From positions 33,476,501-33,540,500 of the forward strand of contig NC_092672.1 of assembly GCF_964355755.1 (NCBI RefSeq): a stretch of DNA of 64,000 nucleotides, written 5' to 3'. Below are positions 1 to 64,000 of the stretch, piece by piece. This DNA is from Antedon mediterranea (Eukaryota > Echinodermata > Crinoidea > Comatulida > Antedonidae). The notes below the pieces were generated by a model that worked only from the letters and a program-made list of their open reading frames with translations, ran no database searches and had not been told where the DNA came from. Numbering within the stretch: the first letter of the stretch is position 1; every line of letters starts with the position of its first letter. The translations under genes were made by a program, and so were the position numbers.

Positions 1-22
1 ACAATACATCTTTAAACTTTGC
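1..22. mobile_element. Right end of a TTAA-flanked MITE, cut by window start
   Basis: The first bases read ACAATACATCT followed by TTAA, the same right end as the MITE copies at 1770-2323, 56982-57485 and 58676-59217. Only the terminal bases of this copy lie in the window, so orientation and length are unknown. Confidence 0.55.
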
Positions 23-184
23 GATGGACTAGAATGGAAAATGTTAGAATTATTGTCTATTTTTATTATGTTGGTCGATTTTTGTATGGAAACTACCAGT
101 TGAGTTTTTGAAATTAATTAGTATACGTATGAAACGCCATATGTGCAAAAAATGTATGTTTTTACTAATAAAAATCAAAACACT

Positions 185-430
185 TCATCATTATCATCAT
201 CAACATCGTCGTCGTCGTCATCATCATCATCCTTTTCCTCTCCTCCTCCTCTTCCTCCTCCTCCTCATCATCATTATCATCCTCCTCCTCATCACCATCA
301 TCATCATCATCATCATCACTACCACCAGCAGCAGCATCCTCATAATTATTATTATTATCATCACCATCATCATCATTATCATCATCATCACCGTCATAAT
401 CATCGTCAACATCATCGTCATCATCACTAT
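185..430. repeat. Imperfect TCA/TCC trinucleotide microsatellite
   Basis: About 245 bases of (TCA)n, (TCC)n and (TTA)n mixtures. All frames through it translate as low-complexity runs (His, Ser, Ile or Met rich), which is what a triplet microsatellite gives in any frame. A smaller relative lies at 28480-28550. There is no evidence that it is transcribed or translated. A reverse copy of the CATATGGCGTTTCATACG repeat lies just before it, at about 120-175. Confidence 0.85.
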
Positions 431-1769
431 GGTCATCATATACCGGATGTCGTTTCTTCTGTCATACTGTACGCTTGTCAATGGGTAATTAATATTATCG
501 TCTTCTTCATTTGGTTAATTATTGTTAATATTTGTACTTTCCCACTTGAATCAACGCGAACCCAAATTAGTAAATGGAATAATGGCCCTAATGACGGTTA
601 AACTAACTGCGAAACTATAATGTAAATATAATGAAAACACATAACACACACAACGTGAGGTCACCATGACATGTCGATGAAACTAAGATAAATATATAAG
701 AAACGCATCCATCGCGTGTGATATCATGCTATCAGATGTAATTGTATAAGTATTTAAATTTGTATCCGTTTTTGTCGACAGGACCACAATGCAAAACAAG
801 TATATTTCTACTTGATTGTGTTTAATCCTGTATAAATATATTGTTAATTAAATAAATAAATAAATAAATAAAATGAATCACTTCAACAAATTTGTTGAGC
901 GGCAAGGGATATCGTCGTTTACTGCATAAAATGGCGTAAAACAGTTATTAAATTAGGACTTTAATACTAAAATATATACGCGCGGATCACCTCAATAAAA
1001 AAAAATTAAAGAGCATTAAAGTAGCAAATAAAAGTAAGCGTTTGCTTGTGACAAAGAAAGTTCGCTCGAATAATCTTCAACACGGATGATATTCAAACTT
1101 TTATCGAATTTGTGTATTTCATGGAACGACGGTACGAGTTTGCATTCACTCACACATTAACAACGAACGAAACACATAATGTGATTGCAAATATTTACAA
1201 TGATTTATCTGCTGGTTCATTTCTAGAGACTGCTATAATGTTACAGTACATTGTGTGAATGAACTTTAAAAATATTGATTTAACCTTTGAACTCTATTAA
1301 AGGGGAATATTAAAAGTAAATATTATAAACATTATGTGCGTAATTCCAATAATAGGGCGGACGCTAGGTATACATGGTACGCGTATTAATTACATCACGC
1401 TAGTGTTATTCTATGGTAAGGTGTTCGTTTCGATAAGATTCGATGTAAGTTGAAAGGCCAGACAATGTCAATGAAATTAAGAAATTTCCGCGACTTCACT
1501 TTTATGTGTTTTAATTCATATCCATATAGGCCTAGATACAACATATAATAAACACAAACAGTTTTTAAGGAATACTATTTTGCAAACACAATGACAACAT
1601 AACACATTGCCTTACAAATTACACTAAATACTCTTGATACATAATTGCAATCTTTGTTTGCCGCCAGAAATTCCTTATAGTCTAATTTCATGAAGTATAC
1701 ATTCTAATGAGTTAACAGAGTAACAAGTTTTATAATGAATACACATACCTACATGAATATACTGATTAA

Positions 1770-2323
1770 AGATGTATTGTCCCTTTGACTAATTCCCCCC
1801 ACCCCAAAAAAATTTTTTTTTTAATTTCGAAAAAAAGTGGGTCATTTTGAAGTATCATAATAGTTATTAACTTTCACCAAAGATTAGTCAAAAAAAATAA
1901 TAATTTAACCGAAATACAGATGGTTTTTTTGTTCAAAGAGTAACTTTGACTTCCAGTCAAAGTTTTCAATCAAAACATATCCCATAATGCAATGCGCTTG
2001 TTTGGCTACTCTGTATGCATAATCATAAAACTTCCTCGCGATCTGTGTGAAAACACCTTCTCAACCGTGATGAGTTGTAAACAATCCTAATTAGCATCAT
2101 GCATAATGCATACTCATGGTTTGAAATCTTTGTTTACTTTCGCTTGCGACGATTTCTCAGATGAAATGTAATCTAATTAATTTACCTGTTAATTACGTAA
2201 ACTGTTGTTTTTGGCTCAAATTTTCGACTTAAAGTGAATAACTTTAATATTACTTTGATATGGCCAATTTAAATTTAGAATATTTTTTTTTGCATTTTTT
2301 GTGTTTCAAGGGACAATACATCT
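1770..2323 (+). mobile_element. TTAA-flanked MITE, copy 1
   Basis: The element starts AGATGTATTGTCCCTTTGA and ends in the inverted complement GGGACAATACATCT. Both ends are bordered by TTAA (1766-1769 and 2324-2327), the target-site preference of piggyBac-type DNA transposons. It is about 554 bp with no coding capacity, so a non-autonomous element. Two other full copies lie at 56982-57485 and 58676-59217 and share most of the interior. The superfamily assignment rests on the TTAA duplication and is an inference. Confidence 0.8.
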
Positions 2324-2334
2324 TTAAACTTCAG

Positions 2335-2640
2335 TAATGGTCATAGAGAAAACATGAATGCGTTTATACAAAGTACATCGACGCGTTTTGTGGAGGACAA
2401 TGACGCGTTTAACTGAGAAGATCTACACCTGAGGCAACAATTGGATTTACAGAAAATAATTCACACATTCAATACCTATTTTAGTACTGGACAGAAATGC
2501 TGAATAAACTTCAAATGTCTATTTACGAATGACAACACGCGAAAATATTAATACGTTTATACAAAGCACATTGACGCGTTTCGTGGAGAATAATGACGCA
2601 TTTGTTTTGAGAAAATCTACGCCACGCCTATATATATACT
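2335..2640. repeat. Degenerate direct repeat, two copies
   Basis: The stretch from about 2348 (gaatgcgtttatacaaagta, then gacgcgttttgtggaggaca) recurs from about 2545 with a few substitutions. The spacing is roughly 190 bp. The short overlapping ORFs on both strands over the second copy look incidental. Confidence 0.6.
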
Positions 2641-2774
2641 GGAAAGACGTATTGTCGGTTATCTTATCTATTTCATTCATTATTGCCAGTATGTGGTTGG
2701 AGTTCGTTTTAAAATACATTGGCTAATAGAAATTGGCCCATGAAATAATAATGGTGGTGTTGGAACTATTTTTA

Positions 2775-2947
2775 CTAAAGCGTGGTTCCCGCTAGCGACG
2801 CAACGCAAGGACGTAAAGCAACGCAAGTGAATTGACCAATCACAAGCGATGGCTTATTCGCTTGTGATTGCTAACTGTCTATAACTTCGCTTGTCATTGG
2901 TTAAAAGGCTTGCGTTGCGTTACGTTCTAGTGGGAACCACGCTTTAG
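2775..2947. mobile_element. Foldback MITE, CGTGGTTCCCACTAG family
   Basis: The ends CTAAAGCGTGGTTCCC and GGGAACCACGCTTTAG are perfect inverted repeats around an interior with a further inverted pair, ACCAATCACAAGCGATGG and CGCTTGTCATTGGTT. Related copies occur at about 32851-33040, 36081-36212, 40628-40760 and 42961-43111. Weaker ones lie at 4860-5000, 11855-11960, 14866-14900 and 53530-53650. No coding capacity. Confidence 0.8.
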
Positions 2948-3342
2948 ACACAATAGTTTTGTGTTTATGTCTACATTCGATCTCAGAACAAGTCAATGGT
3001 CTTGGAAGAACACAACTAATACAATCAGCATTATGTTATATAGCATCAACGGTGAATTAATCTTATTCGAATTTGGCGTAGTTGCATGGTTGATTCTGCA
3101 TTGAAAAGTCACTATCAATCAATCTTCCTGTCTTGTCTATATGATTCGTATGTGTATGCACTTTGTGTAGAATGTACGATAATTATTGGTTGTATTTTAG
3201 ATTTAGAAAATTTAAAATTAAAATAGTATAGTCTAGTTTGAAATCCTTAGTGCACTGTCACAGTTCCGTCCCAGTGTTTTCGCCGACCGTTGGCCTTTTG
3301 GGCGTGTCATACTATTTAGATGTGGCACCTGATTAGGAATGC

Positions 3343-4566
3343 CTATTGTCGAATTGATGACTGTGCCGAAATGCTGACGTCTGATTTCAAACCTTTTTGT
3401 CTTGTTAGTTTGGCCCTGTTGTTGTCTTCATTCCACCTGCAAAAGATAATCCTGATAAAAGTCTGTCGAAACTGCTCGTTCGTGACGGCGTATAAAATCG
3501 GATTTATTCCCGAGTTAAACCATAGTAAGTAGTTGACACATTCCCAAACAAAATCACTAATTTCTACGCTATCGATCATGATAAATATGTTGTACGGCGT
3601 CCAACAGATTACAAAAACGGTTACCAGAACAGCTAACATAATGGCAGCTTTTCGCGTCTGTGAGCCGCGTTTAGACGCCTGGAAACGACGGAACGAATCT
3701 TGTTTTACCAGGTCTTTACCGCCTGTTTTAGTATCAGATGTCTCATCCTTTCCGGTTGTATTTTCTTGTGTCTTATATTGATCATTTTGTTTCTTTGTTT
3801 TCTTTACGTTTATTCCGCGTCGAAGGTTCTTTCCGGATGACCAGTTTATTATCTCAATGTAGACATTAATATTCAGGAAAAGTAACACAGTAAACGGAAA
3901 AGCAAACTCTAGTGCAATTGACAATGAGCCAAAGATAACATTGTCAACACCTTCCACTTCACAATCCTCAGCGTAGTCAATAGTGCTCTCACCAGTAATC
4001 ATCTCCCAAAAGAAAATGCTTACTCCGTAAAACGCAACGATGAATAGCACGACGCTAATTGATAAGATAAACGCTCTTCGGTGCGTCATAAACGCATTGT
4101 ACTTCAAATGTTTCTTTACCATCCAATAACGATCTAAGCTGAGCAGGATGATGCACGCAGATGAAACTGCACAGGCAGTGAAATCGAAAAATAAGTAGGC
4201 TTTACAGAGAGTTTTACCAAATGGCCAGTAACCATACTGCACCCATATATTGTTAGGCGGTAACGATATCGTCCCTACCGTCAAATCTGCGAATGAAAGC
4301 GTCAGAATGAACACGTTTGCTGGTTTTGAACGAATGTTTTTGTTGATGACGAATGACATTAACACTAGACAATTGCCGTAGATAGTCACTGAGGTCAAAG
4401 TCCATACAGTGATTAATCCAAAAATAAAGAACCAGTCGTTTTCAGAATCAGCGTAGCATTCGGACATTGACGATGAAACAGATTTGAGGTCACTGTTGTT
4501 ATAATCACAGAGAACAGTATCGCTTCCATAAAAGCTCACTGTATCTACGTCATCGTTCGAACCCAT
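3343..4566 (-). CDS. Histamine H3/H4-like aminergic GPCR, intronless
   Basis: A 407-residue rhodopsin-class receptor in one open frame, expected at the plasma membrane and coupled to heterotrimeric G proteins. Seen: TM1 with GN at 64-65, TM2 LSFADLT with Asp94 (2.50), Cys121 and Cys202 placed for the extracellular disulfide, Asp128 at 3.32 (the amine-binding Asp of aminergic receptors), DRY at 145-147, LEFAFPF in TM5 with Glu220 four residues before the TM5 Pro224 (position 5.46), CWTPY at 321-325 and NPILY at 355-359, followed by a helix-8-like stretch. Asp3.32 plus Glu5.46 and the TM7 segment LLWFNSGINP match histamine H3/H4 receptors best; muscarinic receptors are the next relatives. The third intracellular loop (about 241-305) is Lys/Arg and Ser/Thr rich. 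There are NxS/T sites in the N-terminus (NNSD). The start is the first ATG of the frame. The ligand is inferred. Confidence 0.85.
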   Translation of the reverse strand: MGSNDDVDTVSFYGSDTVLCDYNNSDLKSVSSSMSECYADSENDWFFIFGLITVWTLTSVTIYGNCLVLMSFVINKNIRSKPANVFILTLSFADLTVGTISLPPNNIWVQYGYWPFGKTLCKAYLFFDFTACAVSSACIILLSLDRYWMVKKHLKYNAFMTHRRAFILSISVVLFIVAFYGVSIFFWEMITGESTIDYAEDCEVEGVDNVIFGSLSIALEFAFPFTVLLFLNINVYIEIINWSSGKNLRRGINVKKTKKQNDQYKTQENTTGKDETSDTKTGGKDLVKQDSFRRFQASKRGSQTRKAAIMLAVLVTVFVICWTPYNIFIMIDSVEISDFVWECVNYLLWFNSGINPILYAVTNEQFRQTFIRIIFCRWNEDNNRAKLTRQKGLKSDVSISAQSSIRQ

Positions 4567-7118
4567 TATTAATTATCTGGTACCTATTAAAATACAAGTA
4601 TGAAAATAACGAATGTTAAATTATTTTTTATTTATTCTTTAATAGTAAACAATATAATGAAAACATTATAAATATGTCATTCGTAGTAAAAACATTTTTT
4701 TATACTTTATCCCGTTTATACAAATTCGAAAACTTGTTTCTGGTAATGATAAACAGTAAAAACATAAACTGACATTAAAACAAATAGAAACTCATGTTTT
4801 TTTGCAGTAAAAATGTAGTTACTGCAGTACGTACATGTAGTAGAATAATTTAGATTGCAACGACGTGAGAACGACCCACACACAAGTTAACCAATGACAA
4901 CTGACCCGACAGTTTGAATAATCTATCCCGACAGTTTGAATAATCTATCGTGCTTGTAATTGGTCAAATTGCTTGTGTTGCTAGCTCTAGTCGGGGTTCC
5001 AGACGGAGTTTTGTCTTAATATTAGTAAAAAGATAAATATTTTGGCACATATGGCGTTTCATACGTATACTATATTTTCTGTATTTTCAGACAAAAATCG
5101 AAATAAAAACAAGTAAATAAAAAACAAAAGTCAATAACGTTCGTGTGTTGTATTCTAGTTGGAACCAACCAAGCTTGACTATGAGAAAGACAATTAGCTT
5201 GAAATAAGTGATATTTTACCTCAAATATAAAGTGTTCCTGCACTATCTATACGTTCAACAACCTATTTGCGGTATTCAATTACACGAGAGATAGCTGCAA
5301 ACATTTACCAGCAATTAAGTGCATGTTAATATTACATACCAATTTAGTTAAGTACATTGATTTTGCGAGGAGACAGCTTTCATCAAATTGCCTTAAGAAG
5401 AGATATCGCTTCGTTAATGAGGTTTGAAAATTGTTTTTATCAAACTGGAACTGGAAGTATATTTTATTGTGATGATTTTCCCGTCACATTTGTAAATCTG
5501 CATTCATGTTCCTTTTAAATTCACGGTTTCCATTCCGTGAAACAGAACATGTACGAATGTAGTTTTACCAATATATATAGATTTCCAAATAAAGCTCACG
5601 TTCACACTGAGCCAGCCCGGATTCATTCGGATGACCGAAGAAACTCGGTTAAGATTTGTACAGTGGCCGTACAAAACTTGTTGTGTAAATGAATGAATGT
5701 TTTTTTTTTAAATAAATAATTAATGTATCAATTAAAGCACAGTTTAAATAGCGTTTGTTGACTTTAATATCCACATTTACCACTATAATCCGGGTTGATT
5801 AATTTTTCGCAGAATTTCAGATATTATTTGAAATTTGTTATGAAAGGTATAAAAAAGAAGATTAATTAAATCAGACTTTGAATAGGTTATTTTGTAGTTT
5901 TAATAAAGTTAATCCCTTCTGTAAAAAAAAACAACAATGTTTTCTCATATAAAATGACAAAATGAACTGTAAAATTTAACCAAAAACTCATGGCTAGCAG
6001 GCAATTTGACTGTTTTTTACTTTAAATTACATTTTCTTTCAGGTAAATATATTTTTTTCGATTCAATTTTTATTCAAAGATGATAATACATCTGTAATGC
6101 ATTTTAATATTGAATTAAATTGATGAATTGATGACATGTTGGGGAATTAGAACATTTTATTTTTCTTATTGATAATACGTCATTTTGATTGTATTATTTT
6201 AGTTTTCTGTAGGAAAAATGTACTAATAGTTATCTATGCATCGTCCTTCGTTGTCGTTCTAAAGTAGACTGAATCAAACGTGTACTGTTTATTCCATAAT
6301 ATTGTTTCATCGAACGTTGAAATGCATAGAAGATAATGAATATGAATAAATACGTTTTAATAAACATTATTGATCGGCAACGTTGTAGTGGAAATTTATG
6401 ACCATTTTATTGTACCTTTGTTTGATATTTTTATTACCTTCTGTGGTTAGTATATTGATTCTAAGTAAAGCTACTGTAATCTATTTATGTCGTTTTTAAT
6501 TGAGAGTTTTATTTAACATGATATTGTACTGTATTGTTCGTTTGGCTTTTAGCTGTTCATTACCAGATTATGTTGCTGTTGGTCACCTCGCCTGTGGGAA
6601 TTTATCCGTGTGTTTGCCTATTGAACGCCTAGATTGCCTAGCACACATAATTCTTGTACCATTCGCCTGTGCATTTATCATTAGCTGCGCCGAATAATAT
6701 GATAGGGTTGTCTAATGAATAATGTGCATCTTAATGTTAAGCAGACTACTGAAGTCTTTCCATATATTATATCTTGTTCCATATATTATAGATAGTAAAT
6801 AATATGTTCGATTTCTATAGCAACGCGACCACCGCACTCCATTATATGTTGATACCGTTCTATAAAGAGCTACTATCTACATAAACGCATACTGTGCCTT
6901 TGGTCATCGCATGGACATAGAATCTGCCAAAACTGGGGGTCAATGACTCGAGAAAGCACAAAGACGTCACAAATCGCGATAGCTTTATGGGGCCAACCGC
7001 ACAATGGACAACGAATGTGTATAGTTATTGTTGACTACTACTAATAATGTACAATCGCCATACATACCGTATTATCTTATTACTTTATAATATAATATAG
7101 TAGGCCAGGCCTGTAACG
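4567..7118. other. Intergenic DNA upstream of the GPCR, repeat remnants only
   Basis: No supported gene. It holds a degenerate GGTTCCCACTAG foldback (4860-5000), a copy of the CACATATGGCGTTTCATACG repeat (about 5030-5110) and, near 5905-6080, a relative of the 7119-7366 element. The short ORF at 6500-6697 has no recognisable domain. Confidence 0.5.
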
Positions 7119-7366
7119 ATTTATTGTCTCCCCAAAAAATGAAAAAAAAAATAATGTTTTCACTTATAAAATTACAAAATAATGGTTAAATTCAACCAAA
7201 ATTCCATTGGCTGGCAGCCAATTTTACTATTTTTTGCTTAAAATTACAATTTTTGCAGGTAAATAATTTTTTTGTCGATCTAATTTTTTTCTAAGTGGAT
7301 AACTATTATGTGACATTAAAATGGAATATTCAACAACAAGATTAAAAATTTTTCAAAGGGACAATA
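7119..7366. mobile_element. Short TIR element, TTTATTGTCC ends
   Basis: The left end ATTTATTGTCTCCCC and right end GGGACAATAAAT are inverted repeats around an AT-rich interior with GGCTGGCAGCCAATTTT. Similar interiors occur at about 5905-6080 and 28830-28985. The TIR resembles that of the 1770-2323 family (TGTATTGTCCC), so the two may be related. Non-coding. Confidence 0.55.
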
Positions 7367-7862
7367 AATTATATGATTTGTCCATGAGTATGAAAACAAA
7401 GTGTCACCTAATCATGTGATTATGTATTCCATAATAATTAGTTATAATAAAATATAAATAATAATAATAAAAAAGTTATAAAACCACCGAAACAGAATCA
7501 GTATTAGCGCTGTTAAGTATTATGTTTATTCAAGATGTGTCACAAGTGTTCACATTGACACCGTCGCCAGGAGAGGAGACTCGATGGCAACATTTTAAAA
7601 TGTTGACCTTTGCAATACGTTTTGTATGTTTTAAATCTTTGAAATATAGATTTGAATTTGAATATTGTATTTTATTATTCATCGAATTAGGAGGATTAAT
7701 CAAAGTTATTAAATATTAATTGACTAAACACTATATTAATTTTCACATAAGCAAATAATGAGTGGTTCCATCATTATTTCACACAAGCACACTATTTTAC
7801 CCTCTTACCAGTGTGAATGTAATTCCCTCATTGCGTGTGTCACGCGTCTAATGTTCGTGCGG

Positions 7863-9086
7863 AACACTAGAGCTTTCGGCGGATCTAACTGCCACGAGTA
7901 ACACTTGACTTACAGTGTGCGCCGGGGAATTCGTGAGGAATAAGCCACGCGTGCCGCTGAGGAAAATATCTATCATGTTTAATATTTTGTTGGGCACGCG
8001 TGCAATTTACCTCAAGTGTGCGCCAAACGTGAGCAGATAGCTCACTAAATAATTCCACTGCGCATGACATATTCTGATTTATTATATGTCAGCGCGTGTC
8101 GTATACCGTAGTAAGTGATTATCCAATCAGAAAATCGCGTACTGAAGGCGTTTAGTGTGCGTACGATAGAACGCGATCACAGTTTGCGGCAATTTTTTTA
8201 GTGAGCCAAGTGTTACTCGTCTAGTGCCAGTTGGCTCAGCCGAAAGCTCGATTGTGCGCCGGGCTTAAAGCCCGGCGCACACTAGAGCTTTCGGCTGAGC
8301 CAACTGGCACGAGTAACACTTGCCTCACAGTGTGCGCCGGGGATTTCGTGAGGAATCGGCCACGCGTGCCGCTGAGGAAAATATCTATCGTGTTTAATAT
8401 TTTTTGGCACGCGTGCCATTTTCCTCAAGTGTGCGCCGAACGTGAGCTTCCTGCTCACTAAAAAATTCCACTGCGCATGACATGTTCTGATTTATTATGA
8501 TATTTCAGCGCGTGCTGTATAGCGTAGTAAGTAATTATCCAATCAGAAAATCGCGTACTGAAGGCGTTTAGTGTGCGTCCGATAGAACGCGAACATAGTT
8601 TGCGGCAAATTTGTTACTGAGCCAAGTGTTACTCGTGCCAGTTGGCTCAGCCGAAAGCTCTAGTGTGCGCCGGGCTTAAGCCCGGCGCACACTAGAGCTT
8701 CCGGCTGAGCCAACTGGCACGAGTAACACTTGGCTCAAAGTGTGCGCCGGGGATTTCGTGAGGAATCGGCCACGCGTGCCGCTGAGGAAAATATCTATCG
8801 TGTTTAATATTTTTTGGCACGCGTGCCATTTTCCTCAAGTGTGCGCCGAACGTGAGCTTCCTGCTCACTAAAAAATTCCACTGCGCATGACATTATCTGA
8901 TTTATTATGATATTTCAGCGCGTGCTGTATAGCGTAGTAAGTAATTATCCAATCAGAGAATCGCGTACTGAAGGCGTTTAGTGTGCGTCCGATAGAACGC
9001 GAACATAGTTTGCGGCAAATTTTTTAGTGAGCCAATTGTTACTCGTGCCAGATGGCTCAGCCGAAAGCTCCAGTGTGCGCCAGGCT
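7863..9086. mobile_element. Three head-to-tail copies of a foldback element
   Basis: Three units of about 400-410 bp (about 7863-8267, 8268-8675, 8676-9086). Each begins CACTAGAGCTTTCGGCTGAG and ends with the reverse complement, giving inverted arms of roughly 60 bp around an interior with further mirrored blocks (GGCACGCGTGCC, CTCAAGTGTGCGCC). Units 2 and 3 are nearly identical while unit 1 is more diverged. The unit junctions form GCCGGGCTT(A)AAGCCCGGC hairpins. The array sits inside ACGCGTCTAAT-type short repeats. Open frames through it (for example 8231-8461) are incidental. Confidence 0.8.
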
Positions 9087-9310
9087 TTAATGTTCGTGCG
9101 TCACACGTCTGATTTTACGCGGCACGCGTCTAATATTTGTGCGGCACACGTCCCTTTTGTCAAAGATCTTATATATATAGTATATAAGATCTTTGCTTTT
9201 GTGTACGGAACGCGTCTAATATTAATGTGCGGCACGCGTCTAATATTTGTGCGACACGCGTCTATTATTTGTAGGGCACGCGTCTAATGTTCGTGTTTTA
9301 CGCGTCTAAA
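9087..9310. repeat. Minisatellite with ACGCGTCTAAT units
   Basis: Imperfect units of about 20-24 bp with the core ACGCGTCTAATATTTGTGCG, repeated about eight times. One block at 9163-9195 is replaced by a small palindrome (AAGATCTTATATATA and its complement). A single unit also lies left of the foldback array (7838-7862), suggesting the array was inserted into this minisatellite. Confidence 0.7.
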
Positions 9311-9780
9311 ATTCGTTCGACAATCGAATATTTAACTTTAATGATACATCAGCAACGATGTACCATACTCGAGAATATCAGACTACGAATTTGACTCGCA
9401 AAATACACGCGCTTATTCCTCGATATTTTAACAATAATAACGCTCACTTTACTATGCCGCCGCATGCATAACGTCTAAGCAACTTACGCAGTGCATATAT
9501 CGATGAATACAACTAAATAAATAACAATGGAATACATATATTAGGAATTAAAGGGATTTGAAAAGTATTGCACGTTGAAATGAGAATCTAATAGAAAAAC
9601 CTTCAAACAATGCAATATCGCAAAATTTTTAGCACGATCAGACTTGCGGAAATTTAATTGAAGAATAGGATTCTAATTGATCAAATTTAACTCTAAAAGG
9701 CTTCATTGTTAAGTGTAAAAGGAGCGTTCGTTTAATTACACAACAATCAAGGCTGTAAAGTTAGACAGGCGTTATGTCTT

Positions 9781-9955
9781 ACAACTAACAATCAACATTG
9801 CTAAAGAATCTCGTTATTTCTTTACAACTGACACTCACATAATAAAAGAAACGCGTTTTTTCTTTACAACTAACACTCAACATGGTAAAAGAAACGCGTT
9901 TTTTTCTTTACAACGAACACTCAACATGGTAAAAGAAACTTTCTTTAACCAATTA
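9781..9955. repeat. About 43-bp tandem repeat, four copies
   Basis: Units begin ACAACTAACACTCAACATGG and carry AAAAGAAACGCGTTTTT. Starts are near 9781, 9824, 9866 and 9910, with the last truncated. No coding potential. Confidence 0.7.
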
Positions 9956-9969
9956 TTTATTACCGTATT

Positions 9970-10370
9970 AGTTTTATTCGAATAAACGCCCCTCTTTGAA
10001 TAAAAGCCCCTCGTAGAACATAGTTTTGAATAAACGCCCCTCGAATAAACGCCCTGGGGCCTATATTTATTTCCTTGAGTAAACGCCCTGCCACATGCAT
10101 ATATACACATTTTGATACTATTTTTACTGTATTTTATCACTTCTTGATATCAATTGATGTTGTATTTTTGCATATGATTTTTTTTTTACCTGTTTTTATC
10201 ATGATTGTATTTAATATTGTACGACTACGGTTTCAGCCATTGGCTGTTTGTGTCATTTTAATAAAGATATACCGATATGAAATTATACATGTTACTATAA
10301 ACCTGAAAAAATTAATGAATAAACGCCTCCCTCGAATAAACGCCCCCACCCCTAAAAAAAACGCAGAAAA
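9970..10370. repeat. GAATAAACGCCCC motif cluster, two blocks
   Basis: The motif GAATAAACGCCCCTC occurs several times at 9975-10095 and again at 10316-10350, with about 220 bp of unique AT-rich DNA between. The blocks look like ends of a dispersed repeat. The ORF over this stretch (10075-10509) has no recognisable domain and I do not call it a gene. Confidence 0.55.
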
Positions 10371-10509
10371 CTATTCGAATAAATACAGTATTCATTACTC
10401 GCACTGTTTTATTGCGACTGCATTGTACTCTTCATTGAAATTACTGAAATCATACTTATTAAACGTTGGTACTGCAGTACCTGCAGCAGAACGATTTTAT
10501 GAAAAATGA

Positions 10510-12180
10510 TTTAAAAAAACCCTCTCCATCCAGGTGTGATTAGACATAGAAATGTTTAGTTTGTCGGTTTATAAACAGAAAATTACTGAAAATGCCAAAC
10601 TGTGGGTACATACTGTAGTATCAGTGGCTAGATCTCATATGATCCTAGATTCAATTCAATTTTATTTTACCAATTAAAATTTTACAATTTTACAATGTAA
10701 ATTAATACAATTACTATATAAAAATATTTATATTATTTAAAACAATCAGTATATAAAACAGACATGAATAATAATTTTAAAATTTGTATTATTAAAATTA
10801 CTATATAAAAATGTTTATATTATTTAGAACAATCAGTGCGGTACATAAAAACAGACATGAATACCACAGGGATACAATATTTTAAAAACAAATAGATAAG
10901 AATATCAAAAATAGAGAAAAAATAAAGCAGCGAAATTGAAAGATATCGACGGTATTATATACGAAATGAAATTGAATTTTTTCTTACCTTTAGAAATTGT
11001 TAGCAATTTCCTCCAGAGAACCAGCGTGACGCAATTGTTTAGGTACTCCAGATTTGGCGCGTACTAATGTAAGTAACTAACTGAAAGTGTTGGTTAATTT
11101 GTCATCACTTCATTACCTACAATTATCGTCTGCTTTATAAATAAATCAACCAATCACAATACTTTTCACATGATCGAACGAGCCAATCCTGATTGTTCAT
11201 AGTATTTAATCAATCTACTAAAGAATGAGAAACCAAAGATGGGAGTGGGTGAGACCACGCCCATTTTTCTTCTGAAAATAATATCGTTTATTGGTGAATA
11301 TTTCAATCAATGTATTTCTTTATTGTTTGTTTTCCTTTTTATTTTAATGATAATGAAAACAATTAACGTGGTGATATGTAAATTTGTCTGGAAAAGCGGA
11401 TTATTACGAATTATGCAAATCGTGATTAAAATGATACATTTACAAGGTCTCGCATATGTATTATCTTATTTGTCATTTATTTATTGGACTGGGGGGACAC
11501 GATTGCTTAATTAATTATTTTATTCATTTATGCCATCTGTAATAAAGCGACACTTTATTAATAACTCGTACACGAAGGCTTAATTTTTATGCAGGGTTTA
11601 TTCTTTGAATAACGTATAATACTACAATACATATCCTGGAAACACTGATAATAAATTTTAAGGCCTCGCACATAACACCGCCTTCGACCACAATGTCCCA
11701 TTCAATGCCGTTTTACGTGATTGGCATTATACTGTAGTGTATAAGCATAATTTGCATATAAGTGGATTAATACCACAACAATAGAGGGCGCACACTTTAA
11801 CACCATCGATGTTTATTTAGGTGTTTTGTGTATTTAAGCATACGAACTTGATTAAAGATTGGTTTCCACTTTAGAACATGAGCAGCGCAAGGACCTACGC
11901 ATAACGTACACAATTTGACCAATCACACATGACCGTTCAAGGGGTTTCTTGCGTATTTCCATGCGTAGTCTGGTTGTAAACGGCGATTTGAAAAGACAAT
12001 TGTGGCACACATACCGTGTTGGAGCAAGAGCAGTTTTAAAAATCAGCATATAATGCCTACTGTTTGCTGCTTACTTGGTATGCCAAGAAAGTGTTATTAT
12101 TATACGACAACAATCGAAACGGCGATTGGCTGAGTAACAACATTAAAAAAAGAAAGACTAGAGACTTGGCGAACGACCTA
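10510..12180. other. Intergenic DNA, no gene seen
   Basis: AT-rich unique sequence with short duplications near 10660-10850 (ATTACTATATAAAAATATTT twice) and a degenerate GGTTCCCACT foldback at about 11855-11960. The ORF at 11239-11514 shows hydrophobic runs but no family I recognise and no splice or start context to support it. Confidence 0.45.
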
Positions 12181-12194
12181 ACTCTTTAACTGCA

Positions 12195-12626
12195 ACTTGG
12201 TTTGTTTAATTTAACCACAGTACTTGGAGCGCAAATCAAATACGTATTCCCTTTTTTAAAACTACTTCTTTTAAACATAGCATTAAGTTCACTGGTCCTA
12301 AACTTTGGGATAACGTACCAGATAAAAAGTGCTTTGTCTAAGAAGAGTTTTTCTTTTAAATTGAAACGGCACCTCTTATCTAGTTATGTTTAATTATCCT
12401 TTCACTCATTGTAGTTTTGATATTTAGTCTTTTCGGTACCCTGAATCTAAAAGTCTTCATTACTGTTCTTGTCCTGTTTCCGGTTCCCGTATTGTCCTGT
12501 TTTTTTTTTATTTTCTATGGGCTGCCTTATACAAGCTTTGCTTTTTAGGAATGTTGCCCCTCTTATTTTAATAATTTTTACTGTTAATTTTTATTTTCTA
12601 TGAAAGACAAGAGAAATAAATGTTAC

Positions 12627-12660
<34 letters not shown>
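12195..12660 (+). mobile_element. 3' end of a CR1/L2-like non-LTR retrotransposon
   Basis: Translation gives FKHSIKFTGPKLWDNVPD, the GPKLWN-type motif near the C-terminus of CR1/L2/RTE reverse transcriptase polyproteins. After one frame change it continues into a Lys-rich tail ending HLLSSYV and a stop at about 12393. A 3' UTR follows and ends in (ATTG)n at about 12635-12660, the tandem tail typical of such elements. It is 5'-truncated and frameshifted, so inactive. Confidence 0.7.
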
Positions 12661-12738
12661 AATTAATTATGTCTTTTCTAATCTAATTGTGTAGGCAATG
12701 AAGTACATCCATGTCAATCTTGAATGGTTCATTTTCTC

Positions 12739-12926
12739 TTAAGCTCTGTCTACACTATAAAAAAAAAAGTGATGTGCCCATATATGGACATGGATGATGC
12801 AGGGAGTTGTACACTCCCTGGATGATGTCATATCACTACCATATTTAGGTATATCACAACATATTTGCATGGGCACATCAAACTTTTTTTGTCAAACTAG
12901 TTTGATTATTGTTGACAGCTCAGAGC
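12739..12926. mobile_element. Foldback MITE, AAGCTCTGTCTACAC family
   Basis: Ends AAGCTCTGTCTACACTAT and a degraded inverted partner, with an interior carrying GTGATGTGCCCATATATGGACATG and TATCACTACCATATTT. Other copies: 19835-19954 (left-truncated), 20215-20352, 22293-22438, 22871-22994, 28194-28313 and 38700-38849. This copy contains an extra palindromic insert (GGGAGTTGTACACTCCC). Confidence 0.75.
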
Positions 12927-13235
12927 TTTAATGGAAATATAAGTGATATCATCCATTCACTTAAACGTCCATTCAATTAAAATTATGTTATAATTTTAAT
13001 GAAAATATTAAAACCATATTTGTCATTTGTCATATTCTACAAAAACACGATTACGCTAATAAATCGAATACCGGATTTAATTCGTCTAATCCGGCTCATT
13101 AATAATGCATTCTCTTCAATACTGGGAATGATAATGTTGATGTTTATTATTTTTTGTTATTACCGGTACTAATTGTTTATAGAATTATGATGGTATAATG
13201 AGATTACGAAATATGAAATTTGAATATTTTATTTA

Positions 13236-13465
13236 TACTAGGCGACCTCTTCAGTGAAATAATGGTCTCCAATAGGGCCCAGTTATGATAAGCGAATGTG
13301 ATGTACTAGTACACCGAGGTAATCCCCTACTCTTCTCGAAAGATGTACTATAGGTTCTTTAAAGTGCACATTAGCTAGATGTGTACACTGGATCTACAGT
13401 TTACAGTCCTTATCCAAGAAGACTCGTTCTACCACCAGAACCATGGACCGAGTGAGCCTCGATTA
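13236..13465 (+). repeat. Dispersed repeat with TTCTACCACCAGAACCA
   Basis: Four related stretches share, in order, CTCTTCAGTGAAATAATGGTC, GCCCAGTTATGA, a block with TACACCG.GGTAA.CCCCTACTC, TTCTTTAAAG, GTGTACACT and TTCTACCACCAGAACCA. They lie at 13236-13465, 42318-42650, about 47250-47480 (minus strand) and 54885-55110. The length is about 220-330 bp with no coding capacity; the nature (SINE or old DNA transposon) is unresolved. Confidence 0.65.
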
Positions 13466-13507
13466 TATACCAACTATACCACAATATAGTGCCAATTTAT
13501 ACTATTG

Positions 13508-13685
13508 AGGCCAATTTACACAGATGAGTGATAACGGTAATACAAATCTATGTTAATTCTTATGACCATTTAAACACAACGCGGAGGGGGTGGGCGGTTT
13601 CTGCTCAGGATAGATTTAGATTCTACGTTAGACAAGCTACGCGGTGTTCCGCCTACCGTTACCACTCGTCTGTGTAAATTTGCCT
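13508..13685. mobile_element. Foldback MITE, GGCCAATTTACACAGAC family
   Basis: Ends GGCCAATTTACACAGATGA and TCGTCTGTGTAAATTTGCC are inverted repeats. Further copies: 13795-13905 (partial), 48729-48846, 49870-49928 (partial) and about 59790-59916. The copies at 48.7 kb and 59.8 kb occupy equivalent places upstream of transporter copies A and B, so that insertion predates their duplication. Confidence 0.7.
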
Positions 13686-13909
13686 TTACTAGAACTGAGA
13701 TTGTGTTTTAGCTGTCTAGTTTAATATGTCTGTGGTTATTAAAGAAATGAGATTATATCATCTCAAGAATCTAATGTTATTACTTATGATTACACACAAC
13801 GCGAATCGGACGGGCGGTTTCTGCTCAGGGTAGATACATTCTACGTAGGGCAAGCTACGCGGTTTTCGGCTTCTTACCGTTACCTTTTGTCTGTGTAAAT
13901 TTGCCTTAA

Positions 13910-15352
13910 ACATATAATGTTTTCATAAATGCAAGGTGGTTGATAAGCATCTTGTCTTTTTAGAACCATGACCTCGCAAATATCTCAATTGTTCCTAATG
14001 ACTAATATTTTCATTTATTCATAATGACAAGTGAAGGATAATAATTGCGAAAAAGTGGACAATGATGATGATCAATACTCTTTTGGCGAAGAGTACAAAA
14101 TAGTTCTAGACCGAAATTAGTAAAAGATAAATATGTTGGCACATATGGCGTTTCATATATCACATATAATAAGTGAGTTCACATTTTCAGATTGTTATAG
14201 TTTTCAGACAAAAATCGTAACGCCGACTGGTGGACTAACATAAAAAAGACAGACTTGGGGGCAAGTCTAAGTACAAAATAACGACCATCAGGTAAATGCA
14301 TTCGTTCTTTATTTACAACACATATAAGTTTGTTACAATAGCATTACCATGGATCTATAAATTATAATTTAATGTATAGGTCCATGGCATAGCGTACACC
14401 GGACCACTAGTACAAATCTGTCTCTTTGCCGGTTATGCATTACGTCATTGTAATATTTGATCATGCATAGCGGATTGTAACTAACGCCATCACAGGTCAA
14501 TACCAACGAAAAAACACGCAAACGCTTGTGACAAATATGCCTCAATAGAAACCAAATAATTTGTTAATAACAATTTATATAGTTTTAAGATACTCAGTAG
14601 CCTATGCATTTATGTAGCGGCATTTGAAGTATAAATTGGCTACTGTAGAGATCGATGCCAATAGGCCTATATAGTGGTGGGAGCTCCTTAAAATGGGCAC
14701 GGTGTAGCCGTTCAAAATATTATTTATATAACAAAAATAATCAAATAATCAATAATTCAAAAACTGCCCATTGGGTTATCTCTCTGGCCAATCTATAATA
14801 CATAAATATTAATATAAGTGGTACAGATAGTAATGTGATTTACATATAAGTATTTTAATCTTAAGCTTGGTTCCCACTATTGACGTAACGTAACGCACAC
14901 TATTCAACGGAAGAAAATCCCCTTTCAATAATTCAGTTTATGATAATTGTAAATACATTTATTATTCATATTACGAAGTTCAAATCAACTCGCAGTGATG
15001 TTTCTTTCTGAAAACCATAATTTGTACACAAACATGTTATTGTTTAGAGTTAAAAATTGTTATAATAATTTTATTTCAGAAACAAACCCATCTCTAAGCA
15101 AAATAATTAAAAACGGCAAATAATATTTTTAAATTTCGTTAAGTTGTTATTATTAAATCGATATAAACAACTAAAAAAACAACCAGAAAGATGTCCAATC
15201 ACACTTGCGCGCGCGTGGGCGTGACTTTAGGCGCAACCTTTGACATGCAATGTTCACGTGAGGTTACACGCCAGGGGTAGCCAATGAAAACCGTTTATCA
15301 TTATGACCGCTAAACTCAAGTTGACCGGATTGTTCACACTACGCGATAATAA
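13910..15352. other. Intergenic DNA downstream of the minus-strand transporter
   Basis: No gene seen. It contains a CACATATGGCGTTTCATA repeat copy (about 14106-14240) and half a GGTTCCCACTA foldback (14866-14900). The reverse complement of TTTATT at 15070-15075 is AATAAA, about 280 bp past the stop codon of the transporter, a possible polyadenylation signal (weak evidence). Confidence 0.45.
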
Positions 15353-18300
15353 CTAAATTTCGTGCAATTCTGCTCCAGTTTGTACTTTCTCTGCTTCACT
15401 TTTAAATTTAGCAGTGATTTCTTCAAATGTTTTGTTCTTTGTTTCCGGCACGACGAAATAAGTGAATGCTGTCGTCAGCGCTAAGAAGAAAGTGAATACC
15501 AGGAACGTAAATGCTCCAATTCCTGCCTGTAAATACGCAAAAAAAGAAGAAGTTTTTATAATAATTGTAAATGTGGCGAATTTAATTATATTTAAACAAC
15601 TTTCCACGCATGCTCATAGCTTTCTACGCTTGGATAAACTGGATCATGTTTTCATGTTGTCCATTTGCATTCCAAATTTCCAATCAACAAAAACCCAGTA
15701 TTTATTTTATTACGCGAATAATACATTCGCCTAGTGGTGGATGTCAAATTTTCTTTAAGTGTCTGTATCTTTGAAAAGCTTTTAAAATATTGACGTAGCT
15801 ACAAACCTGCATAAATGGAAAGGCAAGACCAATAATAAATGTTGACCACCAATTGCACTGAACAGCTATGCTCATGGCAGCAGGCCTTGGGCCTTGTGCC
15901 CACAGTTCCGGAACCACTACGAACGGCATAGGACCTGATTAAAGATGCAATTTGTCAATAATTAGATTGAAAGTAGAAGTACAAGCTATAAAGACGATGG
16001 CACACAGTGATGGGTACCACCTCCTCCCCCAAATCTATTATTATCATTATTCAACACAGATATGCATGACGTTAAATATGTCACGTATAACCTCGTGTAT
16101 ATTCATGTTTCTACCTGACGGCATGTCAAGCATAGCATCATGTATATTCATGTTTCTATGTGACGTATGTCAAGCATAACATCATGTATATTCATATTTC
16201 TATGTGACGTACTTTATGTCGTGCATAACATCATGTATATTCATGTTTCTACCTGACGGCATGTCAAGCATAGCATCATGTATATTCATGTTTCTATGTA
16301 ACTTATGTCAAGCATAACATGTATATTCATGTTTCTATGTGACGTATGTCAAGCATAACATCATGTATATTCATGTTTCTAACTGACGTATGTCGTGCAT
16401 AGCATCATGTATATTCATGTTTCTATGTGACGATGTCAAGCATAACATGTATATTCATATTTCTAACTGACGTATGTCGTGCATAGCATCATGTATATTC
16501 ATATTTCTAACTGATGTATGTCGTGCATAGCATCATGTATATTCATGTTTCTACATGACGGCATCTCAAGCATAGCATCATGTATATTCATGTTTCTATG
16601 TGACGTATCTCGTGCATAGCATCATGTATATTCATGTTTCTATGTGACGTATGTCAAGCATAACATCATGTATATTCATATTTCTAACTGACGTATGTCG
16701 TGCATAGCATCATGTATATTCATGTTTCTATGTGACGTATGTCAAGCATAACATGTATATTCATGTTTCTATGTGACGTATGTCAAGCATAACATCATGT
16801 ATATTCATGTTTCTAACTGACGTATGTCGTGCATAGCATCATGTATATTCATGTTTCTATGTGACGTATGTCAAGCATAACATGTATATTCATATTTCTA
16901 ACGGACGTATGTCGTGCATAGCATCATGTATATTCATATTTCTAACTGACGTATGTCGTGCATAGCATCATGTATATTCATGTTTCTACCTGACGGCATG
17001 TCAAGCATAGCATCATGTATATTCATGTTTCTATGTGACGTATGTCGTGCATAGCATCATGTATATTCATGTTTCTATGTGACGTATGTCAAGCATAACA
17101 TCATGTATATTCATATTTCTAACTGACGTATGTCGTGCATAGCATCATGTATATTCATGTTTCTATGTGACGTATGTCAAGAATAATATGTATATTCATG
17201 TTTCTACATGACGTATGTTAAGCATAACATCATAAATATTCATGTTTCTACCTGACGTATGTCATGCATAACATCATAAATATTCATGTTTCTATGTGAC
17301 GTATGTCAAGCATAACATGTATATTCATGTTTCTACATGAAGTATGTCAAGCATAACATCATAAATATTCATGTTTCTACCCGACGTATTTCATGCATAA
17401 CATCATAAATATTCATGTTTCTATACCTGACGTATGTCAAGCATAGCATCATGTATATTCATGTTTCTACGTGACGTATGTCAAGCATAAAATCGTGACG
17501 TATGTCGTGAATAATACTGTTTCTGAAAAAAAAATCACAATTCCTTTTGCGGAAAATACATGAAGGGACACAGCGTATGTTTATGATCCCATTGATTGAT
17601 TGTATGTATCCCGATTAATTGTCTACGTTTTATTTTTCTAGGCCTAGCTAACATACCTGGACCGATGGCGAATCCGATGATATAAAGATAAATGAAAGCC
17701 AGTGTCACCCATTGCCATGCGTCGCCCTTAAATGATTTGGAATTTAAAACAAAACAAATCAAGATTAAAAACGTACAGCCCATACCAGAAGGAAAGAACA
17801 AAAATAGGAGGTATAGTAAATACAACTTTCCTTCCATTTTCATGTTTTTGTTCCGCATTGTACACTGTCATGAATTTTATTGATATAGTGTTATTCAATT
17901 GGTTATTTGTTGTATTGTATCGGATGGTATGTAAAGTCGTTGGTTCTGTGTACATGCAGTGCACATTAAAGGGCCGGGTTGGTGTACGAGATTTTAATAT
18001 AAGGGTGTATCCTCTTAGAATAAGTGTGATTGGTAAATATGGCCACTGATTGTTGTGAGCATGAGGCATAAACAAGCAGCAGAGTGGAACCATTTTTGTA
18101 TGGGGGTAATAAACAAGGGTGAAACTCATGACTGTACGTAATAATATAAAAAACACTATTCTATACTTACATCCAGGCTGAGTGATAGGGTTATTATTGC
18201 AGTTATAAAAATCATAGCGGCGTATGGGTATAACATTAGCACACGGCGGCCAGTTCTATCCACTATATAAACCTAAAAGCATAAAGAAAATGTGTAAGGT

Positions 18301-21300
18301 GTGTTAAATTTAGTAAACGGAAAACATACTCTATTACGTCACACACATACGATTATGTCAAAAAGGTATGAAACTCGATTTGAAAACATCACCAATCTTA
18401 TAAACTGTCGCCGCTCGGAAATATAAATTAAACAAATGAAATAAACTTTATTGAAAAGTTCCTCCACACATATTCTACATACTCTTTGGAAATCATTTTG
18501 AATATGTATATAATTATACCATATATACATATTGTCAATGGGAGGATTGTGGATCACATGACACTAACCAATAACCACTTCATTAAACTCTTACGTCATC
18601 AAGAGTGCAATTTCGTATTATGCACAATAAATTAATGTGATGTTATAGATCTTAGGCCATGGGTTGTCGCGAATCGAAAGGACCTTTAATTTATTTTAGA
18701 AAACATTTCAATCAGCAATACTCACCGCAACAATCGTCATTAATACATTTACAAGCCCAGTTCCAACAGTCGCCAGGGCTATTGCATCGTCTTCCATGCC
18801 CGCTTGCGTATAAATCTCAGTTGCGTAGAACATGACCTTAAAATAAAAACCATACAATACAATTATATTGGTGACCATGTTTGCTGGCAGGCCATGTCTA
18901 CTGACAGACCATGTCTGCTGGCAGGCAATGTCTGCTAGCAGGCCATGTCTGATGGCAGGCCATGTCTGCTGGCAGGCCATGTCTGCTAGCAGGCCATGTC
19001 TGCTGGCAGGCCATGTCTGCTAGCAGGCCATGTCTGCTGACAGGCCATGTCTGCTGGAAGGCCATGTCTGCTGACATGCCATGTCTGCTGACAGGCCATG
19101 TCTGCTAACAGGTCATGTCTACTGATAGGTCATGTCTGCTGACATGCCATGTCTGCTGATAGGCCATGTCTGTTAACAGGCCATGTCTGCTGACAGGCCA
19201 TGCATGCTGATAGAAGGCGCTGAACAACATCCACCAACGCTAGATATATTGGTGACGTCACAAAACTGTAATAAAATCCCGAGTTGTCTATATATTGGAC
19301 ACTATTAAGTAGTGCGCCCGTTGTCGTTATTTTACTCTGTTTCGGAGCCTTTAATATTTAAAAAAAGTACTTACGGCATTGATTCCAGAAAATTGTTGAC
19401 CGGCATGAAGAAAAACTGAAATTATTAAAGGCATTTTCCACCAGCTTTCTTTCAACCTGAGTACATCAAGCATGCTTATTTTGCCGTCCTCATCCATCTC
19501 CTGACTTTTCCTGTGTTCTTCCTTCATTTCATTTATCTCAATCTCAACATTATCACATCCACGTAGCTTCTGCATAGCTTTTAAAATAAAATATTATTAA
19601 TAAAAGAGAAAGGAAACACGTTTTAAGGACTGAACCCCAAAAGGAATTGTTACATAGGGGAAAAAGTATATAAAAACAATATAGTAGCCAAAATTACTTG
19701 ATATTCAATTACTGTATAAGAATTGGTATTAAAATAACATCATTGTTATTGTTATAAAAAGAGTTTAAATGCTGGTAACGTACAGAGTATACATACGACC
19801 ATAGGAATCGTGGATCCGCTAGATATTCAAATAGTGTTGTGCCTAAATGTGGTAGTGCTATCCCCAAATATGGTGGTGATATGACATCATCATGTCAATA
19901 TATGGGCATATCACATGTTTTTGTCACATAAAGTGTGACAGTGTAGACAGAGCTTAACGTATACCGTGACATACGTCGTCTTCTCAAAGGTTACACGTCA
20001 TGCTTTTCGTTAAACAAATTTGCATTTGCGGTTGGTTACAAAATGGACCGTGGACCGTGAGAGTGGCCTATGTTGGTTAAGAAAACTACCAGCCCAGGTG
20101 TACATTTTCACGTAATCATCACAAGTCATCTACGTATCTTTATTATCAATGTAATTATTGTATTAAAGAACAGTACAAAGTTCAGCGGTCGGAAACACAA
20201 TAATAATTATTTGGTTTGACAAAAAAAGGGTGATGTGTCCAAATATGGTAGTGATATTCCCAAATATGATAGTGATATGACATCATCATGTCCACTCGAT
20301 CACATCATATTTTTTTTGTCACATAAAGTTTGATAGTGTAGACAGAGCTTTACTCAGTATAGTAAATGTCGAGCTACATGCACTAGTATCCACAGTAGCA
20401 TAATATTCGTGGCATTGTTATATTTATTATTGTGTTTCCGGCCGCTGAACTTTGTACTGTTCTTTAATACAATAATTACATTGATAATAAAGATACGTAG
20501 ATGACTTTGTGATGATTAGTGTTAACATGAGATTGCTGAGGTGAGATTAGAACCGAGAAGCGGAACCATTGCTTGAATTTTTCATTCATAGATTAGCAGA
20601 GAAGCTAGTGGTGCTTTTTACTGGATACATAAATAATTCTTACCTTACCTTTAGTAAAGTTAAGAGGCAATGAGTTTTTATAATCAATCAATATAATCAT
20701 TATACAACTCAATCGATTTGTATTGCTATTGCTAATACTTTATTGATTGAGGAAAACTTTCCATGCAACAATATTGTAAGAGAACGCTTTCCCGCGGAAA
20801 CACTACGACCTTTTACCTCTATTCAGTTAACTATTAAAAAGACGCCATTTTGCAAACTTAATCCAAATTATTACCTTCCCTGGCCTTTTCTTCATCTCCT
20901 CGGTTGATAAGAAGCCATCGTGGACTTTCTGGGCAAATTAGCAATATCAAGCAGCCGCCCATACCAAACACGCCGGTCAACGCTAGACAAAGTGGCCAGC
21001 CATCTTCATCATTCAAAGGGTACAGTCCAAGCACCTATAAACAAAATTTCATTATTGATCAGTCACGCGGGTATTATCTTCTGTTTTAAGTAGAGCACTA
21101 TTTATTAGAGACAACATAACATATACTTGTGTGATAATAATAAAAAAATGTTTACTTTTACGTGAAGACTTAACAAGTTGTCTTTATTGCAATCAACATA
21201 TTGACATGCGTTATGTGTTCGATTTCTAAAAACTGAAGAGTGAAGACTAAAAAGACAGAGGGCGCACACAAATCAGGTGCTACGGTAAAGTCGAACTCGA

Positions 21301-24300
21301 GTTTTCGTATTGGTAACATTTGCCGTAACTATTATTATAGTATACCTGTGCTATTAAAATTCCAACTGTAATGGCGAGTTGATGACACGTGCCAATTGCA
21401 CCTCTCAAATTGATAGGTGATATTTCAGCTAGGTAAAGTGGAACAATGGTGATAGAAATGCCAACACTGAATCCGATGACGATGCGGCCCATTATGACCA
21501 TCACATAACTGTTTGCGACCTGGCTAAGCCCAAACATTAAAGAGGCTGATACGGAAAATACATTGTTAAGGATGAGGGCGCCTTTACTGGAATATAAAGA
21601 AATACACAACACGTAAAATAATATTAATGATCATTGTCAATTAATTATGTTGTAACAAGTAAATACGTCTTTGTTGTTGATATTTTTAAAGAAAACATTT
21701 ATTCAAAATGCCTTCAAAAATTAAGAGAGGAAAAAGTAAACAATATCAATATCAGAACAATACAAAACACACAACGTGTAACAATTTGTTATTGTTTAAT
21801 TTGTGAAGACCTACGTATGAACTAATCAATCAAAATCAATCAAACTCACCGTCCTAATACGTCACTTAGGTAGCCTGCGATCAAAGCCCCAAAAGCGCCA
21901 CCAATGGCGTAGATAGAGACGGTTGTTGACCAAAGCCATCTCAAACTGTCTTCTGACAAGTATTCTCCTTTTCGATCGTAATACGATAGAATGTAGAACT
22001 CTTGGGTACTCTAATTGAAAAAATGAAGAAAATTACAAGTGATTACATCCGATTTTGTCGCTGTCATTATGTAGATCTTAAATTATTACATTAATTATCT
22101 CTCCATCAAATGAGTTCAGATCCAACAAAAGCTGATTTATAATGTTGTGCTCTTTTTGTTAACATTAGAAAACATATTGAATTGCTTGAATTTAATAACA
22201 ATATTTTAAAAAGATCAATGTGGGTTTTTTTTTTTGATGGCCGTACCAAAATTCAAGTTGTTACATAAAACTAATTTTCTGAAACTACAGTAAGTAAAGC
22301 TTTGTCTACACTATCAAATTTTATGTAACAAAAAAATGTGATTTGCACATATATGGACATGCTGATGTCATATCACTACCATATTTGGTCACATCACACT
22401 TTATTGTCACAAAAATGTGATAGTGTGAACAGAGCTTAAGTATAGGTCAACTAATTTTTTCTTTCTATTTTCTTTTCATAATTTGAATAAGAACTTTCTA
22501 ATGCTGTTCCTTATTAATATTAATAACAAGTTTGTAATTACATTTGAAACACCAGTTAGGACACCTGTGTTATAACCGAACTGGAATGAAGATCCAACTG
22601 TGACGGCCAACGTTGACAAGAACAACCATAATGTGAGGTTTCCCTATGGAAATAAACAGGTACAAATACACATTAATAGTGTGAGTGAATGCAAATAATT
22701 AACAAACAACTCTACAACGTTGTGCAAATTTGTTTCGGAATCAACTTAACTTTAATTTTGCATTTAATTGCGGTTCCTTTGTATGTTTAAATTGAATGTA
22801 TTTTTGACACAGCTAAGTTTTATACAGTGTGGTGTTTGCTTGATACAGTGCTGTTCCGTACTATCTGTGTAAAGCTCTGTCAACACTATCAAACTATTTT
22901 GACAAAGAAAGTGTGATACACCCAATAATTATGGTAGTGATATGACATTATCATGTATGGGCACATCACGTATTTTCTCCAGTGTCAAATAGTGAACATG
23001 GTCATTTTTACTGTACAAGGATACAAATAAGTATAAAAAATTGATGCACATATTAATAAATAAGTAATTTTATATAATAATATTAATAAAAGTATTTGAT
23101 AAATAAGTACTATAATAGGTTGGGTTGGGTAACGTAGTTTTTGTATGTGTATCGCGGAACGAATTTATAAAATCGCAAATAAATAAATTCACTTTCTGAA
23201 TTCTTACTCATAGAACGATCAAAGTATTTGAAAAAAATACCATAATTTGTGTAAGTTTACCGGGGAAAGAATTTGTAAAATCGCAAATGAGTAACTTCAC
23301 TTTCTGCATTCCAACTCCTAAGACGATCACAGTAGACGATCGAAATATACCATTATAGCTTTTGTATTGTATTTTAAATTGAGAGAAATTACACTTACAA
23401 AAATCATTGTGATCGTACTGCACCGTTTTTATTTTGATAATAAATAATACATAATTTATTTTATTTATTTATTTATTTATTTATTTAAAAACATATTTAT
23501 ACAGGCATATACACAATCAAGTAGAAATATACTTGTTTTGCATTGTGATCCTGTTGGAAAAAACGGATACAAATTTAAATAAAAAATAAATTAAATATAA
23601 ACTATCAACACTGAGAGATTTTCGTTATATTAAACGTGTATGGTCAACCATTTGTGATTGACCAATAACATTCTTAAATAAATCTTACCTGATTGTCTTT
23701 AGCAGGGGTGAACGATTTCGAACTAATCATGGTTATGTTTTAACCAGCTTACTCCTTACCCTCTGTACTCGTTTACGTAAATGATATTTATAATTATATA
23801 ATATTACTATGGATCAACAAATTATGAACTATTTAGTTAATTATTAACAAAACTGGGTCCAAAGGTAGGCAGCCATCCATTTACACACCCATTCTTTATC
23901 ATTCACATATATACGTCAATAATGAAGAGGCGGTTCACCATACAAACGACGTCAATTAACCTATAGTATTATATTGTTTACTATACAAATCATATTGTAT
24001 TCCTTCTGACCCACCACCCATACTCCATCCTCCAACAACATCAACACGTAGGCCTACGCCATTGATAACCCTTACGATTTTTCAACACAGTCTCAGCACA
24101 ATCTATGTATTTAGGGGATATTTTCATGTGAAATAGTATAGTGTACGAGGGGACATCCATGTTTCAACCCACGGTCAACCCAGAAAACACCTCTAATTAG
24201 TAAGGGGTAAACTTGTTTGGCCCCGAAGTGTTGCCAGTCTAAATAGGTAATCTCACCATTAAAGTTCTGCCTCAGTGCGCTTTATCATACAAATCTAAAT

Positions 24301-26780
24301 TTGACTTTAACAAAAACACTTGTTCAAACAAACTTATGACTACTTCAAATATAGGCCTACACTTACACCTGCTAAGTCAACTGGCTTTACTATAACATTT
24401 TTGTTTTTGTAAATGGTATTTTGTTTACGTTATTAGTTCACAATAATAACTTAATTATAACTCCTTTAACAACCATTTTTTACTCGGGGTACCCGAGTCT
24501 AGGTCTTACTCATTTTCTTCTCTTCTTCCTCCATCTGGACACTATTGAGTAAAAAGTGCGATTTTTAAAGTACTACTCCTCCCTTATTCGTTGTATTATT
24601 GAGCTGGGATTTGGCATGAACATACTACAGGGACATGTCCTCAAAGCTATAGAGCCGGATTTTTAATTTTTTGTTAATTAATTTGTTTAATTAAGAAGCC
24701 ACAATGTGTGACACACACCACAGCGTTATGTAGTTATATGGTTATATGCGGATTCTTGGCGTAGTGGTTATCACGTTTGCTTAACACGCAGAAGGTACCT
24801 GGTTCGAGCCCGGACGAAACCTTTTTTTTTAAACTTTATGGTGAAAAGTACTGTATACGCAATATGATAATTATATACAGTATATCTTATTTTTATTATT
24901 TTTTTAAATACTTATTTTGTGTAATCGGTAATTATCACTTTTACACATGTTTATTTTTCTTTGTGCTTATTACCATATTTATTTGTAATTTAAATGGATT
25001 AAAAAACTTTCTGTAACCCACATTTTTAGTGTAAGTGGTTTTCGTAGTGTAGTGGTTGTCAAGTCTGCTTAATCACGCAGAAGGTCCCGGTTCGAGCCCT
25101 GGCGAAACCTATTTTTCTTTTACTTTATGGTGAAATAACTGTATACGTCTGTATACAGCTTCTTTCGCTGTACCCCGAGTATTGCACATTCGTACTTTTT
25201 TGTTAATTAATTTGTTTAATTCAGAAGCCACAATGTGTCACACACACCACAGCGTTATGTAGTTATATGCGGCTTCTTGGCGTAGTGGTTATCACGTTTG
25301 CTCAACACGCAGAAGGTACCTGGTTCGAGCCCGGGCTAAACCTTTTTTTTTTAAACTTTATGGTGAAAAGTACTGTATACGCAATATGATAATTATACAG
25401 AGTATATCTTATTTTTATTATTTTTTAAAATACTTATTTTGTGTAATCGGTAATTATCACTTTTACACATGTTTATTTTGCTTTGTGCTTATTACCATTT
25501 ATTTGTAATTTAAATGGATTAAAAAACTTTCTGTAACCCACATTTTTAATGTAAGAGGTTTCGTAGTGTAGTGGTTGTCAAGTCTGCTTAACACACAGAA
25601 GGTCCCGGTTCGAGCCCTGGCGAAACCTATTTTTCTTTAACTTTCTAACTGTATACGTCTGTATACAGCTTCTTTCGTCTGTACCCCGAGTATTGCACAT
25701 TCGTGCTTGTTCTTATTTCATTATGCTCATCATTGTAATTTTATAAAAAAAAATTGTTTGATGCTTTGTAATAACAGTCACGAGGTTTGTTACTGATGTA
25801 TTGCCATCATTTGTTGTTGCCTGGTTCATTAAAAATAAACAGACGATTGGGAATTATGTATTTATAAATGTGTTAGATAAATGTTATTTAATTATGATAA
25901 TGATTGTATCATTTATTATTTTGGTAACACTTGAAAGTGTCTAGAATAATGGCCTACGTGATGCAAATGAACTTAGTAAGGACAGTCACCTCTGCAACTC
26001 TAGTAAACTTTACTACATTATAGCTGTTCGTTTATTTACCTAGATAACTGAATTCCATATTGCAATGACAGTTCCCATGATCCATCGCGTCGCGATTGAT
26101 CAAAATACTTGCGACGCGCTAGCGTCATTTGCGTTGCGTCCAGCGCAAATGAGTTCACCAATCACATGACCACACCAATAATGATTTGTCAATTTACCGG
26201 TACTTACGATGCACTTACGTCCAAGTATAACCAGGCTTTTAATGTATAAAATGTTAACAAATTGCAGAATGTAATTAAACATTAAGAAGAAAGATGGAAT
26301 ACATCAGTCGATCTGTCTCAACGTATACTGTACATTTTGGTTTAAACTTTGACATTTGGTTTAACCTTTGAGACCGTTTACTTCCTGTATGTTGTATGTT
26401 AATTTACATTATTACATTACATAACATTACTCTTAATCTTTTACGACGAGAATTCAATCTCATAAGAGCATCGATACGATAAATTGTAGAAATAAAAAAT
26501 TACGGTAGATATTACTGATTATTGATTATGGATAGCGCCTCATAGCGTGTCGTATGTATTTCACGACATGCTTACGTGATCCAAATGATAACATATGGAC
26601 ATTTAACCTGACATCACGTGTTTCTGTATGATATTCCCCTAGTATATCGATGCTTACCTTCTGACCAATTTCTTGCTGGCTGGTGTAAACCCTGCCGCCG
26701 GGCGTTACGTTAGGTTGAACGAATGAATTACTACCTTTCCGCTCTCTAAGCCCAACGTAAGTGTACCCATCCGTAGACAT
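15353..26780 (-). CDS. GLUT/SLC2A-type facilitative hexose transporter, complete
   Basis: A 524-residue, 12-helix major facilitator protein of the plasma membrane that would carry hexose down its gradient. Coding exons on the minus strand: 26658-26780, 22542-22643, 21850-22010, 21346-21586, 20875-21034, 19375-19577, 18726-18836, 18171-18272, 17657-17726, 15807-15934, 15353-15526. All have GT-AG borders and sum to 1575 bp. Family marks: FGYNTG in TM1, GRIVIGF in TM4, YLAEISP, HQL in TM5, PESPRW, QQFSGIN in TM7 (Gln323, Gln324), DRTGRR, GPGP, NWW and PETKNK. Compared with human GLUT1: Trp388 becomes Phe429, Glu380 becomes Ala421 and the QLS motif becomes HAG (320-322), while Asn317 and Trp412 are kept. 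The first-loop glycosylation sequon is shifted (NST at 75-77). An alternative first exon lies at 23689-23730. Substrate is inferred. Confidence 0.9.
16063..17513. repeat. 44-bp minisatellite, about 33 units, inside an intron
   Basis: Units of about 44 bp (41 when a CAT is lost) carry CATCATGTATATTCATGTTTC, then CTATGTGACGTATGTCAAGC or CTAACTGACGTATGTCGTGC. The two end types, AAGCATAACA and GTGCATAGCA, recur in a roughly ordered mixture, suggesting higher-order duplication. The array fills most of the intron between the exons at 17657-17726 and 15807-15934. Confidence 0.9.
18883..19210. repeat. 17-bp minisatellite inside an intron
   Basis: About 19 units of GGCAGGCCATGTCTGCT and variants (GACAG, TAGCAG, GATAGG) in the intron between the exons at 19375-19577 and 18726-18836. 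Because 17 is not a multiple of three, each open frame through it cycles through the three codon phases. The frame that appears to extend the exon here (18837-18980) is repeat sequence beyond the splice acceptor. Confidence 0.9.
20113..20518. mobile_element. 93-bp near-perfect inverted repeat with a MITE inside
   Basis: The left arm (about 20113-20207) and right arm (about 20421-20518) are almost exact reverse complements; I count only a couple of differences. The loop holds a member of the AAGCTCTGTCTACAC family (20215-20352). It lies in the intron between exons 20875-21034 and 19375-19577. The simplest reading is an outer foldback element into which a MITE jumped. Confidence 0.8.
22293..22438. 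mobile_element. Foldback MITE, AAGCTCTGTCTACAC family
   Basis: Near-complete copy with both inverted ends (AAAGCTCTGTCTACACTATC... and the complement at about 22418-22438), in the intron between exons 22542-22643 and 21850-22010. A more decayed copy lies at 22871-22994. Confidence 0.75.
23150..23365. repeat. Two-copy direct repeat of about 110 bp
   Basis: The block AATTTATAAAATCGCAAAT... with TTCACTTTCTGAATTC... and GAACGATCAAAGTA recurs about 110 bp later as AATTTGTAAAATCGCAAAT..., TTCACTTTCTGCATTCC, AGACGATCACAGTA. It lies in the first intron of the minus-strand transporter, before an AT-rich (TTTA)n run at 23456-23486. Confidence 0.65.
23689..23730 (-). CDS. Alternative first coding exon of the minus-strand transporter
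   Basis: It encodes MISSKSFTPAKDNQ and ends in a consensus donor (CAG, then GTAAGA) in phase 0, the phase required by the exon at 22542-22643. An in-frame TAA lies 12 bases upstream of the ATG. The resulting protein would be 497 residues instead of 524 with a different cytoplasmic N-terminus. GLUT genes with alternative first exons are known, and the upstream exon at 26658-26780 also splices in phase 0. Both are good candidates; transcript data would decide. Confidence 0.65.
24750..24821 (+). tRNA. tRNA-Val(AAC)-like, probably degenerate, copy 1
   Basis: Matches tRNA-Val in the D arm (TAGTGGTTATCA), anticodon arm (TTTGC, loop TTAACAC with anticodon AAC, GCAGA) and B-box GGTTCGAGCC, and is followed by a T run (pol III stop). 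The acceptor stem (GGATTCT against CGAAACC) pairs poorly, so this is more likely a pseudogene or a tRNA-derived repeat. Confidence 0.55.
25037..25110 (+). tRNA. tRNA-Val-like with 8-base anticodon loop, copy 2
   Basis: GGTTTTCGTAGTGTAGTGG... ends in CGAAACCT. Anticodon-stem halves TCTGC and GCAGA flank TTAATCAC, one base longer than a normal seven-base loop, and the acceptor strand has an extra T. Followed by TATTTTTCTTTT. Probably non-functional. Confidence 0.5.
25271..25343 (+). tRNA. tRNA-Val(AAC)-like, copy 3
   Basis: Duplicate of copy 1 in the second tandem unit. The T stem (CCTGG with CCGGG) pairs completely, and the anticodon loop TCAACAC keeps AAC but has C at the normally invariant U33. 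The acceptor stem is poorly paired. Followed by T8. Confidence 0.5.
25557..25628 (+). tRNA. tRNA-Val(AAC), best of four copies
   Basis: The acceptor stem GGTTTCG/CGAAACC pairs in all seven positions. The D arm TAGTGTAGTGGTTGTCA, anticodon loop TTAACAC (AAC) and T loop TTCGAGC are in place. There is one mismatch at the top of the anticodon stem (C with A) and one in the T stem. This is the copy most likely to be functional, but a covariance-model score is needed. Confidence 0.6.
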
Positions 26781-26816
26781 GTTTTTATAGCGTTGTGTAT
26801 AATACAGTTGTAACAT

Positions 26817-29800
26817 GCACGGTATTAAGATACAATAGTATCTTTATGACACCTTTGATTAAATATTATATGATCGTTATCGGATTCGGAAGCAATGTAT
26901 CAGCCGTAGACCATGCATTGGAAGCATGTTGTACGCCATGTCTATAGTAATCATCGTTACATTGGTCTAATTTTATACCTTCATGGTTGAACAACATTCA
27001 AAATGTTTGGCCAAGCCAATATGACATAGGCCTCTATAAATCTGAAATAGTTCAATTAATTTCATTTCAACTTTAATTTCGGGACAAACTATACATATGA
27101 AACATATACACAAACAAAAGAAAAGAAACACACTTGATTCTGTTACAACCATCAATAAAGGTGAGGAAGAGAAGACCAAGAATTGTCAATTGACATGCCT
27201 CTCCATTTATAATACATTCTGGAATCAGTAACGCAGAGGTCTGATTCCCCTGGTTTAGGAGCCTTAAGTGGCCTTCCAACGCTGGAGCCCTCGGAAATGT
27301 TTAGCCTATTTCCACATATAATGTTAATGCCTGTTCCTCTGAGCACTGCTCAGGGGCCCCATAAGCTCCGGGGCCCTGGGTTTAGCCAGTGAGTGCTCAC
27401 AAGCCTTACGCCACTTTCTTAAATCCATCATTATAATTACTGTTGTTTCAAGCTATTTAAAACTAACGGCTGTACATGGGTTTTGTTAACAGGGCCTCGA
27501 TCGTAGCATACCAGTGGTCATAGCATCATAGGATAGGTTAGCTGTCGACAGCTCGTAGTTATTTGTACGTGGAAGAAAAAGTCATCTCGAGAAAATTAGG
27601 CCTACTATACTGTCAAGCGTACACATTTCCCAACGACATGACGTCATGGATTGATAATAATGAAAGATAAGTACAAAAATAAATAATACACACATATACA
27701 TACACCACATGCATTATACATTTTTTGAAAATCCAAATGCAAAATCACTGAAAAATGACAAGGCTTTTGTTTGTTTTAGTTGCATGTACATTCGAGTCTC
27801 AATAATTCTACAACAAACTATCAAAGTAAAAAGGTTATCTTTAATAAATGTTTTGTATAATAAAACAAAAATGACAATGCTTTTGTTTGTTTTAGTTGCA
27901 TGTACATTCGAGTCACATTCTACAACAAACATTCAAAGTAAAAAGATTATCTTTAATAAATGTAACCCAAATTTGTTATCTGCTGCATAGGGGCCTACGT
28001 GTAAAGTAAGCCCTAGGATAATAACCTCTGTCAATCTTCAATATATGAGTGATACTATACCAAAGACGAAATGAATGCAATCAGTCTGAGCATGCATAAA
28101 AATCAATCGCAAATTTAGATAAATTAAAACATAAATTAAAAAAAATAAATTAAAAAAAATCAATCGCCGTTGTGCAAGTTGCTTTTCATGACTTAAGCTC
28201 TGTCTCAAAAATGTGATGTGCCCATATGGACATGGATGATTGTCATCACTACCATATTTGGGCACATCACACTTTTTTGTCACATAAAATTTGATAGTGT
28301 AGACAGAGCTTTACACAATTTTAGAATTATGTGTAGTCAGCTATTATCTATTGATTGGCAAATTATATGCTGCTTGTTGCTTTCCAATCATTTCAATATT
28401 TTAAATTATTTGATTGTGAATCAGTCATAATCATTATCAGGTTTATCATCGTTATTGAACACCATCATCCGGGTCTTCATGTCATCATCATCATCATGGT
28501 CATCATTATCATCATCATCATGGTCATCATTATAATAATAATAATAACAACAACTTTATTTAAAAACTGATACATCACTTTGAATCACCAGATTGGTGTT
28601 TTTCATTATAAAAGTATTTACACAAGTTATCATTTACAGTAAATGATTTAAAAACTATAAAAAAAAAATCAAAAAAGAGACACAACTGATACAGTTAAAA
28701 AATACAGTTCATGAAAAACATAAGAGTTTCAGGTATATTTTATCTTTGGTAATACATTATTTATTCACGCTGCTGCTCTAATTGAGTATTCACTTCTGTA
28801 ACAAAAAATAATATTTATTCACATATAAAAAGAGAAAAGAAAACCAAAAACCATTGTCTGACAGACAATTAAGTATTTGTTGCTTTAAATTACATTTTGT
28901 TCAGGTAAAATAACTATTATGTGACAATAAAATGACACATTCAAAAACATTTGAAATAAAAAATATTTTTCAATAAGCGAGCAGCGTTTTTTGTAAGAAA
29001 TATTTCTTGTTGAAATATATGCCTATGTGTATTAGGAGCTGTAATTGCATTTGAGTTTATATCATTTAAACTATTCCATAGCTTTGCGCCAGAATACGAG
29101 AAACTTTTCTTTTTTTTTCTTTATACCCAGTGATCATTACCTATTGCATTGGTAAAAAAAAGTATAATTATTGTTAAAAGTGTAATTAAACGTTAGTAAG
29201 TAGTATTGGTAATTGCTACTCAGTATGCATTAAGAATTAGTATTGTAGCCACCTACCGTGTGTTTGTAAAAGTTATATCCAAGTTATTATAGAGGGCGCA
29301 ATATGTGAATATGTCGTGACGTATCATCATCAGGGTGTGAGTGTAAATACACAGCTTTTGAACAATGCAATACTGTACGGTAAATTATACTTGGCAACCG
29401 TCCCCCAACAAGTGCACTAAACAAATCGGGGTACTTAAACTTAAGCCTTTCTTAGGCCCCAACATACTCAACATAGGCCTATAAACGTTAGTCATTAAAC
29501 AAATATATCGTTTTGATTTAGTTTTTCGCTTTTTTTTTTTTATCTCCATTGAGATCCAGTCACTGATACCCACAGCATTGTCATTTTTTCAGTAATTTGC
29601 CTTTGGATTTGTATATATATAAACACATTAGGCAATGAACATTAATTCGAAACCGCCCGGTGATATACTGAAATTTAAATAATTAATTTGAAACGATAAA
29701 GATGAGGAAATCTGGGAGAATGAGAAAAAGTCGTCCCAACCGAGAGTATATTTAATAATAATAATTTAGTTTTAACATGAAAATTACCGCACAATTATCA

Positions 29801-30118
29801 AAATTTAATAATAAAATCGGTAGAATAAAATACAAAACATTAATTTAAATTCGAATTTAGTAAATGAGGAAAACCAAAAAAGGGGTGAACACGAATCTGA
29901 AAGACGATCGAGGGGCGTTCGAAAGATTGATCACAGTTTTTAGTTAGTTACAATAATATAGGTAGGCATATGCTTAAAATGTAAATGCCTATACCATTCC
30001 AAAGCTTATATAATATATTATTTTATTATAAGAATATGAACATGAAGCAACGCCGCGAATGATTGAATAATATCGCCGAACCATGCAAAATAAAACGACA
30101 AACGAAACTCAATTATTC
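26817..30118. other. Spacer between the minus-strand transporter and the SAND-SAM promoter
   Basis: No supported gene. It holds an about 113-bp two-copy tandem duplication (27753-27851 and 27868-27962, with GCTTTTGTTTGTTTTAGTTG), a MITE at 28194-28313, a triplet microsatellite (28480-28550) and a non-LTR remnant on the minus strand (about 28978-29105). The 26973-27346 ORFs show nothing recognisable. Confidence 0.5.
28978..29105 (-). mobile_element. Non-LTR retrotransposon remnant
   Basis: The minus-strand translation contains FSYSGAKLWNSLND, the GAKLWNS-type motif at the C-terminus of CR1/RTE-like reverse transcriptase polyproteins. It is short and without the rest of the domain, so a fossil fragment. 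Confidence 0.5.
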
Positions 30119-30119
30119 T

Positions 30120-30250
30120 ACAAGCATTAACTGCTGATCTAACTGATGACGTCATGTAACCGACGGCCAATGAGACGACAGGCGCTGTCGTAATCTGCTT
30201 TCGAAGCGGACGTGACGACGCCCGTCGAGGTCGAGAAAACAAGGACGCGG
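30120..30250 (+). promoter_or_regulatory. Promoter region of the SAND-SAM gene
   Basis: A CpG-richer island in AT-rich surroundings. It holds a perfect CRE (TGACGTCA, 30147-30154) and a CCAAT box (30167-30171) upstream of a non-coding first exon whose donor is at 30335. No TATA box is evident, as in many housekeeping-type promoters. The exact transcription start cannot be read from sequence. Confidence 0.5.
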
Positions 30251-30335
30251 ATTACGTGTGTATTCAGCGATACGAACACACACAACGAAGGATCGACCGG
30301 GACAGCCGCCATTACAATCGCTTGTCGTAGATAAG
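30250..30335 (+). other. Non-coding first exon of the SAND-SAM gene (5' UTR)
   Basis: The region after the promoter ends at a strong donor (ATAAG, then GTAAGTAG). The first coding exon begins exactly with ATG at its acceptor (TTTTTACAG, then ATG at 33850), so an upstream non-coding exon is required, and this is the best candidate. The 5' border is approximate. Confidence 0.5.
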
Positions 30336-32850
30336 GTAAGTAGCTCTAAGCTTCGCTATTATTCTACTCTGTAAGTATCACTCTAAGTTACGACTTTTCG
30401 TACGGATGTTAAGCACACGGCAGTGTCCCTTTAAGTACAGTTTCTATTAGTATTATAGGCCTACAACTGGTGCTAGTAAAACTTGTTCAAAAGGCTATTA
30501 TGCCTTGTTAGCGTGTTTCCTTGATTTTAATATGGATCGCTGGCCATGGATCGCCTGCTTCCCGCCTTGACGACCGAACAATAGGTCACTTATTGTTTGC
30601 TACGGCCTGGAATTTAGGCTGTCGGTAGATACTATTTATATGTCGGTAGATACTATTTATATGAATGTTCAACTCCCTCTGTATCTACATCATACCGATC
30701 TATATTTGAATATATCGATAACTCCACTGTTGGTATAGTACAGTCTGTACAATTCATATCCTGTAAATAATGCTGTAGGCATATACACCCTTTTCCCAAC
30801 TCAGCACATGGACTATATTATATCAGGGAGGTAATATACCTTCCTGATTATATGGTGTAGGTTATATACATTGAGGTGTTATTAATTATTATTTTAAATA
30901 ATAAATTCTCTAAATAAGCTAAGGTTTTTTTCTGTTGCCAACAAAAGTCCCCATTTACGAATTCCGCCTATCTGGTTGTGTTTCGTCTGCGCAGATAAAT
31001 TTAACGCAGACTACTACTTTTTTTTCTGGAATAGGGGGTGGTGGTATGGGATGTACCCCGCCGGGGAGTAAAGACAAATTTAAACTGAATGTTCCTCATG
31101 TGATTTAGTATACAGTATTAGTACCGGTGTTACGTTTGTGTGTAATGAATAACACAGCTCAAGGAAAAATAATATTCTCTATAAATGATATCACTTACTA
31201 TTTCGGATTTCAATAATTGTCTAGGTCAAAAGGCACACTGTATTTGGTATATTTAACTAATCATGCAATTTGTTTTTTTTTAAATTTACGGCTATTAATA
31301 TTAGCAACAGAAGATCCGGTATACATAATACGTTTTCCAGTTCCTTATTTCCTTCGTGTCGTTACGGAAGTCTACCAACAGCCGGCTACGTTTGTCATTC
31401 CAGAGAGATATTATTAATATTTCTATGGTCATTCCCATGCAATGATCTCTATTTTATTATCATTGAGCCCCTCGCTATTGCTTTAAAACACATGACGCAT
31501 TCCTTACCATTGTCCGTGCCTTTTGTTAGCCCGTCGAATAATGACCGATTGTTCGTGCCTAGTCTTTCCGGTGTTATGCTAATTTAGGTATAAATACTGG
31601 CATTATATCGGGCATTATATATTATTCTATAGGCCTAAAAGGGTGAGGGTAGGCCTGGTGTGATAGCAGTTAATGTTTGTCGGGGTCATGCAGTAGTAGG
31701 CCTACACCCTTTACCTCCACGGATCACCCTGAAACTTGAGGCTTATTATTGAGTAAGCCTACACCTATATTACATTTGAGAAAATTGTTTATATTTCTAT
31801 ATAGTTTTTGATTTGGTTGCTACATGATCTAGGGGCCTTGCTTCACACTTCCGGCGTATTTTTTAAAAAGGCGAAGTGATTGAATTTTTAATCTCCCTGC
31901 TTGTTAAACGCTTTACTGTACACCATGTACCATCATAATATGCAGTAATCAAAACTACCCTGTTACTTAATTGATTATCGATTATTGATAATCAAACTTT
32001 TCAATTGAAGATGCCACAGTCCACAATGTAAATGTTAACTATTAGCCTTCTTGTCAGCAATTAAATGACATACTATAGTATTACCATGGGCCACCACGCG
32101 TTTGCACTGACCTATAATGAAAGGTGGTGGCGCAGCCCTACTTAGACCTACGTAAATCATGTGCATTTGAAACTTTCCTCAAATGGGATATAAAGTGCGC
32201 GTGTAAATTACTCAGCCAGGAGCACCTTATGTGGGTCGTTTGAAGGCTGCTGGTTGCCGTATTGGAAACACCAATGCTTGCGTGACTCGTTATAGAAAAA
32301 GCTTGGCTGTGGATAGTTTATAAGGCTTCCTCAGGATATTGTCTAATTTAGCATTTAACAGTCAGACTTCCTATTCGTTGTAGAAAAACCAAAATATTTT
32401 CAACAGTTTGCGGCATCAACGATGTAAGCGATCGCCCTGCTGGTGCAGCCTTCATCAGGCTAACTCTCGCGGCCTAGTTTTTCCCCACTCGTAATTGAAT
32501 GAATTGCTTAAGCCCCTCAAAACGTACCAATTGCTGTAGCCAGGGATGTTTAATAATAACGTCATGGTCTGTACTACGAACAAAAACAAAGAGCACAGTA
32601 TATTTCGTGGTTTAAAGACGTCGCGTACTTACTGTACAAACTTCGTGTTCATTGGTTCAAATCCTACACAAGTAATATAAGATTTACTAATACTTTAGCC
32701 ACGACCACACTATGTTTCAGAATTATAGATTTAGTGCGCTTTGATGTACTGATGTACATCCTAATAATTCGTCGCTGTTGCATTTTTTCATTAAAAACAA
32801 AGCGTGGCTACAGAATGTGTACCCCCAGCCACGATGCGCGGTTGGAAGTT

Positions 32851-33040
32851 AGGCTTGGTTCCCACTAGCGACGCAACGTAACGCAATCTACGCAACGTAA
32901 CAACATGCCCTTCAAATAATTACGTGAAATCAAACATTCGATGTTTGCAGCACTGTTGCGTCGTCGGCTCCCACTTGTGAATACGCAATAGGCCTACAGA
33001 TTACGTCAATACGTCGTTGCGTCGCTAGTGGGAATCACGC
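32851..33040. mobile_element. Foldback MITE, GGTTCCCACTAG family
   Basis: GGCTTGGTTCCCACTAGCGAC at the left and GTCGCTAGTGGGAATCACGC at the right, in the first intron of the SAND-SAM gene. Relatives in this gene's introns lie at 36081-36212, 40628-40760 and 42961-43111. Confidence 0.75.
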
Positions 33041-33849
33041 AAACAAGTAATTCGATACCAGCAAAGGTTACGGTACCTTAATAACTAATTAATATTGTTT
33101 TTACGCACAAAACACGTTATCTTTGTAGGCTACTTTATCTGTGAATGTAGGCCTACTTTGAATTATGCTTAAATATTTTTCATTTGAATCGTATTATTTC
33201 ACCTATTTTTTACATCGGTTTCTAGCCATACAAAGTGATTCATTCATTAGCCAAGCTTCTCGCGTCAAAGACACTTCGACGGCGCATATCCTGACCGGAG
33301 ATCCGTTAGGTCGCTGGAGTAATTGCCTTTGATGTTTTGGCAGCGGTGGTGCGGATGAGATAAATAGACTAGGCCTAGTAATACCCGGCAAGGGCTCGGG
33401 GCTAGCTCTGATGAGGCGCTGGCCGATTCACGCAAACGTAATAAAGTTCACAGACTGTGAATTATATGACGTATTTTTAAACTTGCTCTTTTTAGACTGC
33501 TGCATTGAAAACGAGTGCGCTACACTAAAAAAATGTCAATGGTCCCAGGTACCGCCCACCACCCACCACCTCTAATAAATAGGGATATTAAACCGTGAAT
33601 CGATGTAAATATTATAATTGTATTATAATGAACAATTATGTACATGGTCACGACGAATGTTTGGGACGTTTAATGGCGTACGTTGTACAATATTTTTTTC
33701 ATAAATTCGTGAATATAATTTGTTCAGATCTTGATTGTACAGTAAAAAGTTCATGTAAAGGAAATGTTTCCAATCGAAATATGTGACATAATTTGTGACG
33801 GCATAATTACGATTTTTATTTTAAGTTATTGTTAAAATCCTTTTTACAG

Positions 33850-36800
33850 ATGGCAGTAGCGATAAAATCAGAAGTTCTAGACGAAGAACGATACGTTAGT
33901 ATTTTTCTCTTATAAATTAATTCATCATCATTAATTAAGTTCTTTGAATGCCTATGGCATTGGACATTATACAGTAAGCATACAATGCATGAGAAATATA
34001 CTACTGTATATTATCGCCCTGTGGAAGGTATTGATGCCGTCCCTGTGTGACTGGTAGATGGCCTAACCAGGGAGGTGTACTGTACACATATTATTACACC
34101 TACCTTATTGCTATACGTCCCTGGCCTAACGCTGTCTCTTGTCTGTGACATAATACATAGACTGGGTGCATCATATATTATCATGTTATCCCGAATATTT
34201 ATTTAATAAAAAAAAAATAAAAATACATATTCTCATTGATATAAATTATTCATCTGCATGTAAATATATATATATATACCGGTACTGTGTTTTTTTAAAA
34301 TAATTTTTGTAATGATTTCGTTCACTTAATAGATGACCGTTGAGATTCGACCAGATGAAACGGCAAATAATGGCTGTGCACCGTCGTCGGAGCTCTCTGA
34401 GATCCACAACCAATTTGACACAACTAAAAACGGGCATGACGTCAGGGACTATATAAATGATGACGAACCATTAGATGAAAATGTTGTTGATCTAAACAAT
34501 TTGGAAGATTCAACGATTGACTATTCTGGTACGGCGGGAAATTCGATATCGGATGAAGCCATGGTAAATAGATTATTATCATCACTATCATCATCATTTA
34601 ATTTCAATTTAGTATCATTTTCATATAGTATATACAGTAACATAATTGTCTTGCTCTAAGACTTTAACAAAATAAAGACTCTCTTCCATTGCGAGTATTC
34701 GCGCAAATCGAACATTCTTGAATTGTTGGTTGCGCATGTTCAATGTCACTAAAAGTAGATGGAATTATTAATACGCATTTGTGAACACTATCGATTATTC
34801 GCGAGAATAAATTCGTCTAGTGGAAAAACAGTAAAAACCCTCGACAAAATATTATTATATTTTTATTAATATTATAATCATAACAATAAATATTTTTAAA
34901 ATATATAAAATATTATTTATCGCATAATATGCAGTGTAGGATAATTATTTAATATACAAAATCATTACACCCAACCACGCCTACTATCTTCATCTCCTAT
35001 ATGCGGAATATCGTTTGGATAATAGAACAATTAATCATACATCTACAGTACACATAATCAAGCATCGTATACTCTATCTCTAACAATATTTCAATCTTCT
35101 ATCGACTAAAGCTGAAGTATAGTCGTTATCTCGGAACCGTCCTATGGTTACCACCAGGTAGGCTTGCTTCATCAAGGCTTCTATGAATGGATGTACTGGT
35201 TGGGAGCAGAAAATCTAGTAGACCAAACCCAGCACCGTTTTGATTACGATCAATCGGGAAATTACCTCACAAAAATATATATGGCCACGCTATCTTTTTT
35301 GTACATTTAGTACTCTAATCGTTGCTGGATAGTAGAAACATAATTATTATTTCCAACATGCATGCTTCGTTCATACTTTATATTTTCATTTATTTCGTTA
35401 ACAATTCGTCCAAAAACCAACAGCGATGAGAACCAACACTTTAGGCTACAGCAGAAACATAAAAATAACACATGTTTATCAATAAATCTTGTACTAAAAG
35501 TCTATATAGAAAATCACGTCATCATAGTGGATATTATTTAGGCCCACATAGACCATGGTAGGCTATTATAAGTGGTAACGGCAATAATGCACTGAAGATC
35601 ACAAAAACGTAGGCCTATACAAAAAGAAAATAATGTTAGGCCTACAGTATATCTATCAGATTTTGGTTATTGCATATCAATCTTATATCAAATTTTATCA
35701 TACGCACAAGGTATGTGCACCACATTGGAATTAACATCAACAACTCTCGTCACGTTTTATGCTGGATATGGTTTGTACATATTCCATAACAATTCCTTAA
35801 TATGACTTGACCTAGGCTCCTAAAACACATTACTTTCGTTTTGAAGCGACGGCGGCAGCAAAAGGACCCGCAGGCTTAACGATGTTTCCGCCCATTCGAT
35901 GATGAAACCTCAGCTGTGATATTTTATTGGTTTCTATTTTCGGGCTTAGATTATTCTCAATCATTTTTAAACATAAGGAAATAGGTGTCGCCCTTGATTT
36001 AAGTGATTATTGATGAAACAGTCGCAAAAATAATCGATCGCAAAAAATAAACGATTACGGTCACAGCGAATAATTAGAGGTAAGCTTGGTTGCCACTAGA
36101 GACGCGACGTATATGCAAAATGATTTGACCAATCACAAGCGATGGATTATTCGAGCAGTGGCTTGTCATTGGTCTACGTCTTGCGTTGCGTCATAGTGTG
36201 GGAACCAAGCTGTAGCCTAAATGTCTTATGTTGTGAGTTCAAAGTTTCTTTTTATAATCTCTGGTCAAACCCGACATAGGCAGACTTTCAACATTTCCAT
36301 AATTCACCATTGTTATACAATATCACAATCTAATTGCTGACTGTCATCTGTCAAATTACCGGATATTATCCAATCAAAATGAACGCACGGCACAATTATT
36401 AAACTCAATTAATGCTCTTCTGATGACTTCAGTCCTAGATTTATTATAAATCTAAATAAACCCAATGTTTTATTGTTTTACAACACTAAAGTGGGCAATC
36501 AGACTAATTTATGCCAACTTAATATAACTTTAGTATAAAAGTGTTACTGTTGCTTGCCACCTTGGTTAGTTACTTCTCTCACAAAACGAATGAGGGCAGG
36601 CTTCGGGAGACGGTTAAAACATAAATATGTAAACAATACTATAATATATGAATAACATTGTGTTGCCCTTTGTAAACATGACTATGAGGCAGGTGTCTTG
36701 TTTCTAAAGTAATATCATTAAAATACGTTAAATTCGAGTTCTTCTTTAAAGGAAATAATAGTCTCTTATTTATAGAGTCGATTCTATGTCGTATTAAAAG

Positions 36801-39800
36801 AATCAATTAGCGAAAAGAATTAAGTTATTTTAGAGAATAATATGTGAGACTAAGAATCTCTCCAACAACTATAAACAACGGAAATGACATTTGTTTATTC
36901 TCCTCCACCGAGGTACCAAAACCCTCTTACAGTCTTTTACTTTCTCAGGCCTACCTACAGTATGTATGACACGAGGCCATCACAATATGACTGTACGCTC
37001 GTGTGAACTTACGTGACTTAAAGCTGTGTTGCTTCTATTGTAAGTGGGAACCAAACTTTACCCCACGAAAACGGGTGGCTCACTTTTCTGTGAAGAAATG
37101 AGAATGTTGATTTTATTCTTATATTATTTTTATGAATTCTGATGTTTATCAAACATGTACTATGCGTTTAATGAGATTTAGACCTAAATGGGGTTTCCGT
37201 GTTTAAAGTAGATGCTGAAATCTATATTTTCATTATTTTTAGCGACTAATATTACTCTATCAATATTTTTGTTTAAAGTTATACAGCTATGAGTAACGTA
37301 ATAATAATATCCTTCCCTCCCTATTTAATTTAGCGTTCAACCGTATCGACAAGTTCTTAACACGGTTAATTAAACTTTGGACATGTTACATGGCCATCAT
37401 TTTACCTACTAAGTCTATTCGTTAATATATTCCAACATTCATTAAACCAAAGAACAAAACTGAAAACAGAGTATCAGTGGCTGGATCTCAATAAGGTTTA
37501 TCGCGAAATAGCGTGTGCGACGCATGGGGCGGGGGGGGGGGGGTACGTACTTGATTTGTTGTTTGTTCGTATGCGCCGTGACGTTTGCTCACAAACCCTT
37601 CCTATCATAAATTGTATGACGTTCCTCGCAGAATCAAGCTATTTGCGATACCTTATGGAGATACAAAATTAAATAAGCAGAACTAAAACGATAAAGTAAC
37701 GACTAGAAAGAAATTACGGGTCATGCTTTCGGGCACTATTCCTTCGTCAGGGTTAAAATATATTATAAAACATATTTTAAATCGTATAGCCTGTATTATA
37801 AACATCAACATATTGTTTTGTTCAACAAGAAAACAACAGAACTAAGTTGTGGGATATGCTTTCGGAAAACACTTATTCCTTCGTCAGGGTAAAAAAATAT
37901 TATAATGCATCTTTATTTTGAATCCTATAGCCTGTATTATAAACATCAACATAATTGTTTTGTTCAACGAGAAAAAAAATACAAGTATCGGAAATGGACT
38001 AACAGAGCTTGCGCGTCACAGGAAATAACCCGAGTAACGGAGGAACGCGTTAGATTACAACAAGCAACGCAACCTGGCATTTCTGATGAATGGTTCGAAA
38101 TTAGCCGATTTCCCGTGCCTCTCTTAGCCCATCCGGCAGTCCGGATGTTAACTCTCTGCCAATGCCGGAAAACACGTTGTGTTTCAGTTGTCGTTGTTTT
38201 TTCCTTCTCAATTCATTCATTATTTTACTCTGCGACCATCATTATTATTGACTATAGACTAGAGATTTCATTAAGTGTTATAGTCATTATCTTTTACGTA
38301 AGAAGCATTTTATCAAGAGTTTTGTAAGTTAATTTATTATTTTTATAAGTTGATTTGTTGAAATATTTTATTATTTTATATTGAGTTATTATTTTATCGA
38401 TAATTATTTTATTTTGATCTACTATTTATGTTAATAAAGATGTGTTTTCCAATTAAGTCCACTTTTATATAACGTAATATTTTACTTATATATATTTATT
38501 TATTTTGTATTTATTTGTTACACATTTTATATAAAATGTATTGCGAGTTCTAATTAATAAATGCGATATATTGTTTGCTTGTTTTACATTAACGTAACAT
38601 TTTACATTTAGCCTACTGTTGGCCTAATATGCTTCTTAAACCGACATTTTAACATCACAACTGTAACCGGTTAATCACCAAAAAGCCCTGTCCTAAGTTG
38701 AAAGCTCTGTCTACGCTATCAAACTCTATGTGACCAAAAATATGACGTGCCCATATGAGCATGATGATGTCAGATTACTACCATATTTGAGCATATCACT
38801 ACCATATTTGGGTAAATCACACTAGTTTGATAGTGTAAACAGAGCTTAAGGGGTTGATACCTTATGTTTTATATATGGATTTGAATATGCAAGCATGTCC
38901 TTAGAGTGTCTGTGTCATACATTGTTGTAATTGATTACTATTCTATAAAATTACTATAGGTCCTAATAATAAAGTATGAATAGTCGCATGCCAAGCTATC
39001 TTATGGACCTAAATGATTACACATCCGCCTGCGGAATTAATATATTTCCTTACCGAATGAGAACTTGTGAAAATTATTTATAACTAGTATTTCAAAAAGC
39101 TGAATTAATAAATTCGACTTAGTTGATCCGGTTGTATAGTTAAGTACCCATAAAAAGGAATACTTTGAAATGCGATACCGATGACGACGCGATGAATATG
39201 TTGTTACGGTACATGAATAAAGGACTTAGACGCGCGCGTGTCCAACTCTGATAAAGCGGTATTTCTTTTGTACGTGCTATCAACGTGTGTTGATGTGATT
39301 TGAATCACGTGTTTCGCAGGAATTGATACATGGAAACAGTTAACAACATTCGCTAATGTTGGTGATGACGCCATTGTGTTTTTCATACGTTATATTATTT
39401 AGGCCTTCTATTATTAAATCTAATATATATACTGGTATTAATTAACATTGAATGCTTGGTTTATCCCCTCAGATTGAGTTTGCCAGAAATAATTACGCCC
39501 CGTATTATGACGACGAGGGCAACACAATAGTTGAAGTTGACTGTGGAGGAAACAAAGCACAACTGTACGTGAACAAACTGTGTCAGGGTAGCAAGGGACT
39601 GTGCATTAACCACAGGGTACGGTTTAAAACCATTGACATTATTTTTGTATGCTTTTTTTTCGACAGTACTGGTGTTTTAGTAATAATAGTAGTAACGATT
39701 TTTAATGCACATTTCTCCACCAAAGAGGCTCAGAAGGCGCTTACGTAGTATGTCTACGATAATAACAAACACTGTATAACTGCTCGGTCTGCTAATTATG

Positions 39801-42800
39801 GTAATATATTCATGAACAATAAGTTAAATGATGCGGTTTACAGGCGATATGCGACGCAGGAAACCGGGGTTGGCCAATTTCCTGAATTGTTTTGTTTTTC
39901 TAACGACAACGTGCTTCCTCTTTTTTGTCTGGTCAATTCGATTTTACAATTTTACCCACGGGCTTGACCTTTGACCAAGGGAGACTTGCTAACCATCAGT
40001 GGCAGACAATATCATGTTTAACGTGTTTCTATATTGAAGTGTTGAACTAAACCTCATGTCCTATCTTTTTTTTATTGTAATATTCAAAATCGTATCCGCA
40101 TTTGAAAATAACTGTTAATTATTATTTTAAAATACACTCAATGCTACTGTACTTTATAATTTATCAACAACATTCTGTAATTGAAGTGATAATTTTGGTT
40201 GATCGGTTTCAGCTAAAATAATTAACATACTTTTCGAGGTAAGGTACATGAATTATTCATTAGCCATATTCCGCTACATTATTGAATATGCATTTGTGTG
40301 ACGTGCCATAGAGCGCTAACGAATCGCACGATCTAACATTACGGGTTTTATGATTTACCTTACAGGGGCATTGGTATACACCCAACGAGTATCAAGCATT
40401 CTGCGGTAGAGAAACAGCTAAAGATTGGAAGAGGAGCATTAGACATCGTGGTAAAAGTTTGAAGATTTTAATGGCTAGAGGGCTGCTAAGCACACACCAT
40501 TCATCTTGTGATTGTCCTACTTGCCGATTCCAGGTATGTTTTACAGATAGTAAGAGCCAAATAAATTAAATTATTTATAAATAAATTAAATTATTTATAA
40601 ATGAATACAATAGAAAAGCATATTAATGCGTGGTTCCCACTAGAGACGCAATACAACGTAATGGATTTTACCAATCACGAGCAATGAATTATTCGAACTG
40701 TCGCTCGTCATTGGTCAACTCGCTTGCGTTGCGTTGAGTCCTAGTGGGAACCAAGCTTAAGAGCGAACATTTATGTTATAACGATTTATAATAATAAAAC
40801 TGTTCCCTGAATAGAGGTGTCCCTTAAATTTAATTTTTTTATTTTATTTTATTCGGTATATAAAAATATATTACAAAACGACAGTCAAGGACTGAACTGA
40901 ATTGTATTTATTTGAGGGTTAGACGTACATGTATTGTTAAAAAATTATATTTCCCCTTAATCGTTGTATGGGAAGTGTCGCCTTTTTAATGGTTGTACTG
41001 TATCTTTTTAGGGTTAGCCTGTGTTATTATAATCTTTTCTCTAATACTAAGGTTTCACATGTGAAACGCATCTGTGTACACTGATGAATTTTAACTAGCT
41101 AGGCCTATACAGTTCGATTCTAAAAAACGTTATTCATATTTCAGCTTACAAAACCACGCTTCGATAAACGACCCACCTTAGTCGACACCAACAAACTGGC
41201 GAGTAGGGTGAACGACATGGATTACGTCACAACGTCGTCTCCGTCTGTAGAATACGTAACTCTCTCGAACGGAAGGAAGGTCAAAAGAACCGGGTAAATG
41301 CCAAATACTTTATTTTGTATGTATTTTAAGGGTTTAAACAAAAAAAATACAATTACTCATTTAATACATTACTGATGCATGATGACCTCAGTAAATATAA
41401 AAAAATAAATACACCGCATCCGCTCACAATAATTTACTGGATATTTGTTAACGTAGTTACAGATAAAATTGACTTGTTCTATTACCTATTTTATAGGGCT
41501 AAATTAAAATACAAAATTGACATATTTAGATTTTTGTTGATAAACCAATATTTGGAGTACAGAGCATACAACCATAATATGGGACACGCACATTCGAGGG
41601 ACACTGCTATCATTAAAGGACACTTCGGTAAAACCGACGAAAATAAATATAGGCCTATAATAGTTTAACACTTGTTCTTTAACAGCTATTTAAGGTAAAC
41701 GTTGTTTTGTTCTGGAGGTGTCCCTTTAATATACTGTATATGTACTGTGTATACCTACTTATCCCGGAGGTGTCCCTTTAATATACTGTATATGTACTGT
41801 GTATACCTACTTATCCCGGAGGTGTCCCTTTAATACACTGTATATGTACTGTGTATACCTACTTATCCCGGAGGTGTCCCTTTAATATACTGTATATGTA
41901 CTGTGTATACCTACTTATCCCGGAGGTGTCCCTTTAATATACTGTATATGTACTGTGTATACCTACTTATCCCGGAGGTGTCTAAATAGGAATTCTATTG
42001 TAATTATATTCTAATATTTGTTTTTCCAGAGATTCCGACGGTGCTCTCTCGTCCATCATCAACAATTTGCACCAGGCTAATAATATTAACGTTTCCGATT
42101 CCGAAGAAAACAATGGCTCTGTCGATGGCGCTAGGAAACGCCTGTTAACCAGCACAGGGGAAGGAAACCAGCAGAAAAGGTCTCGCAGTCTATCACCTGC
42201 CGATGACATATATGATCAAGAGCAAAGGAAGATATATCAGGCTGCTAACTCACCGGAACCTCATAAAATCGGTATGGTTTTTTAATCAGAATCGGCGTTT
42301 ATTATCTATTATTATAATACTAAGTGACCTTTTCAGTCAAAGACTGGTCTCCCAGAGCGCCCAGTTATGATCAGTGGCTGTGATGTTACAGTACACCGGG
42401 GTAAAACCCTACTCTCGAAAGATGTACTAGGTACTTTAAAGTCCCCATGATCGATATTAGACTTGCCTAGTTATTTCGAGGCTTGTTGATGTTTGTCTGA
42501 AATACAAGCTCAAGTTGTATACGTATGAAACGCAATATGTGCCAAAATATTTTTTACTAATATTAAGTCAAGATGTGTACACTAGACCTATGTTTTATAG
42601 TCCTTATCAGAGAAGACTTGTTCTACCACCAGAACCATCGAGCGAGGAAGCCTTGCCTCTTGCCAATATTATATGGCTACGTAATTATGGTTCCACTGTT
42701 TTAGTCACTAGCTCAATTCAAATGTTTATGTGGGATACATTTTTGATTGAATTCAAATAAATATTAAATGGTAATTTTGATTACATTTTTTTTATATAGA

Positions 42801-45025
42801 AAATGTTCGCCAGTCATTGGTACCGACAGATCGCTCACAGTCAGCTTCGCCTATAGAAAACATTGACATGCACAGTGTATTGTCGGCTGCGAACGCCATG
42901 CACAAATCCCGAAAACAAGTATCACCTCAACACATTGAACTACAACAGGTAAAGCGACACTAAAGCTTGATTCCCACTAGTACACAATGCAGGGACGTAG
43001 ACGCATCGCAAGCGAGTTAACCAATGGCAAGCGACAATTCGAATAATTCATCGCTTGTGATTCGTCAAATCTCTTTGTTGTGTTGCGTCTCTAATGTGAA
43101 CCACGCTTTAGAGGTAGCTGTAGGAATCGTACAATTTAAAAATAATATCTAGCAATATCTATCTAGTACAATGATTTAATTTGATACCATCCTGTAAGAA
43201 CAAGCACATGCAATGACCCAACAATATTTGGGTTGACCACAATAACTGTCGCCTTGAAACTGTATATCGCAAACAAAAGCGCATAATGCGTTTATGCACA
43301 AATTCACAATTTCTTGAGCATTCACCACCATTATTTGCTAGTCTTAACAACTTAACTGTGTATGGCATTCATAAGTTATCAAAACGTGTTTTCATGTACA
43401 AATTTAAGAATAATTTATTACCAGCTAACTTTTCAAATTATTTTGTTAGAGTAAACTCAGTTCATAATTATGGCATCAGGTCCTTCGATAATTATCGTCC
43501 TTATAATTTTGTTACCGATATGGGTAGAAACACTATCAGAAGACATGGTCCAATTTTATGGAACAGTATTGATGCTTCTATTTGTAATTCTATTCATCAT
43601 CTGCCAAAATATTTAAAAAGTTGTATAAAAATAATTTGTTCTTAACCTATCAATGAGTGTTACAAATATGTTTACATTTACAATGTTCTTTTGCTTATTT
43701 TGGTTTTATCGCACTATCTTTGAGTTCATATGCCAACATGTTTAGCTAGTATTGTCTCGTCCTGTGCTTCAATTATGTTTGTATCATGTATTATTATTTT
43801 GGTAAGGTGGCCAAATACTGTACGAGCTTTGCTCTTTTTTGGTCATCCTTCCATTGTTTATACATATATTTATTTACACTATGTTTTATATTGGAAAATA
43901 AAAACTGAAACTGAAAAAATAAGTATGGTACCGTACCAAGGATAGCCCTTTCCATAAGGAGATTTACAATCTTGATTTACGATATTTGATTCATATTCTA
44001 CATGACATTTGGCGCTCGTTCACACACAGATAAACACCAGTGTTTATCACAATCAACATTGGATTTAGTGTGAACGAACGATGAAAACAATTGTTTTTTA
44101 CTTGTTAAATATAATGGCCGTAATGCTCTTTATATTTGTATTTTTTTAGCTTAACTTACATCTCCCAAATAACAGATCACATCAGTCGTCGAGTCGAAGG
44201 TAAGTTTGAGTACATTTAACTGCCTCTAATTTTGAAAAAAATAACTATTTTATTATTATTAACAACGTCCTTTTCTTTCTATAGTGTTTAATTCAATATT
44301 ATTATTATTAATCTTTGTCTTGTTTTAGATACAACACAAGGCCAGGTGTTTTAGACCGTGGGCCTTCATCAAGCTCTTCCAGTCATCGATCAGGCCCCGT
44401 AAAAATGATTGCCTTAACCCGTCCTGACTCTGCTAACTTTTCGCGCGGGAGTATCAACAGTCACCGGTCTCATGATAGAAACATCGCCGCCATGTCTGCA
44501 GCAACTACGTCACAACCAGATGACGTCACTGATTGGTCTGTGGATGACGTCAGTAATTTTGTATCTTCTCTTAGAGGATGCGAAGAATATGCATTGGTAA
44601 TTTGTTGTTTTATTTTAATTAGTATTTTATTCTTTGTAGTATATTTAGACCATTCTTTAATTGAACTTTCAAAATGTATATACCGGTACGTGTCGTCGTA
44701 TATGGTTTTAGGACGTTAAAATGACACTTTTCATTCTATCAAGACATTTTTTAAACGGTTCATTATATTAAGAGTATAATACTATTTTTTATTTCATTGT
44801 ATATTATAGATTTTCAGAGACCAAGGCATCGATGGTGAAATTTTGACAGTTTTAACTGAGGAGCATTTACTGAACCACATGGGGCTAAAGTTAGGCCCAG
44901 CGTTGAAGATTCGTTTGCGTGTTGCCAAAAAACTGGGATATACGTTAGACGGACAATACGGACATTTGGCCACATCTCAGCAACAGCTAGTTCAACAAGT
45001 AAAACCAGAGTCAAGTAATTCATGA
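33850..45025 (+). CDS. SAND-domain and SAM-domain nuclear protein, complete
   Basis: A 553-residue protein from ten coding exons: 33850-33894, 34333-34563, 39473-39616, 40366-40533, 41145-41293, 42030-42271, 42800-42948, 44150-44199, 44329-44596, 44810-45025 (sum 1662 bp, all GT-AG). Residues about 112-195 form a SAND domain: VDCGGNKAQLY, the KDWKRSIR core (KDWK 159-162) that binds DNA in DEAF1-type proteins, and a trailing Cys pair CDCPTC. The middle is low in order with a basic KRLL...QQKRSRSLSP patch that could be a nuclear signal. Residues about 460-525 form a SAM domain of Polyhomeotic type (WSVDDV, GIDGEIL, LKLGPALKI), which in relatives forms polymers in chromatin repression complexes. 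The acidic N-terminus has no known domain. Expected in the nucleus as a DNA-binding regulator. SAMD11-like proteins are candidates for the closest family, but I cannot verify that. Confidence 0.88.
37715..37975. repeat. Two-copy direct repeat, about 135 bp apart
   Basis: GGGTCATGCTTTCGGGCACTATTCCTTCGTCAGGGTT... is followed by TATAGCCTGTATTATAAACA and TTGTTTTGTTCAAC, and the series recurs from about 37850 with small changes. The phrase CCTTCGTCAGGG appears in many retroelement 3' ends, but no coding part is visible here. Confidence 0.6.
38700..38849. mobile_element. Foldback MITE, AAGCTCTGTCTACAC family
   Basis: AAAGCTCTGTCTACGCTATCA at the left and TTTGATAGTGTAAACAGAGC at the right, in the long intron of the SAND-SAM gene. 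Confidence 0.75.
40628..40760. mobile_element. Foldback MITE, GGTTCCCACTAG family
   Basis: GCGTGGTTCCCACTAGAGAC and CCTAGTGGGAACCAAGCTT flank ACCAATCACGAGCAATG and CGCTCGTCATTGGTCAAC. It lies in the intron after exon 40366-40533. Confidence 0.75.
41710..41982. repeat. 52-bp tandem repeat, five full copies, in an intron
   Basis: Units of 52 bp start GGAGGTGTCCCTTTAATATA and continue CTGTATATGTACTGTGTATA and CCTACTTATCCC. Unit starts are near 41714, 41766, 41818, 41870 and 41922, with a partial at 41974. The copies are nearly identical, so the expansion is recent. It ends 48 bp before exon 42030-42271. Confidence 0.9.
42318..42650 (+). repeat. Dispersed repeat with TTCTACCACCAGAACCA, second copy
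   Basis: Same block order as 13236-13465, but interrupted at about 42500-42570 by a reverse copy of the CACATATGGCGTTTCATACG repeat (here GTATACGTATGAAACGCAAT). It lies in the intron between exons 42030-42271 and 42800-42948. Confidence 0.6.
43195..43920 (+). mobile_element. 5'-truncated non-LTR retrotransposon
   Basis: The open stretch ending at 43645 encodes the C-terminal part of a CR1/RTE-type reverse transcriptase polyprotein: YRKQKRIMRL, HSPPLFASLNNLTVYGIHKL, FMYKFKNNLLP, HGPILWNS and a Lys-rich end. An in-frame stop lies upstream at about 43216, so only a fragment is present. A 3' region follows, ending in an A-rich tail with TGAAACTGAAAAAA at about 43905-43920. It is inserted in the intron between exons 42800-42948 and 44150-44199, in the same direction as the gene. 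Confidence 0.8.
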
Positions 45026-45724
45026 CCACCTATTAACTAAAAAAAAATCAGTATAATTACTTGATTCAAAGACACTTAAAAACATTTAATATTGTTTAAA
45101 GACTGTGTACAGCCTTTAGTGTTTCAACAGAGGAAAAGCTTTTATGGGAACGATAAGAGCTGCGATGTATTTGCGTCACGAGTGCGTACGATTGAAAAGT
45201 AACGTAGCACACTTTGAGCGTAAAATGCCGATTGCATTTGAACATCTGTACAGTAAAGACTAACTTTAGGGTCTGTACAAGGTTAGGATTTTATTTTTGT
45301 TCGTTGTGTTAATTTTTTTTTCGCATTTGTAGATTACGTGTTTACCTTATTATTCGTGGGCAAATTCCTCTCGTTTAGCGTTAATACTACAGAATGTAAA
45401 CTGGTTTAAAAATGAAATGGAATGTTTCGTCGTTGAGATTGCGCGCGTTACTTAAATTGTTTTTGTAAAACTTGACCCATGCGTACGGTCATGTCATCTT
45501 GCGATTTCCGAAGCTTAGCGGGAAAGCTAAGCTTGCCCGCTTTAAAATAGCTCTGTTGACGGCAATTTTCAACCAGCTCTAATTAAAAATTGGCTAGTTT
45601 CCACATTTGTAAAGACCGTCCAGATGGTAATATACCAAATTAAATCAACCGTATGTAATAATAATTATTTATGATTAAAGGTGATTTAGTAATTCTGGAA
45701 GAAAATGTCGACTGGAGTAAGACG

Positions 45725-46130
45725 TGTGGTAAACAATATTCAATATTTAATATAACATTTATTCAATAATGGTAAGACAAATAATACAAGAATAATAAAC
45801 AATAAGAAACAGTAATACAATACAAAAACAAGAAGAAGTAAATAAAAGAAAGGAATGCCACCATTGGGGTCATGATTAGAAGTAAAAAACTGTTCTCACC
45901 ATGACCCCGAGAGGAAAAAAAATATATAAAAGGCTATAACCTTAATTAATGCTATATAAAATTATTGATGGTACAGTGATAAATATTTATTTTTTAATTT
46001 ACTTTGCTGGTAAAGAAACAGAATTTTTAATTGAAGCATCGAGATTATTCCATAAATTAGGACCAGCAATAGAAACAAAATATCGACTTTTTCTACTAAT
46101 GCATGGCTTTGGAAGTTGATGTCAGTAATA
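45725..46130 (-). mobile_element. Non-LTR retrotransposon fragment
   Basis: The minus-strand translation includes SRYFVSIAGPNLWNNLDASI, the GPxLWN motif of CR1/RTE polyprotein ends, followed by a stop and an AT-rich 3' part down to about 45725. Decayed. Confidence 0.6.
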
Positions 46131-48269
46131 ATTTTGTTTGCTTTTGGCACCTGATGATTCTTAGCGCTGTACCCCAACATACAATGAAAATCTCCAGTAT
46201 GATAGGCACACTCCGAAATAACAGCATCTCGTGTGTTTCACATGTGATACTGTATCACTATATCTGCCTATGATACTAGCAAAATGTAGTAACAGTACCG
46301 AAAATCGGCTACTATTGATTGATGACTATTACAATGTACATTAAAATAGATTTATGTTAGCGTTCGTTTACAAAGTTTAAAAAGGAAACAAATAATTGAT
46401 TATATGTGTACATTTATTTTCTTTTTGTTATGTATAATCAGGCGTACGGTTCACCAGGTGTTCGAAAAAAGGTTATGTAAATTTGTACCGTGGTTAAATT
46501 ATACGGATTGTAGTTTGTGCAACGACAACCGGCATACTATGGAAGAATTGTGTTCATATACCTACTAACAGTAGGCATGCCTATCCTTCGTTCACGAGAC
46601 CGGCGTAATACGTTATTCGATGGTATAGGATCAAGACACGAGAACATTTGGTATTCGATTTGGATTTTACCGTTGAGTAGGCCTACAGTTTTTCCGTTAA
46701 GTATTTATTTAACAGAGTATTTTGAGGATTGAGATTGTTCTCAACGAAAATGCTTGCGTTGTTAACGTTTTCTATTCAAGTTCAAGTTCAAGTTCAAATT
46801 TATTGTCAAATACACAGTAAATGAAATTTGCCTTCCAAGGTTGAAATTACAATAAAAATAACAACAGTTAAAAACATACAATACTATACAAATTCGCTAG
46901 ATTCGAATGATTCTCTGTAGTCTGGGTTCCAGACGGAGGTTTTACTTAATATTAATCAAAAGATTAATATTCTGGCACATATGGCGTTTTATACGTACAC
47001 TACTTGAGCTAGTAAACTGTACTTTTAGACAAAAAATCAAAACGTCGACTGGTTGACTAACATAAAAAAAAATACAGATTTTCTGTTGGACACAATTCGT
47101 TTACAATTATTTATCATTCGAATACGACAAGTACCTAAGGAATCTTTATGTTGACTACGAAAGTGAATCGAATGCGATAATTGTTACCCACTCAACACCA
47201 AGCAGTTATGTTGTTTCGCAAACCACCACACAATCGGTACAGGTTCAAAACTCATGTAGTTCTCTGGTGGTAGAATAAGTCTTAATGGACGTATAAGGAT
47301 TTTAAACTGGGGTTGCACAGTACACATCTAGCTTTTGTATAATTTAAAGGACCCGTTCGGAGAGCATGCTACCTAGGTCCATCTCAGCCCTTGTAGTCGT
47401 GGACAGACGGATCATCAGTATTCGACACGATGCGTCTTAGAAGGTATGAATGATGTTTTGTGTGTAACCTAGCCCAATGTGCTTTGAGACGGTTCCCGGA
47501 TACTGTGCAACATAAAGTTGTAAGTTGATATTTCTGTAGGCCTAATCATAAAAGGAAGACAGTGCGCCATGTTTAACAAACATCGTACTAGCACCTCCTC
47601 AGCTAGCACTACTGATTCTCTGAACATAGGCATAGAGTAAAAATAGCGAAGGTTCTTTATACGATGATTAACGGAAGGGCAGCAATATTATTACATAATA
47701 GCTTATAAATGACTGTTAGCTGGTATAACCATGAACCTATACATTATTATTGGGTGTTGAGCTCCGGGAATCAAAGGGTTTGTAAGTGGCTGCGGCACGA
47801 TCAGTCATACCCGTGATCCGCGGAGAATATGGCCATAGTATAGTACTGTTGTTGGTATTTGTCACAGCGGCCAGACATAAGATCGTATTTTGACAAGGCG
47901 AGCTCAGGGTTCTGTTGTTAGAATGCATTGGTATATCTGCTACGGTATACCGTTGTCAAGAAAATACAAACATTGCTTAAGCAGTACTGTAAAAGTCACG
48001 GAAATGACAATATATATAAGTGATATTACTCACTACCTATCCGCGATATGGACCTCTGCCTAGTTAATGTTTGGACGCACAGTTGTATTGGAACATTTTA
48101 TTAGAAGTTATACTTAATTTAATGCTGTGACGTGTTCACAAGATGGGTATTTACGTGCAGATAGATACAGATTCTGTAAACAACTGATCCAAATACCTTT
48201 TATCTTGCATAATACCTTTATTTTTGCTGCTTATATAAAAATCCCCTACGATTATTTCACAAACTAGGC

Positions 48270-48480
48270 TACTAAAGGCCAATTGAAACAGCGTCGTACG
48301 ACGAGTCGTCTCGTCGGGAGAAAATTAAACATGTTTAAAGTTTTCTCGACGACCTAAAAACTACGACCGACGCTACCTCAAGACGTCTCGTCGGGATTCA
48401 ACTCGGAAAGCATCGACGAGTCAAACGTTTCGTTGGACCTCGTCGTACGATGCTGTATGACTTGGCCTTTAGAAACTTTT
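48270..48480. mobile_element. Foldback element with GTCGTACGA-rich ends
   Basis: AAAGGCCAATTGAAACAGC, GTCGTACGACGAG at the left mirror CGTCGTACGATGCTGT, TTGGCCTTT at the right. The same element stands at about 59367-59562 upstream of copy B, so it was present before the transporter duplication. Confidence 0.7.
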
Positions 48481-49021
48481 TTTTTTTTTAATAATTTAAA
48501 TAGATTTGTATATAAGTAGCAAAAAAATAATAATATTAATCATAATAATAGACGGGGAGTGATTTGTATTTGTTTAATTATATTGACGTGAGCGAAAATT
48601 GTGTGTGATAACAAATTATATTAGCCTATAATATTCAGTAACCCGCTTAATACTATAATAGCCAATTTGGTGACGAAATCAATGAAACCAGCTTGTCGAC
48701 ACAAACAGAATAACACTTTATCGTATTCGCCAATTTACACAGACGAGCGGTAGGGGTAAGCTGAAAACCGTCCAACATAGAATCTGTTATGTTTAACTTA
48801 CCATTTACCGAGCGCTTTCAGTTTCCGGTCGTCTGTGTAAATTGGCCTCGAAGATATCAATTAAGTTAATACTTTTTTGAAGATATGTTTTAATAGGCTT
48901 ATACCAGCAAATATATAAGTTGGCTTGATATACTATAAATTCAAATTTGTCGAAGAAGCACGGGCATTTACGTAGAAAGTAGGCCTGCGGTCTTAAGTAA
49001 TAAGTTCACATTTTGAGGAGC

Positions 49022-52000
49022 ATGACCAAATATGGATCTGAAATCGACAGTCTGGTCTCTCCGCCGCCAGTTTCTAAGGTATAGTGTTTTTATTAATATT
49101 CAATTCGCTGCGTTTATAGTAATTCATTTTGTCTGTACAGTATAAGATGTGACTCGTAAAAAGCTGATATTTTTTATAGCACCGCGTAATTTGAATAATG
49201 TTTTCCCATTTCTTCCATATTCGACAAAATACTTGAAATATTCACTATCCTTCGTTTGAATTTGACAATCCTGTTCCCTTGACAAAAAAATTGCTTCACC
49301 TAAACAGATACTTATATATATGGCGTCTTTGAGAGTGGATTTGATTTATGTCATGAGAGAACATCCTAACGTACATCGACATGATTTGAACCCAGGAATC
49401 CGACCACATTAACCACCTGCAATATTGTTGTTATTTTAACTCATTTGGTATAATATTCTGAGCGTTATGATAAAGTTAGTCAATCTTTACACTGACAGAC
49501 AGTGCAGACGGCTTTGTGAATAAATGAATGTTGATTAATATAGCCGGCCTAGAATGTCAAGCAAAGTTTTTATACATTTCAGGGACGAATTACTGCTTGT
49601 TTGCTGGTGTCTTCGTTTGCGGCAGCCATCGGTACATCTTTTCTCTGGGGCTACAACATAAGTGTGATGACGGGACCTTCTGTTGTATGTTTGTTACAAA
49701 GTATTATTATTTTAGTTTTAGTGTAGAAGAAATACGGACTGGGTACCTCTCTATTCCATCCCATTCCATTTTACTCAGTATTTTAAAAACGGTAAGCGGA
49801 AACTAAAATAAAGAATCTTACGTGTTATTAATCCTATAATGATAACATGTCATTTTATACAGATTCTACGTGGAACATGCACGCAGGTTATAGCTTACCG
49901 TTATCTCTCGTCTGTGTAAATTGGCTACTCCCAAATCCACAAATCAGAAAGTGTATTAACCTTCCTGGTACAATTCCGGTCATGTTGAAAAAAACATTTA
50001 ATCATTAGATGATTACTTCGTTAAATTTTATTCGCACATTTTTTGAATGATATGTATAGGCCTAGTCTAGACCAAAATTAGTAAAAAGATAAATAGGTTG
50101 GCACCCATGGCGTTTCATACAAATATCGAAACGCCGACTGGTGGTGGTGGACTAACATAAAACATACATTAATAACTACAGCAAGTTTTAGTAAAGGCCC
50201 ATTTAGTTTCCGTCTTTATAGCGATGTATTTTTGGCAGTCCGTCTCCATATAATACGTATTTTTGTGCTAAAACTGTATATTTATACAGTTTATACAGGC
50301 ATTCTATAACCAGTCTCACTTTGACCAATATGGAGAATATATTTCTGAGACTCAAATCCTGGTGCTTTGGTCCATTACTATTGCCATGCTCTGTGTAGGA
50401 GGATCCGTTGGAGCATTTTTATCAACTCCTATTTCTAATGCTATTGGAAGGTAAGCTATTCATATTGATGTCTAACACTTATTAATTCTTATATTTCCAC
50501 GCATCCTTAGTATTACATTTTCGTGTTTCGGCTTACGAAGTTAAACATTATGAGACAAAAGAAAAATAAACACTTTGTATACTATTGTCACACATATTGT
50601 ATTACGTCGCACCGTGGATTAATGAATAAAAGGATACGTATCGACTGTGACATCAAACGATTTTGCAACGCGCTTGCCTATACTATTAAGCACTGCTGCC
50701 AATCAAACAAAAACGCTCTTTGAACTCCTTGTCTTTAACCGCGGCCCTCTTTAGGACGCTGCGAATCAACTGTTACATTTTTTAGAACAAAACGTAGCCA
50801 TGTAGAAATCGTATGCGCAGTCTGAGTTTTCTATTGACATGTCTGCGTCGATGATTTATTGACAACAAGATATTGCTGAGCAATTTGTTCACTTTTTCAT
50901 ACGACCGTAATTTTAAGTAGTTGGTAATATTAATAAAATATGCAATGTTTATATTTGGATTATCATATTTTCCTGCAACCTCCTGAAAATAAAAATCGCG
51001 TTAATCTATTGAATATTAAATTATGCATTTGACCATGTATGTCGTTACCGTGTGCAGTGGTATGCAATACAACAAACGTGTTTTTAAGATATGGCTAAAC
51101 ATTAGTTTAGATTGTAGTGCCTTGTGATTGGCTAGTGGTATGTCATCCACATCACAGCCAATCACCGGGCCTAATCGAATCAAAACTTGCTGGCTATGCA
51201 TAGTTGCGTTCCGTCACTGACTTTACTAATCTAGCGCTTGTTTTGAAAAGTAGACGCAAGGCAACGCATAAACAAACGAAGCATGGATTAATGAATAAAA
51301 GTACATTGTCTATTATTATTATTATTATTATTATTATTCCCAGGAATAAGTAGAAAAGGTGAATATATCGATCATGATTTCTTGTAGCTACTACATTAGT
51401 CTAACAATAGGCCTACCTACCTCACTGTCGGCAAATCAAAGGGTTTACTAGTAGGCCTAGGCCTTGTATCCTTGCTGGTTCTGTAATTTTACATGTAGGC
51501 TGGGACAACAACTAGCCTAGTTGTTGTTTCAGATGCAGATGTTTTTTTTAACACAAAGAGTACTACAATTTACAAACAAGTTGTATTTAATCGTGTAGAC
51601 CTAATTATAATTATTAATAATCTTGTAAAATATCTTGGAGTTTAATTCGAATTCAGAAAAGTTATAATTAATTCGTCGCATAACTTTGTGTTGCTAAAAA
51701 TATGAAATATAATCACGCCACCAAGATCACGCGAAAGCATAGCCAACAAGGCACGCGACCGTTTCGTTGTTGCGATGGTTAATTAAACTGAGTTTATTTT
51801 GTAACATTGTGGGCGGTCCGGGCTCTGTCGGTTAGAGTCATTGGAAGCTTTGATTTTAAACTGATACATATCCTTTTAATCATTAATCCATGGTCACACA
51901 TTGTATATGTTATCATATTGCGTCACACATTGTATAACTATATCGTATTACGTCACGCATTACAGTAAAGTTTTTTTTTGTAGACGAAGTGCGATACTTG

Positions 52001-53365
52001 TGACGTGTGTTGTATCCGTGATTGCATCCATTTTTTTGGGAATTAGTCAGCGTGTAAATATTTACCAATTCGTTTTTATAGGTCGATTTATTATTGGTAT
52101 CTCGACAGGTAATGCATCAATTCCTCGATTTTTATTATACAGATATTCTTTTAATGATTTATTTGATTGTTTATGTTTAGGCCTATTTCGACGATGTCAT
52201 ACCGGTCAGTAATCATTTAACCGACCAATCAGCCCCGGATCCTCGGAACTATCGTCATCATGTGATGCCATTTTGACCAATCACGTTCTTGCAACATTAT
52301 AAAAAATGTTTACTGAGAAACCCCTCAACCTAAATATAATCACATATTATAAAGTAGAAGCCCCTCCTCTATGACACATCCATCCATTATAGACCACTAC
52401 TACATCGTAGGCCTACATTTATTAATAATGGTTACACTTATTACTACACAGGGTTTGCGTCGGGAGCGACGCCAGTGTACTTAGCTGAAATCTCGCCTGT
52501 TCGTTATCGTGGAGCCTTCGGCTCTATCCATCAATTGGGAACGTCAATTGGTATATTTTCAGCGCAGGTAAATATTCATATCAAAATTAACTACATGCAA
52601 TATAAATACAACGTGTATTCGGATGCCTACTCGGATGCCACCTACTCTGGTGCCTACTCGGGTGCCTATAGAGCTAGTTTGCATAATTATACGAATCTAG
52701 GGCGTGGACAAGATAAGCATTGCAGCTGAAATACTGTTGATAGAAAGTACAAATAATGTAAGGTTATCGCCCCCGCGCGCGCACGTTTAAACGATACTGG
52801 CTAGTGCGTCCCTGGTGTAGTTGAATGTGCGCATTTTTAACATTAATAAGCCTATGTTGATGAAGGTTTTAGGATTGTATCCGCTTTACACTCAAGAGCT
52901 GTGGCCTCTGTTACTTGCATTGAACGGTGTCCTAAGTTTGATCGGATGTACTGTGCTATTCTTTTGTCCGGAAAGTCCCAGATGGTATCTCATCACATCG
53001 GGTTCAAGTGGGCCTACTGAAAAAAATAAAGGTAACTTTATAAACAAAGAAACTATAGCTACAAAACACGTAACATCTACAGTAGCGACAATAAGTAGCC
53101 TCATTTCAAAAGTCACTTGTTTGGCTGATTGGTTTAGTACGTTAGATTCTACAGCGGCAAACAACGGTTTGAAGACCATCAATATTTTTTTGTTATTATT
53201 AAGATTATTTTGGAGGCTTAGAATATGAAAGTTTCTGTATTTTGTGGTTTGGCATTTTACCGTCTGAAGGCTGTGTTTATTTTCGCTAGACCATACAAGA
53301 GCACAGCGCCCCTAATATGACGACATTAATTTGACTAATAATCGTGGTGGTGTGTTCAGTTGTGT

Positions 53366-53429
<64 letters not shown>

Positions 53430-56400
53430 CATACTGTAAATTATATATATTTACTTTCATGTTTTTATTAACAGAATCCGAAAGTCTACTTGAATATGAT
53501 GACATCAGATATAACAAAGCAAAAAACTGTAAGTAAAGCTTGATTTCACTTAGCAACAACGTAACGAGAGCGCAACGCACAAGCCAGTTAACCAATCACA
53601 AGTGATAGCTCAAATAATCCATAGCTTGCAATTAACCAAATCACTTCAAATAATTGCGTTTAGGCACGAAATTTTTGAAATTTCACATAGGCCTAAACCT
53701 CGAATATTTACCAGCAAAAAAATGCTTCTTGCCAAATGGCACTTTAAGAATAAATTTTAAAAATGGAGTTTCATATCCTAGTAGTCTAGGTTGTAGACGG
53801 CCATTCGGCTTAATATTGGTACAATGTCAGCACACATGGCATGTCATAACTACATTTACCTGGAATTTAAACAAAATTTAAACGTCCTCTGGTGGCGCTA
53901 CATAAGAATAACTTAGTCTGTATCCTCATCCTACATTGAATCAACATGTTCATTGAACTGTGACATTCATACACGAACATAAGTATTCTGTTACACATTT
54001 TATCAGCAGACTATATTTGAAATTATTAGTAAAAAATAATTTAAATAACCACCTCTTGATAGCTCTAAAGCGTCTTCGAGGTACAGATGACGTCAATGAC
54101 GAAATCCAAGAGATTCTGTACGAACGTCGACAAGAAGCGACCAGTTCTTCAGTCGGTATACTGGATATACTTAGGTTAAAAGATCCGATGTGGAAATGGC
54201 CGCTGATCATTTCAATTCTTCTCCATTTAAGTCAACAACTTGGAGGAATAAATGCCGTAAGTATTAATTAAAAATAATTTATGAATTTCTACATAATACC
54301 CGTAGGTATAGCTACTACACTGCCCTCTACGCGGTAAAGTTAGACTTCACTCTTGCTTTTAGGTGATGTATTACACAACCGAACTATTTTCAGAGGCAAA
54401 TTTAAGTGAAAATGTTATCAAGCTTGCAACGTGTGGTACTGGTCTCATAACCATTATAACGGATACCATAACGGTAGGTTCTATGTAACAATATCACTTA
54501 TGTTACATAAAAAAAAGTTGTTTTTCTCGTCAAAAAATGATATATTCAGCAAGCATTTCGAATTAAAAATTGTTATATACTACAATAGAATTCTTAAAAC
54601 TTGTACAGCAAAATGTAAAATAGATTTGGTGTATGTCTGTTGTCTCCTTTTATTGTATGCCATATTGTGTTTCTTTTTAAGAATATAAAGCTAAATTTAG
54701 TCCCTTATAGACTACTACTTAATAATATTTTTCTCTATCAGATATTCCTTGTTGACAAACTTGGCAGACGATTTTTCTTGATTTCTGCATATTCACTTAT
54801 GGCTGTAGCAACAGCCTTTTTAACCCTGACTCTAACAGCAAATGTAAGATTTTAGTTATTATTTAAATTTATTTTTATTTAGGCACAATGGTAATCATTG
54901 TTCTATCAGATACGTGGTAATCCCCTGACACAGGGGCTATTTTGTGATCCAGTTCACCGGAGTAACCCCCTAATCGTCTCGAATAATGAACTAGGTTCTT
55001 TAAGGCGCCTAAGAAGAAACTGTGTACACTGGTTTATAGTCGTTTTCAGAAAAGAAAAGTTCCACCACCAGAACTAGGAGCGAGTCTGCCTCCAACCTAT
55101 GCCGATTGGTTAGCTATTTAGATACGCTAAATGGCTCCCATGCCGTGGCCATTTGACTCGCCCACTTATTCTTAATAACTTAACTTTATTTATACGGTAC
55201 ACTACTTATTCCAACACAATGTAGTAAATGTAAATTTTGCTGAAGAAAGAAAAAGAAAACAAATTTTTCAACTTTTAAAGTAAAATTTGTATTTGTCTAT
55301 TATTAATTCCTTCACAATCACAGGGTGACGTTTGGTCAGTGTTGTCTATTGTTGCTGTATATATGTTCCTTTGTGGTTTTTCACCAGGACCAGGTAAAAA
55401 TATTAGTAATAATAATCATTTTAAAAAACAACAATAACCGAGTTATATCAAAAATATTTCCATATGCGTTTTTCATGTTCTTTATCATTATTTACTATTG
55501 TTAACGTATTAAACATCCACATGACTTGCGATAGACGGTTAGACTCCATCTATTGATATCTGCAGAATCAAGTGATTTAATTAAATTAGTGGCTTGGTTT
55601 AACTTTCAGGAGCAATGACAATGGTGATTGTTCCGGAGATTTGGACACAAGGCCCACGTGCCGCGGCTATTACTATTGCTCTTCAATTTAACTGGTGGTC
55701 TAACTTCATCGTAGGAATTGCTTTTCCATTTATGTTGGTAAGAAAATAGAGCATAGATGAATGCGCCACTATTATACGTATCAAACGCTATGTGTGGCAT
55801 TTTAGTTTTGATGTCTATTTATGATAAGCACAATAATACCAACATTCATTTAAAATGTATTTCTGATACAGCTTACCAAGAACTTGTTTTGCATATGAGA
55901 TCGTATTATGTTGTATCTTTATGTTCTTTGACAAATAAATCTAACAGCAGCATGCAAAACATACAGACCAATGGGTGTTATGAACTTCATTAGAACATTT
56001 TGAAAAGTTCACCGATAATATGAACGCGTTTCACACGTTGTGAATGCGTTTCACACGCTGTGAACGCGTTTCACACATTTTAAACTGGTGAAAACACCGA
56101 AAAAAGGGTTCTATTGAACTTAATGTAATTTTCCGCGCAAGTCAGTTGCAAGATTGTCCAACAAAGTTTTCAAAACTATTCCAACGCCCTCTCTCTGTAC
56201 TCATGTCATGCTATTGAAGTTAGAGTTAGTTGTGTTAGGGCCATGGTTTCATATTTGTTTGCTAATTCTCACAATTTTCGTTTCTTTTGCAGACTGGTCT
56301 AGGGGGATATTCTTTTTTGTTCTTTTCAGCCTTTTTAGCGATGGCTGTTATAATGTTTTACTTCTATGTACCTGAAACAAAACAGAAAACTTTTGCAGAA

Positions 56401-56466
56401 ATTTATTCACATTTTAAAAACAACAATACGTCAATTCATGATAATCACTTGGAAATGTCAGGTTGA
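49022..56466 (+). CDS. GLUT/SLC2A-type hexose transporter copy A, complete
   Basis: A 519-residue, 12-helix transporter from 13 coding exons: 49022-49078, 49583-49684, 50290-50450, 51984-52108, 52452-52567, 52866-53031, 53475-53528, 54063-54256, 54363-54473, 54742-54843, 55324-55393, 55610-55737, 56293-56466 (1560 bp). Family marks: FYNQS with sequon at Asn60 (GLUT1 Asn45 position), GRFIIGI, YLAEISPVRYRGA, HQL, PESPRW, QQLGGIN (Gln318, Gln319), DKLGRR, GPR, NWW and PETKQK. Unlike GLUT1, positions equal to Asn317, Glu380 and Trp388 are Thr355, Ser416 and Met424, and PIPW is replaced by AMTM, so sugar handling may differ. It has one intron (52109-52451) and one exon (53475-53528) that the minus-strand gene lacks. 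AATAAA at 56835-56840 or 56937-56942 could serve polyadenylation. The acceptor before 52866 lacks a pyrimidine tract. Confidence 0.88.
50612..51893. mobile_element. TIR DNA transposon in copy A intron, 5-bp target duplication
   Basis: The ends CCGTGGATTAATGAATAAAA and the complement of TTTTAATCATTAATCCATGG are inverted for about 30 bp. Flanks are TCGCA (50607-50611) and TCACA (51894-51898). The equivalent intron of copy B reads ATTACGTCACACATTG with a single TCACA, an empty site. It is 1282 bp with no transposase-like ORF. A third copy of the terminal motif at about 51282-51301 suggests a second element nested inside. Its interior also has (ATT)n at 51312-51338. Confidence 0.75.
53365..53427. 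repeat. (TA)n microsatellite
   Basis: About 60 bases of alternating TA in the intron before exon 53475-53528 of copy A. Confidence 0.9.
54885..55110 (+). repeat. Dispersed repeat with CCACCACCAGAAC, fourth copy
   Basis: Same order of blocks as 13236-13465 (CCAGTTCACCGGAGTAACCCCCTA, TTCTTTAAGG, GTGTACACTGGTTTATAG, TTCCACCACCAGAAC), in the intron between copy A exons 54742-54843 and 55324-55393. Confidence 0.6.
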
Positions 56467-56981
56467 TGATTTATGACGTCATAGCACGCGAGTGTTTCTT
56501 ATTATAATTAAACTGTTTCATATCAAAATTAACAGCTATCTTTTCGCATAGCACTTCACTAATAATTTTGTGAAAGTTTGTCGAGCCGCTGTTTTAGCCC
56601 GTTATATTCCCAGAGGACATAAGCATTAAGAAGCAGTCACCACACGTGAAGCTTTAGAGCTACAGCTGACAGAAAAGAGAATATGTAAACTCGACAAATG
56701 TATAAGTCCATGCTCGACGACCCAAAGAACGTCTGGCAAAAGAGAGTCTATGAGATTTACAGCTGACAGAAAGGAGAATTTGTAAACACGACAGTACAGT
56801 AATAATATTAGTATTTTAAAGCGAGTATTGTTTAAATAAATATAGCTATAGTTTGTATGTATTTAGCTATAGCCTATAAATGACTATTGGCTCTATTAAC
56901 TACAACCTACACATGCTAACAAAATAGGATTTCTTAAATAAAAAGTATTGTAAACACGAAAATTACAAATGTTTTATTTAA

Positions 56982-57485
56982 AGATGTATTGTCCCTTTGA
57001 CTAATTAAAAAACAAAACGATTTCGGAAAAAAGTGGATCATTTTGAAGTATCATAATATTTATTAACTGTCACAAAAAAATAGTCCGAAAAAAAATAATT
57101 TAACTGAAATACAGACGTTTTTTTGTTCAAAAAATAACTTTGACTTCCAGTCAAAGTTTTCGATCAAAACATATCTCATAATGCAACGCACTTTCTCGCG
57201 ATCTATGTAAAAACACCTTCTCAACCGTGACGAGTTGTAAACAATCCTAATTAGCATCATGCACAATGCATACTCGTGGTTTGAAATCTTTGTTTACTTT
57301 TGCTCGCGTTGATTTTCTAGACGAAATGTAATCAAATTAGTTTACCTGTTAATTACGTAAACTAGTTGTTTTTAGCTCGAATTTTCGACTTAAAGTGAAT
57401 AACTTTAATATTACTTTGATATAGCCAATTTAAATTTAGAATATTTTAACCTTTATTTTTTTGTGTTTCAAGGGACAATACATCT
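56982..57485 (+). mobile_element. TTAA-flanked MITE, copy 2
   Basis: AGATGTATTGTCCC at the left and GGGACAATACATCT at the right, with TTAA at 56978-56981 and 57486-57489. Same orientation as copy 1 and about 50 bp shorter; it lacks the GCTTGTTTGGCTACTC stretch. Confidence 0.85.
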
Positions 57486-57571
57486 TTAAACTTGTTATTA
57501 AAATTGCAATTGCGTAATTGTGTACAGTATCATATTCATTCACATCTATTCAGTAATATATATTATAAATA

Positions 57572-58330
57572 TTTAGATTTTTATTCAAATTTTATTCAAA
57601 TTTTATTCAAATTCAAATTTATTCACCTTCCTTAAGGAGAAACATATAAAAACTACTGTACAGCAAAATGAAACACATCAAAATGAAGATTCACACGAAT
57701 TATAAAAACACGTTAACACGTTAAATAAATTGTTAAAATCATTGTGAAAAAGGGAAAACTTAACGCTATCACAGATACTATGATTGACACAATCCACAGA
57801 TTTTCACATGTTTGTCATTGCTTTCTATTTTAACAATTTAGGAGTTTTTATATGTTCTAAATTGATATTTTTAATAAATGCGAGTAAAAAGACCTAGATT
57901 TGGAATCACTAATAAATATCTGGAAGTAAATTCACTTGGTTACATTTAATAATGTTAGACAACTTAGGTTGCATAAATTTAAAAAGGAGAGCAGTGTTTC
58001 TACAGATTACATAATTTAGTTAGGCCTAAACCCAACGCTGCTTTAATTAAATTACTTTCTGTTTTTTCTAAGTAAAGAATATCCTTCATGCTCAGATTTG
58101 CACATTGTAGGCCATACGTTAACGTTATATTAGTATCAGGACTGTTTTCCAGACATGTAGTTTTACATCTGTAGACGAACCATGTTTACACATGCCAGTT
58201 CCTTGCAATGCATAGAAAGCTATCTGACATTTATAATTCTATTAATGACATGAGCATCGCCCTTAAGAGTACCATCCAGTTCAACGCCTAGGTACGTGAC
58301 GACATCAACACATGCCAAGATACTGTTATT
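57572..58330 (-). mobile_element. Non-LTR retrotransposon fragment
   Basis: The minus-strand translation near 58240-58330 reads ACVDVVTYLGVELDGTLKGD, the YLGVxLD motif found after the reverse transcriptase core of non-LTR elements. Stops follow. The 3' end toward 57572 is a short tandem tail (TTTGAATAAAA units). Fossil fragment. Confidence 0.65.
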
Positions 58331-58675
58331 GATACCATGTAGGATCTTTAATAAATGATGATTTTACAAACATAACATAATATTGCAAGGATCTTAAAGA
58401 GAAAAGTTTATTGTCCGTAGTCGTAAGATCCTTTGAAAAGAAAAAAATTCAAAAGGAAAATCTGCTGCTATCTCTGACCATGCAACTTCTGTTTTCAGTG
58501 ACCGTTCAGGCGAGTTTTTTTTTTTTATTTTAACATTGCTTAAAAGAATATTGTAAAAGTCGCCGCCTGATTTTGCGGGTGAAAAACACGGAAATTACAA
58601 TATATCAGTGGCATTAGTTTACTAATGCCAGCCTATAGTTGTTACCGTACTGTTTTGTTGTACAGTTGTATTTAA

Positions 58676-59217
58676 AGAATGTATTGTCCCTTGAAACACA
58701 AAAAAAATGAAAAAAAAAATATTCTAGTTTAAATTAGCCATATCAAAGTAATATTAAAGTGTTTCACTTTAAGTCAAAAATTCGAGCCAAAAACAACAAG
58801 TTTACGTAATTAACAGGTAAATTAATTAGATTACATTTCGTCTGGGAAATCATCGCAAGCGAAAGTAAACAAAGATTTCAAACCATCAGTATGCATTATG
58901 CATGATGCTAATTAGGATTGTTTACAACTCGTCATGGTTGAGAAGGTGTTTTCACACAGATCGAAGTTTTATGATTATGCATACCGAGTAGCCAAACAAG
59001 CGCGTTGCATTATGAGATATGTTTTGATTGAAAACTTTGACTGGAAGTCAAAGTTATTTTTTGAACAAAAAAACATCTGTTTTTCGTTTAATTAATTTTT
59101 TTTTTCGACTATTTTTTGGTGAAAGTTAATAACTATTATGATACTTCAAAATGACCCACTTTTTTTTGAAAATAAAAAAACAAAATTTTGGGAATTAGTC
59201 AAATGGACAATACATCT
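58676..59217 (-). mobile_element. TTAA-flanked MITE, copy 3, absent from the A unit
   Basis: TTAA at 58672-58675 and 59218-59221, ends AGAATGTATTGTCCC and GGACAATACATCT. Opposite orientation to copies 1 and 2. The equivalent place upstream of transporter copy A (around 48085-48110) runs without it, so this copy jumped after the duplication. Confidence 0.85.
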
Positions 59218-60066
59218 TTAAACTTGTTAATAAAAGTTATACATTATTATGTAGTATATTTAATTTAGTGTTATGAAGTGTACACAACAAGATGGGTGTT
59301 TATGCGTAGAAACCTTCTGTTTTTCTATTTACAAATCCCCTTCGATTATTTAAAAAACTAGACTACTAAAGGCCAATTAAAACAGCGTCGTACGACCAGT
59401 CGTCTCGTCAGGAGGAAATTAAACATGTTTAAAGTTTTCCCGACGACCTAACAACTACGTCCGACGCTATCTCAAGACGACTTGTCTCGTCGGGATTCAA
59501 CTCAGACAGCACCAACTCAGACAGGGCCTCGTCGTACGATGCAGTCTGAGTTGGCCTTAGTAATACTAACCTTTTTTGGTGAACCTCGTGCGCTTAGTGT
59601 GTATATTTTATAATAAAAATAATAATATACGAGAAGTATTTTTATTTTTAATGATGTTGACGTGAGCGAGAATTTTAGGCGGCTTATGTTTAAAAAAAAC
59701 ATGCGATAATAAATCATATTATAATATACAATAACCCGCTCAATACTATAATAGCCAATTTGGTCGCAACATTAATGAACAGCTTGTCGGCACAAACAGA
59801 GCGGTAACGGTAAGCGGAAAACTCTTCCATGTAGAATCTGTTGAGGTTTCTATCCTAAAAGGGTTTTGTTTTTCGTTTACCGTTTACAGTTTCTGGTCTT
59901 CTGTGTAAATTGGCCTTGAAGATATATTTTTTTGAAGATATGTTTTAATAGGCTTATACCAGCAAGTATATAGTTGGTTTGATATACTATAAATTTAAAT
60001 TCGTTGACGAAGCACGGGCACTTACGTAGAAAGGTCTTTAATAAGTGCACATCACCCATTTTGAGC

Positions 60067-63000
60067 ATGACCAAATATGGATCTGAAAGCGACAGTCTGA
60101 TCTCTTCACCACCAGTGTCTGAGGTATAGTGTTTTATTAAAATTTTAATCATTGTTTTTAAAGTAATTTATTTATTTATTTTGTCTGTACAGTATAAGAT
60201 GTGACTCGGTTAATCGTCGGGTAAATAGCTGGTATATCGACATGATTTGAACCCAGAAACGAGGGTTCCGAGCAGGTTAACCACCTGCTGCAATTGTACT
60301 CATTTTGTTTGTTATTTAATTCATCTGGTATACATTCTAAGCGTCATGATAAAGTTAGTCAAACATCTTTAATGACAGACAACAGTGCAGACGACTTTGT
60401 GAATAAATGTATGAATGTTGATTAATATAGCTTTTTTAATTATACATTTCAGGGACGGATTACTGATTGTTTGCTGGTGTCTTCGTTTGCGGCTGCCATC
60501 GGTACATCTTTTCTCTGGGGCTACAACATAAGTGTGATGACGGGACCTTCTGCTGTATGTTTTTACAAAGTATTGCTTTATTTTGTGTTTTAGATAGTCT
60601 AAAAGAGTCTAGGTTCTAGACCGAAATTAATAAAAAGATAAATAGTTAGAATTTCAAAATTACACTTTTGAATGGGATACCGTATGGTATAACAAGGTGT
60701 TTTCTATGCAACATATCACAAAAGTTGCGCAATTCAATTTCAAACTACTACATCGCATTCTTGTGTGTAAAAGTAAGCTAAAAATTTGGAATCTTTCTAT
60801 AAATGACATATGTGAAAGATGTAATAGTGAAATTGAAAATGAAAAACATTTGTTATTTTCATGTAATAAGTTTAAACCCATATGGATTGTATTTAAGCTT
60901 TTGATCTCGAAAAAGATTGATATAACATGGCGTAATATTGTTAAAGGATCGGAAAAGACAACAGTAAATGAACTTACTTCAATATTTACCTCTTGCATTT
61001 ATAAATCGTGTTTAGTAATAAGAAAAGAAAGGAAACAAAATCAGGAATCAAAAATAATTTGGAGATTATTTTCCTATGAATTAAAGGATTTATTAACAAA
61101 TGAATTTATGCATAATACTTTACATAAGGCTCAAAAGAAATGGACGAATAATTTAAAAGATAAACTATTAAAACTATCAAAAGACTTAATGGTAATATTG
61201 TAATTATTTCATTGATTCCTTTTTTTTCTTACCTTATCATAATGGATGTATATTAACGTAAACTCTGTTTTTAGGCATCAGTTATACTTTTTAAGATGCC
61301 AATTATTTAAATACATGTATGTGTATATGATATCCCGCTTCTTGGATCATTTAATCATTGGTGATGCAATATAATTGATGGCATGTCAATATAATCTGTA
61401 TGTATTGGTATTTATTTTTTAATATATATATATTTTTCTATATTTGCAATATTTATATTGTATACATGTCAATGTTATCTACATATATTTGTATTTGTCC
61501 AATATATATATATATATATTGCTATATTTGCAATATTTTATATCGTAAATACAAACTGTAAGTAGTAGTTGTACCAAGGTGACATCGGGTATGAAGCGTA
61601 TCACATACAGAGCCAAAATCGCATCTTGGACTTGCACAGTGTATGGACTCTAACCTTACGGTTTTCATTAAATATATCATTGCATGCTATCATTCTAAAT
61701 ATCTAACTTTCAAACGTTTGCATTCCTCTTTTTTCATTTCATCCTTTTTATCTTGGTGAAAAGGGAGGATACTACATTTTCCTCCCATGAGTTTATAGCC
61801 TCTCTACTCGAACACAAATAAGATCACAAATAAGATAGTTTAACAAGAAAATTTTAATCATGTATTTTTTTAAAATTAACATTGTATCTAAAATTGTAAT
61901 GAAAATGAAAACAAATATGGTTAATACTGAATTCAAGCATCTTATTATGTAAATATACCTGTATTTTAACTACTTTAAACACTTACTTTTAATTGTCACA
62001 AATGTACTTATATGTATATTCACCAATGAGAATTTAAATAAACGTGAGATGAACTCACACAAGACAAAAAACAAAAAAAAAGATAAATAGTTTGTCACAT
62101 ATGGCGTTTTAGACGTATATTACATTAGCTCGTGTTTTCAGACAAAAATAAAAACGCCTAAATAAAAGAGACAGAGATTTAAGCCTATTTACTTTCACTC
62201 TTTAACAATGTATTTCTGGCATTCCGTCTCCAATTGATATGTTTTGTTTGTGTGTTAAAAATGTGCATGTTATATTTATTTCCTACAGTTTATACAGGCA
62301 TTCTATAACCAGTCTCACTTTGACCAATATGGAGAATATATTTCTGAGACTCAAATCCTGTTGCTTTGGGCCATTACTATTGCCATGCTCTGCGTAGGAG
62401 GATCCGTTGGTGCACTTGTAGCAACTCCCATTTCTAATGCTATTGGAAGGTAATTTAAAGTGGTTCGGCCTAGAGTCGAAAAAGCTATTTATCTTGATGT
62501 CTAACTGTTTTTCATTTTCATATTTCCTTCCATCCTTCGTACTAAATTGTCGTGTTCACGACGCACCACGCCGTCGAGTCGAAAAGGCAAACGAAGTTAA
62601 GCATAATATGAGCAAAAAGAAAAACACATTGCATAATATTATTGTATCGTGTCAAACTTATTGTATTACGTCACACATTGTGTAACTATATCTTATTACG
62701 TCACACATTGTACATTATATAATATTACGTAACACATTGTATAACTATATCGTATTACATCACACATTGCAGTTAAGTTTTTCTTTTCTGTAGACGAAGT
62801 GCGATACTTGTGACGTGTGTAGTATCCATTATTGCATCCATTTTTATGGGAATTAGTCAGCGTGTAAATATTTACCAACTCGTTTTCGTAGGTCGATTTA
62901 TTATTGGTATATCGTCAGGTAATATAACAACTCCTCGATTTTTACGATCATGCCGTTATAAAGATTATGATTCTCGCAATCATGTGATGCCATTTCGACC

Positions 63001-63808
63001 AATAACGTTTTTGTATATAGGCAATGCAATATAAACATTTTTACTGAGAAACCATACAACCTAAATATATGATCACATTTTATAAAGTGGAAGCCCCTCC
63101 TCTATGACACGTCAATCCATTAAAGACCACTACATCGTAGGCCTACATTTATTAATAATGGTTACACTTATTACTACACAGGGGTTTCGACGGTAGCGAC
63201 GCCAGTGTACTTGGCTGAAATCTCACCAGTTCGTTATCGTGGAGCCTTCGGCTGTATCCACCAATTGGGAACGTCACTAGGTGTGTTTGCAGCACAGGTA
63301 AATATTCATATCAAAATATAATACTTACAATATAAATACCAAATGTATTAATGTCACTATTCAGATGCCTACTCGGGTGTCTACTCTGGTGCCTATATAG
63401 CTAGTATGCATATACGAATATACGACCTCAGAGGTCCCTTAAGATAATTTGAAAATAGACAAAGTTAAAGATATCACTTAACCTTAAAACCTTTGTGAAT
63501 ACCATTTAAGTGAAACCCTTAGTTTGTTCTTGATTTTAGGAAAAAACTTAGGATTTAAGGGAAATATTTCACTGGCGTAGTTTAATGTGCGCGTGTTGTG
63601 TAACATTAATAATGTTGATGAATATAACAATACATTTTGTAGATTTTAGGATTGTATCCTCTTTACACTCAAGAGCTGTGGCCTGTGTTACTTGCATTGA
63701 ACGGAGTCCTGAGTTTGATCGGATGTACTGTGCTACTTTTTTGTCCGGAAAGTCCTAGATGGTATTTCATCACATCCGGTTACAGTGCGCCTACTGAAAA
63801 AAATAAAG
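60067..63808 (+). CDS. GLUT/SLC2A-type hexose transporter copy B, 3' end outside window
   Basis: The 5' half of a tandem duplicate of copy A. Exons: 60067-60123, 60453-60554, 62289-62449, 62794-62918, 63182-63297, 63643-63808, identical in length and phase to those of copy A. They give 242 complete codons plus one base, with no stop or frameshift. The protein reaches PESPRW and the start of the central cytoplasmic loop. Differences from copy A are mostly conservative (VSTVATPVY for FASGATPVY, GVFAAQ for GIFSAQ). The sequon in FYNQS is kept. The acceptor before 63643 has a normal pyrimidine tract (CATTTTGTAG), unlike copy A. A retrotransposon fills most of the second intron. The last donor is at 63809. 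Confidence 0.88.
60648..62076 (+). mobile_element. 5'-truncated L1/Tx1-like non-LTR retrotransposon in copy B intron
   Basis: The ORF to 61203 encodes the C-terminal domain of an L1/Tx1-type reverse transcriptase protein: FNFKLLHRIL and a zinc-binding motif of zf-RVT type (CERC, eight residues, then HLLFSC), ending Lys-rich. About 870 bp of 3' UTR follow, with TGCAATATT/TATATA repeats, and then an A-rich end. The target duplication AAAAAGATAAATAGTT stands at 60632-60647 and 62077-62092 and breaks a CACATATGGCGTTTTA repeat. Copy A has the unbroken repeat at 50069-50150. The intact ORF end suggests a young insertion. Confidence 0.88.
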
Positions 63809-64000
63809 GTAACTGAAATTATATTATATGTATATATAATATATCTCAACGAATGTCCTTTCATTATTTGAACTTTTTGATGTCATTTTCCTTTCATTCA
63901 TGTTGTCTTCTGATCGCAACATAATGATAGCAACCCTTAAACATCCCATATGGAATATTATAGATATCATGCCACTCGTTGCGAGAGAGTAGCCTCAATT

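Follow-up and report, generated by a model that had tools for sequence, protein, structure and literature searches.

A tandem duplication of a GLUT-type transporter gene very probably came first in the 64,000-nucleotide stretch of Antedon mediterranea DNA analysed here (the window), and at least three different mobile elements later entered one copy only, some of them copy A and some copy B. Each element is absent from the partner copy, where an equivalent site lies within homologous flanks, and each is bordered by a target duplication. We infer that the element-free sites were never occupied, rather than having lost an element, and the mechanisms of insertion are likewise inferred. An earlier note had proposed this order (duplication, followed by three independent insertions), and it is supported by the equivalent sites, the lack of remnants and the divergence of one of the elements, with three insertions now taken as a minimum.

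The exons of copy A were joined manually at AG/GT borders. Residues 31-501 of the protein match Pfam Sugar_tr (E 1.2e-101), a domain that thus runs along the protein, and the closest solved structures in a PDB search are SLC2A1 (E 1.6e-100) and SLC2A5 (E 3.8e-96), for which reason copy A is assigned to the GLUT/SLC2A transporters. Copy B, as far as it falls within the window, also matches Sugar_tr (E 2.6e-45), and its exons 1-6 (borders again set manually) are equal in length to those of A (57, 102, 161, 125, 116 and 166). The coding parts differ with dN 0.060 and dS 0.150 (NG86, 726 coding bases), and 272 of 1608 aligned noncoding sites differ in eight stretches (16.9% overall, ranging from 8.9% to 22.9% across the stretches), a figure that is more likely an underestimate than an overestimate because the stretches were chosen for their alignability. 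A and B are extremely unlikely to represent haplotypes, or an artefact of assembly, set in tandem instead of two loci: both the dS of 0.15 and the noncoding difference would be very high for haplotypes, and the window carries a complete gene A, then unrelated sequence, and only then B. The genes themselves are ordinary. None of the exons visible in the window is interrupted by a mobile element, so an effect on the GLUT genes is neither shown nor required.

Table 1. Features of the duplicated transporter region and the mobile elements associated with it (positions within the window).
Feature	Position	Strand	Remarks
Copy A, GLUT/SLC2A gene	49022-56466	+	13 exons, 519 aa, no internal stop
Copy B, tandem duplicate, exons 1-6 seen	60067-64000	+	last seen exon ends at 63808; gene continues past the window
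Upstream DNA of A, duplicated	47962-49021	+	alignment, profile search
Upstream DNA of B, duplicated	58526-60066	+	contains the MITE; alignment, profile search
Non-LTR element, 5'-truncated, intron 2 of B, B only	60646-62076	+	target duplication, zf-RVT
Left target duplication of non-LTR element, B	60632-60645	+	AAAAAGATAAATAG
Right target duplication of non-LTR element, B	62077-62090	+	AAAAAGATAAATAG
Empty site of non-LTR element in A	50083-50096	+	AAAAAGATAAATAG single, within dispersed repeat
Dispersed repeat, ~100 bp	5006-5110, 14102-14214, 42570-42486, 46937-47040, 50063-50161, 62076-62155, 176-76		TTGGCACATATGGCGTTTCAT in some copies
TTAA MITE, Kolobok-like ends, B only	58676-59217	+	between TTAA and TTAA
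TIR element, intron 3 of A, A only	50613-51892		7-bp duplication GTCGCAC (50606-50612) / GTCACAC (51893-51899)
30-bp tandem array with empty site of TIR element, intron 3 of B	62664-62769		
Inverted-repeat element common to both copies	A 48276-48475 (or to 48469), B 59370-59558		inserted before duplication
Second common inverted-repeat element	A 48729-48846, B ~59791-59916		left end lost in B
Degraded MITE-like segment, intron 2 of A, A only	~49762-49926		related to second common element; left end approximate

The two units (A 47900-53100 and B 58480-64000, B past 64000 being outside the window) were aligned with mafft, as the earlier note had suggested, and compared by blastn. Homology is collinear from ~A 47962 / B 58526 through exon 6 of B and is broken by the insertions named here, which appear as gaps at equivalent sites. 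Together with the equal lengths of exons 1-6, this bears out the proposal that A and B share their introns and about 1 kb of upstream DNA. Elements at non-equivalent positions, or remnants of them in both copies, had been named as findings that would speak against the order. The sites proved equivalent, and a blastn comparison of each element with its partner region, against a background of 40 random window places per element, gave nothing above that background: the best scores were 23.3 bits for the non-LTR element against A (random median 23.3), 17.7 bits for the MITE against A (random median 21.4) and 23.3 bits for the TIR element against B (random median 21.4). The random-place maximum of the MITE, 492 bits, is explained by at least one random place matching another copy of its family.

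The non-LTR element lies in intron 2 of B. On the + strand of the window AAAAAGATAAATAG occurs three times, flanking the element in B on both sides and standing once in A, and these positions delimit the element; its restriction to B was thus correctly noted, with the start at 60646 and not at 60648, and the 14-bp target is double in B and single in A, as had been claimed. At a fixed place, a match of 14 bp has a chance probability of 1.4e-8. Since the target lies within a dispersed repeat (~100 bp), this match carries less weight than the surrounding paralogous flanks, whose alignment extends to the left and right of the site. A profile of the repeat, built from four places, was searched against the window and returned five places besides the A and B sites at E < 1e-10 (5006, 14102, 42570, 46937 and 176, of which 5006 and 14102 were in the model), as well as one further place at E 2.6e-4. 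The element has an A-rich tail at its 3' end, continuous with the target duplication, the duplication is of the irregular length and the 5' end of the truncated kind that characterise non-LTR elements, and its ORF (60646-61203) matches zf-RVT (Pfam, E 3.7e-08). As zf-RVT is the zinc-binding part behind the reverse transcriptase, the 5' part has been lost; reverse transcriptase and endonuclease are absent through this truncation, and the C-terminal match remains. A comparison of the ORF with PDB gave a single match (E 0.33), which was set aside. Insertion would have occurred by target-primed reverse transcription, with TTTTT/ATTA of the opposite strand as the implied site of the first nick, which presumably resembles L1-type sites; we take the element to resemble the L1/Tx1 group and its nick the TTTT/A nick of that group.

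The MITE in the upstream DNA of B had been assigned to this copy alone, with the same borders, and both the alignment and the missing remnant in A agree. Complete copies of its family lie at three places in the window (1770-2323, 56982-57485 and 58676-59217), and a fourth end is found at 1-19. TTAA adjoins both ends of all three complete copies, which have the form TTAA-AGATGTATTGTCC...GGACAATACATCT-TTAA, the B copy having one additional A on the left. The ends therefore read 5'-AG...CT-3', that is 5'-RR...YY-3', and fit Kolobok as judged from the sequence, not piggyBac, an identity that is ruled out by the RR ends; Kolobok elements are described as having TTAA duplications and 5'-RR and YY-3' ends, unlike piggyBac (PMC9587614). 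The equivalent site in A reads TTGGAA, not TTAA. When the B flanks are joined, they align with A at this site with a score of 50 (shuffle mean 12.2, reached by 0 of 500 shuffles); the long mafft alignment had split them into poor pieces.

The MITEs at 56982-57485 and 58676-59217 are in opposite orientation and have look-alike flanks. They are not supported as one duplicated insertion: their mutual difference is 12.8% (65/506), and each is closer to the copy at 1770-2323, with 10.2% (51/502) and 8.0% (43/539) respectively. Within the window, GTTkTATTTAAA and ACTTGTTAwTAAAA are each found only at these two MITEs, and ACTT follows TTAA on the right side (+ strand) in all three complete copies and at the end at 1-19. 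The target preference of the transposase may be TTAAACTT, as a candidate. It is rather improbable that these flanks reflect either a Kolobok-type transposase that reads more than TTAA and inserted into paralogous sites on two occasions, once in each orientation, or a third copy of the upstream region, for the most part lost, within the intergenic gap. Such a third partial copy at 56920-56975 is not claimed here, the local alignment being weak and one-sided. More specifically, the score of its left side was reached in 7 of 500 shuffles against B and 2 of 500 against A, its right side has no similarity (226 and 495 of 500 shuffles reach the score), and the joined flanks give weak scores (reached by 30 and 9 of 500 shuffles, for B and A respectively). 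A window scan ranks the place level with unrelated ones, and it is missing, even at E up to 10, from the matches to a profile built on the upstream ends of A and B.

The TIR element in intron 3 of A was rightly described as private to A, with bounds that had been set one base too wide on either side (50612-51893). Its inverted repeat comprises 32 nt and is 91% complementary, two flanking bases included. The target had been given as TCACA, single in the partner; guided by the B flank, we read the duplication as 7 bp, not 5, with one mismatch, and B does carry GTCACAC, within an array of 30-bp units. This array is present in both copies, and GTCRCAC recurs at 51922 and 62700. Of the four units of the B array onto which the joined A flanks can be placed, two fit almost equally well (scores 250.5 and 247.0, the others reaching 179.5 and 104.5), and the exact empty unit is therefore ambiguous. 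These same properties of the array lend a certain plausibility to the idea, which we regard as possible though unlikely, that the insertion is real but the 7-bp duplication is nothing other than two array units, in which case the superfamily could not be read from it. Nevertheless, on the left as on the right a 7-bp match adjoins the inverted repeat with no base between them, and the corresponding 7 bp in B is bordered by sequence that carries on the left flank on one side and the right flank on the other. The duplication could still partly reflect the array.

The TIR element carries its left end a second time, in direct orientation, at 51282-51306, where a TTA run follows, and the element may consequently be composite. 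Its end begins with CATG, presumably as in the P element. These P-superfamily-like features, read from the letters of one element, are a lead and not a classification, because there is a single copy, the search of 50613-51892 gave no ORF of at least 120 aa, and the target is an array. Dada, which has duplications of 6-7 bp, is disfavoured: Dada-U6 and Dada-U1 are described as lacking terminal inverted repeats, and the defined Dada families as residing in small RNA genes (PMC3706591).

Besides the private elements, two inverted-repeat elements (Table 1) occupy equivalent places in A and B and thus predate the duplication. The degraded segment in intron 2 of A is found in A only, which is why the three insertions are a minimum. 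Further A-only stretches in intron 1 (~49164-49372) and intron 4 (~52160-52245) have no inverted repeats; for these, insertion in A and deletion in B are indistinguishable.

As for the order of events, the GLUT gene and ~1 kb of upstream DNA would have been duplicated in tandem, and the copies would then have diverged at ~17% of their alignable noncoding sites. Later insertions into introns and upstream DNA of one copy would have brought the non-LTR element into intron 2 of B, the Kolobok-type MITE into the upstream DNA of B and the TIR element into intron 3 of A. Each paralogue would in this way serve as the other's empty site, and elements at the same place in both would mark insertions older than the duplication. 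Dating by divergence covers the MITE alone, as the window has a single copy each of the non-LTR and TIR elements. Private changes of the B MITE amount to 4.8% of the 501 sites common to all three copies, and the per-lineage noncoding divergence of A and B to 8.5% (half of 272/1608). The resulting ratio of MITE age to duplication age is 0.57 (bootstrap 95% 0.35-0.82), a value that assumes equal neutral rates, rests on three copies and is an upper bound, given that the private changes include those already present in the source copy.

These figures also bear on the very unlikely case that at least one element is older than the duplication and one copy later shed it cleanly, whether through excision by a transposase (DNA elements) or through recombination of the target duplications with each other (non-LTR element). 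The partner site of a DNA transposon can look empty after excision, TTAA elements can excise without leaving a trace (a property of piggyBac elements, and not one known for Kolobok), and A, with TTGGAA, no longer has TTAA at the MITE site; yet the partner copies hold no remnants, and the MITE has diverged privately by less than the A and B lineages have. Precise deletions of retrotransposons do exist, with five reported in toothed whales and 12 in primates, but they are very rare, the loss being estimated at 0.003% in toothed whales (PMC10531181). Insertion after duplication is hence the reading retained here.

Other features of the window are given for completeness. A third GLUT-like gene (22643-15380, minus strand) is 36-67% identical to copy A, depending on the matched stretch. 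Its region matching exons 4 and 5 of A (aa 108-188) is a single unbroken match, and A and B may therefore carry an intron that is absent from it. A single-exon, open frame of 409 aa at 3343-4572 (minus strand) encodes a putative rhodopsin-family receptor (Pfam 7tm_1, E 2e-46). Between the genes, adjoining the start of the B unit, ~57577-58500 (minus strand) looks by eye like a decayed non-LTR remnant, with an RT-like fragment and a repeated AT-rich tail; a 40-aa piece of it matched nothing in Pfam at E up to 1. The same search gave no match for a 142-aa open frame at 43217-43645, which, judged by eye, is like the end of a reverse-transcriptase protein from a non-LTR element.

From one locus, and with no second genome, the gene pair thus yields the ends and target duplications of three element families and a relative age for one of them. 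It also shows the limits of a paralogue as empty site: the argument is carried by long homologous flanks, and short target matches weigh less, as with the TIR target in its array and the non-LTR target in its dispersed repeat.

Each element is a new copy of a kind that is already known or probably so. With L1/Tx1-like non-LTR retrotransposons, the B element shares the zf-RVT domain, the A-rich 3' end and a 14-bp duplication, but it is without reverse transcriptase and endonuclease, and the likeness holds at the level of the group. Among Kolobok nonautonomous elements, the Xenopus T2-MITE, presumed to be Kolobok, targets TTAA and ends in AGGRR (PMC6004289); the present MITE has the same target and 5'-AG (RR) ends, but the latter read AGATGTATTGTCC rather than AGGRR, and the assignment by ends and target is a candidate one. 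For the P superfamily (P, 1360, Galileo), marked by target duplications of 7-8 bp and a THAP-type transposase, the likeness would lie in the 7-bp length of the duplication and its GTNNNAC pattern, which Galileo also follows with GTANTAC (PMC4168063), whereas the short TIRs, the single copy, the array as target and the lack of a visible transposase are different. Finally, the use of a paralogue as empty site is an established method, and the present case is a clear but ordinary one: paralogous empty sites, or RESites (Related to Empty Sites), have been used in Medicago (PMC2213677) and in Pandoravirus and Acanthamoeba (PMC4495683). As there, an element-free paralogue displays the pre-insertion site and supports past transposition; here, several kinds of element are found in one gene pair and in both directions, with the principle unchanged.
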